Below are positions 1-64,000 of a DNA stretch of 64,000 bases, piece after piece (the stretch's first letter is position 1; every line of letters begins with the position of its first letter). The stretch spans positions 1 to 64,000 of the forward strand of contig NC_014755.1 in the NCBI RefSeq assembly GCF_000183725.1. Reading direction: 5' to 3'. The notes under the pieces were generated by a model. The model searched no databases, was not told where the DNA came from, and worked only from the letters and a program-made list of their open reading frames with translations. The stretch comes from Sulfuricurvum kujiense DSM 16994. Its GTDB lineage: Bacteria; Campylobacterota; Campylobacteria; Campylobacterales; Sulfurimonadaceae. Both the position numbers and the translations under genes were made by a program.

Positions 1-63
1 TTTGGATTGCAACCGATATTCGTAACTGCTAAACTTTTACGAACCATCCAACAAGGGGAGACC

Positions 64-1326
64 ATGAGTTTTATACACGAAGAGGATCTATCGGTTGCAG
101 ATACGGAAGTGTTCGCCATTATACAAAATGAGTTTGAGCGACAATCAACCCATTTGGAAATGATCGCCAGTGAGAACTTTACCTCTCCCGCCGTTATGGA
201 GGCGATGGGGAGTATATTTACCAATAAATACGCTGAGGGGTATCCGAACAAACGATACTACGGAGGATGTCAATTTGCCGATCAAGTAGAGCAACTGGCG
301 AAAGATCGACTCTGTAAAATTTTCGGATGTGACTATGCAAACGTACAGCCCCATTCAGGAAGTCAAGCCAACGGGGCGGTTTATGCCGCGTTATTGCAAG
401 CAGGCGATAAGATATTGGGGATGGATTTGCGTCACGGTGGACATTTGACGCACGGTGCAAAACCCAGTTTTTCAGGAAAAAACTACCACTCTTTTACGTA
501 TGGTGTGGAAGCAGATGGAAGAATGGATTATGAAAAGATAGCTCAGATCGCGGAAATTGTAAAACCTAAAATCATCGTATGCGGTGCAAGTGCCTATACG
601 CGGGAAATCGATTTTAAAAAGTTCCGAACCATAGCGGAGCGTGTTGGTGCGATACTCTTTGCCGATATTGCCCATATTGCCGGATTGGTCGCGGCGGGTG
701 AGCATATGAACCCGTTTCCCTACGCCGATGTCGTCACCTCTACAACCCATAAAACACTCAGAGGTCCTCGCGGCGGGGTGATTATGACCAATAACGAAGA
801 GATAGCCAAAAAAATCGACAGTGCTATTTTTCCCGGAATACAAGGTGGTCCTCTGGTGCATGTCATCGCCGCAAAAGCGGTGGCGTTTGGAGAGGTTTTA
901 CACCCCTCATGGAAAGAGTATGCCAAAGCGGTTAAAAGCAACGCAAAACTTTTAGGGGAGATTATGAACCAAAGAGGGTTTCAGCTCATCAGCGGAGGAA
1001 CCGATAATCATATGATTCTCATATCGTTGATGGACAAAGAGTTTTCAGGTGAAGAGGCAAGTGTGGCGTTGGAAAATGCCGGTATCACCGTCAATAAAAA
1101 TTCGATCCCCTCCGATCCCCGCCCTGCTTCGTCTACCTCAGGTATACGCATAGGAAGTGCCGCATTAACGACACTGGGAATGAAAGAAAAAGAGTTTACC
1201 CTGATCGCGCATAGAATCAGCGATGTTTTAGATGACATACAAAACATCCCTCTTCAAATGGAGATTAAAGCGGAGCTCGAAACTCTTTTGAAGGGTTTTA
1301 GAGTCTATAATTATGCAACCTATTAA
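64..1326 (+). CDS. glyA: Serine hydroxymethyltransferase
   Basis: PLP enzyme that converts serine and tetrahydrofolate to glycine and 5,10-methylene-tetrahydrofolate, the main entry of one-carbon units, in the cytosol. The 420-residue length is normal for the family. Visible motifs are the N-terminal ASENFTS, the substrate-binding [13 protein letters not shown] block, and [13 protein letters not shown], in which K230 is the Schiff-base lysine. The start at 64 is preferred over an upstream in-frame codon because an AAGGGGAG ribosome site lies just before it. The AraC-MGMT-GNAT gene begins 9 bases downstream, so the two are probably cotranscribed. Family identity is certain. Whether this is the only copy in the cell or an extra plasmid copy cannot be seen here. 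Confidence 0.97.
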
Positions 1327-1335
1327 AGGCGATTC

Positions 1336-2616
1336 ATGCAAGAGCTCGAAATATTAAACCAAAATTATCATCTCATTGCCAAAGCCATCACCTATATCGA
1401 CACCCATTTCAAAAATCAGCCCTCTATCGATGAAATCGCTAAAAATATCGGTATGAGTAAATACCATTTTATGCGGGTGTTTAAAGAGTATGTCGGAGTA
1501 ACCCCCAAACAATTTCTCCACTCCGTAACACTAAACTATGCCAAAGAGCATATCAAAGAGTCTAAATCTCTGTTGGACAGTACGCTGGATATCGGATTAT
1601 CCAGTTCCAGCAGACTTCATGAACTTTTTGTCAATCTCATCGGGGTTACCCCAAAAGAGTGGAAAGAAAAAGGAAAAGACGTCACCATCACCTACGGTTT
1701 CGGGCTCACCCCCTTCGGTGAAGCACTGATCGCCTACACGGACAAAGGGGTCTGTTATTTAGGGTTTATCGATAAAAACAAAGAGGCTATTTTTAAACGA
1801 TTTAATGAACTGTGGGAAAATGCAAACCTGCAACACGATGATGAAAAAGCGCAAACCTATTTGGAAAATATTTTTATCAAAAACAAAAAATACAACCTCA
1901 TGGTCAAAGGGACAAACCTCCAAATCAATGTATGGAAAGCCCTCATCAATCTCCCAGATGGTGCAGTAACAACCTATCAAGATATCGCCAATACTATCGA
2001 TAATCCCAAAGCGGTGCGCGCGGTAGCCAGTGCAATCGGTGAAAACCATATCGGCTATCTCATCCCCTGTCACCGTGTCATCGCCAAAAGTGGTGCTATG
2101 AGTGGGTATCGGTGGGGGATTGAGCGCAAAAAGATCCTCATCGCCTATGAGTCAGTCTCAAAAGAGACACCTCTCACGTACCGAACGGCAACCACCGAGG
2201 ATATCCCAAGTCTCTGTCGCCTACTAGATCAGCTCTTCTCACAAGAAGCGGAGTTTACACCTGATAGTGCGAATCAGACAAAGGCATTGAAAAAAATCAT
2301 CGACGATGAGAATATCGGTGAGATATACGTTGCATCCAAAGAGGGCGAGATTGTGGGGATGGCAAACCTGCTCTACACCGTGTCGACGGCATTGGGAGGA
2401 ACGGTAGCCATTCTCGAAGATATGGTTATCGACGAGAATCACCGAGGAGAGGATATCGGCTCATTCTTACTCGAATACGTCCTCACAATCAGCAAAGAAA
2501 AGGGGATTCAGCGCCTTACCCTCCTCACCGATGGAGACAATATCGCGGCTCACCGCTTTTACGAGGGCATGGGATTTGAAAAGTCCTCCATGATTCCGTT
2601 ACGAATTCAACTCTAA
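1336..2616 (+). CDS. AraC HTH - O6-alkylguanine-DNA methyltransferase - GNAT fusion
   Basis: Three-domain protein of 426 residues. Residues 10-110 are an AraC-type double helix-turn-helix. Residues 113-275 are the Ada/Ogt suicide DNA alkyltransferase with the IPCHRVI active-site motif (C245). Residues 282-426 are a GNAT acetyltransferase with the acetyl-CoA loop ENHRGEDIG. Known Ada proteins place a zinc-cysteine phosphotriester sensor before the AraC domain; that module is absent here. The protein should still remove alkyl groups from O6-guanine, but methylation switching through the N-terminal domain is unlikely. The GNAT tail is an unusual addition with unknown substrate. It lies 9 bases after glyA and 23 bases before the glutamine amidotransferase gene. 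Domain calls are firm; the regulatory role is inferred. Confidence 0.9.
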   Translation: MQELEILNQNYHLIAKAITYIDTHFKNQPSIDEIAKNIGMSKYHFMRVFKEYVGVTPKQFLHSVTLNYAKEHIKESKSLLDSTLDIGLSSSSRLHELFVNLIGVTPKEWKEKGKDVTITYGFGLTPFGEALIAYTDKGVCYLGFIDKNKEAIFKRFNELWENANLQHDDEKAQTYLENIFIKNKKYNLMVKGTNLQINVWKALINLPDGAVTTYQDIANTIDNPKAVRAVASAIGENHIGYLIPCHRVIAKSGAMSGYRWGIERKKILIAYESVSKETPLTYRTATTEDIPSLCRLLDQLFSQEAEFTPDSANQTKALKKIIDDENIGEIYVASKEGEIVGMANLLYTVSTALGGTVAILEDMVIDENHRGEDIGSFLLEYVLTISKEKGIQRLTLLTDGDNIAAHRFYEGMGFEKSSMIPLRIQL

Positions 2617-2639
2617 CCGAAATAACACAGGAGCGTATT

Positions 2640-3311
2640 ATGACGATTTGGCAACATGTACCGTTTGAAAACGAAGCGGCAATCGGCGAGTGGGCACGTA
2701 TGAAGGGAATCACTTACCGCATCATCCGATGTTGGGAAAACGAACCCTTGGAAGCGGATGATTTACTGGTGGTATTGGGCGGATCGATGAGTGCGTATGA
2801 TGATATAGGTTTCATTAAAAACGAAATCGAATTTTTACGTAAACGGATTGAATCAGGAGGCAAAATTTTCGGTATCTGTTTGGGCGCGCAATTGTTGGCA
2901 AGCGCGATGGGATCACGGGTCTATTCTTCCGGAACGCGCGAGGCAGGATGGAGAAGTATCGACCTCATGCCTCATCCGCTCACCGATTCACTGGATAAGA
3001 CCCAATGCGTCTTTCATTGGCATGGAGATACGTTTGATCTACCAAACGATACCGTCCGTATTGCACGAAATGATGCTTTTGAGAATCAGGCGTTTGCCAC
3101 GGTGGATGGACGGATCATCGCTACTCAATTTCATTTTGAGACGACAGCGGAGAGTATGGGGAAACTTTTAGATGCCGATGGTGAGTATCTTCAATCTGAC
3201 TCTGTGTTTGTTGCCGATACCGATACGATCCAATCTGAAGCGCATCACATCCCTACAGCCAATAAAACGCTGTTTGAGCTGTTGGATCGATGGAATCAAA
3301 CCCTCAGTTAA
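2640..3311 (+). CDS. Class I glutamine amidotransferase (GMP synthase-like)
   Basis: A 223-residue stand-alone GATase1 domain. The nucleophile elbow FGICLGAQLLA carries C80, and the QFHFE segment supplies the His-x-Glu part of the triad. Proteins of this type resemble the glutaminase half of GMP synthase and usually release ammonia from glutamine or hydrolyse gamma-glutamyl compounds; the substrate here is unknown. An AGGAGCG ribosome site precedes the ATG. It is the third gene of a probable glyA-led operon, 23 bases after the AraC-MGMT-GNAT gene. Family placement is strong, specific function is not assigned. Confidence 0.88.
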   Translation: MTIWQHVPFENEAAIGEWARMKGITYRIIRCWENEPLEADDLLVVLGGSMSAYDDIGFIKNEIEFLRKRIESGGKIFGICLGAQLLASAMGSRVYSSGTREAGWRSIDLMPHPLTDSLDKTQCVFHWHGDTFDLPNDTVRIARNDAFENQAFATVDGRIIATQFHFETTAESMGKLLDADGEYLQSDSVFVADTDTIQSEAHHIPTANKTLFELLDRWNQTLS

Positions 3312-3494
3312 AGTGTTAGCAGAAATTATTTTAAGAAAATCCGCGTAAAATGTTTAAAATATATCAATATGTAATATTCTGGTTGGATGTTTCTGATAGT
3401 AGGATATTTTGAACCTCCGATTATCTTGTGGATTTCTATCAAAATGGTACATTTTTGGTATGAATAAACAATTAGGCTTCACTTGGAAAATCGT
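3312..3494. other. Intergenic region, no clear feature
   Basis: AT-rich spacer between the glutamine amidotransferase and PIN genes. I see no convincing terminator or ORF. It probably holds the promoter for the PIN gene, but no clear -35/-10 pair stands out. Confidence 0.4.
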
Positions 3495-4343
3495 ATGACT
3501 CACAGGTACATCCTAGATACCAATGTTCTTATTCAGTACCCCGAGGTCTTCGCTAAAGTCGGTGAGCAAATTAAGCTTGTGCTTCCTGAAGCTGTATTAG
3601 CTGAAATCTCCCATGCTCCCAGTACTGGAAGATGGGAAGGGCTTCAAACCCTAGTCGAAGAAGCAATTTCTCGTGGTGTCGAAGTGATGCAATCCCCCCA
3701 CGAAGTTAAGCTAAATATACAATCAATGGATCGTGCTGCTCAACGCCTGAGCGGGGCTGACATTGATATAGCTCGAATTGCTATTGACCTCACTAACCGA
3801 TTTGGAAAGACAGCAGTAAGTGTTGTTACGGCTGATAAGGCACTAATTCAATTTCTCGAATCCAGAAATATCGAGGCATTTGGAGCGCAACAGTTCATCG
3901 CGAATACAAGTTCGCAAAAAGCCAATCAAGTGTTACAGGAATCAGCTGGAAGATTAGCTTCATCTCAAAGTCGTTTCGCAGTTACCAGCTTTGCTATGGG
4001 TATCGTTGCCTCGCTAGTTAGTAACATGCTTTTTTCTTACCGCAACCAGTTACTTTCTACTATTCCAGTTTGGGGAACCATACTGGCGCTTCCTTTAATC
4101 GGTATAGGGCTGTATTGGTATCGCGAGCGTTACAGATTGTCTTATGGTGTATTTGAGTTCTGTGTAGGTGTACTAATGGGGTACTACATCTTTCTGCCTG
4201 ACTTCGACTACTCGAAATTGGGTGCAACTCATGCCATTCAGATACTTGGTAGTCTCTATGTAATGGTTCGAGGAATGGATAATATTGGCAAAGGCATAGA
4301 AGGCACCAAGTTCGGTGCGTACTGGAAGCAGATTTTTTCATGA
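3495..4343 (+). CDS. PIN-domain protein with C-terminal membrane segments
   Basis: Residues 1-130 form a PIN nuclease-like domain. YILDTNVLI carries the first acidic residue (D8), LAEIS supplies a glutamate, GADIDIARIA and VVTADKAL supply the later aspartates, giving the usual acidic quartet. From about residue 150 the chain turns hydrophobic, with roughly four transmembrane segments (near SFAMGIVASLVSNMLF, GTILALPLIGIGLYW, FCVGVLMGYYIFL and IQILGSLYVMV). So this is a membrane-anchored PIN protein rather than a soluble VapC toxin, and no antitoxin gene lies next to it. The ATG at 3495 was chosen over a TTG at 3483; neither has a strong ribosome site. Target RNA is unknown. Confidence 0.75.
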   Translation: MTHRYILDTNVLIQYPEVFAKVGEQIKLVLPEAVLAEISHAPSTGRWEGLQTLVEEAISRGVEVMQSPHEVKLNIQSMDRAAQRLSGADIDIARIAIDLTNRFGKTAVSVVTADKALIQFLESRNIEAFGAQQFIANTSSQKANQVLQESAGRLASSQSRFAVTSFAMGIVASLVSNMLFSYRNQLLSTIPVWGTILALPLIGIGLYWYRERYRLSYGVFEFCVGVLMGYYIFLPDFDYSKLGATHAIQILGSLYVMVRGMDNIGKGIEGTKFGAYWKQIFS

Positions 4344-4411
4344 TCTGTAACTTAAAAACCAGCAAGTGGCTTATGATTGTTCAATTTAAACGTTAAGCGT
4401 ACAAGAAAAGA

Positions 4412-5218
4412 ATGGAAAAACAAAAAATTTGTGCATATTGCAAAGAAGAGAAAAAATTAACAAAAGAACATTTATGGCCTAATTCTTTACATAAAAGAAT
4501 TTATGCCGCTAACGAACAAAACGAAAATTATTTTTGGCTATCAAGACTACAACGTACTATTCCCAATGAACCAACAATAAAAGACGTCTGTGCTCATTGT
4601 AATAATGTTACATTATCAATATTAGATGCGTATATCTGCAATTTATTTGATAGGGAGTTTATTAATATTATTAAATTCAATGAAAAAATTTCTTTTGAAT
4701 ATGATTACCATCTATTAAAGCGTTGGCTGTTAAAAATGAGCTACAACTCAGCAAGAATTCATAGTGCTCATGATGAAAAAGCGCTAGAACTCATGTTACC
4801 CTATATTTTAGGAGAAGATGATAACTTAGGTCGTTCTGTTCAACTCTTTGCTCTACTTACATATCCAGAGGAAGTCAAAAAAAGAGAGATTGATAAAACC
4901 ATTACTTCGGATGAAACAATAATTATTGAGCCGAAAATCCATAGAGTAGGTCACATTCTTTTTAAAGTTCCAAATATTGGTCAAAAAATACTTCGTGTGG
5001 TACATCTGCGTTCTTTTTCATTCTTGTTGGCATTTTGGCCATCAGCGGGAGGCAAAGCAGAACAAAATGATTTTGAATCCATCATCACAAGTAAAATGAA
5101 TGGATTAAAATTACTGCGTGCTAATAAAAAAAATATTACATTGGAATGTGTTGGAATAGGTGCTTGGATGTCTTTAAAAGATGCAAGAAGTCAATTTGAG
5201 TTTAGTAATAAACAATAA
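4412..5218 (+). CDS. HNH-endonuclease-like zinc protein
   Basis: A 268-residue AT-rich gene. The N-terminus shows CAYCKEEKKLTKEHLWP followed about 40 residues later by CAHCNN: two CxxC zinc knuckles framing an E-H-x-W-P motif, as in treble-clef HNH-type nucleases. The rest has no motif I recognise. AT content and codon use differ from the glyA block, which suggests a later acquisition. The gene stands alone on the plus strand and ends 118 bases before the convergent SnoaL-like gene. Nuclease function is inferred from the motif only; a non-catalytic zinc protein is possible. Confidence 0.65.
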   Translation: MEKQKICAYCKEEKKLTKEHLWPNSLHKRIYAANEQNENYFWLSRLQRTIPNEPTIKDVCAHCNNVTLSILDAYICNLFDREFINIIKFNEKISFEYDYHLLKRWLLKMSYNSARIHSAHDEKALELMLPYILGEDDNLGRSVQLFALLTYPEEVKKREIDKTITSDETIIIEPKIHRVGHILFKVPNIGQKILRVVHLRSFSFLLAFWPSAGGKAEQNDFESIITSKMNGLKLLRANKKNITLECVGIGAWMSLKDARSQFEFSNKQ

Positions 5219-5336
5219 TTGTGGCACTCTTTCCCTCATTCTCAATATCCTCGTTGGGAATGCGTGAACATACACACGCCCAATCTTCAGCTTGAGAGTG
5301 AAATATTCCATTTTTAGAAGTATGGAACTCACTGTA

Positions 5337-5693
5337 TTAACAATAATGCGCCACCGCTTTCACCACTTTCCAATTCTCATCGAAAAAGAAAACCTCTACC
5401 GCCTTTTTATCCAAAATTGACGTATACGTGAGGGCGATCGAATCCGCCCCGACAAATACACTATCCAGTACGAAATGCAGATCACTGAATTTCTCCAACG
5501 CCGCCGCCCAATAAGCACCTACCGCTTCTTTGCCTCTGAGCGTCCCACCCGATTCAAGGCTGAACGCGATGATAAACGGCGAACTCATCTCGAAATCATC
5601 GCTGTAATGCGATAGTACCGCTTCCAAATCATGACTATTCCACGCCTCGACCCACTCATGGGCGAAGCGCTCTGCAAACACTGTATCGATCAT
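5337..5693 (-). CDS. SnoaL/NTF2-like protein
   Basis: A 118-residue cone-barrel protein with typical landmarks: an N-terminal WVEAWNSHDLEAVLSHYSDD helix, then LRGKEAVGAYWAAAL, then alternating strands ending VVKAVAHYC. NTF2-fold proteins of this size act as small isomerases or hydrolases or only bind ligands, so function cannot be deduced. Its ATG directly follows the stop codon of the leuA fusion (TAAATG) and has an AAGGAAAA ribosome site inside that gene. It is therefore translationally coupled to leuA, suggesting a job related to the product of the fusion. Confidence 0.8.
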   Translation of the reverse strand: MIDTVFAERFAHEWVEAWNSHDLEAVLSHYSDDFEMSSPFIIAFSLESGGTLRGKEAVGAYWAAALEKFSDLHFVLDSVFVGADSIALTYTSILDKKAVEVFFFDENWKVVKAVAHYC

Positions 5694-7745
5694 TTATTTT
5701 CCTTTCACTGCTTTAACTCTCAACCTGACATAATCAACATGCCAACCGTCGTTTTCATCGTACAACTTCGGTTTCGTAATCCTACTAACCTCTTCTTTAA
5801 ACACACTAAACTCTTCGCGACTCAAATGAGCCGTTACCCCATTGGCAAAAAGATCAAGCCAGTTGGCAATATCATCCACTGGGGTTGGTCGTGGGATTAA
5901 TTCGATGTATTCTACTCTAAAACCGCACGACTCCAAGAGTGTACGATATTCTTTAATACTCGGGAAGTACCACGGGTCTTCAAACACTCCAAATTCAGGA
6001 TGATTTTTAAACACCTCTTTCATTGCATCGACGGCTGTTTTACAATTACCTTCCCCTCCAAACTCTGCGACAAATCTTCCATTAGGCTTCAATGCTTCAT
6101 AAATGTTTCTAACGGCGGTTTCACTCTCTTTTACCCAGTGAAGCACCGCATTGGAAAAGACCGCATCAAATCGGTTTTTAAACTCCAACTCTGTAACACT
6201 CATTACCGTTGCATCAATCCCTTTTGCACGTGAATTTTTTACCATCTCGTGACTCAAATCGACACCCGTTACTTTCGCACCGCTCTTTTGGATTTCAAGT
6301 GCCAACGTCCCCTCTCCGCATCCCAAATCCAATATTACCTCTCCCTCTATCGGAGCAAGCAAGTCAACGACGGGCAATGCTAAGGTTGAGACAAACGACG
6401 CATGTTTATTGTATTCCTGTGCATTCCAACTGTTTTCATGACGTTTCATCATCCCCTCATAAATCCCTAGCACCTCGTCACTGCTGATTTCACCGCCTCG
6501 TTTTTGCGAAATACGTTTTACCTCGTCGGCAAGTTTCGTCTGCATATCGTTGGGGACATCGATACCGTATATCTCTTTTAACACATACGCCACTCCCCCT
6601 TTGCCCGATTGGGAGTTGATACGGATAGAGTCTTTATACTCTCTGCCAATGTCACGCGGATCGATCGCCAAATAAGGCACTTCCCATGTGGGGCTGTTTT
6701 GCTCTCTGTGGTGTTCCATCCCTTTTTTGATCGCGTCTTGGTGGGTACCTGAAAATGCGGTATAGATCATCGAACCCACATACGGATGACGCTCGGCTAC
6801 GCTCATACCCGTGATGCTCGTGATACGGCTTAATATCGCATCGACCTTTTCAACTCTCAAACACGGATCGATGCCCTGCGAAAAATAGTTGAACGCCAAC
6901 GTGATCAAATCAACATTCCCTGCCCGCTCGCCATTTCCAAGAATCGTCCCCTCCACTCTCTGTGCTCCTGCCAATACCGCCAACTCCGAACTTGCTACTG
7001 CACATCCTCGGTCATTGTGCGGATGGACGCTGATGATGACGCTCTCACGATTTTTTATATGCTTGGACATCCACTCGATACGATCGGCATAGATGTTCGG
7101 TGAACATGCTTCCAAAGTATTGGGAAGATTCAAAATCATTGGATGCTCCCGCGTCGGTTCCCACGCTGTAATCACTGCATTGGAGATATCGCGGGCGAAA
7201 TCCAACTCGGTCTGTGAAAAGCTCTCCGGTGAATACTCGAATACTACTTCTCCGCCAAAGTCCTGTGCTTCACGTTTGATACACTCTACCCCCTCTAACG
7301 CCAACGCAATGATCTGCTCACGACTGCGGCGAAAGACGACACTGCGCTGATTGGCGGCGGTCGGATTGTACAAATGGATATTGATCCGCTTAGCTCCGCG
7401 TAATGCCTCAAAACTACGAACGATATGACACTCTATCGAGGGGACAAGGACACCGATAGTGACATCCTCAGGGATTAACCCCTCCTCTATTAAGCGACGG
7501 CAGAAATCAAACTCAGTCTGTGATGCGCTGGGATAAGCGACCTCGATCTCTTTAAACCCAAATTCAACCAACGCTTTAAAATAAGCAACCTTTTGCTCTA
7601 TACCCATAGGGTTTGCTAACGCTTGATTCCCGTCGCGTAAATCGGTACTGACCCAACGCGGGGCAACTGTGGCAGATTTATCCGCCCACTCTCGTTTATC
7701 CAATGTGACCGTTGGATACGGTGTGTATTTTGTATGCGTGTGCAT
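5694..7745 (-). CDS. leuA: 2-isopropylmalate synthase fused to a SAM-dependent methyltransferase
   Basis: Residues 1 to about 435 are a LeuA of the mycobacterial/yeast type: metal-site STDLRDGNQAL near the N-terminus, EVAYPSASQTEFDF, SVHPHNDRG, and the SGKGGVAYVLKEIYG linker subdomain. LeuA condenses acetyl-CoA with 2-oxoisovalerate, the first committed step to leucine. Where family members carry a C-terminal leucine-binding regulatory domain, this protein has a class I methyltransferase (436-683) with SAM motif VILDLGCGEGT (470-480) and FDAVFSNAVLHW. The new domain resembles trans-aconitate/malonyl-ester carboxyl methyltransferases. The reading frame is continuous with no sign of an assembly join. 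An upstream leucine leader implies attenuation control. Loss of leucine feedback and methylation of isopropylmalate are inferences. Confidence 0.93.
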   Translation of the reverse strand: MHTHTKYTPYPTVTLDKREWADKSATVAPRWVSTDLRDGNQALANPMGIEQKVAYFKALVEFGFKEIEVAYPSASQTEFDFCRRLIEEGLIPEDVTIGVLVPSIECHIVRSFEALRGAKRINIHLYNPTAANQRSVVFRRSREQIIALALEGVECIKREAQDFGGEVVFEYSPESFSQTELDFARDISNAVITAWEPTREHPMILNLPNTLEACSPNIYADRIEWMSKHIKNRESVIISVHPHNDRGCAVASSELAVLAGAQRVEGTILGNGERAGNVDLITLAFNYFSQGIDPCLRVEKVDAILSRITSITGMSVAERHPYVGSMIYTAFSGTHQDAIKKGMEHHREQNSPTWEVPYLAIDPRDIGREYKDSIRINSQSGKGGVAYVLKEIYGIDVPNDMQTKLADEVKRISQKRGGEISSDEVLGIYEGMMKRHENSWNAQEYNKHASFVSTLALPVVDLLAPIEGEVILDLGCGEGTLALEIQKSGAKVTGVDLSHEMVKNSRAKGIDATVMSVTELEFKNRFDAVFSNAVLHWVKESETAVRNIYEALKPNGRFVAEFGGEGNCKTAVDAMKEVFKNHPEFGVFEDPWYFPSIKEYRTLLESCGFRVEYIELIPRPTPVDDIANWLDLFANGVTAHLSREEFSVFKEEVSRITKPKLYDENDGWHVDYVRLRVKAVKGK

Positions 7746-7771
7746 AGAGATATCCTCATATAGTTAACAAT

Positions 7772-7798
7772 AAAAAAATGCTGACATATGGACGCATT
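7772..7798 (-). terminator. Possible leucine attenuator hairpin
   Basis: Read on the minus strand, AATGC pairs with GCATT across a 12-base loop and is followed directly by a run of seven T. It lies between the leader peptide stop and the leuA start, as an attenuator terminator should. The stem is only 5 bp, so it is weak; a longer alternative antiterminator pairing was not worked out. Confidence 0.4.
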
Positions 7799-7851
7799 AC
7801 GCCCGATATAGCAAAACTAAAAATGTAAAAAAGAAACGGAAAAAAAGGAAA

Positions 7852-7938
7852 TTACAGGAGTGGCAGCAGGAGGAGAGAGAAGCTCACGATACGGTTGTCC
7901 GTAATGGGTTGTGAAATAGGCATAGTATGACTTTTCAT
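7852..7938 (-). CDS. leu operon leader peptide
   Basis: A 28-codon ORF with a good ribosome site (AAAGGAGAG, 4 bases before ATG). The translation begins MKSHTMPISQ and ends SFSLLLLPLL, so six of its last seven residues are leucine. It lies 107 bases upstream of leuA on the same strand, after a near-consensus promoter. This is the layout of an amino-acid attenuator: ribosome stalling on leucine codons when charged leucyl-tRNA is low would alter folding of the RNA before leuA. The E. coli leucine leader has the same length (28 residues) and four adjacent leucines. Calling it a leader peptide is an inference from position and composition, but a strong one. Confidence 0.82.
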   Translation of the reverse strand: MKSHTMPISQPITDNRIVSFSLLLLPLL

Positions 7939-7965
7939 GGTCTCTCCTTTGTATGTATTGTTGAA

Positions 7966-7994
7966 ATTGTATCTGTAAATAATTGAGAATGCAA
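7966..7994 (-). promoter_or_regulatory. Sigma-70 promoter of the leu leader/leuA unit
   Basis: On the minus strand TTGCAT (7994-7989) and TACAAT (7971-7966) are separated by exactly 17 bases. The -10 box lies about 28 bases before the leader peptide start codon. Confidence 0.65.
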
Positions 7995-8078
7995 CCCTGT
8001 TGTATTCGAATGGATCTTTTTTTAATGGTTATCAAAATATTTGCCGATATATCTCTAACTCCAAAAGGAGGATAACTA

Positions 8079-8261
8079 ATGGATCCAATCAATTCACAAG
8101 GTGGAATGGGACCGCAGATGTACGCTTTGAAAAAAGCGATCGATTCGCAAGATCAAGGAATTATGAAATTGCTTGAGAGTGTCCCTGTTCCTCAAGATTC
8201 CAATGCATCACTAGCTGCTGAGCTGACCGGTATAGGTCAAAATCTCGACATCAAGGCTTGA
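8079..8261 (+). CDS. Small YjfB-like putative motility protein
   Basis: A 60-residue protein preceded by a strong ribosome site (AAAGGAGG). The sequence starts MDPINSQGG and contains ALKKAIDSQDQGIMKLLESV, matching the pattern of the YjfB family of small proteins found near flagellar genes in many bacteria. Function in that family is unproven. No flagellar gene is visible nearby. It is transcribed divergently from the leu unit. Confidence 0.6.
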   Translation: MDPINSQGGMGPQMYALKKAIDSQDQGIMKLLESVPVPQDSNASLAAELTGIGQNLDIKA

Positions 8262-8296
8262 TTTTAGCATTCAGCTAAGCTCAAGCCATCTTGATG
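8249..8296 (+). other. Long interrupted hairpin after the YjfB-like gene
   Basis: Three nested pairings make one structure: CATCAAG (8249-8255) with CTTGATG (8290-8296), GCTTGA (8256-8261) with TCAAGC (8281-8286), and TTAGC (8264-8268) with GCTAA (8274-8278). It begins inside the last codons of the YjfB-like gene. There is no T-tract on either strand, so it is not a classic intrinsic terminator; it may protect the mRNA 3' end or slow polymerase. Confidence 0.5.
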
Positions 8297-8309
8297 CTAT
8301 ACTGATTGC

Positions 8310-8717
8310 ATGAAAGACATTTACGATAACACCCATTTTAGAATCTCTCACAACGGCGAAGAGATCGATTTTACCATTGACACCCTACCCTCTTATCCAC
8401 CCTTCGATGCACCCTTTGCCATTCTCACCGCATGGAATCCAAACAATCAACCACTAAGTCTTGAGGAAAATACGGCTCGTAACGAAGAGCTCTTTGAGAA
8501 GCTTTTAGAGTACGGATATCCGTTTGATGAAGCGCTTGGGTATTTGGACGATCACAGTGAAGAGAGTTATTGCATCTATGAGATCCCATTTGAAGAGGCA
8601 ATTGAATTAGCCAAAGCAGAGGAGCAATACGCGATCTTTTTTTCCTCCGCTACGCAAGTCGGTTATTATGAGTGTGAAACAGGAGTGGCAATTACCGAAA
8701 GAGCGTTAGAAAAATAG
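8310..8717 (+). CDS. DUF3293 family protein
   Basis: A 135-residue soluble acidic protein. FAILTAWNPNNQPLSLEENT followed by an N-x-x-L-x-x-L helix and a C-terminal FFSSATQVGYYEC segment match the DUF3293 pattern. No function is established for the family. It lies downstream of the YjfB-like gene across the hairpin and has no obvious ribosome site. It is convergent with the small minus-strand gene at 8735-8965. Confidence 0.7.
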   Translation: MKDIYDNTHFRISHNGEEIDFTIDTLPSYPPFDAPFAILTAWNPNNQPLSLEENTARNEELFEKLLEYGYPFDEALGYLDDHSEESYCIYEIPFEEAIELAKAEEQYAIFFSSATQVGYYECETGVAITERALEK

Positions 8718-8734
8718 CCTTTTAACGCCCTGCC

Positions 8735-8965
8735 CTATTCCAAGATATTCGCCCATACGGTGCGCAGTTTTTGGGTGTAATAGATCAAGGCATCTTCACG
8801 ACCTAGCCGTTTGGGTTTCTCTTTAATGTGCAAGGTGGTGCGAAACTCTCCGTCAATCATACGAATACTCATAATCTCATCCATGACACACTCGCCATAG
8901 GTGCGCCCTTTGGCCGCTTCGGTTTTAATTTGGGGATGAAGTTGTAATTCTTCTATCTCTTCCAT
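8735..8965 (-). CDS. Small hypothetical protein
   Basis: A 76-residue charged soluble protein with no motif I recognise. A GGTGAG ribosome site lies before the ATG. It starts 14 bases after the 73-residue hypothetical upstream, so the two form a likely pair transcribed together. Confidence 0.55.
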   Translation of the reverse strand: MEEIEELQLHPQIKTEAAKGRTYGECVMDEIMSIRMIDGEFRTTLHIKEKPKRLGREDALIYYTQKLRTVWANILE

Positions 8966-8979
8966 AGGTCGTTCTCACC

Positions 8980-9201
8980 TTAGTCTCGAAGGCTATCGGG
9001 GAGATTACGATCACGTTTGAGCGCATCGATGGCGGCATCGACGGCGCGTTTAAGTTTTAGTGCCGCTTCGAGTCCTTGGCGGTCTTTGGTGATTTCGAGA
9101 GTGCCTTCTACTCTGATGGTATGGGTACCGTTTTGAATAAGGAGATTGCCGGTAGTGAATCCATCCGTATCGTTTTCATACGCCATAAAAGGTTGCTGCA
9201 T
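8980..9201 (-). CDS. Small hypothetical protein
   Basis: A 73-residue protein with a GAGAGGAA ribosome site. The N-terminal half looks like beta strands (GFTTGNLLIQNGTHTIRVEG) and the C-terminal half is a charged amphipathic helix. No family recognised. First gene of a two-gene unit with 8735-8965. Confidence 0.55.
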   Translation of the reverse strand: MQQPFMAYENDTDGFTTGNLLIQNGTHTIRVEGTLEITKDRQGLEAALKLKRAVDAAIDALKRDRNLPDSLRD

Positions 9202-9290
9202 GGTGTTCCTCTCTTATGGATGTTTCATTAGCGCAATGATAACACACCTCTAAGGCTCAGAAAAGATTTATTGCAAGACAGAGTTGTTTA

Positions 9291-10040
9291 TTATTCGTTC
9301 ATCGCTCTAAGGATGCTAAAAAACGCTCTGGGACCATACATACGATCTTCCAATGATCGTATAGGCTCTAAAATCTCAGTTGGTTTGGAGAGAATGATGT
9401 AAAACCTTGCCTGAACCGGATTGTGACGGATGATAGTTACCACCGCTCTCCCTTCATACAGCCTCTCGAATTTTAATTTGGCTTCCCTCATCTGCATATC
9501 ATGCGATTGCTGCCGATGAAAGTGCTGATAGATCACCAGATGATTTACACACTCAAGAGTAAAGAATGACTCGATCTCTACATAGGTGGCGTATTTTCCC
9601 TGTTTAAGAGTGGAAAGTTTAGAGATGGAAGAGGGTTCAATACCATTATCGGGATCAATACAGACAACATTGCTAGGTTTGGATCGAATAAATTCTATGG
9701 CACGTTCCATCCATTGACTCCGGTAACCTTCCCCATCTCCTAGAATACTCTCGGTGAAATAATGGCCGTTCTCTAAAACACACAGTTCTTCAAACAAGTC
9801 GATATGACGACAGTCTCGTTGATGGATTTTGTGGAAGAGTTCAGACATCTGCGGATCTAGCGAGTGACAGTGGCGGTAGAGGTTGCTATTGCCCTCTACA
9901 ACCTTATGACTTCCGTCATTGTTGTGGGTCTCATCAGGATAGAGATACCAGATGGTAGCAATAGATTCTGTGGGGAAAAGGTGTTTGAGGAGGAGAAACT
10001 TTCCGAAGTCTCCCATATCACCGCTATATCGATTTTGCAA
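9291..10040 (-). CDS. Conserved hypothetical protein (GDMGDFGKF family)
   Basis: A 249-residue soluble protein starting with a TTG codon 3 bases after the preceding gene. It opens QNRYSGDMGDFGKFLLLKHL, continues with IWYLYPDETHNNDG, and has VVCIDPDNGIE in the middle, a strand-loop that resembles the acidic strand ends of Rossmann-like folds. I recall hypothetical proteins with the same opening motif in many bacteria but no known function. It is the last gene of a four-gene minus-strand operon (10693 to 9291). Confidence 0.7.
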   Translation of the reverse strand: MQNRYSGDMGDFGKFLLLKHLFPTESIATIWYLYPDETHNNDGSHKVVEGNSNLYRHCHSLDPQMSELFHKIHQRDCRHIDLFEELCVLENGHYFTESILGDGEGYRSQWMERAIEFIRSKPSNVVCIDPDNGIEPSSISKLSTLKQGKYATYVEIESFFTLECVNHLVIYQHFHRQQSHDMQMREAKLKFERLYEGRAVVTIIRHNPVQARFYIILSKPTEILEPIRSLEDRMYGPRAFFSILRAMNE

Positions 10041-10043
10041 AGG

Positions 10044-10256
10044 TCAACTCTTTGGGGGTTGGTTTGGAACACAGCAATCGTTTATTCCCAAAATAGACCC
10101 TGCGATAATGGCTGGACTGAGACGGTATTTATGGCCGTATTCGATATCGGAGTGTTTTTCCTCTGCTATGGCTTGGGCATCGCCTTCGCAGTATCCCCCC
10201 AGTTCACACAAGGTTTCAATCACTTCGGTACGAAAATCATTTAGCGAGTTCATCAT
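10044..10256 (-). CDS. Small hypothetical protein
   Basis: A 70-residue protein starting MMNSLNDFRTEVIETLCEL, with a C-terminal DCCVPNQPPKS. No family recognised. It follows the 31-codon ORF by 9 bases and ends 3 bases before the next gene, so it is part of the same operon. Confidence 0.55.
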   Translation of the reverse strand: MMNSLNDFRTEVIETLCELGGYCEGDAQAIAEEKHSDIEYGHKYRLSPAIIAGSILGINDCCVPNQPPKS

Positions 10257-10265
10257 GGATACCCC

Positions 10266-10361
10266 CTACTCTATGCATCCAAATGCGAGGTTGGTGATGT
10301 GGTACTCTTTGGTGTGTTTACTGCGACTACCGAACAGTTTTTTAAATAGACGTCTTATCAT
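10266..10361 (-). CDS. Very small ORF, translationally coupled
   Basis: A 31-codon ORF whose ATG overlaps the stop of the upstream gene in an ATGA arrangement. The product starts MIRRLFKKLFGSRSK, a strongly basic amphipathic N-terminus, and ends AFGCIE. Position exactly fills the gap between its neighbours, which supports it being a real gene. No family recognised; membrane association of the basic helix is a guess. Confidence 0.45.
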   Translation of the reverse strand: MIRRLFKKLFGSRSKHTKEYHITNLAFGCIE

Positions 10362-10693
10362 GCGTATCGCTCTAGCAAAGGGTGTTCCCTCTCTTCAAGA
10401 AGGACATGATCGTAGATAAAGGCAATGCTCTCTTCCATCACACTCGATACCCTTTGTACAAAGGGGTTATTGGATGGTGAGATTTGCTCTACAATCATAT
10501 CGACGACACTTTGCCCCCCTACCCTCGCCCTGGCGTTGTGCAACCTTCCAAAGAGACGCATCAGTTCTCTGTGGGCATGGATGGAGGCAATGTCTTCTTC
10601 GCTCTTTTGCTTTTTAAAGGCATAGCGGGTGTACTTAAAGTAATGCAAGAAGAACAATGCTGCCAATTCATTTGTTTCAAGGTACTTTTTCAT
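10358..10693 (-). CDS. Hypothetical helical protein
   Basis: A 111-residue protein, start chosen at the ATG (10693) before KKYLETNELAALFFLH, which has a GGTG ribosome site; an earlier in-frame codon would add 16 residues. It appears all-helical, with several paired charged residues, and ends LLEEREHPLLERYA. No family recognised. First gene of the 10693-9291 operon and divergent from the Y-family polymerase gene, with a 68-base shared promoter region. Confidence 0.55.
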   Translation of the reverse strand: MKKYLETNELAALFFLHYFKYTRYAFKKQKSEEDIASIHAHRELMRLFGRLHNARARVGGQSVVDMIVEQISPSNNPFVQRVSSVMEESIAFIYDHVLLEEREHPLLERYA

Positions 10694-10761
10694 AATCACC
10701 AGTCTATGACGTTTTGCAATAAATCGTCCATATTGTGGCAAATTGAAATATCCTTCGCACT

Positions 10762-12027
10762 ATGATAATCCATTTAGATCTCGATACTTTCTTTTGTTCC
10801 TGCGAGCGGGTGATGAATCCCTCCTTGATCGGCAAGAAGATTGCCGTGGGAGGACGGGGTGATCCGTTTATCTTTGATCGTAAACCCTCGCATGCCAAAA
10901 AGCTCGTTGCTCTTAATTCCGGTGCGTTTGTCCCCTCACTCTTTCATAGCGAGCATGATCACTCTAAGTATTTCCGTGAGGGTGAGAAAATACGGGGGAT
11001 CGTTACCACTGCAAGCTATGAGGCACGCCAATTTGGTGTGAAAACGGGAATGACTATTTATGAAGCATTACAGAAGTGTCCAGATATCACCCTCCTCCCT
11101 CCCAATCATCTGCTCTATCACACGATGAGTCATGAGCTGATGGAATATCTGCATACTCTTGTGCCTGTTATGGAGCAATACAGCATTGATGAGATATTTG
11201 GAGATCTTCGAGGATGGATAGAAGATAATGAGACGGATGATTTTATCAAACAGCTTCAAAGCGATATCACCATGAAGTTCAAACTCCCCGTCTCTATAGG
11301 GGCGAGTCCGGCGAAATGGATTGCGAAACTTGCTACCGGTACTGCAAAGCCTTATGGAACCAAAGTGGTGTACAAAGAGGATATTAGAGCATTCGTGAAC
11401 GATATCGCTATCGATGAGTTCCCCGGAGTAGGCAGAGCGTTTTCCAAAAAGATGCAGAAGTATGGGATCAGGACAATAGGACAGGCTTGGGATTCTCCTC
11501 ATCTCTTTGCTTCCTGGGGACGACAGGGGAGAGATCTTTATGCCAGACTCACGGGTGAAGATCATGAGAGTGTACAGGCGTCACGAAGTCGTAAAGGTAT
11601 TGGAATATCCAGAAGTATGGATCATCCGATCAAAGAACGTGATGAACTCTTCCGACGGATACACATCATGGTGAGGCACTGGAGCCATACGATCATGAAA
11701 CTCGGAGTCAATCCGACAACGTTTCATTTCTCGCTCGGATATGAGAACTGGGGAAGTTCGAAGAAACAATACACTATCTATCGCCTCTTTAACGAGAAGT
11801 TTATTCAAGAGTTCGCTTATGATAAGTTCAAAGAGCTTGATCTCTATCCCCATATTGCGGTTAAGTATATTGGAATGAGTGCCAGTAAGTTTATTCACCA
11901 CGATCCCAAAACACTCGATATGCTTGAATATGAAGACGATACCAAGATGCGTCGTCTTACCGATGCATTAACGAAGATACGGGATAAGTATGGGATGGAT
12001 ATTGTGAGAGGGGGAGGGGAGTTGTAA
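10762..12027 (+). CDS. Y-family DNA polymerase (DinB/Pol IV-like)
   Basis: Translesion polymerase of 421 residues. The catalytic carboxylates are visible: HLDLDTFF (D6/D8) and YSIDEIF (D143, E144). SIGASPAKWIAKLAT and the helix-hairpin-helix FPGVGRAFSKKMQKYGI follow, then the little-finger domain. Between VGG near residue 31 and RGIVTTASYEAR near residue 78 it carries roughly 40 residues that ordinary DinB proteins lack. The C-terminus has no beta-clamp motif I can name with certainty. Plasmids and phages often carry Y polymerases for damage tolerance, which fits the replicon next to it. Enzyme family is certain; subfamily (DinB versus UmuC-like) is not. Confidence 0.88.
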   Translation: MIIHLDLDTFFCSCERVMNPSLIGKKIAVGGRGDPFIFDRKPSHAKKLVALNSGAFVPSLFHSEHDHSKYFREGEKIRGIVTTASYEARQFGVKTGMTIYEALQKCPDITLLPPNHLLYHTMSHELMEYLHTLVPVMEQYSIDEIFGDLRGWIEDNETDDFIKQLQSDITMKFKLPVSIGASPAKWIAKLATGTAKPYGTKVVYKEDIRAFVNDIAIDEFPGVGRAFSKKMQKYGIRTIGQAWDSPHLFASWGRQGRDLYARLTGEDHESVQASRSRKGIGISRSMDHPIKERDELFRRIHIMVRHWSHTIMKLGVNPTTFHFSLGYENWGSSKKQYTIYRLFNEKFIQEFAYDKFKELDLYPHIAVKYIGMSASKFIHHDPKTLDMLEYEDDTKMRRLTDALTKIRDKYGMDIVRGGGEL

Positions 12028-12048
12028 ATACTTCTAGCCCCTTTTGTC

Positions 12049-13014
12049 CTATTGATTTTTTAAAATTTCATCAATTTTTTTAAGATAGTCCATCAACTTG
12101 TCTTGATCCGCTTTCGCAAGATTCTTAATCGATTTAGCAGTGATCCCTTTTGTTAGCTTTTTAGCCATCTCAACCACACCCTCTTTCGAGTTTTCAGTAA
12201 CTTCATCGGGTTTGAGTGCCTTGACCCACGCAATCACTTCATTCTTACTCGGTCGCTCCTCTATAGCACGTTCTAATAATACCCTTCGACTCTCATCATT
12301 TTTAACTTTATTGATCTCGACCGCATTAATATAAGAGAGCCCTCTTTCGCGCATAGCATGAATAATGTCCTCATCAAGAGACAATACCCGTAATCGATCC
12401 GACATGGTACGCAACGTAATTTTTGCTGTACGCTCCAATATAATCTCGATCTTTTCGCGGGCTTCTTTTTCGCCCTCTTCTAGCCCATCAAGACGATTAG
12501 AATCGAAGTTGCGGAAACGGTAAAGAAGCTTGATTAACTCTTCTTCACCAATCCCCATTGAAATTGAAATAAACTCAATCAGCTTAATCGTTTGATCGTA
12601 AATATTCGGGTCTTCACGGTGCATATTCTCAGACAACATCATAAGAGCTGCTATGTCATCAGAAATGTTATCGAGGACAATAGCCTTGATTTGTCCCCAT
12701 TTAGCTTCTTTGGCCGCTAGAATACGTCTAAAACCAATAATTCGTTCATATTTTCCGCTTGGTAGTGTTCGCACCACTATTGGCTGTAGTTGACCTACCT
12801 CGTTAAAAGAAAGAGCCATTTCGTTAATGGTACTTTGACTGTATCCTACTCTATCATGCTTTTTAGGGTTTGTGATCATATCTATATCGATCATCACGAC
12901 ATCATTAGTGGATACCCTCTTCTCAACTTCTTTCAGAGCCGCTTCAACCTTAGCATTTTCTTCTTCTACAACAGCTGCGAATGCCCCTTTTCGCTCAAAT
13001 TTCATCTTAGCCAT
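12049..13014 (-). CDS. parB: ParB partition protein
   Basis: A 321-residue centromere-binding protein and CTPase-type ParB. Visible motifs are GQLQPIVVR, YERIIGFRRILAAKEA and the SENMHREDPN arginine/asparagine box of the N-terminal domain, followed by a helical DNA-binding middle and a lysine-rich C-terminus. The start overlaps the last 8 bases of parA, so the two are coupled. It works with ParA to segregate the replicon. Two GC-rich palindromes upstream of parA are candidate binding sites. Confidence 0.92.
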   Translation of the reverse strand: MAKMKFERKGAFAAVVEEENAKVEAALKEVEKRVSTNDVVMIDIDMITNPKKHDRVGYSQSTINEMALSFNEVGQLQPIVVRTLPSGKYERIIGFRRILAAKEAKWGQIKAIVLDNISDDIAALMMLSENMHREDPNIYDQTIKLIEFISISMGIGEEELIKLLYRFRNFDSNRLDGLEEGEKEAREKIEIILERTAKITLRTMSDRLRVLSLDEDIIHAMRERGLSYINAVEINKVKNDESRRVLLERAIEERPSKNEVIAWVKALKPDEVTENSKEGVVEMAKKLTKGITAKSIKNLAKADQDKLMDYLKKIDEILKNQ

Positions 13015-13837
13015 TTTGTTTTACCTCACCCCATATTTTCTTAGCAATTTGTTCAAGATCCAAAAGGACATCTTTCTTACCGGTATCAAACTCTTCAATA
13101 TATTTACGAATTGATACTTTTACTCCAGTGGCGTTTTTAAACACGGCACGTCTTGGAATAGGTTTTAGTATCTCTAACGGCACATTTACAAGTGCTGCAT
13201 ATCGTTTGCTATAAAGATCCGGCAAATTCACTTTTATTGAATACAGAGCATCTTTAGCATCACGTGAAGTGTCTAGCATTGTAGGTATAACAAATACTTT
13301 CAAAATTTTCTTATTATAAAGATCGACAATCTCGTCAAGTTTGTTGTAGAACTTGATTGTTGCATCTTCTTCGATTCCGCCGGTTGCGATAGTATTTACA
13401 ATGATGTCGGCTGCCAATATAGCACTGATAATCGGCGCTTGTAAGTCAGGTTTTGTGTCAATAAAGATAAGATCATAATCACCACGAACTTTATCGACGT
13501 ATTTTTGCAACATCAACTCTTTGCCCGGTTTAGATGAATAAAACGAATCATTTAAAGCGTCATCACTCGGGATGAAATCGATTTTATCAGAGTATTCGAT
13601 GATATTTACCTCTTTACGCTCAAACATATTGCAGATACTTCCCTCTTTTCGACATTCTGCAAGAACTGCTTGGTCAATGTCTAATAATGAGGTAAGGGTA
13701 CCTTGTGGATCATAATCGATCACAAGTATCTTAAGCCCCAGAGTCTCCGCGAACTCGTCCATAAGAGCGTAAACTGTAGTCGATTTACCAACACCGCCTT
13801 TTTGGTTTGCTACAACCACAACCTGACCTTTTGCCAT
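13007..13837 (-). CDS. parA: ParA partition ATPase
   Basis: A 276-residue deviant Walker ATPase: NQKGGVGKSTT near the N-terminus, DYDPQG switch and FIDTKPDL Walker B region. It lacks an N-terminal HTH extension, so it is of the short ParA type and probably does not bind its own promoter directly; repression would then fall to ParB. It positions plasmid copies over the nucleoid. First gene of the parAB unit, with a palindrome (13857-13878) just upstream of its start. Confidence 0.94.
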   Translation of the reverse strand: MAKGQVVVVANQKGGVGKSTTVYALMDEFAETLGLKILVIDYDPQGTLTSLLDIDQAVLAECRKEGSICNMFERKEVNIIEYSDKIDFIPSDDALNDSFYSSKPGKELMLQKYVDKVRGDYDLIFIDTKPDLQAPIISAILAADIIVNTIATGGIEEDATIKFYNKLDEIVDLYNKKILKVFVIPTMLDTSRDAKDALYSIKVNLPDLYSKRYAALVNVPLEILKPIPRRAVFKNATGVKVSIRKYIEEFDTGKKDVLLDLEQIAKKIWGEVKQNG

Positions 13838-13856
13838 AAGAACTACCTTTATAAAT

Positions 13857-13878
13857 GTAAGCGCGCTGGAACGCTTAC
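13857..13878. promoter_or_regulatory. Palindrome upstream of parA (candidate ParB site 1)
   Basis: GTAAGCG and CGCTTAC are perfect 7-bp arms around an 8-base centre, beginning 20 bases before the parA start codon. The core TAAGCG...CGCTTA is shared with the palindrome at 13950-13975. Confidence 0.6.
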
Positions 13879-13949
13879 TTTCTAATTATTAAAATAATAG
13901 CATCTAAATAAATATAATGCAAGTGGTTTTTAAATTTTATCATTAAAAG

Positions 13950-13975
13950 ATCTAAGCGTTCCGGAGCGCTTAGAT
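13950..13975. promoter_or_regulatory. Palindrome upstream of parA (candidate ParB site 2)
   Basis: ATCTAAGCG and CGCTTAGAT are perfect 9-bp arms around the 8-base centre TTCCGGAG. It shares the TAAGCG-N8-CGCTTA core and, inverted, part of the centre (TTCC) with the site at 13857, 93 bases away. It stands out as GC-rich in AT-rich DNA. Confidence 0.6.
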
Positions 13976-14075
13976 TTCAATATATTCATCCAGGTTGCAT
14001 TTGGAGCGATAATAAGTAGAAAATAATAAACCTGAAGGAAGATTTTATTGAACGCTGTACATAATCTTTCTTTTA

Positions 14076-14090
14076 CCTCTAATACCCTAT
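14076..14090 (+). promoter_or_regulatory. Single iteron in front of the rep genes
   Basis: CCTCTAATACCCTAT is the same 15-mer found repeatedly at 16455-16836. It sits about 30 bases before the helicase gene, where binding of the initiator could repress rep expression. Confidence 0.65.
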
Positions 14091-14121
14091 AATAATTCAA
14101 TATAGAAATAGGGTGGGTGAA

Positions 14122-15531
14122 ATGACGGATTCTTATTACAATTTATCATTTGAAAGAGCGGTATTAAGTTCTATCATTTTTGAGCCAAGCATTTTCTCCT
14201 CTTTAACACTTAATCCAAATGTATTCTTTTTAGAGGCTCACCGAAATATTTTCAGAGCAATTCAAAGCCTCAACAATGCAGAAAAACCGATTGATGAGGA
14301 ATTTATTCGAATAGAGCTGGAAAAAAAGAAGATATTTGACGAACGTATAATGGTTGAAATACTCACCGCAAATCCGATTGCCGATATCACGTCATATATT
14401 ATTGAGTTAAAAAAAATGGCAAAAAAAAGGGATATCCTTTCTGCAGTAAATAAAATTAAATCAATAAGTGATGAAGTTGACGGCGATGAGCTCTTGTCTC
14501 ACTTTGAAGCGACTGCGGATAAACTCCGTGACGATGAATCACTAGACATTTTTAGCATCAAAAGTCTCCATGATGTAGTAATAGAAGAACCCGAATTTAT
14601 CTGCAAAGAGTGGATACCAATCCCAAAACGGACAATCACAATCTTTTCAGCCGGTGGCGGTACAGGTAAAACGATGGCCGCTCTTCAGCTTGCAATGCGT
14701 TATATTGAAGAAGAATCATATGAAAAAAAAGTTTTTCTTTGGTTATCAGAAGATCCAGCGGGACTTTCTAAAAGTAGGGCGGCAGATATTGCGGCAAAAG
14801 TATTAAATAAAAGCTTTATGCAGCTCAACGGCTTAATGGATATCTCTGATAACGCCACATTCCCTGTAATGACATTCAAATCATCAGGGGAGGGGATTGT
14901 ACGGCCTGAGTTCTATCAGATGAAATCAAAACTGAAGCCTTATGACCTCATAATAATCGATCCGCTAATCGGTTTCTTCACAGGAGATGAAAATAGCAAT
15001 GCTCATGCGCGCCAATTTATGCAGCTCTTCACTCAGTGGGCCGCTAAAGAAAACAAGACGATCGTATTTATCCATCACAGTTCCAAAGGGGTTAGGGTAG
15101 GGGGGGAGAGTAAAACGCGTGGCGCTTCCGCATTCGTGGATGCAGTTAGAGCAGTATATGAATTCGAAAAAATCAAGCCTACCCATGATGAGGATGAAAA
15201 AAAGATAGACAAATCATTGCGCCGTGTGTTTCTGACCAAAGATAATTACAATGCAAGTAAGCATTTTGGCTTTCAACAAGATATTAAATTTTTCCCTCCT
15301 CAGCAGATATTTACTGAACAGACAGTTAAAGATTATGACGCCACTGTATCTACAAAGAAATCTGGGCTTATAAAAGATAAAGCACAGCCGCCGCGAAGAA
15401 CGACTTTACCTCTTGGTGCGAACATTAGAATTGTAGACGAACCATCAAATAGAGAACTCACGCCAGACGAGCAAGCCATACTCGATAAAAAAATAAAAGA
15501 AGCTGCGGCAAGCGGCATTAAATTCGAGTAG
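14122..15531 (+). CDS. Plasmid replicative helicase (DnaB N-domain plus RepA-like ATPase)
   Basis: A 469-residue protein. Residues 1-120 resemble the N-terminal domain of DnaB (FERAVLSSIIFEPSIF...EAHRNIFRAI...ITSYI). The middle is a RecA-fold ATPase of the RepA/AAA_25 type with Walker A SAGGGTGKT and Walker B DLIIIDPLIGF; FIHHSSKG is a sensor loop. Such proteins are hexameric helicases of plasmid replication. It precedes the initiator gene by 14 bases and has an iteron in its promoter region. The ATG at 14122 was chosen over a GTG at 14113 because GGGTGGG lies at a better distance. Lacking a primase domain, it would need host DnaG. Confidence 0.85.
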   Translation: MTDSYYNLSFERAVLSSIIFEPSIFSSLTLNPNVFFLEAHRNIFRAIQSLNNAEKPIDEEFIRIELEKKKIFDERIMVEILTANPIADITSYIIELKKMAKKRDILSAVNKIKSISDEVDGDELLSHFEATADKLRDDESLDIFSIKSLHDVVIEEPEFICKEWIPIPKRTITIFSAGGGTGKTMAALQLAMRYIEEESYEKKVFLWLSEDPAGLSKSRAADIAAKVLNKSFMQLNGLMDISDNATFPVMTFKSSGEGIVRPEFYQMKSKLKPYDLIIIDPLIGFFTGDENSNAHARQFMQLFTQWAAKENKTIVFIHHSSKGVRVGGESKTRGASAFVDAVRAVYEFEKIKPTHDEDEKKIDKSLRRVFLTKDNYNASKHFGFQQDIKFFPPQQIFTEQTVKDYDATVSTKKSGLIKDKAQPPRRTTLPLGANIRIVDEPSNRELTPDEQAILDKKIKEAAASGIKFE

Positions 15532-15545
15532 GGGAGGGGGCAACT

Positions 15546-16454
15546 ATGTCAGAACAAGAAAATAAAGACTTATCTCTATCCGTTCTTGAGTTTGTATCCT
15601 CTGCTCCAAATATTAATAGAGCATGTTCATCCTTACTTGAAAATGCAACTTCAATATTCCTCCCCTTTAAAAGGATTGAGAATTCAGATGTTTCAAAACG
15701 CTTTTTAAAAAACAATCAAGTGCTTGAAATCGATCATGATCTATTTGGCCAAACAGGACGCATGCAGATACGTGGCCGCTTATTGGGTCAAATTCATAAG
15801 GATATTCTCGAAGTATTACTTACGGGCGAAAAAGTTTTTAATAAAAACGATCGTAAATTTTCTGTAGAGATGTCAGCATATCAGATATTAAAACGCCTTG
15901 GAGTAACTACATCAAATAAAGAATGGTTATCCAGTAAAATCAATGAAATTGCTGAATGCCGTTTACGGTTTCTCTTTGATGGTGAAGACGACTTCTCATT
16001 TAACTTCATTGAAACCGTTACAGGAGTCACAAAAAAGGACTCAGAGGGCAATATCGTCAAATCAGGTGAGAAAACCATCAAGGTCGTCTTCTCAGAGGCT
16101 TATACAGCGTTTTTAGCACGTACAGAGATATTGGATTACTCTAATTACATCGACGACATCGTAAGCATCGACAATACCTTCGTTAAGGCAGTGGTACGAT
16201 ACATGCTTACCAATAATGGAAAGAATTCAAAAATCAAGATCAGTAATCTCATCGAAAAATTGAGGACTGACAAGATTATGAGTCAAATCGAGCTTGATCG
16301 CAATATCAAGTTGTTAAAAAGTCACGATACACAGGAACTATTAAACGAGAAATTTGGAATTACATTAATCGGCGATGAAACACTTGTGTTTAACGAGCTA
16401 GAAAATAAAAGCCACTACTATATTAAACCTCTTCCGATGACGGATTCAGAATAA
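15546..16454 (+). CDS. Plasmid replication initiator protein
   Basis: A 302-residue protein with a very strong ribosome site (GGGGAGGGGG). The order of segments, LLGQIHKDILEVLLTGEK, then SAYQILKRLGV, and a second block around DNTFVKAVVRYML, fits the paired winged-helix layout of iteron-binding Rep proteins, though I cannot name the family. Position is the main support: it follows the helicase gene and is followed directly by the iteron array beginning at 16455, one base after its stop. It would bind the iterons to open oriV, and the copy of the iteron before the helicase suggests autoregulation. Confidence 0.75.
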   Translation: MSEQENKDLSLSVLEFVSSAPNINRACSSLLENATSIFLPFKRIENSDVSKRFLKNNQVLEIDHDLFGQTGRMQIRGRLLGQIHKDILEVLLTGEKVFNKNDRKFSVEMSAYQILKRLGVTTSNKEWLSSKINEIAECRLRFLFDGEDDFSFNFIETVTGVTKKDSEGNIVKSGEKTIKVVFSEAYTAFLARTEILDYSNYIDDIVSIDNTFVKAVVRYMLTNNGKNSKIKISNLIEKLRTDKIMSQIELDRNIKLLKSHDTQELLNEKFGITLIGDETLVFNELENKSHYYIKPLPMTDSE

Positions 16455-16475
16455 CCTCTAATACCCTATTGTCTT

Positions 16476-16503
16476 TATCCTAATACTGTAGAGTATTAGG
16501 ATA
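16476..16503. repeat. Perfect 12-bp inverted iteron pair
   Basis: TATCCTAATACT and AGTATTAGGATA are exact reverse complements separated by GTAG. Two head-to-head iterons form a palindrome, as seen in initiator autoregulation or handcuffing sites. Confidence 0.7.
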
Positions 16504-16789
16504 TACCATATCGGCATACCTCTAATAAACTAAAATACAACCCCTAATACCTTATATTGCAAAGAGGGTATTAGACGATATACCCCTAATACTCTAAATA
16601 TTTAAAAAAATGTGCCATGTTTACCCCTAATACCCTATTATGAAGTTCGAACACGCTTACCCATTTAAATATTTCTTTGCTTACCCCTAATACCTTATAT
16701 TGCAAGGAGGGTATTAGGCGATAGACCCCTAATACCTTATTTATATATTCCCTAATATCCTATTTGTTACCTTTAATATCCTATTTGTT

Positions 16790-16836
16790 ACCCCTATTAC
16801 CCTTTTTTCTACCCATAATAAGCGGGTAATAGGGGT
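16790..16836. repeat. 13-bp inverted repeat at the end of the iteron array
   Basis: ACCCCTATTACCC (16790-16802) and GGGTAATAGGGGT (16824-16836) are exact reverse complements 21 bases apart, closing the iteron region. Confidence 0.7.
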
Positions 16837-16983
16837 TTACTATACATCTTATATATTTGTATACAACAAATACATATATTTCGCCCTTGCTTTGAAAGCA
16901 AGGCAAAATCTAAAAAAATATGATCAAAACAAGCAATACGGTAAAATAGTGAATTACACCTGCTCATATACGATGGAGAACAT

Positions 16984-17508
16984 TTGATCATTCTGGACTT
17001 TGAAACCAACTCTGCCAATATCCATGATGTGATCGAAGTCGCAGCATTTCGGATCAAAAGAGAAGAGGGTGTTTATGTCATCGCCGATACCTTTCATCGC
17101 TACTACTTCTCCGAATATGAGGTTAACCCTTACGCGCTTGCCGTCCATAAACTCTCACCGCAACGAATCGAGAGATTGCGGGCAAACGTTGATTACGCAG
17201 AGCATTTCGCAGAGGATAGCGAGTTCGTAGAGTTTTGTCAGGGTGCTAAGACTCTTATCGCACACAACATAACGTTTGAACTGCGTCATCTCGGTGAACT
17301 GGTTCGATTCGAGAAACACTTTTGTACGATGAAATCGAATAAAAAGATTGTCGGAGCAATCAATATCCGAGGGAGTCTCAAGAACCCGAAACTGTTGGAA
17401 ACCTGCAGACATTACCAAATTGAGTTTGATGAAGAGCAATACCATAGTGCTGTTTACGATGTCACAAAAACACTCGAAGTTTTAAATAATATGAACATAG
17501 AAATTTAA
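16984..17508 (+). CDS. DnaQ-like 3'-5' exonuclease (DEDDh)
   Basis: A 174-residue stand-alone exonuclease domain. ILDFETNS supplies the first Asp/Glu pair, IAHNITFELRHL the middle motif and HSAVYDVTKT the final His and Asp. TTG start with GGAGAA 4 bases upstream. Proteins like this proofread or trim DNA/RNA ends; the plasmid location beside oriV and the Y polymerase suggests a replication or repair role, which is inference. The radical SAM gene begins 1 base after its stop, so they are cotranscribed. Confidence 0.82.
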   Translation: MIILDFETNSANIHDVIEVAAFRIKREEGVYVIADTFHRYYFSEYEVNPYALAVHKLSPQRIERLRANVDYAEHFAEDSEFVEFCQGAKTLIAHNITFELRHLGELVRFEKHFCTMKSNKKIVGAINIRGSLKNPKLLETCRHYQIEFDEEQYHSAVYDVTKTLEVLNNMNIEI

Positions 17509-17509
17509 A

Positions 17510-18388
17510 ATGATTCACTATTCCTTCCCCCTCTACCGTCCCTCAGCAGAAGCCGAGAACATTATTGTCCAAGCCACATTAGGATGCAGCCACAACCGAT
17601 GTAGCTTTTGCACCATGTATAAAACCAAACGCTATACAATACGTCCATTAAATGAGGTACGTCGTGAGATCGAAGCACTTGCACACGCTTATCCAAATGC
17701 TAATAAAGTGTTTTTAGCCGATGGAGACGCATTGGCACTTCCTACAGAGCATTTCGCAAAGTTGTTACGTTTACTAAAAACTTCGTTTCCAAGACTCACA
17801 CGTGTATCGCTCTATGCTACAGCGCAGAACTTTCTGGAAAAAAGTATTGATGAGCTAAAAGAGCTCAGAGCAGGGGGGCTGAGTCTAGCGTACTTTGGGA
17901 TTGAGACGGGGAATAATGAACTGCTGAGTAAAATCGATAAAGGTGTCAATCGTGATCAAATGATCGAAGCACTTGACCGTGCCCATGAAGCCAATATCAA
18001 GATCTCAGCAACCGTCATACTGGGAATAGGGGGGACAGAACATACTCGTGAACACATCAGCGATACGGCCAGAGTGATCAACGCTGCACCGATAACCTAT
18101 CTCTCTACCTTACAGCTGGGATTGGAAGAGGGTGTGAAGGATCGCTTTCTCAGACCATTTGATTCCTTTACTCTATTAAAGGACCTACAGATTCTGCACG
18201 AACAGCGTGATTTACTTTCTCTCATCAATCCTCTGGAAAAGGTCATATTCAGATCCAACCATGCCTCAAATGCACTCCATCTCTCCGGAACCCTCCCAAA
18301 AGATCGTGATCGGCTAATAGGTGAAATCGACGAGGCTCTCAAAGTAGGGCAGGGTGCAATGGTACCTAGCTGGATGAGAGGGTTTTAG
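17510..18388 (+). CDS. Radical SAM protein
   Basis: A 292-residue radical SAM domain with the cluster motif GCSHNRCSFC (C26, C31, C34; spacing CX4CX2C rather than CX3CX2C). LADGDALALP, YFGIETGNNELL and ISATVILGIGG are the usual GGE-like, ribose and SAM-binding strands of this superfamily. No auxiliary cluster motif is visible. The CX4CX2C spacing with GC-H-RC-FC-MY is typical of a poorly characterised group distantly related to Elp3/HemN-like proteins. Function unknown. Cotranscribed with the DnaQ-like gene. Confidence 0.82.
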   Translation: MIHYSFPLYRPSAEAENIIVQATLGCSHNRCSFCTMYKTKRYTIRPLNEVRREIEALAHAYPNANKVFLADGDALALPTEHFAKLLRLLKTSFPRLTRVSLYATAQNFLEKSIDELKELRAGGLSLAYFGIETGNNELLSKIDKGVNRDQMIEALDRAHEANIKISATVILGIGGTEHTREHISDTARVINAAPITYLSTLQLGLEEGVKDRFLRPFDSFTLLKDLQILHEQRDLLSLINPLEKVIFRSNHASNALHLSGTLPKDRDRLIGEIDEALKVGQGAMVPSWMRGF

Positions 18389-18406
18389 TAGACGTCGTTT
18401 TAAGGT

Positions 18407-18685
18407 TCAAGAAGACAAATGGCGTAAATACTCAATCATCTTGAAATACCCGATAAGCATCTCAAACATCATCCGCCACAGTATCTCAAATCCGATAAAT
18501 AAAATTATAAAACTCAGAACAAGCCGTGAGGTTGTAATGGGAAACGTTCGCATCAAAGCATCGGCTATTTTCACAACCCATGTACGCTTATACCAAAGCA
18601 GTGCAGGGATCATCAGTGCTCCGATGTAATAGAAGGCTATCAGTACCGGAATCGAGATAAAAGAGTCAAAAGTTAAAAAGTTCAC
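18407..18685 (-). CDS. Small membrane protein (DUF4282-like)
   Basis: A 92-residue protein with two clear transmembrane segments, ISIPVLIAFYYIGALMIPAL and LVLSFIILFIGFEILWRMM, and an N-terminal FLTFDSFIS. The arrangement resembles DUF4282 proteins. Its ATG overlaps the stop of the upstream HTH gene by 4 bases (ATGA), so the HTH protein and this membrane protein are made together. Function unknown. Confidence 0.6.
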   Translation of the reverse strand: MNFLTFDSFISIPVLIAFYYIGALMIPALLWYKRTWVVKIADALMRTFPITTSRLVLSFIILFIGFEILWRMMFEMLIGYFKMIEYLRHLSS

Positions 18686-18921
18686 TTGGATTTTTTATCC
18701 ATTAAATCGCATACACCGCTTTTACTTATCGCCTCTTTGATCTTCTTACAGTGCTGATTCTCGATATAGAGATGAAGCCACGATTCAACCCAATAAGGGA
18801 TCTCACGCCCCTCATTCCCCCAGTTACTGATGGTACCGCCGGTGGTCCCTAAAATTTCGGCAAATTCTTTCTTAGAAAGACCGGCGGTTTTGAGAAGATC
18901 ATTAAAAGCGTATTTGTCCAT
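18682..18921 (-). CDS. Small helix-turn-helix regulator
   Basis: A 79-residue protein: KTAGLSKKEFAEILGTTGG followed by TISNWGNEGREIPYW is an XRE/YdaS-like HTH, with a short C-terminal helix. It is divergent from the nine-gene membrane/RNase H operon, whose promoter carries a palindromic operator, and related half-sites lie before its own start. It is the obvious candidate regulator of both sides; this is inference. Confidence 0.75.
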   Translation of the reverse strand: MDKYAFNDLLKTAGLSKKEFAEILGTTGGTISNWGNEGREIPYWVESWLHLYIENQHCKKIKEAISKSGVCDLMDKKSK

Positions 18922-19146
18922 TTTCTCTCTAATACTTATTCGTTTATAAAATTCTATCTAAATCACCTCAAATGTTTACTAAATGACTTAAAAAGTCTTA
19001 TTTGTGAATTTAATAAGACTATTACTAATCAAACGTTTATTTCATACAAATACTACTACTTCCGACTACCCACTTTGCAAAATGCAATAAATTTACATAT
19101 AAGTAATAATTAGTGCTTTAATGTAATCATATAAGTATATAAAGTG
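18922..19146. other. Divergent AT-rich regulatory region
   Basis: No ORF. Together with the promoter/operator at 19147-19203 it separates the HTH gene from the nine-gene operon. CGTTTAT-like words occur at about 18940-18948, 19034-19040 (within AAACGTTTATTT) and in the operator at 19184-19203, suggesting several binding sites for one regulator. Confidence 0.45.
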
Positions 19147-19203
19147 TTGACATTGTTTATGTATGAGTATATAATTACTTAATAAATAAACGTATGTTTA
19201 TTT
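19147..19203 (+). promoter_or_regulatory. Consensus sigma-70 promoter with palindromic operator
   Basis: TTGACA (19147-19152) and TATAAT (19170-19175) are separated by exactly 17 bases: a perfect consensus promoter. Nine bases further on, AAATAAAC-GTAT-GTTTATTT (19184-19203) is a perfect 8-bp inverted repeat over the expected transcription start. A strong promoter under tight repression is the simplest reading. The first gene starts at 19228 after an AAAGGAG site. Confidence 0.8.
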
Positions 19204-19227
19204 TTACTCATACTAAAAGGAGATTTC

Positions 19228-19632
19228 ATGAGCCATGTGTGTTTTAGCGATATCGATCTACTCATTGATGAAGGGAGAAAAGAGATCCTGATTAATCCTA
19301 AGGGGGAACGTTTTTACTTTGTGGAGTGTGACGAGCAACATAAAATTTTCCGTGACGCGATATTACGGTACGACTCGGATAAGGAGAGATATGAGATTGA
19401 AGGGGAACAGACCCTCTACACCGAGCATAAAGGGATGGGTCTTGATTATGAAAAGCTTCTTTGCCTTCACCCCAAAGAGCTGATCCATAAAAAAAGCTTT
19501 TTCGGATTTACTTGGTACAACGTGTGCGGCGTGTTGAAACGTGAAATTCGAAGTGTATATCTGTGTCAGCACAAAGAATATCGAATCCATGAGCGCTCTG
19601 CGGTGATCTCCAGTACCTACGAGGAGAGATGA
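19228..19632 (+). CDS. Hypothetical soluble protein, first gene of the nine-gene operon
   Basis: A 134-residue cytosolic protein with an AAAGGAG ribosome site. It starts MSHVCFSDIDLLIDEGRKEI and has paired strands (ILINPKGERFYFVEC); no family recognised. It directly follows the strong operator-controlled promoter and ends 1 base before the next gene, so expression is coupled to the membrane proteins downstream. Confidence 0.65.
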   Translation: MSHVCFSDIDLLIDEGRKEILINPKGERFYFVECDEQHKIFRDAILRYDSDKERYEIEGEQTLYTEHKGMGLDYEKLLCLHPKELIHKKSFFGFTWYNVCGVLKREIRSVYLCQHKEYRIHERSAVISSTYEER

Positions 19633-19633
19633 G

Positions 19634-20110
19634 ATGCATCCTGAGATGTTGGTTACCAGTACCGGCGAAGTGTTGCTGTTGAGCGTATTGCTACTCATTG
19701 GAGCTGGATTTATCCTCTATGGAAGAGGGGCTGAGTTTGTTTTTGTCGGGATGGTGGTGATTGCGGGAGTATTTACTATTGCCTACAGTAACCACACACA
19801 CTACCTAGGTGAGCGTTTTTTAATGGAACAGTTTCATGAGGGGAGGGCATTGTCCTGCGGTTTATGGAGAGGGGAGAGTGCGAGGGTCGATCGCTTCAGC
19901 GGGTGGAGATATGAGGAGGGGACCGGATTTGTGAAAGGGGATGTGATCATTAATGATCCTGGAGTGTGTAGGGTGATTGAAAAACCTTTTCCAGAGCCAT
20001 CAAGCGTTCCGTATTGGATGGTCTTAGTCACTGTTATGGGAGTGTTGATGATTCTGCGGGCGGTGACGCTGGGTGTTGAGGAGGAAAAAGATGACGCAAG
20101 AGCTGAGTAA
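19634..20110 (+). CDS. Membrane protein with external domain (paralogue of 21128-21751)
   Basis: A 158-residue protein: two N-terminal membrane segments (LLLSVLLLIGAGFIL and FVFVGMVVIAGVFTIAY), an approx. 70-residue non-membrane domain, and a third segment (MVLVTVMGVLMILRAV). The middle domain has FHEGRALSCG, SGWRYEEGTGFVKGD and a Cys in DPGVC. The 207-residue protein at 21128 has the same plan and similar words (GGEIICK, RGWEHKGSYLFKG, DDQC), so the two are probably paralogues; the paired cysteines could form a disulfide. Function unknown. Confidence 0.65.
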   Translation: MHPEMLVTSTGEVLLLSVLLLIGAGFILYGRGAEFVFVGMVVIAGVFTIAYSNHTHYLGERFLMEQFHEGRALSCGLWRGESARVDRFSGWRYEEGTGFVKGDVIINDPGVCRVIEKPFPEPSSVPYWMVLVTVMGVLMILRAVTLGVEEEKDDARAE

Positions 20111-20420
20111 TATCGTTTTTCTAAGTCTTTTTTACTGGGGACTTAGCGTCTTGATGCTACGGATTATCATACATGAACGGCGTCAACGACTTTATCTAAT
20201 CAGTGTCGGGTATTTAGTTTTAAGTGTGGGAGTGGGGCAGGCCATAGCGATGAAATGGCTATTGGCGGCAAGCTTGATCTTTATGGTGATCTCTATGTCT
20301 CTCACACTGTGGATCCTTTTAAAGCAAAGCCGTCAGTGTATACGGGATCTTAAAACGATGCATGAAGAGGAAAAGCATGCAGAACACTCCCAAAAGGAGG
20401 AGACACCCCATGGAAAATAA
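20091..20420 (+). CDS. Small membrane protein
   Basis: A 109-residue protein, start at the ATG after GAGGAGG inside the end of the previous gene. About four hydrophobic stretches (IVFLSLFYWGLSVLML, YLISVGYLVLSVGVG, WLLAASLIFMVISMSLTLWI) and a charged, His/Glu-rich tail. Overlaps both neighbours, so it is translationally coupled. No family recognised. Confidence 0.6.
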   Translation: MTQELSNIVFLSLFYWGLSVLMLRIIIHERRQRLYLISVGYLVLSVGVGQAIAMKWLLAASLIFMVISMSLTLWILLKQSRQCIRDLKTMHEEEKHAEHSQKEETPHGK

Positions 20421-21117
20421 TGTCATATATCTCAGTGATGCATCGTATGACCACCTCACAAAAGAGGTGGGAATAGGGGTAAAAAACCTCTATACGAACC
20501 AAAGCCATTCTGTATTTGTCCACGCCATGAATGTACACGAAGCCGAAGAGTTCGCCCTCATTGAAGCGATTACCCATGCGATCGAGCATCAACACCGTAA
20601 TTGCGTCTTTGTCTATGACAACATGGGGATCGACACAAAAAGCATTGGAGCTTTTTTTTCTAAGATGTTCGATCGGATTCAGTTTTTGTGGATGAAACGC
20701 GACTATTTGAAGCAAGTTGATAAATTGGCGTGTAACGTCAGACTTAAACACGCTAAAAATGCCAACTGGACCAAACAGATTCTTGCCCATGCCTCCCAAA
20801 TCAGCGATGAGGAGCTGGTGAGCGCATTGATGCCTCTCACACGCGGAGAGACTTATGGATACCTATGTGCCATCAGCGGTACTGCACCGATGATGAAACC
20901 CTATCCCAACAACATCAAAGAGGTGAATGAGAAGATCATTGCTTTATTACTCTTTGCCGGGAGTCAAAACCTTCATCGACTCCTCTCTGAGCGATTCAGA
21001 CATATTCAATGCTACAAGCAAAAACATTACGATGAACTGCTTAAAGCTGCGGAATTTGATATGAGCTGGTTTGAGGAAGCCGCACAAAATACTTTAAAAG
21101 GGCTGATTGCGGCATAA
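20410..21117 (+). CDS. RNase H-like protein
   Basis: A 235-residue protein, start at the ATG with an AAGGAGGAG site. The N-terminal 130 residues look like an RNase H fold and show the full acidic set: SDAS (first Asp), EEFALIEAITHA (Glu), FVYDNMGID (Asp) and KQVDKLACNV (last Asp). This is the DEDD pattern of RNase HI and related nucleases. The C-terminal 100 residues are helical and unrecognised (QISDEELVSALMP onward). It is the only likely enzyme in an operon of small membrane proteins. Cleavage of RNA-DNA hybrids is inferred from the residues. Confidence 0.7.
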   Translation: MENNVIYLSDASYDHLTKEVGIGVKNLYTNQSHSVFVHAMNVHEAEEFALIEAITHAIEHQHRNCVFVYDNMGIDTKSIGAFFSKMFDRIQFLWMKRDYLKQVDKLACNVRLKHAKNANWTKQILAHASQISDEELVSALMPLTRGETYGYLCAISGTAPMMKPYPNNIKEVNEKIIALLLFAGSQNLHRLLSERFRHIQCYKQKHYDELLKAAEFDMSWFEEAAQNTLKGLIAA

Positions 21118-21127
21118 GGGGGAAAAG

Positions 21128-21751
21128 ATGAGTCACTTTGATATGGATATGATGGCATTGATGGGACTGATACTCTTGATGGGTGGAGTGAGTGTAACGT
21201 TTCTCAAAGAGATGATCGTCCCGATGGTTGGGCTGTTTTTACTTTTAGTTATGGTTTGGGGAGATGATATTTGCAGTCGAAGTGACCGGCTGAATTTTTA
21301 TGGAGATCACTTTGATAGCGGAGGGGAGATTATCTGCAAAGATGATTCTGCCCATCCACTCCTCGTATCCCATACCCGAGGTTGGGAACATAAGGGATCG
21401 TATCTATTTAAAGGGAATCGTGGAGTAGATATACTCGATGATCAATGCGAGATCATTAATCAAAGCGAACCGCACTGCATAAGCGTTACAACACAGATCA
21501 TTATCGGAACAAGCGCATTGATCGGGATAGTTGGGTGGATGGTCTGGATGTTTCGACGGCTAAACGAGAGCCACATAAAAATCAAAGCTCGTGAGGAACG
21601 TAAAGCTGCAATCGAAAAAGGAGCTGCTGCGATGGCGGAACTCTATAGAACCGATCCGGAGCTTAAAGAGTGGAACGAGTTTATAGGAGATTACTATGAA
21701 TCGAGTGATGAATACATGAAGGAGGCACACCATGAGCAAAAGAATGTCTAA
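21128..21751 (+). CDS. Membrane protein with external domain (paralogue of 19634-20110)
   Basis: A 207-residue protein, start at the ATG after GGGGGAAAAG. Two N-terminal hydrophobic segments (LMGLILLMGGVSVTFL and MVGLFLLLVMVWG), an external domain with CKDDS, RGWEHKGSYLFKGN and DDQCEI, a third membrane segment (IIIGTSALIGIVGWMVWMF) and a helical charged cytosolic tail of about 55 residues. Same plan as the 158-residue protein earlier in the operon but with a longer tail. Function unknown. Confidence 0.65.
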   Translation: MSHFDMDMMALMGLILLMGGVSVTFLKEMIVPMVGLFLLLVMVWGDDICSRSDRLNFYGDHFDSGGEIICKDDSAHPLLVSHTRGWEHKGSYLFKGNRGVDILDDQCEIINQSEPHCISVTTQIIIGTSALIGIVGWMVWMFRRLNESHIKIKAREERKAAIEKGAAAMAELYRTDPELKEWNEFIGDYYESSDEYMKEAHHEQKNV

Positions 21752-22082
21752 ATTTCTGACCTACTGGACACTGCTGGTGCTTGTGCAAATCTATGGGCTG
21801 GCTATCTATCAATACGGACAAACCTACGGATTCGATGATCAAATCAATCCCACAACTATCATCGCCGCTACATTAACCATTATTGGTCTGCTGGGTTTGG
21901 TCGGGCGATATCTGAACAACAAGGATATGAAACGGGGGTACTGTGAAAGTGGTATCACACAAAAGCAGATCGATGCGTACCAAAAATCAAAAAACGTAGG
22001 TCATTTAATGGAAAACAGTGCAATGAAAGATTTAGAGTCCGGGAAACACGATTATGAAAATGACAATGACACGAAGCGTTAA
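21732..22082 (+). CDS. Small membrane protein
   Basis: A 116-residue protein with two membrane segments (FLTYWTLLVLVQIYGLAIY and IIAATLTIIGLLGLVGRYL) and a charged C-terminal half. A GGAGG site lies inside the upstream gene, which it overlaps by 20 bases. No family recognised. Confidence 0.6.
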   Translation: MSKRMSKFLTYWTLLVLVQIYGLAIYQYGQTYGFDDQINPTTIIAATLTIIGLLGLVGRYLNNKDMKRGYCESGITQKQIDAYQKSKNVGHLMENSAMKDLESGKHDYENDNDTKR

Positions 22083-22299
22083 GGGAAGGGTGAGGTATTA
22101 CACCCTTGAATTGATCCCCAATCTCTTTGGGGAGTGGATGGTAGTTCGCACGTACGGCTCCATCAAAAAACTTAAACCCACCGGTGTGATCCGTGAGATT
22201 TATGACAGTGCAGAAGTCGCCGCCGAGTCGATTCAAGCATTGATAAATGCCAAACTAAAAAAGGGTTATACAAACCGATGCGCACCAATAAATGGATGA
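22054..22299 (+). CDS. WGR-domain protein
   Basis: An 81-residue protein that is almost entirely a WGR domain: YYTLELIPNLFGEWMVVRTY, then GSI, with the second half EIYDSAEVAAESIQALINAKLKKGY. WGR domains occur in PARPs, polyA polymerase-like proteins and many small bacterial proteins and bind nucleic acid ends in eukaryotic PARP. Here W-M-V-V-R-T-Y-G-S replaces the strict W-G-R. It overlaps both neighbours and has three closely spaced possible ATG starts; the first is used. Confidence 0.75.
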   Translation: MKMTMTRSVKGRVRYYTLELIPNLFGEWMVVRTYGSIKKLKPTGVIREIYDSAEVAAESIQALINAKLKKGYTNRCAPING

Positions 22300-22463
22300 G
22301 TGCTTTGATCTTTTTTATCCCCGCACTTATTGCAGGGGCAGGGGTGCACAGTATTCAAGAATTTGGGGTGGCGATATTTTTGTTTGGAATAGCATTTACG
22401 GCCGCTGCCATTATCTTTTATCCACAAAGCGAGTTTTCCAAAAGGGTGTTGGAGCTTTTTTAA
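22278..22463 (+). CDS. Very small membrane protein
   Basis: A 61-residue protein that is mostly two membrane helices (ALIFFIPALIAGAGVHSI and VAIFLFGIAFTAAAIIFY). It overlaps the WGR gene by 22 bases. No clear ribosome site, so translation probably depends on coupling. No family recognised. Confidence 0.5.
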   Translation: MRTNKWMSALIFFIPALIAGAGVHSIQEFGVAIFLFGIAFTAAAIIFYPQSEFSKRVLELF

Positions 22464-22504
22464 ACCGCACCCAAATCATTTTAAACAGCTAAGGAGAAAC
22501 GAGA

Positions 22505-22921
22505 ATGAGTAATTTTTGGATGGTGGTAAATATTATTGTGCTGCTTGGCTTGATCGTCTATGCTATAGGCTATAAACGTTCACCCAAAAAACACCATAAG
22601 CAAAATAAAGAAGAAAATAGGTTTCGTATCTATCAGGCAGAAGAGGATCCCCAGATACGTGACTTTCGCAGAAGTAACTTCATTACCTCTCACCCCGATG
22701 ATACGGATCTCTTCAGTGAAGCCTACAAGGATAATCAATGGCGTTTTACGATGCCCCATGCCGCGGTTGATATGTTAATAGAGTGTTTTTCAGGGGATGA
22801 GAAAAAAGCGTATCAGATTAAACGCGCTATTGAACTCTCAATCGAACATTATGCGATTGAGCTGGCAGATGATGCGGAGTGCTTCAAAATCATTGAAGAA
22901 CGACTCGTCAATACCCCATAA
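22505..22921 (+). CDS. Hypothetical protein with N-terminal membrane anchor
   Basis: A 138-residue protein with an AAGGAGAAACGAG site. Residues 5-22 (WMVVNIIVLLGLIVYAIGY) form one membrane anchor followed by a very basic stretch (KRSPKKHHKQNK), so the rest faces the cytosol. The soluble part is helical (AVDMLIECFSGDEKKAYQI). Last gene of the nine-gene operon, convergent with hipA. Confidence 0.55.
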   Translation: MSNFWMVVNIIVLLGLIVYAIGYKRSPKKHHKQNKEENRFRIYQAEEDPQIRDFRRSNFITSHPDDTDLFSEAYKDNQWRFTMPHAAVDMLIECFSGDEKKAYQIKRAIELSIEHYAIELADDAECFKIIEERLVNTP

Positions 22922-22938
22922 AATTGAAGAATTTAGAC

Positions 22939-24252
22939 CTATAAATTTTTAATTCTGAGCGATGCAAAAACCTGTTTGTAAAGATCATTCGGAACTTCAT
23001 GTTCTATAGCCAACCGTGTAAAACTACTAAATGCCTCAAGCGCTTGTTCAATAATTTCATTAGCATGTTTTGTGGGTATACTGCACTTAGATGCAAAGGC
23101 CAAAAGATCGTTTCGCTCAAACTGATCTCGTTTGCCAGATAGTGAGATTTGGTGTTGCGCGGTCCACTTTCCAAGCGGATCATACGCATAGGTCATATCG
23201 AACGCAGGTGAGAGTGACCATACTCCACGACGATCCATCATGAAGCCGAAATTTTTGGCATGATCATCTTGATTACGCCCGATGATGTTAAAGACGGCGC
23301 GACGAAACAGCTCATTGAATTCGTTTTGACCTAATCCAAGTTCACGACATGACATGAGTAACTGCTCATACGAGTACACACCGACATGATCTCGATCAAA
23401 ATGTCGCAAGCCTGCCCAAGAAGCATAGTGCTTTTTACGCACCTTTCCATTAATGATTTCACGGTCAAACCGCTCTATCATATAATGAAAATCATCACCG
23501 TCAGAGATGTAGGTTGTTGAGGGAATATCAATTCCACATTCCTTGGCAATCAGAGAATAGATGTATTCGATTCGCGTGATCCCTTTAGGGTCTTTTCGCT
23601 CTTTATCGCTGTTGTCATCCGAATCAAACTTCAAAAGCCAGTAGCGTTTATCGGCACCCGCATCCAACGTACCGTCATAAAATCTTCCTTGCGCGTCTTG
23701 GGCTACCAATGCTTTAGATCTTGCCCCTCCGGCACTCGATCCGACACGAATAAGGGCTAACATCTCTTCATACGATGCGGTGGATAATTTGAGATTGAAA
23801 TCGCTCTTTTCGCGTAATACCATATTGGCTAGTTCGTTGAGATGATGAATGTTTAGGGTTCCTCCATCCATTGCCATCGTATCGTTGGTTGATGGCTCAT
23901 ATTCAAAGGCACCCATGCTTCGTTTACCAATATAGGCCAAACGATCCAAAGCAGTAATATCCGATGCAGATAACCCTTTATCGGCAAAGAACCGATCGAT
24001 CAGTTTGTTTCCGAATTTATCGGGGAGCGAATCGGCAAAGATTCCTGGGAGCCCGTGAAAGGTTCTTTGGCTAATAGTTGGGAATGAGTGAATCATAGGG
24101 GGATATTTCATCTCTAAGGGTGAGAGCTGAATATTTGAGGTTGCAAACTCAGGTGCGTATTCAAACGTAGCTATTTCATTTTGCCCGGGAGCGTAACCCA
24201 AATAACCAATTGTCTTGCTCCATAAATTTATTGTAATTACCGGTGCAGCCAT
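22939..24252 (-). CDS. hipA: HipA-family toxin kinase
   Basis: Serine/threonine kinase toxin of 437 residues, normal for HipA. Recognisable segments are FHGLPGIFADSLPDKFGN in the N-subdomain, VGSSAGGARSKA (P-loop-like, with the regulatory serine region), HYMIERFDRE, GRNQDDHAKNFGFM (catalytic Asp/Asn loop) and LSPAFDMTYA (metal-binding Asp). E. coli HipA phosphorylates glutamyl-tRNA synthetase and causes persistence; the target here is not known. The start overlaps the hipB stop by one base (TAATG), the usual coupled arrangement. Confidence 0.92.
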   Translation of the reverse strand: MAAPVITINLWSKTIGYLGYAPGQNEIATFEYAPEFATSNIQLSPLEMKYPPMIHSFPTISQRTFHGLPGIFADSLPDKFGNKLIDRFFADKGLSASDITALDRLAYIGKRSMGAFEYEPSTNDTMAMDGGTLNIHHLNELANMVLREKSDFNLKLSTASYEEMLALIRVGSSAGGARSKALVAQDAQGRFYDGTLDAGADKRYWLLKFDSDDNSDKERKDPKGITRIEYIYSLIAKECGIDIPSTTYISDGDDFHYMIERFDREIINGKVRKKHYASWAGLRHFDRDHVGVYSYEQLLMSCRELGLGQNEFNELFRRAVFNIIGRNQDDHAKNFGFMMDRRGVWSLSPAFDMTYAYDPLGKWTAQHQISLSGKRDQFERNDLLAFASKCSIPTKHANEIIEQALEAFSSFTRLAIEHEVPNDLYKQVFASLRIKNL

Positions 24253-24587
24253 TATTCATCTCCCCATTGAAAGTTTGAAGGTTTGGATTTCTTTTTATAG
24301 ATCCGCTTCTTGAGCGGTTTTTCGATTTGTTGTGAGGGACTAAATGTTTGGGTTGATTCCAAAAGGGCATTCAGCGCATCGAGCTCCCCAAGTCCTCTAA
24401 GAATTCGGATAAAACTGGTTAGAGATATTGTCCCCTTGTTAGCACGAAAGCGTTTTAGAGTAGCGATATTGGTACCACTTTTTTCAACCAAATCAGCATC
24501 GCTTATTTCTTTTTCACGTCGTCTTCGATCGATGCGATGCGCTAGTTCTTTGAGTATTTCTTCATCACTTAATAGTGAAAAACGCAT
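24252..24587 (-). CDS. hipB: HipB-like antitoxin
   Basis: A 111-residue HTH protein: KEISDADLVEKSGTNIATLKR is the recognition HTH, IRILRGLGELDALNALL the dimerising part, and a basic, probably disordered tail (KKRIYKKKSKP) follows. It precedes and overlaps hipA. It would bind HipA and repress the operon promoter in the AT-rich region upstream. Confidence 0.85.
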   Translation of the reverse strand: MRFSLLSDEEILKELAHRIDRRRREKEISDADLVEKSGTNIATLKRFRANKGTISLTSFIRILRGLGELDALNALLESTQTFSPSQQIEKPLKKRIYKKKSKPSNFQWGDE

Positions 24588-24866
24588 TAGATCCCTCCTA
24601 AAATGCTATATAAAAATAATTATAGCACTAAAAAGAGCTTTTGTAATATATAAATAGAAAGAAAGTATCTAAATAGATTTTATATACTTACAATTTATAC
24701 TAAAAATAGTATTTTATGAAGCAGTAAATGAATATCAATATAAGGATTAGGGTGATCAGTATTTTTATGGGCTTATTTTTAATAGTCTTACACGATATAT
24801 TGAATATAATCAATTAAAATGTAAATATAGTGTAAAATATATCTATAAATATAATAATGAGCTTAC
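24588..24866. other. AT-rich divergent intergenic region
   Basis: No ORF of note. It must contain the promoters of hipBA (minus) and of the four-gene recombinase operon (plus). Several TATAAT-like words are present but none pairs with a convincing -35 box. It may also include the left end of the recombinase module, but I could not identify a terminal repeat. Confidence 0.35.
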
Positions 24867-26222
24867 ATGAAACTTAAGACTATCCAGATAAGCATCGAAA
24901 ATTGTCTAAAACTTACCCATCGATACATTACTATGGAAACACTGTATAAAGATGTTGATCCCCAAATATATTCCTATACAATGAAAAAAATTGCACCTGA
25001 TTTTATGTATGAGGTGTTGAAGATCCCACTAATAATTTTTTTGCGTGATGAGGGTAACGTTACAGCTAAGGCTTCATCTGAAATAAAAGGATTGGAAAAT
25101 TTATTTAGTCTTTTTGTTCTGGATATAACCTATATTTTCAATCCAGAATTATTGATTTTATACAGGCTATTTTTACAAAAAAGTGAAGAAAAAAATTTGT
25201 CTGATATACAGATCAATGTCATTGTTATCAATGATGAAATAGCAAAAGAAGTAAATTTTGACAGATACCAAAAAATGAAACTTTTGATGGATTTCATTTC
25301 ATATACAAATCCTAATTCTTCTTCACTAGATGTTGATCTATTGGAAAAAATTTATGGTGAAAATGAATTAGATTTTTTTGGATCCACTAGCATTAAAAAT
25401 ATATTTCCTAGAAAAAGAAAAGCTTCAATCGTAAAGTCCAAATCTGATATTGAAAATCCTTGGCTAAATCTATATCTTCAACCCAATAAAACATACTTGA
25501 GTTTTGACAATGCATCCAATCCAAAAAAAGAAATTAAACTGATTCATTGTCCGATTTGCGCGATAGAGCACCCATTAAAAGATGATTTGATAAAAATTGA
25601 AGACAATAATATTCACTTCAAGTGCTCTCATGAGAATACGCAATTTGCTAAGTACAATCCTTTTCACATTCCATGCTCATTTTTTTTGCCCGATATTGTT
25701 CAAGAAAATGACACCAAATATCTTCAGAAATTTTTTAAGAATAATGTCCAACCTGTAAAATCTAATGGTAGCTATATGATCCAAATTATCAAGCCATATG
25801 ATGATATCGAGTATATCCCATTAATAAAATATATTCATAAAAATATAGGTATTGCACATGATAGATTTTTACCAAAAATACTTTCTAACTTTTGTTGTCC
25901 AATATGCAGCCAAAGTTTTTTGATAAATTTTACTGATGAGGACCAACAAGATTATATTGATATTGATAACAATCTATATACCCACTATGCAAAGTTGTTT
26001 CAGCTAAATGGTAAAAGGGTCGTATTTAATTGCACCCATCAGGGCACACCATTTGATATTTATAAAAAATTTGATGTTAAATCAATACCAGATATGAATT
26101 TGAAAGATCAATCAATATTGATTTCTGAGCGTTATTCCTCTAATTATTTGGATGGGAAAAAAATTGTTACTTGGAGTTTAAAAGACAAATTGCAAATATT
26201 TGACATGGTCAATTATCTATGA
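24867..26222 (+). CDS. Unknown protein with two zinc-ribbon-like repeats (recombinase module gene 1)
   Basis: A 451-residue, AT-rich gene. The C-terminal half contains two similar units: HCPICAIEHPL then HFKCSHENTQF, and about 110 residues later FCCPICSQSFL then VFNCTHQGTPFDIY. Each is CPxC plus C-x-H, a likely zinc site, so the region looks like an internal duplication. The N-terminal 200 residues are helical and unrecognised. It overlaps the large recombinase gene by 4 bases (ATGA). A DNA-binding accessory role in recombination is inferred only from context. Confidence 0.6.
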   Translation: MKLKTIQISIENCLKLTHRYITMETLYKDVDPQIYSYTMKKIAPDFMYEVLKIPLIIFLRDEGNVTAKASSEIKGLENLFSLFVLDITYIFNPELLILYRLFLQKSEEKNLSDIQINVIVINDEIAKEVNFDRYQKMKLLMDFISYTNPNSSSLDVDLLEKIYGENELDFFGSTSIKNIFPRKRKASIVKSKSDIENPWLNLYLQPNKTYLSFDNASNPKKEIKLIHCPICAIEHPLKDDLIKIEDNNIHFKCSHENTQFAKYNPFHIPCSFFLPDIVQENDTKYLQKFFKNNVQPVKSNGSYMIQIIKPYDDIEYIPLIKYIHKNIGIAHDRFLPKILSNFCCPICSQSFLINFTDEDQQDYIDIDNNLYTHYAKLFQLNGKRVVFNCTHQGTPFDIYKKFDVKSIPDMNLKDQSILISERYSSNYLDGKKIVTWSLKDKLQIFDMVNYL

Positions 26223-28582
26223 CATTTGATCTATTCGAATACGAAAACCAAACACATGCGCAAAATCAGATTGCATTTAATTTCAAATCTATTTTTCTTA
26301 GTGCGGAGCAGTCTACCAGGGATCTCTTTTTAGAAAGTATTCAACAAAATCAAAATGATCTAATTGAGTATTTGGATGGTCTCATCAGGGGTACCGATGA
26401 GTTCGAGCCGGTACATAAACAAGTCAGAGAAAAATATATGATCGACAAAAAGCAGTTTGAAGATTTCCCGATCGCGACGCTCTATTATAAGCTCCCTATG
26501 GATGAACGTTTGTCCGATGCTTCAGCGACCGAAGTGTTGAAGTTTCATATCAAATACCTCAAACAAAAACAACATATGAAAACCCATGAAATGTCTGCGA
26601 CCATCCGGCATTTTGTTCATATGATAGAGATCCTTGAATATATGCGTAAGAATAAAATTCGAATTGATCGGTTTGTGAAAAATGACTTTAAAAACCTTCT
26701 TTTATGCATTGATGACGACCATGTTATAGTCAAAAAATCTCAACATCATACCAAGGGTTCAAATACTAGCGAAAACGAAGACGATCAGAATGATGCAAAT
26801 GAAGGTAATGCTGATAAAAAAAACGAGCCGGAGACAAAGGAGAATAAGGAGTCTTACTATGTTGTGAGTGTCAATGGTATTTCGTATCAAATAAGCAGTA
26901 ACTTTACATTAAAAAATATCGATTTGAAGAGGGACATCAAAGCGCTCAAAAGCTTCTATGGGTTTACCAAAAAAACATATAAACGTTCTTCGGACCACAT
27001 AGATACTTCCGCGGAAAACCATGAGTATTGTCCAAGTGAATCCTACACCACCTCAGTTAAAAAAATGCCAGCCGCTCAAGAAGCCGAAGAAGAGGCAGAA
27101 GAGGGTATTGCCCGCAGGCAAAGAGTTCAGGTGAGTACGGGAACAAAGAAGAATACAAAAACATTGCAGAATAAAAAGATTCTTGCCATTTCCGCCGCGA
27201 TCGCGAAGAATAAGCTGCAACTGCCCTCTTTATATACGCTTCCAAGTATAGGATTTCTATCCGAGTTTTGCCGATTTTTGATCAAAAGAATGAAAGGGGA
27301 TGAGGATCAATATTATTGCGGGTTGTTTATCATCTCTGTGGTCATGGGGATAAAGCCGGAACAATGTTCGAAACTTTTTTTTGGTAATCAAAAATTCGTG
27401 AGTGACAACAACACCGTAGAGCTTCAAATCTCAGACGAATACTTCGCCAAATACGATCGCTTTGATGAAGAAGTTGGGATTGTCACCACCGATGCAATCA
27501 CCTATAAAATCCCTTTTGAACTCATGCATTTGATTCTGTCTCTGTATGACATCAAAGTACCCTATGAAGAAGAGGAATTTCGGAAAGTAATCCGAACCAA
27601 AAAAAAGGATTTTGACAAAAAATTACACATCAATTTTCAAAAAATCTGGCACTGCTCGATGGTTCACAAAAAAATTCTCTATAAAAACATCAGCACAGAA
27701 ATAATGCTTGCTACCAAGAACATCGATAAGAACGCCAGTCCGATCGTTTATTACACCGCCGCTTCATCTCAGATGGATGAGTATTCCAACTGGCTGATTG
27801 AATACACAGAGCTTCTGGGGATTAAAGCGCATTTACAAGTGCATATTTTTGAGAAGGCATTCAGCAATGAACGGGTTATTAATTTCGATGAAGCAAAAAT
27901 AATCGGTTCGCGTAAGCTTGTCAAGAAAGATGTATTTATCGAATTCTTGCAAAATATCGAAAACCTGTTAAAAGAGCGCAGGCTTGATAAATATGCGAGA
28001 TTCAATATCTATTCGATCCATGTCCGCTATACCCTGAGTCTATTGTTGGGTACCAGGGATTTTGGAAAATCAGTCGACCTTGGCAGGATCAGCTGGAAGC
28101 ATAAGGTGATAATGATCCAGGAAAAAGGGAAAGAGACAAATACCGGCTTCAGGTGCATTCCTCTATCTGAATTGGCGCAAACGATCATTCAAAACTACCT
28201 CAAGACACTGGAGAAGTTTGGAATAACAACCAAATCGGTCGTTCTATTTGATGGCAAAAATACCGTTCCCCTGACGCTTGGTACCATGCAAAAAGCCTTT
28301 AAGGCATTTCGTTTTTATAAACAGCATACGGAACTGTATGAGATGCTCAATCTGGTTCCTCTAAACCTTGGGCGCCATCTGATTACCTCTATGGCGACGG
28401 AAGCGGGAATTCGTCAAGATGACATGAACGCATTCATGGGGCATGCGGTCAACGGGGGAGAACTGCTCGGACGGTTCAGTATGCATGACACCCAAAAATA
28501 CCGCAATACCTTTGGTACGATCCTAAATGAAATTGCTTGCATTTACAGGCTCAAGGACATCCATGAACATGCTGCTCTTTGA
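26219..28582 (+). CDS. Large tyrosine recombinase-like protein (module gene 2)
   Basis: A 787-residue protein with an acidic, disordered linker (residues about 175-210, rich in E, D, N) and a C-terminal tyrosine-recombinase fold: LLGTRDFGKSVDLGRISW (box I Arg), EKGKETNTGFRCIPLS (beta-hairpin Lys), NLGRHLITSMATEAGI (box II, with N-L-G-R-H in place of H-x-x-R-H) and FMGHA (box III His). At the place where the nucleophile is expected, GRFS has Phe; the next Tyr is 8 residues later in HDTQKY. Recombinase ancestry is clear; activity is uncertain. Coupled to both neighbours by overlaps. Confidence 0.75.
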   Translation: MTFDLFEYENQTHAQNQIAFNFKSIFLSAEQSTRDLFLESIQQNQNDLIEYLDGLIRGTDEFEPVHKQVREKYMIDKKQFEDFPIATLYYKLPMDERLSDASATEVLKFHIKYLKQKQHMKTHEMSATIRHFVHMIEILEYMRKNKIRIDRFVKNDFKNLLLCIDDDHVIVKKSQHHTKGSNTSENEDDQNDANEGNADKKNEPETKENKESYYVVSVNGISYQISSNFTLKNIDLKRDIKALKSFYGFTKKTYKRSSDHIDTSAENHEYCPSESYTTSVKKMPAAQEAEEEAEEGIARRQRVQVSTGTKKNTKTLQNKKILAISAAIAKNKLQLPSLYTLPSIGFLSEFCRFLIKRMKGDEDQYYCGLFIISVVMGIKPEQCSKLFFGNQKFVSDNNTVELQISDEYFAKYDRFDEEVGIVTTDAITYKIPFELMHLILSLYDIKVPYEEEEFRKVIRTKKKDFDKKLHINFQKIWHCSMVHKKILYKNISTEIMLATKNIDKNASPIVYYTAASSQMDEYSNWLIEYTELLGIKAHLQVHIFEKAFSNERVINFDEAKIIGSRKLVKKDVFIEFLQNIENLLKERRLDKYARFNIYSIHVRYTLSLLLGTRDFGKSVDLGRISWKHKVIMIQEKGKETNTGFRCIPLSELAQTIIQNYLKTLEKFGITTKSVVLFDGKNTVPLTLGTMQKAFKAFRFYKQHTELYEMLNLVPLNLGRHLITSMATEAGIRQDDMNAFMGHAVNGGELLGRFSMHDTQKYRNTFGTILNEIACIYRLKDIHEHAAL

Positions 28583-30716
28583 AAAAGCGCTCGAGCGGCT
28601 GAACAGCCTTGAATCCTCGGTCCCGAAGCAATATGAGGCACACTATAGAGCATTATTAGAGGTATTGAGCTTGGAGGAATCTGATAAGTTGCTCTCGGTC
28701 CGGCACAACAAATTCACCCTTACAGAAAAATTTATGATCCATCTATCCGGATATGAACAGATGAGTTCGCTTCAAATAGGGTCAAATACAATCTTTGAAT
28801 TTGTCGAATATCTCAAAAATCATGGCTACATAAGCAATAGCTCCGCGTCATACGCGCTTAAAAAGCCGCTGCGTCAGATCAACCGTTATCATCATTTTTT
28901 GCCGCCAAAGTATTTCTATCTTGCCGATCAGGTGGAAGATTTTGAGGAATATGTCTTAAATGAACTGACGAAAACTGATCCTCGGCTAGCCGTCTATATC
29001 GCCTTGGTTTATTTTGAAGAGGATGGCTGGCGCGAAGAAGCGTTACGCAGGGCATCGCTTAATAATTTTTTTGTCATCCATGACCAGGGCTACCAATGCA
29101 TCATTGAAGATCCACTGGAAGATGGCTTTAAAAGGTTGAAAATCTTTCGGATCAAAAAAGCTTACGCGCTTCTGGCACGGTTCAAAGAGATGGGCACAAC
29201 ACCGCTCTTTGATAATCCGAACAGAATGAAAAAAGAGTCTAAAAGAGAAATTGAAAGATATTTTGGCAAAAAAATCTCTGTCGATGCGATCCGTAATGCC
29301 TTTATTTTCAATGCAATGATGACTCAACCACCGGCGATCGTAGCGTGTCAATATAAAACGGTGACTACGGTTCCACTCTGCCTTGGGGAACTGGCTTATT
29401 TGTACCCTCAGCAGATTCCGGCCCACTTGCTTGAGATCGAGGTATACAATAACGGACTGATTGGTCAAACGTCTGAGGTTGAGGGCTTGGACGATTACGT
29501 GGATGAGATGTTTATCGATACGGAATTTGACTATAACTTGAAGATAGCTCCTTTATTCACATTCAAGGAAGGGAAACAATGGGTCAATCTGTTGAAAACA
29601 ACGCCAAGGGATTTGAACCGAGAAACACTGGAACAAATCAAGAGCCATTTTGAGAAGGCAATCCAATTCGAAAAAGATATTTCGACGTTGATGGTCTTGT
29701 ATTATATCCGTGATGTGTTAGGCAGAATATACATAGGAAAAAAACAAGCCGAAGGTATCAATATAGCGACCTTTATCAAATATATAGGATTATTGCGTAA
29801 ACACTTATTTACCCAGATAAGCGATTTTGAGCATATAGATGAAGCGGTTTTATCCAATATTCTGGATCCATACAAAGCTAGCGGCGCAGCATTGAATTCA
29901 ATAAAACAGCTCAATTTCTTAGTGTCTGATTTTTTAAAATTTCATAATGTCAATTTCCAAAAATATAAAATCAAGGCGAAGCATATCCCTAAATCTCTTG
30001 TCTTCCCAGAGGAGATAGATTTGATATTGGAGGAAATTGAAAATTTTTATAAAAAAGCGGCGGCTGAACATAAAAAAAGGTATTCAAAATTCTACAAATA
30101 CATCATTCGCCAATATCAGTCGTTTGTCCTACTGGGTTATTACTCAGGTATGCGCCTCAATGAGATTAGAACCAGAAGGCATGCCGATATTATTCGAGAA
30201 CCTTTGTATCTATATGATCGTAGGATCAAAGATGCAGTGTATTCGGTAGACATCAATGTTGAAGGTCTAAAAACAGATTTAGACAGTAAAACAGCCAATA
30301 GTTTTAAAACCTCGAACGCCAGCAGACGGGTAGGGTTTGTCATTTCCAACGAGAAACACGCGAAAATATTTGATGCATTTTTGAAAGAGAAATCTAAGAA
30401 AAACGAGATGTATTTGTTTAAAGATTTTGACCTGGCCGGACACTCAAAATTTGATAGCGTTATGAAGCTTTCAAAGGCGCAGATTCTGAATGAAATCATT
30501 TCGAAGGTGACGAAAAGGTATGCCACTCTTCATTCGTTGAGGCATTCCTATGCCACATGGTGGTTCATGCAAAGAATCATGAGTGGCCAAAATTTTAATG
30601 ACGCGCTTTTGAATTTTTCGATCGAAATCGGTCACGTAACTCCGGACGTTACAATGAGAAGTTACATCCACTATGAATTAATTGAAGAGGTTATCGCACA
30701 TGAGAGACGAAATTAA
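28563..30716 (+). CDS. Large tyrosine recombinase (module gene 3)
   Basis: A 717-residue protein; start at the ATG with AAGGA upstream, overlapping the previous gene by 20 bases. The catalytic domain near the C-terminus is complete: GYYSGMRLNEIRTRR (box I Arg), TLHSLRHSYATWW (His-x-x-Arg), IEIGHVTP (box III His) and TMRSYIHYE (Tyr nucleophile, 10 residues after the His). The long N-terminal half has no motif I recognise and is far larger than a normal integrase arm-binding domain. Multi-recombinase elements (RIT elements, Tn554 tnpA/tnpB, gamma-mobile-trio) are the nearest known parallels. Confidence 0.82.
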   Translation: MNMLLFEKALERLNSLESSVPKQYEAHYRALLEVLSLEESDKLLSVRHNKFTLTEKFMIHLSGYEQMSSLQIGSNTIFEFVEYLKNHGYISNSSASYALKKPLRQINRYHHFLPPKYFYLADQVEDFEEYVLNELTKTDPRLAVYIALVYFEEDGWREEALRRASLNNFFVIHDQGYQCIIEDPLEDGFKRLKIFRIKKAYALLARFKEMGTTPLFDNPNRMKKESKREIERYFGKKISVDAIRNAFIFNAMMTQPPAIVACQYKTVTTVPLCLGELAYLYPQQIPAHLLEIEVYNNGLIGQTSEVEGLDDYVDEMFIDTEFDYNLKIAPLFTFKEGKQWVNLLKTTPRDLNRETLEQIKSHFEKAIQFEKDISTLMVLYYIRDVLGRIYIGKKQAEGINIATFIKYIGLLRKHLFTQISDFEHIDEAVLSNILDPYKASGAALNSIKQLNFLVSDFLKFHNVNFQKYKIKAKHIPKSLVFPEEIDLILEEIENFYKKAAAEHKKRYSKFYKYIIRQYQSFVLLGYYSGMRLNEIRTRRHADIIREPLYLYDRRIKDAVYSVDINVEGLKTDLDSKTANSFKTSNASRRVGFVISNEKHAKIFDAFLKEKSKKNEMYLFKDFDLAGHSKFDSVMKLSKAQILNEIISKVTKRYATLHSLRHSYATWWFMQRIMSGQNFNDALLNFSIEIGHVTPDVTMRSYIHYELIEEVIAHERRN

Positions 30717-31764
30717 GCAAGCCATTCTCAGTAAAAACAGTTTTTTGATTTATGGATATGACCAGGGATATAACATCGATATTTTTAACGAGCTAACGGA
30801 AGGGTTAGAGTCACGTCACAACGAGATTTTTTATTTTGATATGGTGAGCTATGGGGTCAAACCGAATTTTAAAAAGGAATTGAATCGAGTCCCCCAGCAA
30901 TACAATTTATTTGAGTTTTTTAAAGAAAAAGAGATCTCGAAAATACACTTTGACAGATATATCCAAGATATCTGCGATTGCCTTCATGCCGAACTGTTTG
31001 ATACAAAAGTCGACGGACAAATTTATTTGAAACACCTGCTTGAGGCTGTTTACCAATCTGATGACAGAACCACTTTTGATGTAGATGAACTTATCAAGCT
31101 TCTTGGCAATATTATCAATACTCCAAAATCCAGGATAGGTAACAAATTTTTTAAAACGCTTGATCAGTTAGACAGTTTGAAATCAAAATATCCAGATGAT
31201 TATTTTACAGATTCTGATTTCGATAAACTGGCTAAGGATGCAAGACTGCTATTGGAACAGTATCTTTTTGAGGATCCCAGCAAAAGAAATTATTCAGATG
31301 TCGTATTAAAATGGTCAAATTATGATTTAGGCGTGAAGTATTTTACTAAATTGTTAGAGAGAATGAATATTCCTTTACTGAAGAAATTTAGTAATGTGCC
31401 CAAAACGGTACATGGTAAAATAAACCATTTTCAAATTGATCACTATACAATGCGGTGTAACTATCTAGGTATGGTTTTATCTTCTATAGTCCGAAAATTG
31501 AAAATATACGATTCTTCGAATAAGCCATTAATAATCATTAACGGCAAACAAAAGGATCTTTTTAAAAGCGTAAGTATGGATATAGAAGAACTATTTCATC
31601 ACTGTAGAGTTTGCTTCATTATCAGCAGCATAGAAGAGCTTGATGCGAGAGTTAATTCTTTTGTAGATGTCAAAATTTGCTCCGATAAACACAAAAATTT
31701 ATCTTTACAAGATACTTTCATGGAAAAACGTATAGAAAATAATTACAGCGTCTACTATGATTGA
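30700..31764 (+). CDS. Unknown protein, possibly degenerate ATPase (module gene 4)
   Basis: A 354-residue protein; the ATG at 30700 overlaps the recombinase by 17 bases and has GAGG upstream. The N-terminus SFLIYGYDQGYNIDIF and C-terminal strands KPLIIINGKQKDLF and VCFIISSIEELDARV look like the strands of an ATPase fold, but no proper GxxGxGK[ST] Walker A is present. No family recognised. It closes the four-gene unit; the AT content rises through this gene. Confidence 0.55.
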   Translation: MRDEIKQAILSKNSFLIYGYDQGYNIDIFNELTEGLESRHNEIFYFDMVSYGVKPNFKKELNRVPQQYNLFEFFKEKEISKIHFDRYIQDICDCLHAELFDTKVDGQIYLKHLLEAVYQSDDRTTFDVDELIKLLGNIINTPKSRIGNKFFKTLDQLDSLKSKYPDDYFTDSDFDKLAKDARLLLEQYLFEDPSKRNYSDVVLKWSNYDLGVKYFTKLLERMNIPLLKKFSNVPKTVHGKINHFQIDHYTMRCNYLGMVLSSIVRKLKIYDSSNKPLIIINGKQKDLFKSVSMDIEELFHHCRVCFIISSIEELDARVNSFVDVKICSDKHKNLSLQDTFMEKRIENNYSVYYD

Positions 31765-32105
31765 TTGATAAATGTTGACTCGGTTTTCAGCTGCAAGCAG
31801 TACCAGACAATGTGCGTCCGTTAGAAAGCCTAAGTATCAGAATTATAGTATAAATTGCCTCAACAGAAAACACATACCCTTTGCCTTTTTTGTATAGGGT
31901 AGAAAGTACCCTTATTTCGAAAAGTCCCATATGTTTATTTTCCAAAATAATTTCAGGAAAACAGTCTACTTTTTCTGAAAATAATGTTTCGTTTAGGTGA
32001 CTTGGTGGGATGATAATAATAAGTATTCACACCAAATATGGTATGATTAGTCCATTGAATCTATTCAATTAATTTTAATCGATATACCAAAAGGCAATAC
32101 AATAC
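31765..32105. other. Intergenic region between recombinase module and fic gene
   Basis: 341 bases without a gene. AGGGTA-GAAAG-TACCCT (31896-31912) is a small perfect hairpin without a T-tract. A possible right end of the recombinase module should lie here, but no repeat matching the left side was recognised. Confidence 0.4.
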
Positions 32106-33242
32106 ATGAAACGCTGGATATGGGAGCAAGAGTCTTACCCCGATTTTACCTACGATTTATTCCGACTTGAGCGTTTAATTCAAGAGGTGTCATTGGAGCA
32201 GGGGTATCTGATCGCATTGACTCAGACAATGGACAGTGACAATATTGCCCAGCGACAGCTCGAAGCGCTGATGAGCGAAGCGATCAGTACCTCTGCGATT
32301 GAGGGGGAAATGCTTAACCGCGACAGTGTTAAAGCCTCTATCGCACGAAAGCTTGGGCTCTTGGGAATTGATTCTTTGAAAGGAGATGAGAGCACTGATT
32401 ATTTGATAGAAATTCTCATCGATGCCAATACAAATTATGATAAGCCTCTAACTCTTGAGCGATTATTTGGATGGCACAATGCACTCTTTCCACGAGGATA
32501 CAGAGGATTGTCTAAAATCAATGTCGCTGAGTTTAGAGGCGAAGATCCGATGGAGGTTATCGGCGGAGCGGCAGGTAAAGAGAAAACCTACTATGTTGCA
32601 CCCCCGCTATCGATTCTCGAACACGAGATGGAAAGATACCTGCAATGGTTTAATACCACACCGCCCAGTCTAATCAAATCGTGTATCGCTCATCTTTGGT
32701 TCGTCATCATCCACCCTTTTGATGATGGTAACGGTCGAATTGGACGTGCAATCACTGACTTGGTCTTATCTAAGATTGAAAAATCGAGTGTTTCAAGACT
32801 CTATTCGATGTCCAGTGCGATCAACAATGACCGTAATGGTTATTACAAAGCGTTGGAAAAAACGACGGGGTATGTTCATAAAGAATCAAACCATCTGGAT
32901 ATTACCGATTGGTGTGAGTGGTTTCTCACAACGCTTCATACAGCATTGATCGATACGAAAAAGAAGTTAGATTACATTGTTCAAAAAACGACGTTTTGGG
33001 ATAAGTTTCGCGAGTATGATCTCAATCCAAGACAAACCAAAGTACTCAATAAAATCCTAGATATGGGGGCTGAGAACTTTCAGGGTGCGTTGAGCAAAAA
33101 GAAATACATGACAATTGCCGATGCTTCATCTACAACAGCTTCCAGAGATATCACTCAACTCATCGAGATCGGATGTATCCGACATATCGAGGGGACACAG
33201 GGACGAAATGTACGCTATGAGATTGTATTAGAAATCAAATAG
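32106..33242 (+). CDS. Fic-family AMPylase
   Basis: A 378-residue Fic protein. The catalytic loop HPFDDGNGRIGR (H203) is canonical, so AMP transfer from ATP to protein hydroxyls is expected. The inhibitory helix motif STSAIEGE (S61-E66) lies N-terminal in the same chain, making it a class II, self-inhibited Fic. The N-terminal 100 residues are of the DUF4172/Fic_N type and the C-terminus carries a winged helix (MTIADASSTTASRDITQL). Target unknown. It stands alone; the small minus-strand gene at 33246 is convergent, 3 bases away. Confidence 0.9.
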   Translation: MKRWIWEQESYPDFTYDLFRLERLIQEVSLEQGYLIALTQTMDSDNIAQRQLEALMSEAISTSAIEGEMLNRDSVKASIARKLGLLGIDSLKGDESTDYLIEILIDANTNYDKPLTLERLFGWHNALFPRGYRGLSKINVAEFRGEDPMEVIGGAAGKEKTYYVAPPLSILEHEMERYLQWFNTTPPSLIKSCIAHLWFVIIHPFDDGNGRIGRAITDLVLSKIEKSSVSRLYSMSSAINNDRNGYYKALEKTTGYVHKESNHLDITDWCEWFLTTLHTALIDTKKKLDYIVQKTTFWDKFREYDLNPRQTKVLNKILDMGAENFQGALSKKKYMTIADASSTTASRDITQLIEIGCIRHIEGTQGRNVRYEIVLEIK

Positions 33243-33245
33243 CTT

Positions 33246-33566
33246 CTATAATGCCTCAATCTTCTTAATAATCTTCTCTCGATGCTCAGCAAACAACTTT
33301 TCGATTGATGAGGTAACTACTTCTTCTTTTGAGCCGTATTCCCCAAACCCAATCATGGTATGGATACGCTCTTTGGAAGTAAGGTCTAGTTCAATGAACT
33401 CTTTATCAAATAGACGTTTGATTTCGAGTAAAGACTCAATCGCTGCACCTAAACGTTCCCGTTCATTAACCCCTTTGTCTAAATCGAGAGTATTGGCAAT
33501 TTTAGTGAGTTCTTCGAGACTATTACTCTCTAAAACGACTCTACGGTCTATTTTTTCATTACTCAT
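33246..33566 (-). CDS. Small hypothetical protein
   Basis: A 106-residue, charged, helical protein (SLEELTKIANTLDLDKG...EHREKIIKKIEAL). No family recognised. Convergent with the fic gene, so not its antitoxin partner by operon structure, though a link cannot be excluded. Confidence 0.5.
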   Translation of the reverse strand: MSNEKIDRRVVLESNSLEELTKIANTLDLDKGVNERERLGAAIESLLEIKRLFDKEFIELDLTSKERIHTMIGFGEYGSKEEVVTSSIEKLFAEHREKIIKKIEAL

Positions 33567-34247
33567 TAGATAATTCCTTATAGTAAGACTTAATGGCTAT
33601 TTAATATAAGTATAATAGCTATATATTAAAGTAGTGTCAATAATTATGACATTATGTAAACTATTTATTTTAATATTGCATAGATAATACACTTTAGCTA
33701 TATGGAGCGATCCGTTGCTAAATCGATACATAATATGGCTTCGTTTTGGTATTAATACTAAGATAATACAATATTATCTTGTAAGTAAAAGGCAATTTTG
33801 CTATAATTTATTAAATGATCGATAGATTTAGAGATGAGTTTTGATTGCTTCGTTGAAAATATAGAGGTCATTTAATAGAGATTGGATATTGTTTAGATAC
33901 TTAATGTGTCATTAGTATCATATATAGTCTAATTAACTAGACTATATATTCATAATTTGACAATATGTAGAGATAGGTCAATAATATTTGACTTATAGAT
34001 TGGAAAGGCTTGATTATCTTAACGTGCTATGTTTTCCGTTTTCTGAATGGTTGCTATTTAAGATTTTTTAAAATGGATGGGAAAAAAAATCCTTTTGTAG
34101 GTTTATCGACTTTTTTAAAACGGTTGAAAAAGATTCATCCAAAATGTGGAAACATTGTAGTCTACCAAAGTTCAACAAGCTGCAATTATGTAGCAAGTGA
34201 TTTTATGATGTATGGTGATTGATAAAAGTATTAACCGTGTTAATTTA
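33567..34247. other. Long AT-rich non-coding region with palindromes
   Basis: No credible gene. Perfect inverted repeats include TATATAGTCTA-N6-TAGACTATATA (33921-33948, 11-bp arms), TGTCA-N7-TGACA (33635-33651) and GTCAA-N6-TTGAC (33977-33992). A weak 70-codon frame at 34010-34222 shows no ribosome site and no protein-like pattern. This may be a decayed gene or a regulatory/attachment region before the ATPase gene. Confidence 0.5.
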
Positions 34248-34280
34248 GTACTTGACAATAAGTACAAAAATATATAAAAT
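34248..34280 (+). promoter_or_regulatory. Promoter with overlapping palindrome before the AAA_14 ATPase gene
   Basis: TTGACA (34252-34257), 17 bases, TAAAAT (34275-34280). GTACTT-N6-AAGTAC (34248-34265) is a perfect palindrome over the -35 box, a likely operator. Confidence 0.6.
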
Positions 34281-34304
34281 TGGTTTTATATAAAAGGATA
34301 AAAT

Positions 34305-35588
34305 ATGAGAGAAGTATTTCGCCGTATTATCATCGATTTTCAAGAACGTAGTCTACGACCTACAATTAAACGTGATGTTCAAATTCCTTTATTTAATGAT
34401 AAGATAATTACTCTTATAGGAGTGCGTCGTTGTGGTAAAACTTCAATCCTTTATAAGATGATTGAAGAACTTCGAGAGAATATCGACTCTAAGAATATTG
34501 TGTATATTAATTTTGAAGATGACCGGTTGATGGGAACCACTGTCAGTGATTTGGATGATCTTATTGAAGGATATTTCGAGCTGTACCCTGAAAAAAGGGA
34601 TGAAAAAATCTATCTCTTTGTCGATGAAGTGCAAAACATTCCGGGATGGGAAGTGTTTATCCGTCGTATATACGATACATTAAATGTTCAGATTATCATC
34701 ACCGGTTCTTCTTCCAAACTCCTCAGTAGCGAGATAGCTACATCGCTGCGCGGGCGAACGCTCACATATGAGATATTCCCGTTTTCTTTCAAAGAGTATC
34801 TCCGTTTTAAAAACATTACCGTCAATCTAGATTCTTCTAAATCACTGAGCTTTATCAAGCACAATTTTGAAGAGTATCTGCTCTGTGGAGGATTTCCTGA
34901 AACAATAGGGCAAGAGGGATCCATTCAAAAAAGGATTCTGAGCGATTACGTGAATCTGATTGTCTATAAGGACCTCATTGAACGCTATGGTATTACCAAT
35001 ACCGCTCTTTTGAAACATTTGATCAAATATGCATTCGTCAACATGGCAACCTCGGTGAGTATTACCAAGCTCTATAACGACTTTAAATCTAATGGCTTTA
35101 AGCTCGGCAAAGAGACACTGTTTGATTATTTCGGATATTTGGAAGAGGCCTATGCCATTTTTAGTATCCCAATATTTAGAAGCTCTGTACGTGAAGAGCA
35201 GCGTAATCCTAAAAAAATCTATGCAATCGATAACGGACTGCGAGCGGTGTATGATGCCTCATTTTCACCTGATTACTCCAAACTCTATGAAAATCTCGTC
35301 TTTTTGGCACTCAGGTCCAAAACCAATGAAGTCTATTACATCAAAGAGCGTCAGGAAATCGATTTTTATTGTGTAATTGACGGTGAAAAACAGCTTATCA
35401 ATGTCAGCGTGGATATCAGCAATCCTGACACCTTCGAGCGTGAAATAAACTCACTTGCCGAGGGGATGGAGTTCATAGGGGTGGATAAGAGTGTTCTCAT
35501 CACAAAAGAGCGTGAAGGCTCCATGAGTGTAGGAGATAAAATAGTCTATTTAATCCCTCTTTGGAAATGGCTGTTAACTCATGATTAA
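34305..35588 (+). CDS. AAA_14/DUF4143 family ATPase
   Basis: A 427-residue protein of a very common bacterial family with unknown role. Walker A is GVRRCGKTS, Walker B IYLFVDEVQN, and IITGSSSKLLSSEIATSLRGR and FPFSFKEYL are typical of the family; the C-terminal half is DUF4143 with a PD-(D/E)XK-like YYIKERQEIDFYC segment. AAAAGGAT ribosome site. Such genes are frequent in Bacteroidota and Campylobacterota and on mobile DNA. The operator-bearing promoter suggests regulation. Confidence 0.88.
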   Translation: MREVFRRIIIDFQERSLRPTIKRDVQIPLFNDKIITLIGVRRCGKTSILYKMIEELRENIDSKNIVYINFEDDRLMGTTVSDLDDLIEGYFELYPEKRDEKIYLFVDEVQNIPGWEVFIRRIYDTLNVQIIITGSSSKLLSSEIATSLRGRTLTYEIFPFSFKEYLRFKNITVNLDSSKSLSFIKHNFEEYLLCGGFPETIGQEGSIQKRILSDYVNLIVYKDLIERYGITNTALLKHLIKYAFVNMATSVSITKLYNDFKSNGFKLGKETLFDYFGYLEEAYAIFSIPIFRSSVREEQRNPKKIYAIDNGLRAVYDASFSPDYSKLYENLVFLALRSKTNEVYYIKERQEIDFYCVIDGEKQLINVSVDISNPDTFEREINSLAEGMEFIGVDKSVLITKEREGSMSVGDKIVYLIPLWKWLLTHD

Positions 35589-35634
35589 TGATACAAAACA
35601 TAGCGTAATTGTTATTACTATTGAAGGCATTTAG

Positions 35635-36771
35635 ATGTCCCCTCAACACTTCCAAGACGACCTTGCCGAGTGGGATCTCTGTACCGGAAAAGGGTTAGTA
35701 AGCGATCTCGATGCCTGGCGTGATCGCTACATTACTGAGAAGGTGGCTCAAGGGGTAAGCGATAAGACCCGTAAATCCTACGGAGAAGCACTGACCCCTC
35801 TTATAGAGTTTTCTCATCAGTATGATTCGATCATGGATTTGGATGGGTTATCGGCGAAGTTTGTGAATAACTACCTCATGTGGTACCAAGAACATCTCGC
35901 CTCTAAAGATCTCGAAGCTAAAAAAATATCGAAGGAAGAGTATCATCAAGTCCTCTCCAATCGTAAAGCCAACCGGGGGAAAAACGATGCGAAGCTCTCT
36001 ATTGTCTATCGCTATGAGAAAAGTCTCTCTCACCGTTTAACCGTACTTAAACAGCTTCTGCTGTTCATCAGTGAAAACAATAAAGAGAACAAAGACTTCA
36101 CTTCCCTCTTTAAATACTTCACCAAAATCAAAGTGCAAAAACGTAAAACGGAGTTTGTCACTGAGAGTGAACTCGAAGAACTAATCGATTTTATGAAGCA
36201 TTGGCCTGAAGTTTTTAAAGAGCATTTCCCAAAGAGTTCGGAGCGTTATGCCTATCGCAATGCCTTGATCGTACTGCTTTACTGCCTAAGCGGTGCACGT
36301 GCCGATGAAGTGATCTCTCTAAAAATGGAGTATATCAAAGAGTCTGAATATAAAGATGACCATGGTACTACACATCTGTTTTATACGATCGCCTATCATA
36401 CGACCAAAGGGGATAAATACCGCGAAGTAGTGGTGAGACGTGAAGAGATTGAACCGTTTGTCCATTACATGAGAGCCGTACTCCCGGATCCTTCCTATGT
36501 CCTCTCCAGTACCTATACCAACGGAACCTACACGAATAAGAAAATGCCCGATGTGGATATGTGGAAATTCACCACTTATGCTCTAAAAGCGATCGGGGTG
36601 AATAAAAGCGGACGTCATATCATCCGTAGGGGATATGCGACCAAAGAGCTCGCCGATGGGAAAGATTTGGCAATTGTCGCGATGGAGCTGGGGCACACGT
36701 CAACCAATACGACGTTCAGTGCTTATGTGAAGAATAATCCCGAACTCATGATGCGCCAAAAGATCAAATAA
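35635..36771 (+). CDS. Tyrosine recombinase/integrase
   Basis: A 378-residue XerCD-like enzyme. Catalytic residues are visible: SGARADEVISL (Arg), KGDKYREVVV (Lys), GRHIIRRGYATKEL (His-x-x-Arg), MELGHTS (His) and TFSAYVKNN (Tyr, 10 residues after the His). The N-terminal SAM-like core-binding domain is at residues 25-150. It could be the plasmid dimer resolvase or the integrase of a small island; no attachment site was identified. It follows the ATPase gene by 46 bases. Confidence 0.88.
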   Translation: MSPQHFQDDLAEWDLCTGKGLVSDLDAWRDRYITEKVAQGVSDKTRKSYGEALTPLIEFSHQYDSIMDLDGLSAKFVNNYLMWYQEHLASKDLEAKKISKEEYHQVLSNRKANRGKNDAKLSIVYRYEKSLSHRLTVLKQLLLFISENNKENKDFTSLFKYFTKIKVQKRKTEFVTESELEELIDFMKHWPEVFKEHFPKSSERYAYRNALIVLLYCLSGARADEVISLKMEYIKESEYKDDHGTTHLFYTIAYHTTKGDKYREVVVRREEIEPFVHYMRAVLPDPSYVLSSTYTNGTYTNKKMPDVDMWKFTTYALKAIGVNKSGRHIIRRGYATKELADGKDLAIVAMELGHTSTNTTFSAYVKNNPELMMRQKIK

Positions 36772-36777
36772 AAGGAA

Positions 36778-37194
36778 CTAAACCTTCTGAAAATAGCGGG
36801 TCTCTCCATTGACCTTGGCACTGAATCCATCGGAGGCAATGTTGATTTGATGCATCATCAGATCAAAGTGTTTGGATGGGTTCTCATATACGTTCATCGC
36901 AATACTGTGATCAAAATGGACACGGTAATCGGCATGAAGCGCTTGAGAGGATTGTGGATGAATAAAACGTGCTTTTGCCTCGGGCAAGAAATGGAGAATA
37001 AAACCCGTTTTAGCGCATTGGAACTGTTGATTGCACAATTGTGAATCGATACGTGGTGAAATCTTTTCTTGTGTGATGGCAGAGCGATCAGAATGAATGA
37101 TTTCCTCACTCATTAATGGAGTCGTGCCCAATAGACCGGTAGTAATCAGAGCGGTGGCTAAAAATCGTTTGGATTTATCGTGATATTTATACAT
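36778..37194 (-). CDS. Hypothetical secreted protein
   Basis: A 138-residue protein with an N-terminal signal peptide (RFLATALITTGLLGTTPLMS, cleavage likely near SEE). Two cysteines lie close together (LCNQQFQC). The mature part is about 110 residues with no recognised family. GGAGAG ribosome site. Convergent with the integrase gene. Confidence 0.55.
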   Translation of the reverse strand: MYKYHDKSKRFLATALITTGLLGTTPLMSEEIIHSDRSAITQEKISPRIDSQLCNQQFQCAKTGFILHFLPEAKARFIHPQSSQALHADYRVHFDHSIAMNVYENPSKHFDLMMHQINIASDGFSAKVNGETRYFQKV

Positions 37195-37314
37195 TCGTTT
37201 CTCTCCTGATGCATGATCGAACAGATATGAGAAATTGTATAGTTGAATGATGAATGAATGCTAACAACGTACTTTCCGGCTGGAAGTAAATTGTAGATAG
37301 AAATTTAAAATCGA

Positions 37315-37530
37315 TTAATTAGATTCAGGACGGCGATTTTTCTCGTTTAATTCTTCAGTGATTTTAAAAATTTTATTGGTGAGTAAAAATCCCTCTTCAG
37401 GGGAAAAAGATCCCCATTGATCAAGAATATGTTGATGAATAGAGAGAATTTGTACACGTATATCTAATTCTGATTTGAAATTTAGATCATTTTCGAGAGT
37501 AATAAGTCGGGAAGTAATTTCATTAAACAT
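37315..37530 (-). CDS. Small hypothetical protein
   Basis: A 71-residue, mostly helical acidic protein (SRLITLENDLNFKSELDIRV). No family recognised and no clear ribosome site; moderate coding probability. Confidence 0.4.
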   Translation of the reverse strand: MFNEITSRLITLENDLNFKSELDIRVQILSIHQHILDQWGSFSPEEGFLLTNKIFKITEELNEKNRRPESN

Positions 37531-37621
37531 ATTAAATTATAACTAATTAAACCTAAATGATACTGTCAAATAGTTTCGAAATTTTTCAGTATAATTCCAT
37601 CAATTATTTTATGAGGATACT

Positions 37622-37972
37622 ATGGCAAAAGGTTTCGGTGGAAAATATTTTTCACTCCAAGCGATCACCGCAACTGTCAATGCTACGACGTTGCATAACC
37701 GTGCCGTTCGCACCCAAAGTTGCCATGCCTATCGCATTTATTCTGCTGATGCGAGTATCGATGAGTCTCCCCCCGATGAACTCGATATTCTCCTCGAAGC
37801 ACTAGAACCTTTCACCCCAAAGGTATCCCGTTGTCAGTGCCATTGTAACCGTTTCTACGGGCGTCGAACTCGATGTGCCCTATATCTCTCCTCATTGACC
37901 CCAAAACTTCGCTTTTTATTTCGCTATTTTCACACTGATACCTCTCCGCCCTCGCCTCTTTTCTTTTCGTAA
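37622..37972 (+). pseudogene. Short ORF, probably frameshifted
   Basis: The first 65 codons (MAKGFGGKYFSLQAI to LEALEPFTP) look protein-like. After the CCCC run at 37815-37818 this frame becomes Cys/Arg/Ser-rich and unlike a protein, whereas the next frame reads QRYPVVSAIVTVSTGVELDV and then PYISPH before a stop. A one-base change in the C run would join the two into a protein of about 92 residues. It could be a real frameshift mutation, a sequencing error or a chance pattern. No family recognised. Confidence 0.4.
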
Positions 37973-38082
37973 TTATCAGCACCATATTAGTCGCTCATGT
38001 GGCACATTCCATTGACATAATTAATGGAGAAGTGCCTCTATAAACATGACCCTACGGTTTTACATGTACAAGGAAACACATT

Positions 38083-40305
38083 ATGAAAAATACTATTACC
38101 CTGCTCGGATTTCCACGTATCGGAGAAAAAAGAGAACTCAAATTTGCATTAGAAAGTTTTTGGAAAGGAACTATTGGCTTCGATGAACTGGAGACAATTG
38201 CATCTGATCTTCGAAAGCGCCACTGGAACTTACAGCGTGATTCCGGTATCCAAAAAGTTGCCATTAACGATTTTAGCTTCTACGACACTATGCTTGATAT
38301 CATGGTAACCCTCGGTGCTACACCCGAACGCTTTAGCGATATATCCGACCCAATACGTCGATATTTTACGATGGCACGGGGAGATGAGAGCCATGTGGCG
38401 ATGGAAATGACCAAATGGTTCAACACCAACTACCACTACCTTGTTCCTGAATTGCACGATCAATTTGTGTTCGGCGCAGTGAATGCCGAAAAAATCATCC
38501 ATGAGTTTAACGAAGCCAAAGCTCTCGGATTAGAGGGGTGTATTCAGCTGATCGGTCCAATGACATTTTTTGCTCTCTCAAAATGCTCCGAATCGGTACG
38601 TCAAGCGCTGTTTGATAAGGTAATAGCACAATACGTCGCTTTATTAGAAACATTGCAAGCTTTAGATGCCGAGATCATAATACATGAACCATCACTCGTG
38701 TGTGATCCTACGCCTCACGATCTATCCTTGCTCAAAATAGCGTATGATCGGCTGGGAACACTTGCGCCTCTTTGGGTAGCAACCTATTTTGAACATTCCA
38801 ACGAAGCGACTGCCGTTTTGGTGCACACTCCCATTAAAGGGCTTTATCTTGATTTTGTTCACGGAGAGAAAAATATCGAATCGCTTGAGGTGTTAGGCAA
38901 AAGTGATAAACACGTGAGCGTCGGGATCATAAACGGTCGCAATGTCTGGAAAAACGATCTTTCCGCTTCACTAAAGACCTTGAATACAATCGCAGATTAT
39001 ATTCCCAAAGAGCGTCTGAGCCTCAGCAGTTCATGTTCACTTTTGCATGTCCCCTATACGTTGCGACATGAAACAACATTGGATGCAAATGTGAAGACAT
39101 TATTAGCCTTTGCCGAAGAGAAGCTCACAGAACTATCCGCTCTCTCAAAAGCATTTTTTGACAATGAAGAAATCGTATATCAGCGATATGACCCCTCTCG
39201 CACCGACCCTGCGGTTCAAATACGACTCTCTGCATTGCAAAGCGGTGATTACAAACGTACTTATCCGTTTCCCCTTCGACAAGAAGCAGCGCACGATTTG
39301 TTCGATCTGCCGATTCTACCGACGACAACCATCGGATCGTTTCCCCAAACCGCAGACATCCGCAAAATTCGTCAAGAGTTCAAAAAAGGGCTCATCTCCC
39401 GAGAAATCTATGAAATCGAAATGAAAAATGGGATCCGTGATTGCGTCGAATTTCAAGAGTCGATTGATCTGGATGTCTTGGTGCACGGGGAGTTTGAGCG
39501 TAACGATATGGTGGAGTATTTCGGTGAACAACTCAGCGGATTTGCTTTTAGCAGCAATGGCTGGGTACAGAGCTACGGAAGCCGATGTGTCAAACCACCA
39601 CTACTTTATGGTGATGTGAGCCGACCGTACCCAATGACGCTAGAATGGAGTCTATTTGCCCAAAGTCTTACAGCGCGATCGATGAAAGGGATGCTCACGG
39701 GACCCGTAACGATTCTCAACTGGAGTTTCGTCCGTGACGATCAGCCCCGCTCCCTCACTTCAACTCAAATCGCCCTCGCTATCCGCGATGAAGTAGATGA
39801 TTTGCAACGCTCCGGGATCAAAATGATCCAAGTGGACGAAGCGGCGTTCAAAGAGGGGTATCCGCTGCGTCGTGAAAAACGTGCCGAATATGAAAAATGG
39901 GCATTGGAGAGTTTCCTCCTATCCACCGCCGTGGCGGAACGTGATACCCAAATCCATACCCACATGTGCTACAGCGAGTTTACCGATATCATCAAAACCA
40001 TCGAAGCGATGGACGCGGATGTAATCTCAATCGAAACTTCTCGTAGCGGTAACCGTCTCCTCAAAATCTTCGCCGAGGTAGGGTATGCACAGGAAGTGGG
40101 ACTGGGAGTCTATGATATCCATTCTCCTCGGATCCCTAGTATTGAAGAGATGGAAAAACAAATCCATGCACTTCTCGAAGTCCTTCCCGCCGCTCAGCTC
40201 TGGATTAATCCTGACTGTGGTTTGAAAACCCGTGGATGGGCAGAGACCAAAGCGGCATTAGAAAATATGGTTGAAGCGACCAAACGCGTTCGTCAAAGTC
40301 TCTAA
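38083..40305 (+). CDS. metE: Cobalamin-independent methionine synthase
   Basis: 5-methyltetrahydropteroyltriglutamate-homocysteine methyltransferase, the last step of methionine synthesis, 740 residues (E. coli 753). All zinc ligands are in place: H627 and C629 in THMCYSEF, E651 in SIETSRSG and C712 in NPDCGLKTRGW, each exactly 14 lower than the E. coli numbering. The N-terminal half carries the duplicated barrel (LGFPRIGEKRELKFALE). AAGGAAA ribosome site. It stands alone, with a hairpin after the stop. Together with glyA it links serine-derived one-carbon units to methionine and SAM. Confidence 0.97.
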   Translation: MKNTITLLGFPRIGEKRELKFALESFWKGTIGFDELETIASDLRKRHWNLQRDSGIQKVAINDFSFYDTMLDIMVTLGATPERFSDISDPIRRYFTMARGDESHVAMEMTKWFNTNYHYLVPELHDQFVFGAVNAEKIIHEFNEAKALGLEGCIQLIGPMTFFALSKCSESVRQALFDKVIAQYVALLETLQALDAEIIIHEPSLVCDPTPHDLSLLKIAYDRLGTLAPLWVATYFEHSNEATAVLVHTPIKGLYLDFVHGEKNIESLEVLGKSDKHVSVGIINGRNVWKNDLSASLKTLNTIADYIPKERLSLSSSCSLLHVPYTLRHETTLDANVKTLLAFAEEKLTELSALSKAFFDNEEIVYQRYDPSRTDPAVQIRLSALQSGDYKRTYPFPLRQEAAHDLFDLPILPTTTIGSFPQTADIRKIRQEFKKGLISREIYEIEMKNGIRDCVEFQESIDLDVLVHGEFERNDMVEYFGEQLSGFAFSSNGWVQSYGSRCVKPPLLYGDVSRPYPMTLEWSLFAQSLTARSMKGMLTGPVTILNWSFVRDDQPRSLTSTQIALAIRDEVDDLQRSGIKMIQVDEAAFKEGYPLRREKRAEYEKWALESFLLSTAVAERDTQIHTHMCYSEFTDIIKTIEAMDADVISIETSRSGNRLLKIFAEVGYAQEVGLGVYDIHSPRIPSIEEMEKQIHALLEVLPAAQLWINPDCGLKTRGWAETKAALENMVEATKRVRQSL

Positions 40306-40311
40306 AGCTGT

Positions 40312-40327
40312 TTCCCCTTTTGGGGAA
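40312..40327 (+). terminator. Hairpin after metE
   Basis: TTCCCC-TTTT-GGGGAA is a perfect 6-bp stem with a tetraloop 6 bases after the metE stop. There is no T-run after it, so termination would be weak or factor-assisted. Confidence 0.45.
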
Positions 40328-40522
40328 TGCAATAAAGTATGAATTAATCTGTTTTTAGTTAACCTAAAGACAAATCATATTGAAATTTTCTTGTGATAGT
40401 GAAGCTAAGAAAAAAGTGTTACAGGTAAAGAAGTATCTCAGCGAATAAAACCTCTATCACTTCTAAAATTCTTCGACACTTATATCCCAATATTTTTCCC
40501 GAGTTATATTGGAAGGAAACCA

Positions 40523-41683
40523 GTGAAAAAAATCAATAAAAATATCATCGCTTTGGGAATCAACAGCTTTTTTACTGACTTTTCAACCGAAATGGTCTTG
40601 CCTCTCTTGCCGATATTTTTGGAGCATTTTTTACACGCAACAAAAGGTGAGATTGGATTGATTGAAGGGTCTGCAGAAATGGGTGTTGCGTTACTTATCG
40701 CGCTATCCGGCTTTTATTCTGATCGGGCTGGAAAGCGTAAAGGGCTTACCATTATCGGATATGGTTTATCTAACATTATCAAGCCGTTTGCTTTTTTTGC
40801 CCAAAGTGCTACAATGATTGCAACAATCCGTATTGCTGACCGAGTAGGTAAAGGGATCCGGTCTGCACCTCGTGATGCCCTTATCAGTGCCAACACTCAG
40901 AAAGAGGTAAGCGGTTTTATTTTTGGGTTTCATAAAATGATGGACAGCGTTGGAGCTGTTGCAGGCTCATTGAGCGCTTTTGTATTATTGTGGTTTTTGG
41001 GACAGAGTGAAGCTACATTTCGGACTATTTTCGCTCTTAGCCTCATCCCAGGTATTATTTCTCTAGCGATTCTTGTATTATTTGTAACAGATGCTCCGTT
41101 CACCCCTTCACCATTACGAAAATTCCGTCCAAAAGCACTGAGTACACCGTTTTATTGGTTAGTCGGTTTTCAAAGCATCTTTAGTCTCTTCGCTATGAAT
41201 TATTCGTTTATGATCCTCAAAGCGGGAGATAATGGTATGGCCCTAGCTATGATTCCATTAGCGTACACCCTCTATAATCTTATCTTATCAGTTTTTGCTA
41301 TACCGATTGGTGAAATGGCAGACCGTTTCGGAAAAATTACGCTATTGTCTATCGTCTATTTAGCATTTGGTTTGGGAGCTTTTGCCATGTCATCAGGAAC
41401 GATTTTGGGTGCATGGCTTGGATTTGCCATTTACGGATTTTTTGCCGGAGGATTTAACTCATTAGCAAAAGCAATTATCTCCGATACCGCACCGCTTGAG
41501 CTAAAAGCAACTGCCTATGGGGTCTATTATACGTCTATTGGAGCAGCTACCCTCATATCGTTAACTGTTAGTGGTTGGTTATGGGATCATTATGGAAGTT
41601 TTTTACCTTTTATAATTGCATCAAGTGTGGCTATAGGTTTAGCGGGCGCGTTATTCGGAATGCGAAACAAGTTTTCGCAGTAA
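40523..41683 (+). CDS. MFS transporter
   Basis: A 386-residue inner-membrane protein with about 12 transmembrane helices. The loop-2 motif appears as GFYSDRAGKRKG and its repeat as GEMADRFGKIT; RVGKGIRSAPRDALIS between helices 4 and 5 is typical of a group of uncharacterised MFS exporters. Start is GTG with GGAAGGAAA upstream. A convergent TetR gene follows within 10 bases, suggesting regulated export of a drug or metabolite; the substrate is unknown. Confidence 0.87.
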   Translation: MKKINKNIIALGINSFFTDFSTEMVLPLLPIFLEHFLHATKGEIGLIEGSAEMGVALLIALSGFYSDRAGKRKGLTIIGYGLSNIIKPFAFFAQSATMIATIRIADRVGKGIRSAPRDALISANTQKEVSGFIFGFHKMMDSVGAVAGSLSAFVLLWFLGQSEATFRTIFALSLIPGIISLAILVLFVTDAPFTPSPLRKFRPKALSTPFYWLVGFQSIFSLFAMNYSFMILKAGDNGMALAMIPLAYTLYNLILSVFAIPIGEMADRFGKITLLSIVYLAFGLGAFAMSSGTILGAWLGFAIYGFFAGGFNSLAKAIISDTAPLELKATAYGVYYTSIGAATLISLTVSGWLWDHYGSFLPFIIASSVAIGLAGALFGMRNKFSQ

Positions 41684-41692
41684 TTTTTACTC

Positions 41693-42289
41693 TTACAACC
41701 CCTTTAAGACTTTTAACAATACATTTTTCAAGTATTCATTAATTGCTTCCTTGTTCGACTTTATCAATAAATTTCCATCAACTAAGAATAATGCAAGACC
41801 ATGGACAGAAGCCCATATTATTGTCAGCTGAAGCATTGGATTTTCTAATACGATACCCTCAGTTTCTTGGGCATCTACGAGAAGACTTATGAGGGGGTGC
41901 AAGCCCATTAGGTGATTTTCATCTTTATGGCCATGTGATTTTTCATACTCTTTATGATATTTATTTCCGAACAGTAAACGGTAAAGGTTTGGTTGCTCCA
42001 TCGCAATATTGAGATACTCCCCCAACATCATTTCAAAACGCTTTGCAATACTATGAGTTTTATCTTGTAAGATAGGAGCTAATACCAAATTAAGTTGTTT
42101 ATACCCTTTATCCATAACATCTAAAATTAGTGCTTCCTTATTATCATAATGACGATATATAGCTGACCTTGATATGTTCAGCCGAATGGATAATTCGCGC
42201 AGTGTTAGTACTTTTAACCCTTCTTTATCAACTATCTCGAATGCTGTTTCTACTAATGACTCTTTGAGATTTTTATGGTGGTAGGCCAA
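41693..42289 (-). CDS. TetR-family transcriptional regulator
   Basis: A 198-residue protein with the HTH LTLRELSIRLNISRSAIYRHYDNKEAL at residues 28-55, interrupted here for brevity by its core LNISRSAIYRHYDNKEAL, and a helical ligand-binding domain. Probably represses the convergent MFS gene or itself. Its start lies only 20 bases from the left end of the Tn3-family transposon, so the transposon now occupies its promoter region. Confidence 0.87.
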   Translation of the reverse strand: MAYHHKNLKESLVETAFEIVDKEGLKVLTLRELSIRLNISRSAIYRHYDNKEALILDVMDKGYKQLNLVLAPILQDKTHSIAKRFEMMLGEYLNIAMEQPNLYRLLFGNKYHKEYEKSHGHKDENHLMGLHPLISLLVDAQETEGIVLENPMLQLTIIWASVHGLALFLVDGNLLIKSNKEAINEYLKNVLLKVLKGL

Positions 42290-42308
42290 TTTATTTTTAG
42301 TGAACTTA

Positions 42309-42362
42309 GGCTATTTCTCAACAAACAGGGTAAAAGTCCCATGGTTCTTAGAAATAGCTTAA
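42309..42362 (+). repeat. Left terminal inverted repeat of the Tn3-family element
   Basis: 54 bp beginning GGCTATTTCTCAACAAACAG and ending TAGAAATAGCTTAA. It is an exact reverse complement of 46216-46269. Tn3 repeats are usually about 38 bp, so these are long. An internal palindrome-like AAATAGC/GCTATTT pair closes the repeat on itself. Confidence 0.93.
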
Positions 42363-42416
42363 AAATGGTCTTTTCGCTAAAAACCAGCCCTCATATCTCC
42401 TCTACAAGCCACGAAA

Positions 42417-45400
42417 TTAATTTCCGAGACCTAAAGGCTGCATAAACTCTTTTTCTTTATCAATCGCAATTAAATTGTAAACTCTCTTTGAATAGTTGGT
42501 AAAATCATAAATCCCATAAAAATTAATATGACTCCAGTGAATAATTGAACTGTTTTTAAGTGCTGTGAGGATTTCATCTTTCTCGGTGCTATTTTTAGAA
42601 TGTTGTAATTTTTTGGTAAGATAAAGATAATTCCAAAGGATTATAGCATTTTGAATAAGTCGTTTTGAGTTATTTGCAACGTTTTGCTCTTCGGTAGTTG
42701 CAACCGTAAACTCTTGATTGTTTCCAAAAAATACCGCTTTTGAAAATCGATTAGAGGCTTCTATCTTATTGAGCTGCTTTTCTATCCGTTGGCGAAGCTT
42801 TACATCATCGATATAATTGAGCAAAAAATCGGATTTTATAATCTTTCCAAATTCTTTCAACGCAGTGTATAGTTTGTGCTGTCGTGAATAGGAAGTGAGC
42901 CTTTTTAAGAGCTGTGTAGCCGTTGTTTTTCTCTCTTTAATTGTTACGGCAAACCGTAAAATATCATCCCAACTCTCTTTGATTATTTGAGTATTGATTT
43001 TTCTTTTAGGTGCCAATTTATAACCTAAATTATGATAGTGTTTTGGTGTAAAAAAGCCGTAAAGCTGTTGATCTTTGAAATTTTTAATTCTTGGACCAAA
43101 ATTGAATCCAAGAATATTTGTTAAACCAAATATTAGCTCTGTATAGCTGTGGCTATCCCCGGAATGTAAATCGCTCTTGACTGTCTCATTGTGCAACAGT
43201 CCATCAATAACATACCCCGATTCTCTTTCACTGACATTGATAACAGTGGAATGAAACAGGCGATTTGATTCGTCAATAAAAGTATAGGTGACAACTCCTT
43301 TGTCGGCACCAAAGTATTTGTTTGAGTGTCCTGCATTAGTAGAATCGATATTTGAAGCAATGGAGTATTTTTGCCCATCACTTGAAGTATGATTGATATC
43401 GGTGTGATGTCTTACTATTTTTACAAGCTCCAATTTCTCCATATATGCCACAATTTTGTCATTTGCTTCGGTCGTATTATCCTCTGAAAAGTACCATATT
43501 TTGGTATTATCAAGCTGGTTTTCGTTGATGCCTTTTGATATTTTCCCCATCCGTGAAAGGCTTAGGTTGCATCCATATCCAAGTATGGATGCAAGTAATA
43601 GATTGTGATTGCTTTTAATGCGACTTTGAGAGTAGTGTTGAAATGATGATAAAAAATCTGTTTCCTTATCAATTGAATTGAGAACATCAATCACGGATAG
43701 GTACTCTTCCGTTGGGAAATATTTTGCGAGAGGATTTTTTTCTTCATCTTCATCCTTTTCCAGCTTAGGAGTTTTGAGGATGTAAGAGTCGTCTGATGCC
43801 GTAAAATAGGTGTTTGTACCATTTAAAATATTATGATTTGTTTCTTTGTAGCTTGCTTCAACTTTGTCTTTGACGGTGTTCATAAAGGTATCAAACGGTT
43901 TTAAATACTCCATTTCATGCTTCGTTAGAAGTAGATCTTTATTTTTAATCCAATCATCTTTATCAATCATATAGTCATCAAAGTTTTTGTATCTGTAAGA
44001 GTATTTCAAATTAAGAGTTCCATTTTTAATGGCATCGCTTACATGAAAGAAGAGTAATATTTTATAGAGTGAGACTTTAAATTTATCGCCATCAAATACA
44101 GCGATACGCTCTTCTTCATCTAAAAATGCTTTAGGTACTTTATTGGTGAGAGTGGGATTGTTTTTGAAATAGTTAATGGCTTCAATAAGATTTTTATTCG
44201 ATGCTTTTTCATCAAACTCAATCGCTTTTAAAATCCCCGAAAGCTTGCCTTGCAGCGATACTGACTTGCTCTCTATAAAATCATACTTGCATTCAACAAC
44301 AGTGTCGAAAACTTTTTTCTCTGTAAGAATCTCATTGAGTGCCAGTGTCTTTTGCTGAAGAAGTTTCTCTATTGTAGCTACTTTTTGAACAGCACTTAAA
44401 TCGCTGTCTTTGACAATAGCTTCAATATCATTTAGTGTTGAAAGATTTGCATTCTCAAGTGACTGTATGACCCGATTTTTATGAGGTTCTTGTTCAAAAC
44501 TATACTCTTTTTGGGAACGAAGTGAGGAGTTTTTAGCCGTCTGCACCGTTGATATAAATCTATCTATGAGATTATCGTTACGGATCAAGTACTGATAATA
44601 TACAAATGATAGAAGTAAGAAGTTAGATTCTACATCTTTCTTTCGCTTTACTTGAAAAACTTGGCTTTTTTCAATCCATTTAGCATGATACTGGGCTATT
44701 TTAGGGGTGATTCCTCCCGATATAAAGATACTCTCCAAGATATTGAATTTTGATTGTATCGTTTTAAATTTTTGAAGACTTACCATCATGGCAGCTTTTT
44801 TAGTAGAGTGCTCCAGTATCTTATAGTGCGTGAGACTCCATCTGTTTTTATAGTCTCCATCTTTTTGTAAAAATTCATCTAGTATATTCAGTTTTTGATC
44901 TTTAATGAATGGCGTTAATCTCTCTAGAATATCTCTTTTTTGAGAATTGATGGCGACTGTGATAATGCGATATAACTCCGTGTAACTCGGCACTTCGATT
45001 GATAGCTTTTTAGAAAACTCAACAAGAGCATAAAAGATTTTTTTACGATGGGTAAAATTATTCGCCAACGTGATAGCTTCTTTTACAAGGATATCTTTTA
45101 TCTCATAGGTGTATTCGTTAATTCGCAGGTGCTGCTTAATGATCTGCTGATATCTATAAAGTGTACTTTTTGTTAAACTTACAGCATCTGTATCGATTGA
45201 TATTTTTAAAATATCGGAGGCAATATAATCTAAATTTTTATCATCATTTAAATCTGTGAAGAATTTATTTGTTGCTTTGAAATAGCCATACAGCAGCACA
45301 AAATAAATTTGATTAAAATCGATTTCTATTTTTTCGAGTAAATTCTTTGGGATTGAAAAATAAAATTTTTGCTGGTTAAAATTAAATATTGGTTTTTGAT

Positions 45401-45446
45401 TGAATGCTTTTTCTTCCTCTTTTGATAAAATTTGTAAAGTTGTCAC
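42417..45446 (-). CDS. tnpA: Tn3-family transposase
   Basis: A 1,009-residue DDE transposase, full length for the family. The C-terminal catalytic region shows IASNIDSTNAGHSNKYFG, TYTFIDESNRLFHSTVI and HSGDSHSYTELIFGLTNILG, followed by FGPRIKNFKDQQLYGF, all typical of Tn3 transposases. GTG start. It carries out replicative transposition using the 54-bp repeats; the cointegrate would be resolved by the divergent TnpR at the res region. No internal stop or frameshift. Confidence 0.95.
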   Translation of the reverse strand: MTTLQILSKEEEKAFNQKPIFNFNQQKFYFSIPKNLLEKIEIDFNQIYFVLLYGYFKATNKFFTDLNDDKNLDYIASDILKISIDTDAVSLTKSTLYRYQQIIKQHLRINEYTYEIKDILVKEAITLANNFTHRKKIFYALVEFSKKLSIEVPSYTELYRIITVAINSQKRDILERLTPFIKDQKLNILDEFLQKDGDYKNRWSLTHYKILEHSTKKAAMMVSLQKFKTIQSKFNILESIFISGGITPKIAQYHAKWIEKSQVFQVKRKKDVESNFLLLSFVYYQYLIRNDNLIDRFISTVQTAKNSSLRSQKEYSFEQEPHKNRVIQSLENANLSTLNDIEAIVKDSDLSAVQKVATIEKLLQQKTLALNEILTEKKVFDTVVECKYDFIESKSVSLQGKLSGILKAIEFDEKASNKNLIEAINYFKNNPTLTNKVPKAFLDEEERIAVFDGDKFKVSLYKILLFFHVSDAIKNGTLNLKYSYRYKNFDDYMIDKDDWIKNKDLLLTKHEMEYLKPFDTFMNTVKDKVEASYKETNHNILNGTNTYFTASDDSYILKTPKLEKDEDEEKNPLAKYFPTEEYLSVIDVLNSIDKETDFLSSFQHYSQSRIKSNHNLLLASILGYGCNLSLSRMGKISKGINENQLDNTKIWYFSEDNTTEANDKIVAYMEKLELVKIVRHHTDINHTSSDGQKYSIASNIDSTNAGHSNKYFGADKGVVTYTFIDESNRLFHSTVINVSERESGYVIDGLLHNETVKSDLHSGDSHSYTELIFGLTNILGFNFGPRIKNFKDQQLYGFFTPKHYHNLGYKLAPKRKINTQIIKESWDDILRFAVTIKERKTTATQLLKRLTSYSRQHKLYTALKEFGKIIKSDFLLNYIDDVKLRQRIEKQLNKIEASNRFSKAVFFGNNQEFTVATTEEQNVANNSKRLIQNAIILWNYLYLTKKLQHSKNSTEKDEILTALKNSSIIHWSHINFYGIYDFTNYSKRVYNLIAIDKEKEFMQPLGLGN

Positions 45447-45601
45447 TTTTTTCCTTTTTTGTGTAATTTATTCTGATTATATATACTGTTTGCTATACTT
45501 TGTTTGATTTATACTTAAGTTTACACTTATCAGATAGTTTATGGATAAATTTCAGAGTGTAATGCAAACGAAGGTTTAATTTACATCACAAAGGGAGTGG
45601 A
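45447..45601. promoter_or_regulatory. res site and divergent promoters of the Tn3-family element
   Basis: The 155-bp AT-rich gap between tnpA and tnpR, where Tn3 elements hold the three resolvase-binding subsites and both promoters. Subsites were not resolved by eye. Confidence 0.55.
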
Positions 45602-46219
45602 ATGCTTATCGGTTATGCAAGAGTTTCAAAATCTGATGACTCTCAAGTTTTAGATTTACAAATCGATGCACTTCTCCAAGCGGGTGTAAATCAAGAAAGT
45701 ATTTACACCGATAAAATTTCAGGGATCAAAGACGAAAGACCCGGCTTGGAAAATTGCTTGAAAGCTTTACGAGAAGAAGATATTTTAGTTGTCTGGAAGC
45801 TTGACCGTCTTGGCAGAAATCTCAAGCATCTTATCAATACTATTGATGATTTAAACAAAAGAAATATAGGATTTAAAGTTTTAAGCGGACAAGGTGTTAA
45901 TATTGATACAACCACTTCTGCCGGAAAAATGATGTTCTCAATTTTTGGTGCTTTTGCAGAATTTGAGAGAGACTTAATCAGAGAAAGAACAATAGCCGGA
46001 CTTCAAGCTGCAAGAGCAAGAGGAAGAAAAGGTGGAAGAAAGTTTAACCTTACCAAGTCACAAGTAAGATTAGCGGAAGCAAGTATGAAAAATAGAGATA
46101 CCAGTGTAAAAGAACTTTGTGCTGAGTTGGGGATTACAAGGCCTACTCTTTATAAATATATTGGACCGAATGGGGAGCTAAGAGATTTTGCCAAGAGAGT
46201 GCTAGAAATCACTAATTAA
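45602..46219 (+). CDS. tnpR: Serine recombinase, transposon resolvase
   Basis: A 205-residue small serine recombinase. GYARVS places the nucleophile at S9; VVWKLDRLGRN and FGAFAEFERDLIRERT are catalytic-core motifs, and the C-terminal TSVKELCAELGITRPTLYK is the DNA-binding HTH. GGGAG ribosome site. The stop codon lies inside the right terminal repeat, so the gene ends exactly at the transposon edge. It resolves cointegrates at res. Confidence 0.94.
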   Translation: MLIGYARVSKSDDSQVLDLQIDALLQAGVNQESIYTDKISGIKDERPGLENCLKALREEDILVVWKLDRLGRNLKHLINTIDDLNKRNIGFKVLSGQGVNIDTTTSAGKMMFSIFGAFAEFERDLIRERTIAGLQAARARGRKGGRKFNLTKSQVRLAEASMKNRDTSVKELCAELGITRPTLYKYIGPNGELRDFAKRVLEITN

Positions 46220-46269
46220 GCTATTTCTAAGAACCATGGGACTTTTACCCTGTTTGTTGAGAAATAGCC
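46216..46269 (-). repeat. Right terminal inverted repeat of the Tn3-family element
   Basis: Exact reverse complement of 42309-42362 over all 54 bases. It supplies both the stop of tnpR on the plus strand and the stop of the truncated CopG-type gene on the minus strand. Confidence 0.93.
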
Positions 46270-46430
46270 AGGTATGAGTTGATTAGGGTTTGATAAGGCA
46301 ATCCCATTTTTACCGATAGCTCTTTAAAATACTCAATGGTATCCACATCAACATTAAGCGATATCTGTTTCTTTGTCCGTTTCGCATACGGGTTTTGGAC
46401 AGATTGTGAAAAATCGTATTCTTCTCTCAT
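46245..46430 (-). pseudogene. CopG-type antitoxin gene truncated by the transposon
   Basis: A ribbon-helix-helix protein: KRTKKQISLNVDVDTIEYFK is the DNA-binding strand and first helix, and KMGLPYQTLINSYL the second helix, the signature of CopG-type antitoxins. From AISQQTG onward the codons belong to the transposon repeat, which provides the stop, so the natural C-terminus (probably a short tail) is gone. The RHH core is intact and may still bind DNA. It follows the RelE/HTH pair by 17 bases; no toxin of its own is visible. Confidence 0.75.
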
Positions 46431-46447
46431 AAATAAACACCGATTTT

Positions 46448-46729
46448 TTAGTGAGCAAATACTTCCGGATGAGTAGCTGCAATTCCTAGTAATACACGAG
46501 CCGGACCTTCTGGTTTACGACGTGATTGTTCCCAGTTTCTTAGTGTATTTACACTAATATTTAAAAGTCCTGCAAATTCATCTTGTGTCATTTTTAAACG
46601 AGCTCGTATAGACTTGGCATCCGGTTCATCGATCATAAATGAACGTGATGGTTTTTTTGTCTTACCAAGAATCTCTTTTGCTTCACCAACACTTGCAAGC
46701 AAGTCATTAAACATTGCATCTTCCATCAT
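46448..46729 (-). CDS. HTH antitoxin (NadS/HigA-like)
   Basis: A 93-residue XRE protein: RARLKMTQDEFAGLLNIS then VNTLRNWEQSRRKPEGPARV is the HTH with the E-Q-x-R-R-x-P motif common in antitoxins paired with RelE-type toxins. Its ATG overlaps the toxin stop by 4 bases, toxin first, antitoxin second, as in higBA-type operons. Confidence 0.85.
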   Translation of the reverse strand: MMEDAMFNDLLASVGEAKEILGKTKKPSRSFMIDEPDAKSIRARLKMTQDEFAGLLNISVNTLRNWEQSRRKPEGPARVLLGIAATHPEVFAH

Positions 46730-47040
46730 AAGCCTCCCATGAAAGTTTTTCTGAGCATCTCGATTTGTTTTGGGGATAAATCGGATGTTTTACTTTTTTC
46801 ATACACATAGATCATAAGGATAAGACTATTTTCCTCATGATAGTAGTAGATATTTCGGATACCACCACTTTTACCGCTGTTTTTAATAGACCATCGAATT
46901 TTACGCAAACCCCCTGATCCTTTGATCACCGCTCCGCTTTTAGGGTGTTCCACCAAAAAAGTTTGAAGCTCTTTGTATTCCTCATCAGAGAGAATACGGG
47001 TGATTTCACGGGTAAAGATCGTAGTTTCGGCTATTTCCAT
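46726..47040 (-). CDS. RelE/HigB-like toxin
   Basis: A 104-residue RelE-superfamily protein: FLVEHPKSGAVIKGSGGLRKIRW, read here by its core KSGAVIKGSGGLRKIRW, then GGIRNIYYYHEENSLILMIYVY and a C-terminal KQIEMLRKTF. This is the pattern of toxins that cleave mRNA at the ribosome. First gene of the pair with the HTH antitoxin. Confidence 0.85.
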   Translation of the reverse strand: MEIAETTIFTREITRILSDEEYKELQTFLVEHPKSGAVIKGSGGLRKIRWSIKNSGKSGGIRNIYYYHEENSLILMIYVYEKSKTSDLSPKQIEMLRKTFMGGL

Positions 47041-47316
47041 AGGATAATTGTATCAGATGTTTATTGGTAAGTCAATGGCGTAGTTTTTATAGTTTGACCC
47101 ATGTAAATTGTCTAACAAATAACAATCTCAACGTATTGGTCCATGAAATGAACCTAGATTTCGAATAAAATACCTACAGCAGGGAGTTTTTTTAGTTCAA
47201 TGGAGCTTATATTGGAGGGGATATTCTTATATGACAGACAAATCTACTTTAGATAACTTATGTTAACCAATATAATATTAACTATTTCGATTTTAAAACT
47301 TTTGCTTTATCGCTAG
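47041..47316. other. Intergenic, nothing recognised
   Basis: 276 AT-rich bases between the RelE-type toxin promoter side and a small hypothetical gene. It should contain the toxin-antitoxin promoter; no clear operator was seen. Confidence 0.35.
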
Positions 47317-47508
47317 TCAATCTAACTTTTTCATAAGATGTATTTGATATTTTTTATGTGTTACTTGAATCTGCTTTGCAATTGACTCTCTTAATTGCTT
47401 TTTAGCATTCATGGCTTTATAGGTTGCTTCACTAGCCACATTATGTATCAATATACAAAGCTCTTCATCGGTAGGTTCATATTCAGGCATCAATACTAAG
47501 TCTCTCAT
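47317..47508 (-). CDS. Small hypothetical protein
   Basis: A 63-residue basic helical protein (MRDLVLMPEYEPTDEELCIL, then a Lys-rich C-terminal helix). No family recognised; it sits just downstream of higA on the same strand. Confidence 0.45.
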   Translation of the reverse strand: MRDLVLMPEYEPTDEELCILIHNVASEATYKAMNAKKQLRESIAKQIQVTHKKYQIHLMKKLD

Positions 47509-47549
47509 TTGTAATTCTACTCTACATAGCTCATGTCAAAAATTATGTT

Positions 47550-47903
47550 TTATGCGCCAATTAAGGACTCATACGGCACGTGCAATCGTACATGAAGATT
47601 ACGAATCATAGCAATAGAGAGTTGTCGTTTATGATTAAGCACTTCGGATACTTTTGAACGTGAGCCAATAATCGGTGTCAGATCTTTAGGCTCCATTCCC
47701 ATTTGCTCCATTCTGAATTTGATCGCTTCGACCGGATCACAAATCGGCATTGGATAATGTTTGGCTTCATACGCCTCAACCAATGTCACAAGAATATCGA
47801 GTTCATCCCCTTCAGGTGTTCCCATATCAGCATTCATTAACATATCGATACGCGTCAATGCAGCATCATAATCTTCTTCGGTTCGAATAGGAAAAATATT
47901 CAT
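47550..47903 (-). CDS. higA: HigA antitoxin
   Basis: A 117-residue antitoxin of the long HigA type: N-terminal acidic helices (TEEDYDAALTRIDMLM), then DPVEAIKFRMEQMGMEPKDL and IGSRSKVSEVLNHKRQLSIA as the HTH. It follows higB by 3 bases. It neutralises HigB and represses the operon. Confidence 0.9.
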   Translation of the reverse strand: MNIFPIRTEEDYDAALTRIDMLMNADMGTPEGDELDILVTLVEAYEAKHYPMPICDPVEAIKFRMEQMGMEPKDLTPIIGSRSKVSEVLNHKRQLSIAMIRNLHVRLHVPYESLIGA

Positions 47904-47906
47904 CTT

Positions 47907-48200
47907 TTAAATCTCCTCTGCGTTTATTTTGTCATACGCGGCATGGGTTCCGACAAATCGGATATATACCGTACTGTAGGGATAATTGATCTTTACGATC
48001 AGTCGGTACTTATTTCCACCTATATTGAACACTACACGATTATCTCGTAGAAAACTGGCAACTTGATACTGAGACTTTATATCCTGAGGAGATTGCCAAG
48101 AAGCTTTCATCGCCTCTGCATACCAGCCTGCTAATGGGCTCATAGCATCGGGATGGCTACTCCAAAACTCTTGTAGTGTTCGTTTGCTGATGACTCTCAT
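47907..48200 (-). CDS. higB: HigB mRNA interferase toxin
   Basis: A 97-residue HigB toxin: MRVISKRTLQEFWSSHPDA, LAGWYAEAMKASW, NIGGNKYRLIVKINYPY and VYIRFVGTHAAYDKI are all family landmarks, the last containing the catalytic-site region. It cleaves translated mRNA at the ribosome. Toxin precedes antitoxin, as usual for higBA. Confidence 0.92.
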   Translation of the reverse strand: MRVISKRTLQEFWSSHPDAMSPLAGWYAEAMKASWQSPQDIKSQYQVASFLRDNRVVFNIGGNKYRLIVKINYPYSTVYIRFVGTHAAYDKINAEEI

Positions 48201-48337
48201 GAATGTATTATAGCAGGATATTTCCCATTTTGGGAAAATATTATATTATTATGACTATATTTCTATATTTTGTTAATTAGCATAAGATAAATTATATTAC
48301 TTTATCTATCTCAAAACTTGTTTTTATTACTTTAATA

Positions 48338-50308
48338 CTAAGAACCATAAATTGATCTATTACGCCCATTCTCTTTGGCTTGGTAAAGTGCCAGATCTGC
48401 TCTTTTTATCATTTCATCGACTGATTCATCATTGTGATACTGTGTGAGTCCAATACTTACCGTTACTTTTGTATAAACTGAAAAATTATTCTCTGCAATT
48501 CTTTCACGTAACCGCTCGGCTAAGACTTTAATTTCTTGGAGTGTCGTACTCGGGCAAAGTATTATAAATTCCTCACCACCCCAACGAAACGGGTAATCAC
48601 TTGCACGTAATATATCTCGGATGATAAAGGCGATTTCTTTCAGAATGATGTCTCCGACATCATGACCGCAGGTATCGTTAATCTTCTTGAAAAAATCAAT
48701 ATCCATATAAATAACGGAAAGAGGTGTATCTTGACGTTTTCCGAAAGCAATTTCACGCTGAACAATATCATCAAATCTAAGGCGATTATATAAACCTGTT
48801 AAAGCATCCGTCTGTGCTACATATTCAAGTTTCTTTTCCATCTCTTTACGCTCTGTCATATCCATAGCAGTTCCAAGTCCGGTCCATTCTCCTCGAAATT
48901 TTACTGTCGAAATAGTAATATAGAGCCATCGTACTTCCCCGGTTCTTGTCACCATTTTCAAATCTTGGTAAACGATTTGATCTTGTAATTCCCCTTTTAA
49001 TCTAGCGCTCACGCGTTCTTGTATAAACGCTTGTTCTTGGGGTGCAACAAGTTCCATCGCTGTCATTTTTTTTAGGTCATTTAAACTGTATCCAGTCATT
49101 TTTACAAATGCTTCATTGGCATAGAGAAAGGTTTCCCGATACAGAAAAATACCCGCTAAGGCACTTTCCGTAAGAGTTCTAAAAAGCAATTCATTTTCTT
49201 CAAGAGCTTCTTTAAGTTTTATCTGTTCGGTAATATCTTTTCCTGTCGAGATAAAATGAGTTATAGTCTCTCCCGTAAGTTTTATCGGGGTAATCGTTTT
49301 CTCTTCCCAGTAAAGGGAACCATCCTTCTTTCGATTTTGAATTATCCCTTTATATGTTTTTCCTGATAAAATAATTTTCCAAATTTCTTTATAAAACATA
49401 TCAGAATGCATACCCGACTTGAAGAAGGAAGGTTTTGCTTTTATAAATTTCTCTTTTTTCCATCCTGTCAAGTTTACATAGGCATTGTTGATATACTCAA
49501 TCACCCCATTGGAATCTGTAATCATAATAAGATCATCACTTTGTTCGATAATGCGATGAAGTTTCAGCATCTCCTGCTGATCTCTGATTCGATCGGTAAT
49601 GTCTATAATATTTACGACAAAATGCTCTTTACCGAGATAGAGCATTTTTTGTATACGCGCTTCCACATCATATTCTGTCCCATCTTTACGGCGATGTTTT
49701 GTCTCTATACTTAACAGCGGTATTATTCCATCACGAAGCGGCTGAATAAGTTTACGAAATTTTTCGATGCTATATTCTGGTTTAATATCAGGAGGAGTCA
49801 TCCGTGAGAGTTCCTCTATGGTATATCCTATATTATGCAAGGCACTTCCATTGGCATAGCAGAATGTCAATGTTTCCGGATGAAAAATGTAGATTTCATT
49901 AAGATTTTTATCGATCAAATTTCCCAAAGATTCGAGAGAATATTTGTTTTGTACTTCTTGTGTAACATCCTTATAAACAGCCATAATATGCCCGTTGTCC
50001 AAACGTGACACATCATTAACCCGCCATCCTTCTCGTATCTCATCCTTGTAATAACCAGCCTCAAAATGTTCAGGTTCACCTGTTGTATAGACACGTTCAA
50101 GTACATCAAGAAAACCAAACGCTCTGACCCCCGGAAAAACTTTTTCCAGATTTTTTCCTACAAGATCTTCACGTTTAATGTTATCAGTCTTTTCAGCTTG
50201 ACGATTAAAATCGACAAAAATAAAATTACCATTCTCATAACGGTAGATTGCAATATTTATAGGTAAAGAATCGATAGGAATCAAAAGTAGTCTCCTAATA
50301 TTTGACAA
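48338..50308 (-). CDS. Multi-PAS diguanylate cyclase
   Basis: A 656-residue soluble sensor with about four PAS/PAC units (around residues 10-115, 125-235, 245-365, 370-490; IIEQSDDLIMITDSNGVIEY and TGWKKEKF are typical) and a C-terminal GGDEF domain. The active-site loop is GGEEF, a functional variant, with RASD five residues before it as a product-inhibition I-site. It makes c-di-GMP in response to an unseen signal. No transmembrane segment, so the cue is cytosolic or redox/ligand based. A second GGDEF protein lies at 52326-53099. Confidence 0.9.
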   Translation of the reverse strand: MSNIRRLLLIPIDSLPINIAIYRYENGNFIFVDFNRQAEKTDNIKREDLVGKNLEKVFPGVRAFGFLDVLERVYTTGEPEHFEAGYYKDEIREGWRVNDVSRLDNGHIMAVYKDVTQEVQNKYSLESLGNLIDKNLNEIYIFHPETLTFCYANGSALHNIGYTIEELSRMTPPDIKPEYSIEKFRKLIQPLRDGIIPLLSIETKHRRKDGTEYDVEARIQKMLYLGKEHFVVNIIDITDRIRDQQEMLKLHRIIEQSDDLIMITDSNGVIEYINNAYVNLTGWKKEKFIKAKPSFFKSGMHSDMFYKEIWKIILSGKTYKGIIQNRKKDGSLYWEEKTITPIKLTGETITHFISTGKDITEQIKLKEALEENELLFRTLTESALAGIFLYRETFLYANEAFVKMTGYSLNDLKKMTAMELVAPQEQAFIQERVSARLKGELQDQIVYQDLKMVTRTGEVRWLYITISTVKFRGEWTGLGTAMDMTERKEMEKKLEYVAQTDALTGLYNRLRFDDIVQREIAFGKRQDTPLSVIYMDIDFFKKINDTCGHDVGDIILKEIAFIIRDILRASDYPFRWGGEEFIILCPSTTLQEIKVLAERLRERIAENNFSVYTKVTVSIGLTQYHNDESVDEMIKRADLALYQAKENGRNRSIYGS

Positions 50309-50447
50309 GATATTTATTTCTGGATTATCAGAAAAATATTCATAATATTGTTAGAAATAATAATGAAACATTATAGCTATTTTTGTAAGAAGATTTTGAA
50401 TAATAGTAACCTAATTATGTGATAATATAGTTATATCAAAAATTATT

Positions 50448-50657
50448 TTGAAGATCGAAGAAAATCAAATTGAAACGCTCAAACTAATACTTAGTGGGTT
50501 AAGTTATCCACTAACAACTGATGAACTGGGTAGACTACCAATATTGACAACCAGTGCTAAGAGCTTTGTATCATGTGCCATTGGGAAAATGGATATTTAC
50601 TCAGGAATCCATGTAATAAAACCAAAAAAATCAAATGACCAAATATTCACACACTAA
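50448..50657 (+). CDS. Doubtful small ORF
   Basis: A 69-codon frame starting with TTG after AT-rich DNA and without a clear ribosome site. The sequence (LILSGLSYPLTTDELGRLPI...SCAIGKMDIYSGIHVIKPKK) looks more protein-like than chance. No family recognised. Confidence 0.35.
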   Translation: MKIEENQIETLKLILSGLSYPLTTDELGRLPILTTSAKSFVSCAIGKMDIYSGIHVIKPKKSNDQIFTH

Positions 50658-50668
50658 TTATAACCTTT

Positions 50669-51265
50669 TTAACGGCACGTCACATTGGCGTCCAAAAGCG
50701 CCTCTTCTTTTTTGGCATAGACACATTGTACTTTATTCATCACGGTATCACTGAAACGGGTCTGCCATAACAGTGTGTTTTTCATTTTGGCCAAGCGTAA
50801 ATCATTACGAATAAACTTGGCATCGCCTAACTCTGCATTCGTAAAATCGGTTTTATACAGGAGAACATCCGAAAAATTGGCTTTCCAGCTTTTAGTCTCT
50901 CGAAGATCGGCAAAACTCAGATTACTCTGTTCCAAATGCGTCCCTTTGAAATTTGCCCCGCGTGCACGGATATGGGTAAGGTCGGAGCGTTTCATAGTCC
51001 CCTTCCAAAAGAGTGCCCCCTCAACATTTGCACCGCTGAGATTGCAATCATTGAAATCCCCCATCTCGAACATACTTCCGCTCAGATCGGCATAACTGAG
51101 ATTGCTGCCGTGAAAATCGCCGCCGCTAAAATCATTTTTACTGAGATTCGCACCCCGTAGATCACATCCGATACACTCTTTCTCTTCCAACGCTTTTTTC
51201 AGGTGCGCTGCATCGTAAGCATGTAAAGAAATCCCTAAAACAACTGCTAATAAAAGAGTCCTCAT
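50669..51265 (-). CDS. Exported pentapeptide-repeat protein
   Basis: A 198-residue protein with a signal peptide (LLLAVVLGISLHA) and about 20 pentapeptide repeats of the A(D/N)LxX type (CDLRGANLSKNDFSGGDFHG and onward), predicting a right-handed quadrilateral beta-helix in the periplasm. Cysteines at the start (CIGC) and end (CVYA, TCR) may crosslink the cap. Its ATG overlaps the end of the thioredoxin-fold gene by 4 bases, so they are coupled. Function unknown. Confidence 0.85.
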   Translation of the reverse strand: MRTLLLAVVLGISLHAYDAAHLKKALEEKECIGCDLRGANLSKNDFSGGDFHGSNLSYADLSGSMFEMGDFNDCNLSGANVEGALFWKGTMKRSDLTHIRARGANFKGTHLEQSNLSFADLRETKSWKANFSDVLLYKTDFTNAELGDAKFIRNDLRLAKMKNTLLWQTRFSDTVMNKVQCVYAKKEEALLDANVTCR

Positions 51266-51654
51266 TTGATCCCTCGGATACGGTGTAACTCTTTTAAGAA
51301 CGGTTGTGCCCGCTTGCTTCCGACAATTGTCTCTTTCTTATTCCCTGCTTTATCGATAAAAAATATCGTCGGAATCCCGAAAAAATCGTACCCATCAGGG
51401 AGTTTGCTTTTGTGGACGTTTTTCTCAATCACTACGAAATTTCGGCTCATATACGGTTCTACCGTTTTATCGTGAAAGACCTTTGTTTTCATATAAGCAC
51501 ATTCGGGGCAATCATCGGTCGTATAGATCATCAATACCAGTTTATTCTCTTTCCCCATCGATGCAACAGCCGTTTTGAACTGATCGTCGTTTTGGATCGG
51601 TGCGGCAAACGCTCCGATTGCCATTACCCATACCAATAGAATCAATTTAATCAT
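51262..51654 (-). CDS. Periplasmic thioredoxin-fold protein
   Basis: A 130-residue protein with signal peptide (LILLVWVMAIGAFAA) and a thioredoxin fold with active site DDCPEC; the cis-proline motif is GIPTIFFID. It resembles SoxW/DsbE-type proteins that move electrons between periplasmic thiols. First gene of a two-gene unit with the pentapeptide-repeat protein. DsbD encoded at 55773 could reduce it (inference). Confidence 0.85.
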   Translation of the reverse strand: MIKLILLVWVMAIGAFAAPIQNDDQFKTAVASMGKENKLVLMIYTTDDCPECAYMKTKVFHDKTVEPYMSRNFVVIEKNVHKSKLPDGYDFFGIPTIFFIDKAGNKKETIVGSKRAQPFLKELHRIRGIK

Positions 51655-51772
51655 TTTGTCCCTTTTGCCTGTTAATTATCACAATATTATCATAATATAC
51701 ACTCAATAATATTGAATAAACTCTATCTTAAAATATAAGTAAATAAAATGTTACTTTCAGGCTGATTCAGCT

Positions 51773-52213
51773 TTATTGTTTAAACGTACTGTGACAAAGT
51801 ACGCACCCGTTCAATACTTTTTCCAAAGCGACCATAGACTTCGCGTGATCTTTTGTTTTTAACGTTTGGGCAAGATTGTCTCCGCTTTTATGAAACACCA
51901 CCCCCATTTGCTCAAACGATTGATTCTTAAAACTGCCGCACATGGAGTTTTTCTCTAACGTTAGCCCTAGTTTCTCCGTCGCTATGGTAGAGGCTTCATC
52001 GTACTTTCCGGTATTCATAAGCCCGACGATTTCCGAGATAGCCGCTAAGTGCTCTCGCATATTAGAGAGTTGGTGTACCCCTTGCGGTGTCCCTTTTATC
52101 CCTAATGATTGCCGATCATCATCGGGAGTCATATCCATTTTATGCATGTGCAACGTCTCTGCACTGAGAGACAAACTTAATACCAATATGGAGGATACGA
52201 TAGTTTTTAGCAT
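51773..52213 (-). CDS. Periplasmic cytochrome with C-terminal haem site
   Basis: A 146-residue protein with a signal peptide (TIVSSILVLSLSLSA) and one CVLCH haem c motif at residues 137-141, five residues from the end. A four-helix-bundle body followed by a C-terminal CxxCH is the class II cytochrome c (c'-like) layout. Such proteins bind gases or transfer electrons; the role here is unknown. Single-gene unit. Confidence 0.82.
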   Translation of the reverse strand: MLKTIVSSILVLSLSLSAETLHMHKMDMTPDDDRQSLGIKGTPQGVHQLSNMREHLAAISEIVGLMNTGKYDEASTIATEKLGLTLEKNSMCGSFKNQSFEQMGVVFHKSGDNLAQTLKTKDHAKSMVALEKVLNGCVLCHSTFKQ

Positions 52214-52325
52214 TTGATTTCCTGATTCTAAAATTACCGAAAGTATGCCCTTTGAAAATTAATTTCCCTTGAATAGCGTGTTAACGATATTAATAACAAA
52301 TTTTACATAGTATATTTCTTTTGTA

Positions 52326-53099
52326 CTACTTTTTTTTATTCCGATACATCGCTTTATCCGCCGATTCAATAACCGTCAATACCTCCGCATCATGTGTGAA
52401 AGAGGACATTCCAAATGCAAAATCGATTTTAAATGAGTATTCTCCGACTTTAAAATGGACTTTTTGAAAGTAGCTTAGAATGGATTCTATTTTGCTTTTT
52501 ACCTGCACATGAGAAAGTGTTTTGTCAAACACGACAATAAATTCATCTCCTCCATAGCGAACAACCCGACCTCCGGTTTCACGCAGTTTATTCGCTACCA
52601 GCGATAGCACTTTATCACCAACAACATGACCGTAAGTATCATTGATCTCTTTAAACTTATTCAGATCGATCATCACTAATGTTCCGCTGTCTCGAAGCCG
52701 AAGTTTAGCTATGTCAAGCAGTTCATCTTCAAACCATTTTCGATTGTAGCTTTGCGTAAGAGCATCTTCATAGATAATTTTTCGAAGTTCCTGAATCTCT
52801 TCTTGAAGCTGTTGTGTTTTTAGTACTATCTCATCTAAGAGAGCTTCATCTTTATTTCTCATAGCGTCTATTGCGTCAGACGTACACACCGATAACGTCG
52901 TTATATGCCGAACCATTTTTTCATCGAGCATTTCACGGGTTAGCAGTTGATCCGGTTGAAGATCAATCTCATGTGAATGCGCTATCTGCGCATATATTTT
53001 GCTGTATTGAGCAGGAAAAACGATTTTTATAGGTTCAATTCTTTTTTTGACTTCATCGGTAATACGGGAATGTTCTTCGACTAAATTTCTCACGCTCAC
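52326..53099 (-). CDS. Diguanylate cyclase
   Basis: A 257-residue protein: helical N-terminal 95 residues ending in a coiled coil (DEIVLKTQQLQEEIQELRKI), then a GGDEF domain with DALTQSYNRKWFEDEL, VMIDLNKFKEINDTYGH and an intact RYGGDEF. No I-site RxxD at the usual place. The N-terminal region with HEIDLQ and several His could be a haemerythrin/globin-like sensor, but this is uncertain. GTG start. Makes c-di-GMP. Confidence 0.88.
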   Translation of the reverse strand: MSVRNLVEEHSRITDEVKKRIEPIKIVFPAQYSKIYAQIAHSHEIDLQPDQLLTREMLDEKMVRHITTLSVCTSDAIDAMRNKDEALLDEIVLKTQQLQEEIQELRKIIYEDALTQSYNRKWFEDELLDIAKLRLRDSGTLVMIDLNKFKEINDTYGHVVGDKVLSLVANKLRETGGRVVRYGGDEFIVVFDKTLSHVQVKSKIESILSYFQKVHFKVGEYSFKIDFAFGMSSFTHDAEVLTVIESADKAMYRNKKK

Positions 53100-53159
53100 T
53101 CCGCTGTACTAAATTGTTCTGTGGTCACTGCAATTAAAAATTACTATTAGTTCAAACAC

Positions 53160-53225
53160 CTTGTGATAACAAGTTGATGAAAAAATTCTATCCTAATAAA
53201 CTTCACAACTTCTTATAACAAGTTG
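53160..53225. promoter_or_regulatory. Two palindromes before the small HTH gene
   Basis: CTTGT-GATA-ACAAG (53160-53173) and CAACTT-N8-AAGTTG ending at 53225 both contain ATAACAAGTTG (53166-53176 and 53215-53225), a direct repeat at 49-bp spacing. Likely operators for the HTH protein encoded next. Confidence 0.45.
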
Positions 53226-53227
53226 GA

Positions 53228-53500
53228 ATGATGCACGATATTATTGACTTACCTGATGATTACATTGATAAAATATACATTGAGATTGGTGAGAATGTTA
53301 AAAAGATTCGTATGGAAAAAGGGATCAGTCAGCTAAAATTGGCGCAAGCCATTGGACATAAATCCCTCTCAATCGTTTCACTTGCAGAAATTTATCATAA
53401 TAAACAGCACTTTAATATCGAACACTTAGTTAAAATCGCCTATGTTTTGGATGTCAATATCTGTAATTTTTTTCCTCACCACAATTCGACCCCAAACTGA
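53228..53500 (+). CDS. Small XRE-family regulator
   Basis: A 90-residue HTH protein: IGENVKKIRMEKGISQLKLA then AQAIGHKSLSIVSLAEIY and FNIEHLVKIAYVLDVNICNF, a standard XRE five-helix domain. Its 3' end overlaps the convergent DUF3147 gene by 25 bases. Target unknown; probably autoregulated through the palindromes upstream. Confidence 0.82.
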   Translation: MMHDIIDLPDDYIDKIYIEIGENVKKIRMEKGISQLKLAQAIGHKSLSIVSLAEIYHNKQHFNIEHLVKIAYVLDVNICNFFPHHNSTPN

Positions 53501-53826
53501 CGGACGATAAGTGAGAAAGCAATAAAACATCCTATTGTAATTATTACGGATGCTCCCATCGCCCACCAAAACCCGATTTTCTCCAACAGTATCGGAAACG
53601 CCAAAAACATCGGCAACGTCGGGACAACGTACCAAAACGTATACCACGCATGATTGGCGATCTTTTCGGTACTCTGATTTTCAACATAGAGCCAAATCAG
53701 TGCTAAAAAGGTTACGATCGGCAATGCCGCAACCAATCCGCCCAGCTTATCGCTCCGTTTAGCCATCTCGGAGACTAGAACCACTACTCCGGCAGTCAGT
53801 AGATATTTTACGATTAACCACGTCAT
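53476..53826 (-). CDS. DUF3147 membrane protein
   Basis: A 116-residue protein with four membrane helices; YLLTAGVVVLVSEMAKRSDK, LGGLVAALPIVTFLALIWLY and HAWYTFWYVVPTLPMFLAFP are typical of DUF3147. It starts one base after the ArsR stop and is cotranscribed with that regulator. Function of the family is unknown. Confidence 0.82.
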   Translation of the reverse strand: MTWLIVKYLLTAGVVVLVSEMAKRSDKLGGLVAALPIVTFLALIWLYVENQSTEKIANHAWYTFWYVVPTLPMFLAFPILLEKIGFWWAMGASVIITIGCFIAFSLIVRQFGVELW

Positions 53827-53827
53827 G

Positions 53828-54205
53828 TTATTTCACTGCGACCGCATCGTTAAAAAATAGTTCCCGGTTCTCATCAAAATTCGTCACTAAAGTCTGAAAA
53901 CATCCTGCCATCTCACGGATTGTTTCAATGTTGGGTTCGATATAAACCTTATTCCCTTTTTTCTCCACCGTAATAATCTTCGCTTCTTTGAGCTCTTTGA
54001 TGTGGGCGGAAATGGTCGGAAGGGAAAAGTTAAAATGCTCCGCAATCGTGCTGACACAAGTAGCTATATGATTAACCTCAACACCGGGCTGTTTTTTATC
54101 CAGTGAACAGGTATATCCCCCCGTAAAAACATTTTTAAAAATCAGAAAACGGGTCTCATTGCTCAGTGCTTTGAAAATCTTGAGCTTTTGTTCCATATCG
54201 AGCAT
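53828..54205 (-). CDS. ArsR-family regulator, candidate sulfur/thiol sensor
   Basis: A 125-residue winged-helix regulator: KIFKALSNETRFLIF is the typical start, FSLPTISAHIKELKEAKII the recognition HTH, and KKGNKVYIE the wing. It carries cysteines C33, C50 and C102, and a longer than usual loop between helices 2 and 3 holding the first two. ArsR relatives BigR/SqrR use a Cys pair to sense persulfide; the neighbouring DsrE and rhodanese genes make that a reasonable hypothesis here. Metal sensing is the alternative. A shared operator motif occurs in its own promoter and before the rhodanese operon. Confidence 0.85.
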   Translation of the reverse strand: MLDMEQKLKIFKALSNETRFLIFKNVFTGGYTCSLDKKQPGVEVNHIATCVSTIAEHFNFSLPTISAHIKELKEAKIITVEKKGNKVYIEPNIETIREMAGCFQTLVTNFDENRELFFNDAVAVK

Positions 54206-54263
54206 ACAATCCCTTTTTACTAAATAACTCTAAAGTATTCGTTGATTATAGCATACGAGATGA

Positions 54264-54320
54264 AATTAGCAAATTAGCTAAATAGAATGTTATAATTTTA
54301 GTATTTAGCTAATTAGTATA
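54264..54320. promoter_or_regulatory. Operators in the ArsR/DsrE divergent region
   Basis: Two copies of TTAGC-N3-TTAG(C/T): TTAGCAAATTAGCTAA near 54265-54282 and TTAGCTAATTAGT near 54305-54317. The same motif recurs at 54884-54900. Probable ArsR binding sites. Confidence 0.65.
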
Positions 54321-54331
54321 TTTACATTATT

Positions 54332-54360
54332 TTTACAATGTGCTATTACAATGATATAAA
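54332..54360 (+). promoter_or_regulatory. Promoter of the exported DsrE-like gene
   Basis: TTTACA (54332-54337), 17 bases, TATAAA (54355-54360), 20 bases before the start codon and downstream of the two ArsR-type sites. This position argues for the ATG at 54380 over an upstream one at 54338. Confidence 0.6.
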
Positions 54361-54379
54361 ATCTTCACAAAGGCTCATC

Positions 54380-54841
54380 ATGAAAAAATGGTTGCTCATC
54401 CTGGCTCTATCAGGAATTTTATTTGCCGAAGAAGGGGTTAAGCAGGTTGTATTTGATTTGAAAACCGGAGACATCGGTACGTTTGAAAAAAAAGTACTCC
54501 AAGGGATCGCATTCGAAAAGAGTTACTATGAAGGAAAATTGGAAAAACTGGATGTTGCCGTTGTCATTCATGGCGATGCCTACAAATTTTTTGTCAAAGA
54601 TTTAAAAATTTCACCGTATAAAAACGATGCAAATCTCGCAAAAGTACACGATGAACTCCGTAAGCGGATTGCTGCGATGGCAGATACCTATGAAGTAGAG
54701 TTTTTAATGTGCGAAGCGACAATGAGAGCACTTAAAATTGATAAAAGCAATGTGTATGACTATGTCAAACTGACACCCAACTCGACAATCGGGCTGATTG
54801 ATAAGCAAAATGAGCATTTCGCGTATATCCCGATTTATTAA
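54380..54841 (+). CDS. Exported DsrE-family protein
   Basis: A 153-residue protein with a signal peptide (WLLILALSGILFA) and a DsrE/DsrF-like fold: KQVVFDLKTGDIGTFEKKVL, VAVVIHGDAYKFFV and EVEFLMCEATMRAL, the last with the Cys at the position used in persulfide carriers of this family. It probably binds sulfane sulfur in the periplasm. The gene is divergent from arsR and the next promoter begins within 5 bases of its stop. Confidence 0.8.
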   Translation: MKKWLLILALSGILFAEEGVKQVVFDLKTGDIGTFEKKVLQGIAFEKSYYEGKLEKLDVAVVIHGDAYKFFVKDLKISPYKNDANLAKVHDELRKRIAAMADTYEVEFLMCEATMRALKIDKSNVYDYVKLTPNSTIGLIDKQNEHFAYIPIY

Positions 54842-54845
54842 ACCC

Positions 54846-54900
54846 TTGACAGATTATTATAATTGTACTATCATACAGATAACTTAGCTATTTAGCTAAT
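54846..54900 (+). promoter_or_regulatory. Promoter and ArsR-type operator of the rhodanese-dsbD-porin operon
   Basis: TTGACA (54846-54851), 17 bases, TATCAT (54869-54874). The operator TTAGC-TAT-TTAGC-TAAT (54884-54900) covers the expected transcription start, so binding would block initiation. Confidence 0.7.
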
Positions 54901-54924
54901 ATCTTAAGTACTTGAGGGTTGTTA

Positions 54925-55389
54925 ATGAAAACGTTTAAAATTGGACTAATACTTGTAGCTTTTATGATGGGATCGCCTCTGATGGCCGGACATCCAGAAA
55001 GCGAAAAATTGATTGACACAGCGAGACAAGAATCGGGTGAGATAACTCCCAAGCAACTCAAAGAGATGCTAGATACTGAAAAAAAAGTAATCGTGATGGA
55101 CGTACGTGAGGAGAATCAACGTGCAGAAGGTGAAATCTACGCACCAAGCACCATGGCAATCACACGCGGAAATTTGGAATTTGAAGTGCTTAATAAAATC
55201 AAAGACAAAAATGCCGTGATCGTCACCTATTGCCGTGGAGGAAGCCGTGGTGCATTGGCGGCACAAACACTTAGAAAACTTGGATTTACCAATGCAACAA
55301 CGCTCAAAGGCGGACTTAAAGGGTGGGCTCAAGAAGGATACCCGATTGAAACCGGATTAGGGGTTACTTTGCTGACCAAAGAGCAATAA
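54925..55389 (+). CDS. Exported rhodanese-like sulfurtransferase
   Basis: A 154-residue single-domain rhodanese with signal peptide (IGLILVAFMMGSPLMAG). VIVMDVREENQRAEGEI and the catalytic loop TYCRGGSRGA (active Cys) are present, and LKGGLKGWAQEGYP is the normal C-terminal signature. It transfers sulfane sulfur to acceptors in the periplasm. ATG at 54925 chosen because of GAGGG upstream. First gene of a five-gene operon under the ArsR-type operator. Confidence 0.9.
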   Translation: MKTFKIGLILVAFMMGSPLMAGHPESEKLIDTARQESGEITPKQLKEMLDTEKKVIVMDVREENQRAEGEIYAPSTMAITRGNLEFEVLNKIKDKNAVIVTYCRGGSRGALAAQTLRKLGFTNATTLKGGLKGWAQEGYPIETGLGVTLLTKEQ

Positions 55390-55399
55390 GGAGATTAAT

Positions 55400-55753
55400 A
55401 TGATTACCTTGATTTTAAACCATGAACCTTATGACGGCAGCGACATTACTTACAATGCGCTTCGCTTAGCGAAAAGTTTGCATAAAAACGGTGAAGCGGT
55501 CAATATTTTCCTGATGAACGATGCCGTCGATTTGGCGCGCGGTATTTGTGTGAAACCGGAGATATACGATTTTGATTTGCACGATACGATCAAAAAGCTG
55601 TATGAACGCGGCGTGAGTGTTCGCGCCTGCGGAACGTGCAATGCACGGTGCGGGATCTACAAAAATACCCCTTATTTCAGTGAAGAGATCTCCTCGACGA
55701 TGGATCAGCTTAGCGAATGGGTGATTCAGAGCGACAAAGTATTAACATTTTAA
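55400..55753 (+). CDS. DsrE-family sulfur-carrier protein
   Basis: A 117-residue cytosolic DsrE protein: TLILNHEPYDGSDITYNALR, GEAVNIFLMNDAVDLARG and SVRACGTCNARCGI. The three cysteines in the last segment are at the carrier-cysteine position of the family. It follows the rhodanese by 10 bases (AAGGAG site), so a sulfur relay between the two, on either side of the membrane, is plausible though not shown. Confidence 0.88.
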   Translation: MITLILNHEPYDGSDITYNALRLAKSLHKNGEAVNIFLMNDAVDLARGICVKPEIYDFDLHDTIKKLYERGVSVRACGTCNARCGIYKNTPYFSEEISSTMDQLSEWVIQSDKVLTF

Positions 55754-55772
55754 AAGAGGATGAATTAACCAC

Positions 55773-57575
55773 ATGAGATTTTTTTTACTATTTGTATTGC
55801 TTCTCAATACCTTGGTCTTTGGCGAACCCAAATTTTTAATGCCGGAAGAGGCGTTCAAAGCTTCGGCGTACATGAAAAAGAAATGCACGGTCAGTGCTAC
55901 TATCGAACTGGGCGAGAGTATTTATCTCTATAAATCCAAAATCAAAGCGACTATTGTTGAAAAAAACAGCGGTGTCATCATCGATCATATCACCTTGCCA
56001 GAGGGGGTCAATCATGAGGGTGAAACGGTGTTTACCACATCACCGATCATCGACATCAAACTTGCCAAAGATCGACCGATAGAGACGATTGTTCCCATTA
56101 CGCTACAGCTGAGCTATCAGGGATGTTCTGAACAAGGGCTTTGTTATGAACCGATCGATACCCGGTTTACCTTTAATATTGAAACAGCGAAGCTTGTCTT
56201 CAAAGGCAAGGCCGTAACCCCGGTAACAGCATCTCCGTCGGCGAAAAAAAGCCCGATCACGGTCTCTGAAACCGACCGAATTACCCAAACGTTTATCGAG
56301 GGAAATGTACCGCTTATCCTCCTGACATTTTTTACCTTCGGTCTTTTACTCTCTCTGACCCCGTGCATTTTCCCGATGATTCCGATCCTCTCCTCGATCA
56401 TTGTCGCGCAGGGAAAACACATGAGTGCTATGAGAGGGTTTATGCTCTCTCTCGTTTATGTTCTCTCGATGTCGGTCGCCTATACGATTGCCGGAGTTTT
56501 GGCAGGATTATTCGGCGGCAACATCCAAATCGCAATGCAAAATCCGTGGGTTATTTCGACGTTTGCACTCCTTTTTGTCGGGTTAGCCGTATCGATGTTC
56601 GGATTCTTTAAAATAGGACTTCCCTCATCTTGGCAAACCCGTTTGACGAAAACCTCTAACGAAGCAAGTTCCAAGGGGGGGTATATCGGTGTCGCCATTA
56701 TGGGCTTTTTATCGGCACTGATCGTAGGACCGTGTGTCGCGCCACCGCTCGCCGGAGCATTGGTTTATATCGGACAGAGCGGAAATGCATTGCTTGGAGG
56801 TAGCGCACTTTTTGTTCTGAGTCTTGGAATGGGTGTCCCCTTACTCTTGATCGGAACGGGTGCAGGCAAATACATGCCTCGACCGGGCGGATGGATGGAT
56901 CGCGTATCGCATGTCTTCGGGGTTGTGATGCTTGCCATCGCCATCTGGATGCTCAGCCGCATTCTCCCTCCGGCTGTTTCCATGCTGTTATTGTCGGCAT
57001 TGCTGATTGTCGTATCGATTTATTTGGGAGCGTTGGAGCCGTTAGGCGAACACTATAAAGGGTTTAAAGCATTTTTAAAAGGGATTGGAGTCATCCTTCT
57101 CGCCTATGGTCTGATATTGCTTTACGGCGGGATTAAAGGCTCAGGAGATCCATTGGCACCGCTCACGTTTGCCAATGAAACACAACCGACTTCCGTATCG
57201 GGTCAAAATGCCGATATGGAATTCAAGATCATCCACTCATCGGAAGAACTGGATACCCTTTTGGCGCAGAGCAAAGGGAAAAAAGTGATGCTTGATTTCT
57301 ATGCGGACTGGTGTACCTCGTGCAAAGAACTCGATCATACCACCTTCAAAGACCCGCGTGTGATAGAATCACTCAAAGAGTATGTTTTAATCCGAGCCGA
57401 CGTAACCGCCAACAGTGACGCCGAGCAAGCGCTGGCAAAACGGTTCAATCTTTTCGGTCCTCCGGCCATGATCTTTTTCGATGAGAGCGGAAAATCCATC
57501 CAAGGTGCCGATCTAATCGGATTTAAAGATGCTGAAACCTTTATTGCCCATATCAAAACATTGGAGAAACCATGA
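55773..57575 (+). CDS. dsbD: Thiol:disulfide interchange protein DsbD
   Basis: A 600-residue inner-membrane protein that carries electrons from cytosolic thioredoxin to the periplasm. All three domains and cysteine pairs are present: N-terminal domain C118/C124 (QGCSEQGLCYEP), membrane domain C198 (TPCIFPMIP) and C321 (GPCVAPPLAG) over about eight helices, and C-terminal thioredoxin domain C514/C517 (ADWCTSCKEL). Signal peptide at the start. It ends overlapping the thioredoxin gene by 4 bases. It could feed electrons to the exported thioredoxins and the cytochrome maturation path. Confidence 0.95.
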   Translation: MRFFLLFVLLLNTLVFGEPKFLMPEEAFKASAYMKKKCTVSATIELGESIYLYKSKIKATIVEKNSGVIIDHITLPEGVNHEGETVFTTSPIIDIKLAKDRPIETIVPITLQLSYQGCSEQGLCYEPIDTRFTFNIETAKLVFKGKAVTPVTASPSAKKSPITVSETDRITQTFIEGNVPLILLTFFTFGLLLSLTPCIFPMIPILSSIIVAQGKHMSAMRGFMLSLVYVLSMSVAYTIAGVLAGLFGGNIQIAMQNPWVISTFALLFVGLAVSMFGFFKIGLPSSWQTRLTKTSNEASSKGGYIGVAIMGFLSALIVGPCVAPPLAGALVYIGQSGNALLGGSALFVLSLGMGVPLLLIGTGAGKYMPRPGGWMDRVSHVFGVVMLAIAIWMLSRILPPAVSMLLLSALLIVVSIYLGALEPLGEHYKGFKAFLKGIGVILLAYGLILLYGGIKGSGDPLAPLTFANETQPTSVSGQNADMEFKIIHSSEELDTLLAQSKGKKVMLDFYADWCTSCKELDHTTFKDPRVIESLKEYVLIRADVTANSDAEQALAKRFNLFGPPAMIFFDESGKSIQGADLIGFKDAETFIAHIKTLEKP

Positions 57576-57964
57576 AAAAAATCTTCTTAGCGCTCTTACT
57601 GATCAGCAGTTCACTCTTCGCCGAACTCGATTGGGCACCTTCCTATGAGCAAGGATTGGCAAAAGCCAAAAAAGAGCATAAAATCGTGATGCTGATGTTC
57701 TCTTCCAAAACGTGTAAAATGTGTAACTATATGAAAAAAACCGTGTATGAAAACGATGACGTCTCTGAATACGTGAAAACTTTTTTCATCCCCGTCGAAG
57801 TCGATATCGTAGAACACCCTGACAAATACGGTTATGCGGTTTTCGGTACTCCTACCTATTATTTCTTAACCTCCGATGGCAAACCGATCGGACGGATGAT
57901 GGTAGGCGGTGCATCACCCGAAGGGTTCTTGCAAAAACTCAAAGACGTAAAGCAGGGTCAATAA
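57572..57964 (+). CDS. Exported thioredoxin-fold protein
   Basis: A 130-residue protein with signal peptide (FLALLLISSSLFA) and a thioredoxin-like domain with active site KTCKMC and cis-proline GTPTYYF. It overlaps dsbD by 4 bases, so it is a likely direct redox partner of DsbD. It is similar in size and plan to the thioredoxin-fold protein at 51262-51654. Confidence 0.88.
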   Translation: MKKIFLALLLISSSLFAELDWAPSYEQGLAKAKKEHKIVMLMFSSKTCKMCNYMKKTVYENDDVSEYVKTFFIPVEVDIVEHPDKYGYAVFGTPTYYFLTSDGKPIGRMMVGGASPEGFLQKLKDVKQGQ

Positions 57965-57967
57965 CGG

Positions 57968-59209
57968 ATGATTAAACGCTCACTTCTATTATCGCTGCTC
58001 CTCAGCGTTTCAGGCTCGGCACAAAGCCTTGAAGATATTTTTGCCGAAGGGAAAGTGAGCGGTAATCTCCGCGCTTTTTGGTATGACGGAGAGCGTGAAC
58101 TGCGAATCGACCGAACCGCCCTCACGGTTGGGGGAATTTTAAGCTATAAAACGGCCCCCTACGAAGGAGTGAGCGGAGGAGTTTCCCTCTTTTCGAGCAA
58201 CGGAATCACTTCACTTACCCACATGCCCGAATCGGGACAGACCCATAACCTCAATCTTGACGGCAGTTCCATCAATACGTTGGGTGAAGCTTATCTCCAA
58301 TACACGGGTTATGATACCTCCATCAAATACGGTCGCCAACGTCTCGATCTGCCGCTCTCAAACGATTACTACAACCGAATGCTCCCCAACAGTTTCGAAG
58401 CGCTCAGTTTTGAGAACCGATCACTCAACCATACAACCCTCAAAGGTGCTTACATCACCGGATGGAAGTACAAAGGTTCTGATACCTTTGTCTCGCCGAC
58501 CTACTCGCTGGGGGTAGATCGTGACATCGCCGTCCTCGGGGGAATCTATACTCCCACCGCTTCTCTTAAAATCGAACTCTACGACACCTTTGTGCGTGAT
58601 GTGATGAACGCTCCGTATCTACAGATCATCAACAATGAAATTTGGAAATCTTCCGAGGGGACAACCCTTTCGGGAGCATTGCAATATTTGAATGAACGAA
58701 GTACCGGCGACAAAGCGGTGGGTGATGTCGATACCTATCTGCTCGGATTACGTGGAATACTGACACAAGGGTCTTGGAGCCTAAGTACCCTCTACACCCG
58801 TATTGGCGATCAGAGTTTACTCGGAACGGGAGGACGGTATGAGAAGATGGGGTGGGGAGCGTTTATCACCTACACCGATCTGCAAATCGATGGAGAGAGT
58901 GAAAACGCAGGTGCGGAAGCCTACGGAGGAGTCCTCACTTATCGCCCTGATTCCAGTTTTGAGATTTCGGCCAAATATATGAAAATCGATCAAGATGATG
59001 CCATCCAATCCAATAGCGCATCGCTCACCCAAAATCCCCGCCCCGATTCGGACGAATACAACATCGATGCGACCTATCAGCCGAATAAAGAGTTTCGCCT
59101 GCGAACTCGCTTAGCCTATATCAACTATGACAGAGAGAGTACGTCGCTGTATAAAAACAAATCGTACGATGAGACCAATGTGAGGATCATCGCCGATTAT
59201 CTGTTTTAA
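57968..59209 (+). CDS. Outer-membrane porin
   Basis: A 413-residue protein with a signal peptide (LLSLLLSVSGSAQS) followed by alternating amphipathic strands to the C-terminal aromatic residue (RIIADYLF), as needed for outer-membrane insertion. GKVSGNLRAFWY, YGRQRLDLPLSN and similar segments resemble the OprD/Campylobacterota porin group. Last gene of the operon, 3 bases after the thioredoxin gene. Substrate unknown; a small sulfur compound would fit the context. Confidence 0.85.
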   Translation: MIKRSLLLSLLLSVSGSAQSLEDIFAEGKVSGNLRAFWYDGERELRIDRTALTVGGILSYKTAPYEGVSGGVSLFSSNGITSLTHMPESGQTHNLNLDGSSINTLGEAYLQYTGYDTSIKYGRQRLDLPLSNDYYNRMLPNSFEALSFENRSLNHTTLKGAYITGWKYKGSDTFVSPTYSLGVDRDIAVLGGIYTPTASLKIELYDTFVRDVMNAPYLQIINNEIWKSSEGTTLSGALQYLNERSTGDKAVGDVDTYLLGLRGILTQGSWSLSTLYTRIGDQSLLGTGGRYEKMGWGAFITYTDLQIDGESENAGAEAYGGVLTYRPDSSFEISAKYMKIDQDDAIQSNSASLTQNPRPDSDEYNIDATYQPNKEFRLRTRLAYINYDRESTSLYKNKSYDETNVRIIADYLF

Positions 59210-59259
59210 ATATTGTGCTTATAAGGGTATTATTTTATAAATACCAGTGTCGTAATACA

Positions 59260-59333
59260 AGTGTTTTTCGTATACTTTCGACCACCCTGCTTTTAGTAGC
59301 TAAATATCTGCAATAATCTATACGAAAAACACT
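59260..59333. repeat. 15-bp inverted repeat before the resolvase gene
   Basis: AGTGTTTTTCGTATA (59260-59274) and TATACGAAAAACACT (59319-59333) are exact reverse complements 44 bases apart, directly upstream of a serine resolvase gene. They are most likely subsites of its recombination (res) site. Confidence 0.65.
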
Positions 59334-59380
59334 GTCGGAATGATATAATGGTCGGATACTAAAATTTGAGGTTTTCCGAC

Positions 59381-59947
59381 ATGCTAATAGGATATATGCG
59401 AGTATCAACTGACGGTGATCGACAAAGTACTGATCTTCAACGTGATGCATTGATCGGTGCCGGTATCGATGAACGAAATATTTTCGAAGATAAAGCTTCC
59501 GGGTCTAAAGATGATTGTGTCGGTTTAGCTCAAGCGCTGGAATATGTCAAAGAGGGTGATACACTCGTTGTTTGGAAACTGGATCGATTAGGAAGATCCC
59601 TACCCCATTTGATCGAAATTGTTTCACAACTCAAAGCCAAAGGTATCGGATTCAAATCTCTGACTGAGGGAATGGATACTTCCAGCCCATCCGGTGAACT
59701 ACTCTTTCATGTCTTTGGAGCATTAGCTCAGTTTGAACGCTCGCTCATTCAAGAACGGGTTAATGCCGGATTAGCAGCGGCGCGAAAAAGAGGACGTATC
59801 GGTGGACGACCGCGAGCTATCCCTCAAGAAAAAATGGACGCTATTTTAGATGCATTGAATAATGGGATGTCAAAGGCGGGAATATGTCGAACGTTTGAAG
59901 TGAAGCGGTCGACGTTGATTGATGCATTGAATAGAAGCAAGCCTTAA
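59381..59947 (+). CDS. Serine resolvase/invertase
   Basis: A 188-residue small serine recombinase; start at ATG 59381. GYMRVST places the nucleophile at S9, VVWKLDRLGRSLPHLIE and FGALAQFERSLIQERV are core motifs and the C-terminus has the HTH (MSKAGICRTFEVKRSTLID). It is not inside a transposon I can see and has an inverted repeat just upstream, so a plasmid multimer-resolution role is likely. Distinct from the Tn3 resolvase at 45602. Confidence 0.9.
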   Translation: MLIGYMRVSTDGDRQSTDLQRDALIGAGIDERNIFEDKASGSKDDCVGLAQALEYVKEGDTLVVWKLDRLGRSLPHLIEIVSQLKAKGIGFKSLTEGMDTSSPSGELLFHVFGALAQFERSLIQERVNAGLAAARKRGRIGGRPRAIPQEKMDAILDALNNGMSKAGICRTFEVKRSTLIDALNRSKP

Positions 59948-60007
59948 GGATATCTCTAAATTTTATGAAGATGTGCTACAATTTTCAAAAGTAAAAAGGG
60001 GGCATTG

Positions 60008-60367
60008 ATGTCACGATTACCGCTTCAGCAGTTCGAACTCTATCATCAACTTATGATGCCTCTTTTACAGATCGAGGCGGATTTAGAACCTGCTGATAAC
60101 AATATTATTAAAAGTCATGCCCGTACTGCTCTCGTTTTTACTCAAGGGATGAGAGAGATACTCGATGATTTAACATTCGATTATGATGTATTCGAAAAAC
60201 TGCTCTTTGATCTCGATGATAATTATGAAATTGTTAAAACCGAGTACGCTACCGTTAATGATCTAGAACTAAAATCTATCGTTGATCAGCTGATGACTCA
60301 AATGGTAAAACTCCAAATGGAGATCAGCGATAAATTGGTTGATTTCAAACATGCCAATCGAGCTTGA
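60008..60367 (+). CDS. Putative antitoxin of a RelE-type pair
   Basis: A 119-residue acidic helical protein (PLLQIEADLEPADNNIIKSH, VFEKLLFDLDDNYEIVKTEY). No DNA-binding motif is obvious. It overlaps the RelE-like gene by 17 bases and precedes it, in the antitoxin-toxin order, with an AAAAGGGGG site. Antitoxin role is inferred from position. Confidence 0.55.
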   Translation: MSRLPLQQFELYHQLMMPLLQIEADLEPADNNIIKSHARTALVFTQGMREILDDLTFDYDVFEKLLFDLDDNYEIVKTEYATVNDLELKSIVDQLMTQMVKLQMEISDKLVDFKHANRA

Positions 60368-60632
60368 AAAGCAATACCTAAAAGATCGAGAACGAGCAAT
60401 CAGATCGATTGGTGAAGCCATTATCGAAAAAACTGAAAAACTTTTCGAAACCGATTCTTCTCATCCATCACTTCACAACAAACCAATTATTTGCTCAAAA
60501 GACAAGTTCAAACACTCAGTGCGTGTTGGTGGAACCGGCTACCGGATCATCTATACCATACGAGAAAACTACATTTATTTCCAGCGCCTTATAAATCATG
60601 ACATCTATGATCGATTGACGAAAGATTGCTAA
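60351..60632 (+). CDS. RelE/ParE-superfamily toxin
   Basis: A 93-residue protein; ATG at 60351 within the previous gene. KDRERAIRSIGEAIIEKTEK is the N-terminal helix pair, and FKHSVRVGGTGYRIIYTIRE followed by YIYFQRLINHDIYDRL is the RelE beta-sheet core with an R-I-I-Y strand. Probably an mRNA interferase or gyrase inhibitor; cleavage residues were not assigned. Confidence 0.72.
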   Translation: MPIELEKQYLKDRERAIRSIGEAIIEKTEKLFETDSSHPSLHNKPIICSKDKFKHSVRVGGTGYRIIYTIRENYIYFQRLINHDIYDRLTKDC

Positions 60633-60673
60633 TCATAAAAACGTATTCTTACTAGCTTTAGTAGCATTATATT

Positions 60674-61007
60674 TTATTGTAACTGTTCATAATTCATTTG
60701 TATAGTCTTATATACTACTTCACTCAAATCACCTTGTATGCTTATAAACGGCATCCATCTTTGGATAAGAGTGATTATTTCTTGTATATTGTTATAATAC
60801 ATTTTTATATCAATACTTCCATCAGCTTCTTCCGCAATAAAGTCAAAATTATCTTTATTGAACAAACCTTCTTTTTTAAAAAAATTAGAGGCAATAGACT
60901 TTAATCTTAAATGAACATACTTATCTTTGTTCAGTATTCCATATGAATTCATTTTTGAATCTATGTAAAATATTTCGTTTTTGATATATTCAAATGGCTC
61001 TATAGAA
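60674..61007 (-). pseudogene. C-terminal fragment of a WYL-type regulator
   Basis: The frame stays open from the stop at 60674 up to the IS21 end at 61008. It reads IEPFEYIKNEIFYIDSK before the first internal Met, then KDKYVHLRLKSIASNFFKKE and IKMYYNNIQEIITLIQRWMP, the pattern of the C-terminal extension of WYL-domain (YafY-like) regulators. The N-terminal HTH and most of the WYL domain are missing, cut off by the insertion element. The matching N-terminal half was not found with confidence beyond 63191. Confidence 0.65.
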
Positions 61008-61032
61008 TGTCAAGCGACATTTAAAAATGACC
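61008..61032 (+). repeat. Left terminal repeat of the IS21-family element
   Basis: TGTCAAGCGACATTTAAAAA followed by TGACC. It matches the reverse complement of 63167-63191 at about 20 of 25 positions. Confidence 0.85.
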
Positions 61033-61107
61033 ATCTGCGCCAGATAAAAATGACCAGTTTGGTGTGAGCATTTCACTAAAAATTGGTAGTTTTTTCGGTG
61101 GTTATTT

Positions 61108-61914
61108 TTAAACGTCCTCCTTTGGTTTTGGTTTGATTTTCGGAGGGGTTGGTAATGAGATAAATCCCTCTTTCTTTTTATCTTTGAGGCGGAATGAATC
61201 GCCTTGAATATTGACGACGACACTGTGATGCAGTAGCCGATCAAGGATAGCAGTTGTGATGATGGCATCATCGTTAAAGATCTGTGTCCATTTGCTAAAT
61301 GGCAGGTTGGACGTGAGAATCGTTGAACCCCGTTCGTAACGTCTGGAGATTACTTGGAAGAAGTGATTGGCATCTTCACGGTTCATAGGGAAGTAGCCGA
61401 TTTCATCGATGATAAGAAGCCGTGGCATCATGACGATACGTTTGAGGTATTCGTTGTAGCGTTTGGCTTTTTTAGCCTCCTGCATCTGAATCAGAAGATC
61501 GGACGCAGCAATGAACTTGGTCTTGATACGGCTTTGAGATGCAATGACTCCTAGTGCAATAGAGAGATGCGTTTTACCGACACCACTGGAACCTAAGAGA
61601 ATGATATTTTTTGCCTCTTGGACAAACGATAATCCTGAGAGTTCCATGATCTGCTGCTTGTTTACCCCTAATGAGAAATCGAAATCGTATTCTCCCAATG
61701 TCTTGATAGCAGGGAACCCCGCAAACTTCATCAGCGTCTTCGCACTGCGTTCGTCTCTCCCCTGTGCTTCAATGGCAAGGAGCTGTTCGGCGAACTCTGA
61801 AAAGCTCATTTCACTCTTTGAAGCTTGATCTATCAGGAGGGAGCAATGTTCTGCAATAAAGGGAAGTTGTAGACGATTGCACAGTTCGGTGATCCGCTCA
61901 TTAGGATAACTCAT
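61108..61914 (-). CDS. istB: IS21 helper ATPase IstB
   Basis: A 268-residue AAA+ protein of the DnaC/IstB family. Walker A is LLGSSGVGKTHL, Walker B LLIIDEIGYFP; TSNLPFSKWTQIF and ITTAILDRLLHHSVVVNIQG are typical IstB segments. It helps IstA choose and capture target DNA. It overlaps istA by 4 bases. Length is normal, no frameshift. Confidence 0.95.
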   Translation of the reverse strand: MSYPNERITELCNRLQLPFIAEHCSLLIDQASKSEMSFSEFAEQLLAIEAQGRDERSAKTLMKFAGFPAIKTLGEYDFDFSLGVNKQQIMELSGLSFVQEAKNIILLGSSGVGKTHLSIALGVIASQSRIKTKFIAASDLLIQMQEAKKAKRYNEYLKRIVMMPRLLIIDEIGYFPMNREDANHFFQVISRRYERGSTILTSNLPFSKWTQIFNDDAIITTAILDRLLHHSVVVNIQGDSFRLKDKKKEGFISLPTPPKIKPKPKEDV

Positions 61915-63053
61915 GCGATACTCCTAACAACACTGAGGAGCGCTGTAGGGATCAAGAGATCATAGTAATCCAATGATATTGGCGGTTCTTTGCTCTTTTT
62001 CTTTTTAGGGGTCAGTGTATTGGTCGGTATCGGACGCTGGGGCTTGGTGTTGGCGAGTTGTAATTCTTCGTGTAGTCTCAAGCTTGCGACGGTGTAATCG
62101 ATAAACGGTAAGCTCATCAATTTATCTTGTTCAACTTCCTTTAACAGATCAATCGGTTTGGCGAAGGTGCTTTGGTGGATACGAGTATTGGCTACACTGT
62201 TCAGCCATTTAGCCACTTCTGCGTTGGCAATCTCTTTGGTTAGGGTGAGGGAACGGAGCAATAGTTTCGCTTTGAGAGGCTGATGGAAGCTGTGGCGTAG
62301 ATAGCGGTTGAATCGTTCTACTTTCCCTTTGGTTTTTGCCCGATACGGTCTACACATTCGGATCTCGAACCCGTAGTGTTTGGCGAAGTCTTGGAACAAT
62401 GGATGGAACCGATGTTTCCCCTTGCCGTAATAGTTGCGCTGAAGGATAACACTCTTCATGTTGTCATACAGACCCTCTCGAACCACACCGCCGAAATACT
62501 CAAAGGCATTTTTATGGCACTCAATCAGCGTCTCGACTTTCTCGTCACTGACGTATTCGACATACGACATTCGTGAATATCCCAGTGTTGCCACAAACGC
62601 CGATATTCCCTCTTTGGGAAACTCGACCCAATCAACTTGCATCTGTATGCCCGCTTCGGTTTCAAACCGAATCAGCGGTTCTGCTTTCTTCTCCGTATCC
62701 GCACGCAGTTCCCATGCAGCGATGGAGCGTTGCAATGTCCGAAGACTTCCCGTATACCCTTGGCGTTTGATCTCTTCATATACCGATGATGCGGGGATAA
62801 TATCCCCTGAGCGTTTACCCGCTTCGATCATCTCATACGCCAGTCCGATAAACGGATCAGCTTGACTCCCTTTGGGGGGACGAACCTGTACTGGTCGTAC
62901 ACCATCGGGTAATCGCAAATACTTCTTTACCGTATTGCGGCAAGCCCCTACTTGTCGAGCAATCTGAGAGATGCTCAGCCCTTGCTTCTTTAACTTCTTT
63001 ATCATCCTATATTCTCCGGGTATAAGCACAAACCGCAAGCCTCCTCTATCCAT
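61911..63053 (-). CDS. istA: IS21 transposase IstA
   Basis: A 380-residue transposase: N-terminal HTH KKQGLSISQIARQVGACRNT, DDE core with MQVDWVEFP (first Asp), YDNMKSVIL (second Asp) and KGKVERFNRYLR (Glu), and a C-terminal basic tail (PKKKKSKEPP). Many IstA proteins are longer (about 500 residues), so the C-terminus is short, but the catalytic part is complete. The start may be the ATG 16 codons further in; GEYRMIKKL is conserved in relatives, so the upstream one is kept. Confidence 0.93.
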   Translation of the reverse strand: MDRGGLRFVLIPGEYRMIKKLKKQGLSISQIARQVGACRNTVKKYLRLPDGVRPVQVRPPKGSQADPFIGLAYEMIEAGKRSGDIIPASSVYEEIKRQGYTGSLRTLQRSIAAWELRADTEKKAEPLIRFETEAGIQMQVDWVEFPKEGISAFVATLGYSRMSYVEYVSDEKVETLIECHKNAFEYFGGVVREGLYDNMKSVILQRNYYGKGKHRFHPLFQDFAKHYGFEIRMCRPYRAKTKGKVERFNRYLRHSFHQPLKAKLLLRSLTLTKEIANAEVAKWLNSVANTRIHQSTFAKPIDLLKEVEQDKLMSLPFIDYTVASLRLHEELQLANTKPQRPIPTNTLTPKKKKSKEPPISLDYYDLLIPTALLSVVRSIA

Positions 63054-63166
63054 TCAAAAAAAGAGAACCTTACTACGATTACTCTCTCGAATCAAATAGG
63101 AAATTGCTTACGATTTCAAATAAAAAATGCTTATCCCAATCTAACCACTTTTATATTCGTCTAAGT

Positions 63167-63191
63167 GGTCATTTTACCGTGTCGTTTGACA
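63167..63191 (-). repeat. Right terminal repeat of the IS21-family element
   Basis: Read outward it begins TGTCAAACGACACGGTAAAA then TGACC, matching the left end at about 20 of 25 positions. Confidence 0.85.
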
Positions 63192-63592
63192 GAGTAGATA
63201 TTCGATCTTCACTTTTTTCTATACACCAGCACCATCCAATGGCAGAACTAACACAAGAATAGATGGGTGGTCATGGTCGATACTCTTCACATTACTCTCG
63301 ACGGGCTACAGATATACGAAGTCATAAGCTCTTTGAAGGGTATTCCACTCTCGCACACTATGCCGTAGTGCATTACTTGTAAAATAATGAATAAAGTACA
63401 CCTTTTGGCAAATATCTCAATAACTTTCCATTTTAATATTATTCAAAATTCTTTTTTTTACTAAAACGCAAAAAACATCCATTGCGACAATGAACTTTTT
63501 GCTCTCTCAATCCATGGAGTTTGTTTTACATCAGTATTATGTTTCATCGCTAATCCTTTACGTTTTGATGCTGGCAGTGTAAAGGAGCTGTT
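63192..63592. other. Non-coding stretch before a plus-strand terminator
   Basis: About 400 bases with no credible gene on either strand. CACTATGCCGTAGTG (about 63356-63370) is a small hairpin. GATGCTG (63567-63573) can pair with CAGCATC (63596-63602), which overlaps the terminator stem that follows. Because a strong terminator faces the plus strand here with no gene upstream of it, a short untranslated RNA may be encoded. Confidence 0.35.
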
Positions 63593-63616
63593 GGACAGCA
63601 TCGTGTCCGTTTTTTT
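63593..63616 (+). terminator. Rho-independent terminator
   Basis: GGACA (63593-63597) pairs with TGTCC (63604-63608) around a 6-base loop, followed by G and seven T (63610-63616). It points along the plus strand and slightly overlaps the stop of the minus-strand gene at 63615. Confidence 0.7.
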
Positions 63617-64000
63617 AATCTAGTGAATTTGAAGTGTTATTTTTCCATTTCTCTATAAAATCTGCCCTATTCAGTATCTTCGCCCCTAAATCGCTCTTAT
63701 ACTCCATATGCGGATGTCCCAGATTCCAAAACCGTACCCCCTGCCCTTCTAAGTGCTGTGCTAATAGCACCAGTTGCAAAGTCCCCCAGCTGTTGTATCT
63801 TTTAGACGGATTATGAAATCCGCTTAGGCTCGTATAGACGTTATGTGTGACGTAACCAATCTCTCCGGATATGAGTGTGCCATTATCTTCATCATAGAGT
63901 TCAGTGCTAAACAGCTCAAAGTTTTCATAGCTGTTTTGAGAAAGGTGTTTCATGAGCTCAGCGTATTTACCTACCATCCAACAATCTTCATAAGCGTTTT
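63615..64000 (-). CDS. Aat/GNAT-like acyltransferase-type protein, 5' part outside the window
   Basis: At least 128 residues are visible; the frame continues past the window edge, reading NAYEDCWMVGKYAELMKHLS at its visible start. GEIGYVTHNVYTSLSGFH, WGTLQLVLLAQHLEGQGVRF and FWNLGHPHMEYKSDLGAKIL follow the pattern of leucyl/phenylalanyl-tRNA-protein transferase-like proteins of the GNAT superfamily (W-D-L-G, Y-K-x-x-L-G-A). The C-terminus is complete. Exact function cannot be set without the N-terminal part; a true Aat or a related transferase are both possible. Confidence 0.7.
   Translation of the reverse strand, partial: NAYEDCWMVGKYAELMKHLSQNSYENFELFSTELYDEDNGTLISGEIGYVTHNVYTSLSGFHNPSKRYNSWGTLQLVLLAQHLEGQGVRFWNLGHPHMEYKSDLGAKILNRADFIEKWKNNTSNSLD

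Follow-up and report, generated by a model that had tools for sequence, protein, structure and literature searches.

A LeuA-methyltransferase fusion gene behind a leucine-codon leader in Sulfuricurvum kujiense and related Campylobacterota

The fusion gene and its genomic setting

As listed in Table 1, the window (the whole stretch of 64,000 nucleotides analysed) contains a gene in which a LeuA half is joined to a class I SAM-dependent methyltransferase half. The gene is one uninterrupted frame, as the preliminary description had stated, with an ATG start and zero internal stops, and both of its parts were also confirmed as complete. In the LeuA half, the HMGL-like barrel (residues 29-303, E 5e-67) and the post-catalytic IPMS_D2 linker domain (residues 326-390, E 4e-33) were detected with Pfam. 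Residues R37, D38, H124, E174, T210, H241, H243, E273, H335 and Y358 map onto identical residues of Mycobacterium tuberculosis LeuA, which we take from the structure of that enzyme to be its metal, catalytic and substrate residues. Among the NCBIfam models, the subfamily NF002991 is matched with 655 bits (cut-off 455). The score for the equivalog TIGR00970 is 581 bits, under the cut-off of 697, as expected because the regulatory domain is absent. Pfam gave zero matches to LeuA_dimer, the leucine-binding regulatory domain, in the 683-residue protein, and the C-terminus is formed by the methyltransferase. The assignment of the LeuA half to the type-2 (mycobacterial/yeast-type) enzymes, as a predicted 2-isopropylmalate synthase, is supported by these matches. 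The barrel, the post-catalytic domain and the catalytic residues examined are shared with type-2 2-isopropylmalate synthase (NF002991/TIGR00970, structure 1SR9); unlike that enzyme, the fusion lacks the leucine-binding domain, carries a methyltransferase and the signature residues of a short clade, and is apparently leader-controlled.

The methyltransferase half matches Methyltransf_11 (residues 472-559, E 2e-22, 80 bits against a cut-off of 21), and its SAM-binding motif VILDLGCGEGT is intact. AlphaFold predicted this half alone with a pLDDT of 94; for the full-length fusion the pTM was 0.50, too weak to place the two halves relative to each other.

Table 1. Features of the fusion locus in the window
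Feature	Positions	Strand	Evidence
leuA-methyltransferase fusion gene, 683 aa	5694..7745	-	ORF list, translation, orthologues
LeuA half, residues 1-435	6441..7745	-	Pfam domains, residue mapping, clade signature
Class I SAM-dependent methyltransferase half, residues 436-683	5697..6440	-	VILDLGCGEGT motif, FSNAVLHW signature, Pfam, fold
SnoaL/NTF2-like protein, 118 aa	5337..5693	-	ORF list, Pfam, loci of relatives
Leader peptide MKSHTMPISQPITDNRIVSFSLLLLPLL*, Leu-codon run, strong Shine-Dalgarno AAAGGAGAG upstream	7852..7938	-	conserved in all Sulfurimonadaceae copies
Terminator-like hairpin and T run, TGCTATATCGGGCGTAATGCGTCCATATGTCAGCA-TTTTTTT	7772..7813	-	predicted, conserved in 19 loci

The genome comprises 2.82 Mb in five contigs. 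The contig that bears the fusion is most likely a plasmid, because ParA/ParB and DnaB-like genes are found on its 71,513 bases. An ordinary LeuA of 565 residues with a regulatory domain (54% identity to the LeuA half) is retained on the chromosome; therefore, the fusion is an extra, second LeuA copy. The SnoaL-like protein is probably co-translated with the fusion, since its ATG directly abuts the fusion stop codon, an arrangement repeated in two further loci (L037 and L039). No DNA nearly identical to the locus was found among public plasmids, a collection that may leave out records of the same genome, and the search of plasmid proteins returned only LeuA-type matches and one gene pair from Bradyrhizobium. 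Other genes were also observed on the plasmid. Two belong to one-carbon metabolism, serine hydroxymethyltransferase and cobalamin-independent methionine synthase (window 7-1326 and 38083-40305). Four large consecutive frames (451, 787, 729 and 360 aa; 24867-31764) have no Pfam match, and a HipA-like protein, a Fic-domain protein and a Tn3-family transposase are encoded at 22939-24252, 32106-33242 and 42417-45446.

Leader peptide and terminator-like hairpin

The predicted leader frame lies about 190 bases before the fusion gene and ends in …SFSLLLLPLL*. One set of leader criteria was applied to all lineages, to housekeeping genes and to shuffled sequences. By these criteria, a leucine-run leader precedes all 18 short or fused Sulfurimonadaceae genes, 9 of 24 Arcobacteraceae genes (one doubtful), 1 of 19 housekeeping leuA genes (probably by chance) and 0-2% of the shuffled upstream sequences. 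All of the Sulfurimonadaceae leaders have a Shine-Dalgarno sequence. The combination of leader peptide and terminator hairpin is present before 18/18 of the Sulfurimonadaceae copies and absent before housekeeping leuA. In Sulfurospirillaceae, 10 of 11 genes follow leaders with Val and Leu runs; the two runs are combined in the Sulfurospirillum upstream regions (L215-L228; ...FSNASLVVVLLLKLR), suggesting that these leaders may respond to both amino acids.

The consensus fold contains three pairs with compensatory changes overall, two of them in the terminator-like hairpin. Folding of the entire leader was not more stable than that of shuffled sequences (z -0.76), an antiterminator pairing was resolved in neither the leader fold nor the consensus fold, and the hairpin was not listed by a simple terminator scan. 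A known RNA leader family was rejected, as Rfam gave no match for the leader. The ribosome binding site and the Leu-codon region of the leader are complementary to each other (GGAGAGA/TCTCTCC, window 7852-7951), and both sides of this complementarity are changed in L043-L045 (GGAGAAG/CTTCTCC). Either a regulatory helix or a side effect of the Leu codons might account for this.

Leucine control of LeuA is classically allosteric. For the fusion gene, attenuation by leucine through the leader is strongly suggested by the codon run and the hairpin, and leucine control appears to have moved to the RNA level. The earlier expectation of leucine insensitivity may thus hold for the enzyme as regards allostery; it apparently does not hold for the gene, whose leucine-codon leader and hairpin suggest that it is not blind to leucine.

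Distribution, origin and repeated association with LeuA

The preliminary description had proposed a survey for the same fusion in other Campylobacterota, and such fusions were found. Intact fusions with 72-95% identity exist in about ten other Sulfurimonadaceae genomes (G118, G098 with two copies, G070, G106, G104, G052, G063, G027, G010 and G036), three of which are single-contig genomes. In a sample of 399 Campylobacterales genomes, the family of the fused methyltransferase occurs in 32, and its fusion to LeuA only in Sulfurimonadaceae; the genome samples covered subsets only and included several metagenome bins. Beyond that sample, one of the named genomes, from Arcobacteraceae, encodes a fusion of 679 residues with 58% identity overall. 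Pairwise comparisons within the genus gave dN/dS values of about 0.05 (LeuA half) and 0.06-0.12 (methyltransferase half), and purifying selection acts on both. The idea that an assembly or sequencing artefact united two genes has no finding in its favour and practically no chance of being correct: the same junction recurs in about ten other genomes, some of them single-contig, both halves are under selection, and the orthologous fusions rule it out. Separate genes, which had been named as the sign of an artefact if present in the same species, were seen not there but in other lineages. The open-access literature searched yielded no earlier description of a LeuA-methyltransferase fusion.

In Arcobacteraceae and Sulfurospirillaceae, short type-2 LeuAs (about 435 residues) devoid of the regulatory domain are common, and the housekeeping enzyme there is likely a distinct type-1 LeuA (about 520 residues). 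Phylogenetic analysis of 72 LeuA sequences placed short and fused LeuAs together in a single clade (support 100/99). This clade is marked by NLPNTLE and GERAGN, whereas the long LeuAs have NLPATVE (NLPSTVE in one) and GERTGN; the signature residues in the fusion are N209 and A275, equivalent to A253N and T319A in Mycobacterium numbering. Since the fused LeuA nests in a clade without the sensor, the methyltransferase was appended to an already sensor-less LeuA, and a swap of methyltransferase for sensor domain is ruled out. The notion of a methyltransferase in place of the leucine-sensing domain is therefore correct in that the sensor is absent, but the ancestral short-LeuA clade already lacked it.

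The LeuA half of the Arcobacteraceae fusion groups within the short LeuAs of its own family, and a tree in which all fusions, together with the Sulfurimonadaceae short copies, are constrained to a single clade is worse by 141 log-likelihood units (p-AU 9e-6). The methyltransferase half of the Arcobacteraceae fusion nests among free-standing Arcobacteraceae methyltransferases, in a quick tree that includes one badly translated row (L146). A single origin of all fusions is rejected by the first test and the second tree agrees; therefore, LeuA and methyltransferase were joined at least twice, with the same domain order in both independent fusions. In three loci (L047, L049 and L050) LeuA is kept and the methyltransferase is gone, and in one locus of G118 (L051) the leader and methyltransferase are kept and the LeuA core is deleted. 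The methyltransferase is thus dispensable, as it is missing from those three loci and from 5 of 11 Sulfurospirillum loci. Additionally, G118 holds three derivatives of the locus on contigs C9 (L052), C24 (L051) and C29 (L036), comprising an intact fusion, an internally deleted short LeuA with a second type of methyltransferase, and a methyltransferase only; this assembly is flagged with 5% contamination.

This second methyltransferase subfamily, here MT2, has 30-37% identity to the fused one. In Sulfurospirillum it lies 15-28 bp behind the short LeuA in 6 of 11 LeuA loci, with 5 of 11 lacking it, and all full MT2 loci of that genus (9/9) are directly behind LeuA. Two Sulfuricurvum genomes, G118 and G084, also carry MT2 (about 60% identity) behind a short LeuA; that LeuA has an internal deletion in G118 and is intact in G084, where the MT2 start overlaps the LeuA end and the contig ends thereafter. 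Methylovulum psychrotolerans encodes a full-length LeuA (547 residues), and the gene 9 bp behind it encodes a methyltransferase related to the fused one. The adjacency of the two genes in other lineages supports the LeuA-methyltransferase link. The Methylovulum pair (L083 2604-6744) has apparent nifH and nifD genes next to it, as well as an Lrp-like regulator; these identities come from reading the sequence only. Permease or exporter genes adjoin several loci, of the TauE/SafE family in L036, L049 and L052 and of the LysE family in Sulfurospirillum.

The family as a whole is mostly free-standing and far from leuA, with LeuA nearby in only 2 of 75 related methyltransferase loci examined. Members in Campylobacterota were also observed behind an isochorismatase-like domain (L062, L152 and L154; frames of about 436-441 aa) and, in L077/L078, behind a different N-terminal domain (about 190 aa). 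Judged from these frames, the family is a putative versatile C-terminal fusion partner, so it is possibly a general-purpose domain. Being mostly unlinked to leuA and having other partners, its link to LeuA is a recruitment and not a property of the family. On a Bradyrhizobium plasmid (p1, L254 8052-10085), a class I methyltransferase gene lies immediately downstream of a homocitrate-synthase-like gene; the homocitrate-synthase-like protein scores 396 bits with the NifV model (cut-off 463).

Relatives of the methyltransferase and candidate function

The nearest solved relative of the methyltransferase half is 3CCF from Anabaena variabilis, a free-standing, uncharacterised protein (38% identity, TM 0.87). 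The record of 3CCF gives cyclopropane-fatty-acyl-phospholipid synthase as the molecule name and putative methyltransferase as the entry title. In sequence scores, 3CCF (203 bits) stands above juvenile hormone acid methyltransferase (JHAMT, 64 bits) and Tam (32 bits), and the nearest group of MT2 likewise comprises 3CCF, JHAMT and Tam. The predicted fold is similar to those of JHAMT (TM 0.73), Tam (0.69) and BioC (0.68), at a sequence identity of about 15-23%; all three of these enzymes methylate carboxylates. The suggested profile comparison with Tam and BioC showed that the half belongs to neither family, its scores missing the curated cut-offs of the Tam models (64 vs 320 and 52 vs 297 bits; bacterial Tam models only) and of BioC (64.5 vs 185 bits).

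The reading that we favour, with a confidence barely on the positive side of even, is that the gene encodes an accessory, leucine-leader-controlled isopropylmalate synthase whose fused methyltransferase methyl-esterifies an acid of the isopropylmalate pathway during leucine shortage. A shortage of leucyl-tRNA would act through the leader-peptide attenuator to allow expression of the accessory synthase, which, without the usual domain, would escape feedback inhibition by that route. The LeuA half would convert acetyl-CoA and 2-oxoisovalerate to 2-isopropylmalate, and the methyltransferase half would use SAM to methylate a carboxylate of 2- or 3-isopropylmalate, or of isopropylmaleate. The resulting mono-methyl ester, being less charged, might leave the pathway or the cell. 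Methylation of an acid is proposed because of the intact LeuA site, the selection on the methyltransferase half, the JHAMT-, Tam- and BioC-like folds, the leucine-run leaders, the repeated coupling, the exporter neighbours and the precedent of yeast Tmt1. The genomic association favours an isopropylmalate-pathway acid as the candidate substrate, and the occurrence of LeuA and methyltransferase as fused or neighbouring genes suggests that a leucine precursor may deliberately be made into a methyl ester. Weighing against this reading are the mostly free-standing members of the methyltransferase family, their other fusion partners, the dispensability of the methyltransferase, and a leader fold that showed no antiterminator and was no more stable than in shuffled sequences.

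In yeast, the trans-aconitate methyltransferase Tmt1 methylates 3-isopropylmalate and isopropylmaleate (PMC3197675), and the methyl ester of 3-isopropylmalate accumulates in leucine starvation and is a signal for invasive growth (PMC4684349). The proposed chemistry would be shared with Tmt1 (PMC3197675, PMC4684349), which is likened here by chemistry only and which, unlike the fusion, is a free-standing eukaryotic enzyme. An extension that we hold to be improbable is that an isopropylmalate methyl ester is made and released by bacteria, either to signal leucine starvation or as overflow; the fusion, leaders and exporters would then be the counterpart of Tmt1 signalling, having arisen through fusion on at least two occasions and through operon formation on several. 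What stands out at this locus is a second LeuA without the allosteric domain, which apparently relies on leader attenuation in its place and whose association with a methyltransferase recurs. Under leucine shortage, a core intermediate of biosynthesis is predicted to be drawn off as a methyl ester, in a possible bacterial setting for isopropylmalate methyl esters, which are known mainly from yeast.

The main rival to esterification of a pathway acid for release is detoxification, followed by an unrelated substrate or an altered alkylmalate. Tam is thought to protect aconitase from trans-aconitate. Here, the methyltransferase would esterify an off-pathway dehydration product or trans isomer arising when unregulated LeuA pushes flux through isopropylmalate isomerase, and so protect the isomerase. 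Side products are plausible since the feedback domain is absent from LeuA, and Tam and BioC are among the nearer folds, but the score of the half is far under the Tam cut-off. The cluster also has no isomerase gene, with a leuC-type gene located elsewhere, on the chromosome, and the exporter genes near several loci fit release better. In the pantaphos cluster of Pantoea ananatis, the Tam homologue HvrF is encoded beside the isopropylmalate-synthase-like HvrC and is proposed to clear trans side products (PMC7858074). This pair is like the fusion in placing an isopropylmalate-synthase-like enzyme and a Tam-like methyltransferase in one gene cluster; it differs in that the genes are separate and belong to a phosphonate pathway, and no leucine leader is mentioned in the passages of the source that were covered (PMC7858074). 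On balance, such damage control appears unlikely.

We regard it as similarly doubtful that the substrate of the methyltransferase is unrelated to leucine, the fusion only bringing the gene under the leucine leader or being a neutral join of two mobile cassette genes. The loci do sit among mobile small-gene cassettes, members of the family have other fusion partners in Campylobacterota, and in G118 a methyltransferase-only derivative has lost the LeuA core but remains behind the same leader. However, two independent fusions have the same order, and two methyltransferase subfamilies as well as a third, gammaproteobacterial arrangement all choose LeuA.

Finally, the short LeuA might, like plant MAM synthase, have changed substrate and supply another alkylmalate to a small specialised pathway; the methyltransferase and the SnoaL-like protein would then be its tailoring enzymes. 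Truncated IPMS gave rise to MAM synthase in plants (PMC6635470). Tomato IPMS3, which is truncated and feedback-insensitive, and the MAM synthases of Brassicaceae are likewise second IPMS copies without the regulatory domain that feed specialised products (PMC6635470); they differ from the fusion in belonging to plants and in having no fused methyltransferase. The SnoaL-like partner gene and the Bradyrhizobium pair of homocitrate-synthase-like and methyltransferase genes are in agreement with this proposal, and the fixed substitutions of the short clade, A253N and T319A, adjoin conserved active-site residues. We nevertheless judge it rather unlikely, as the direct substrate and metal ligands examined all match leucine-type LeuA and the leader reads leucine.
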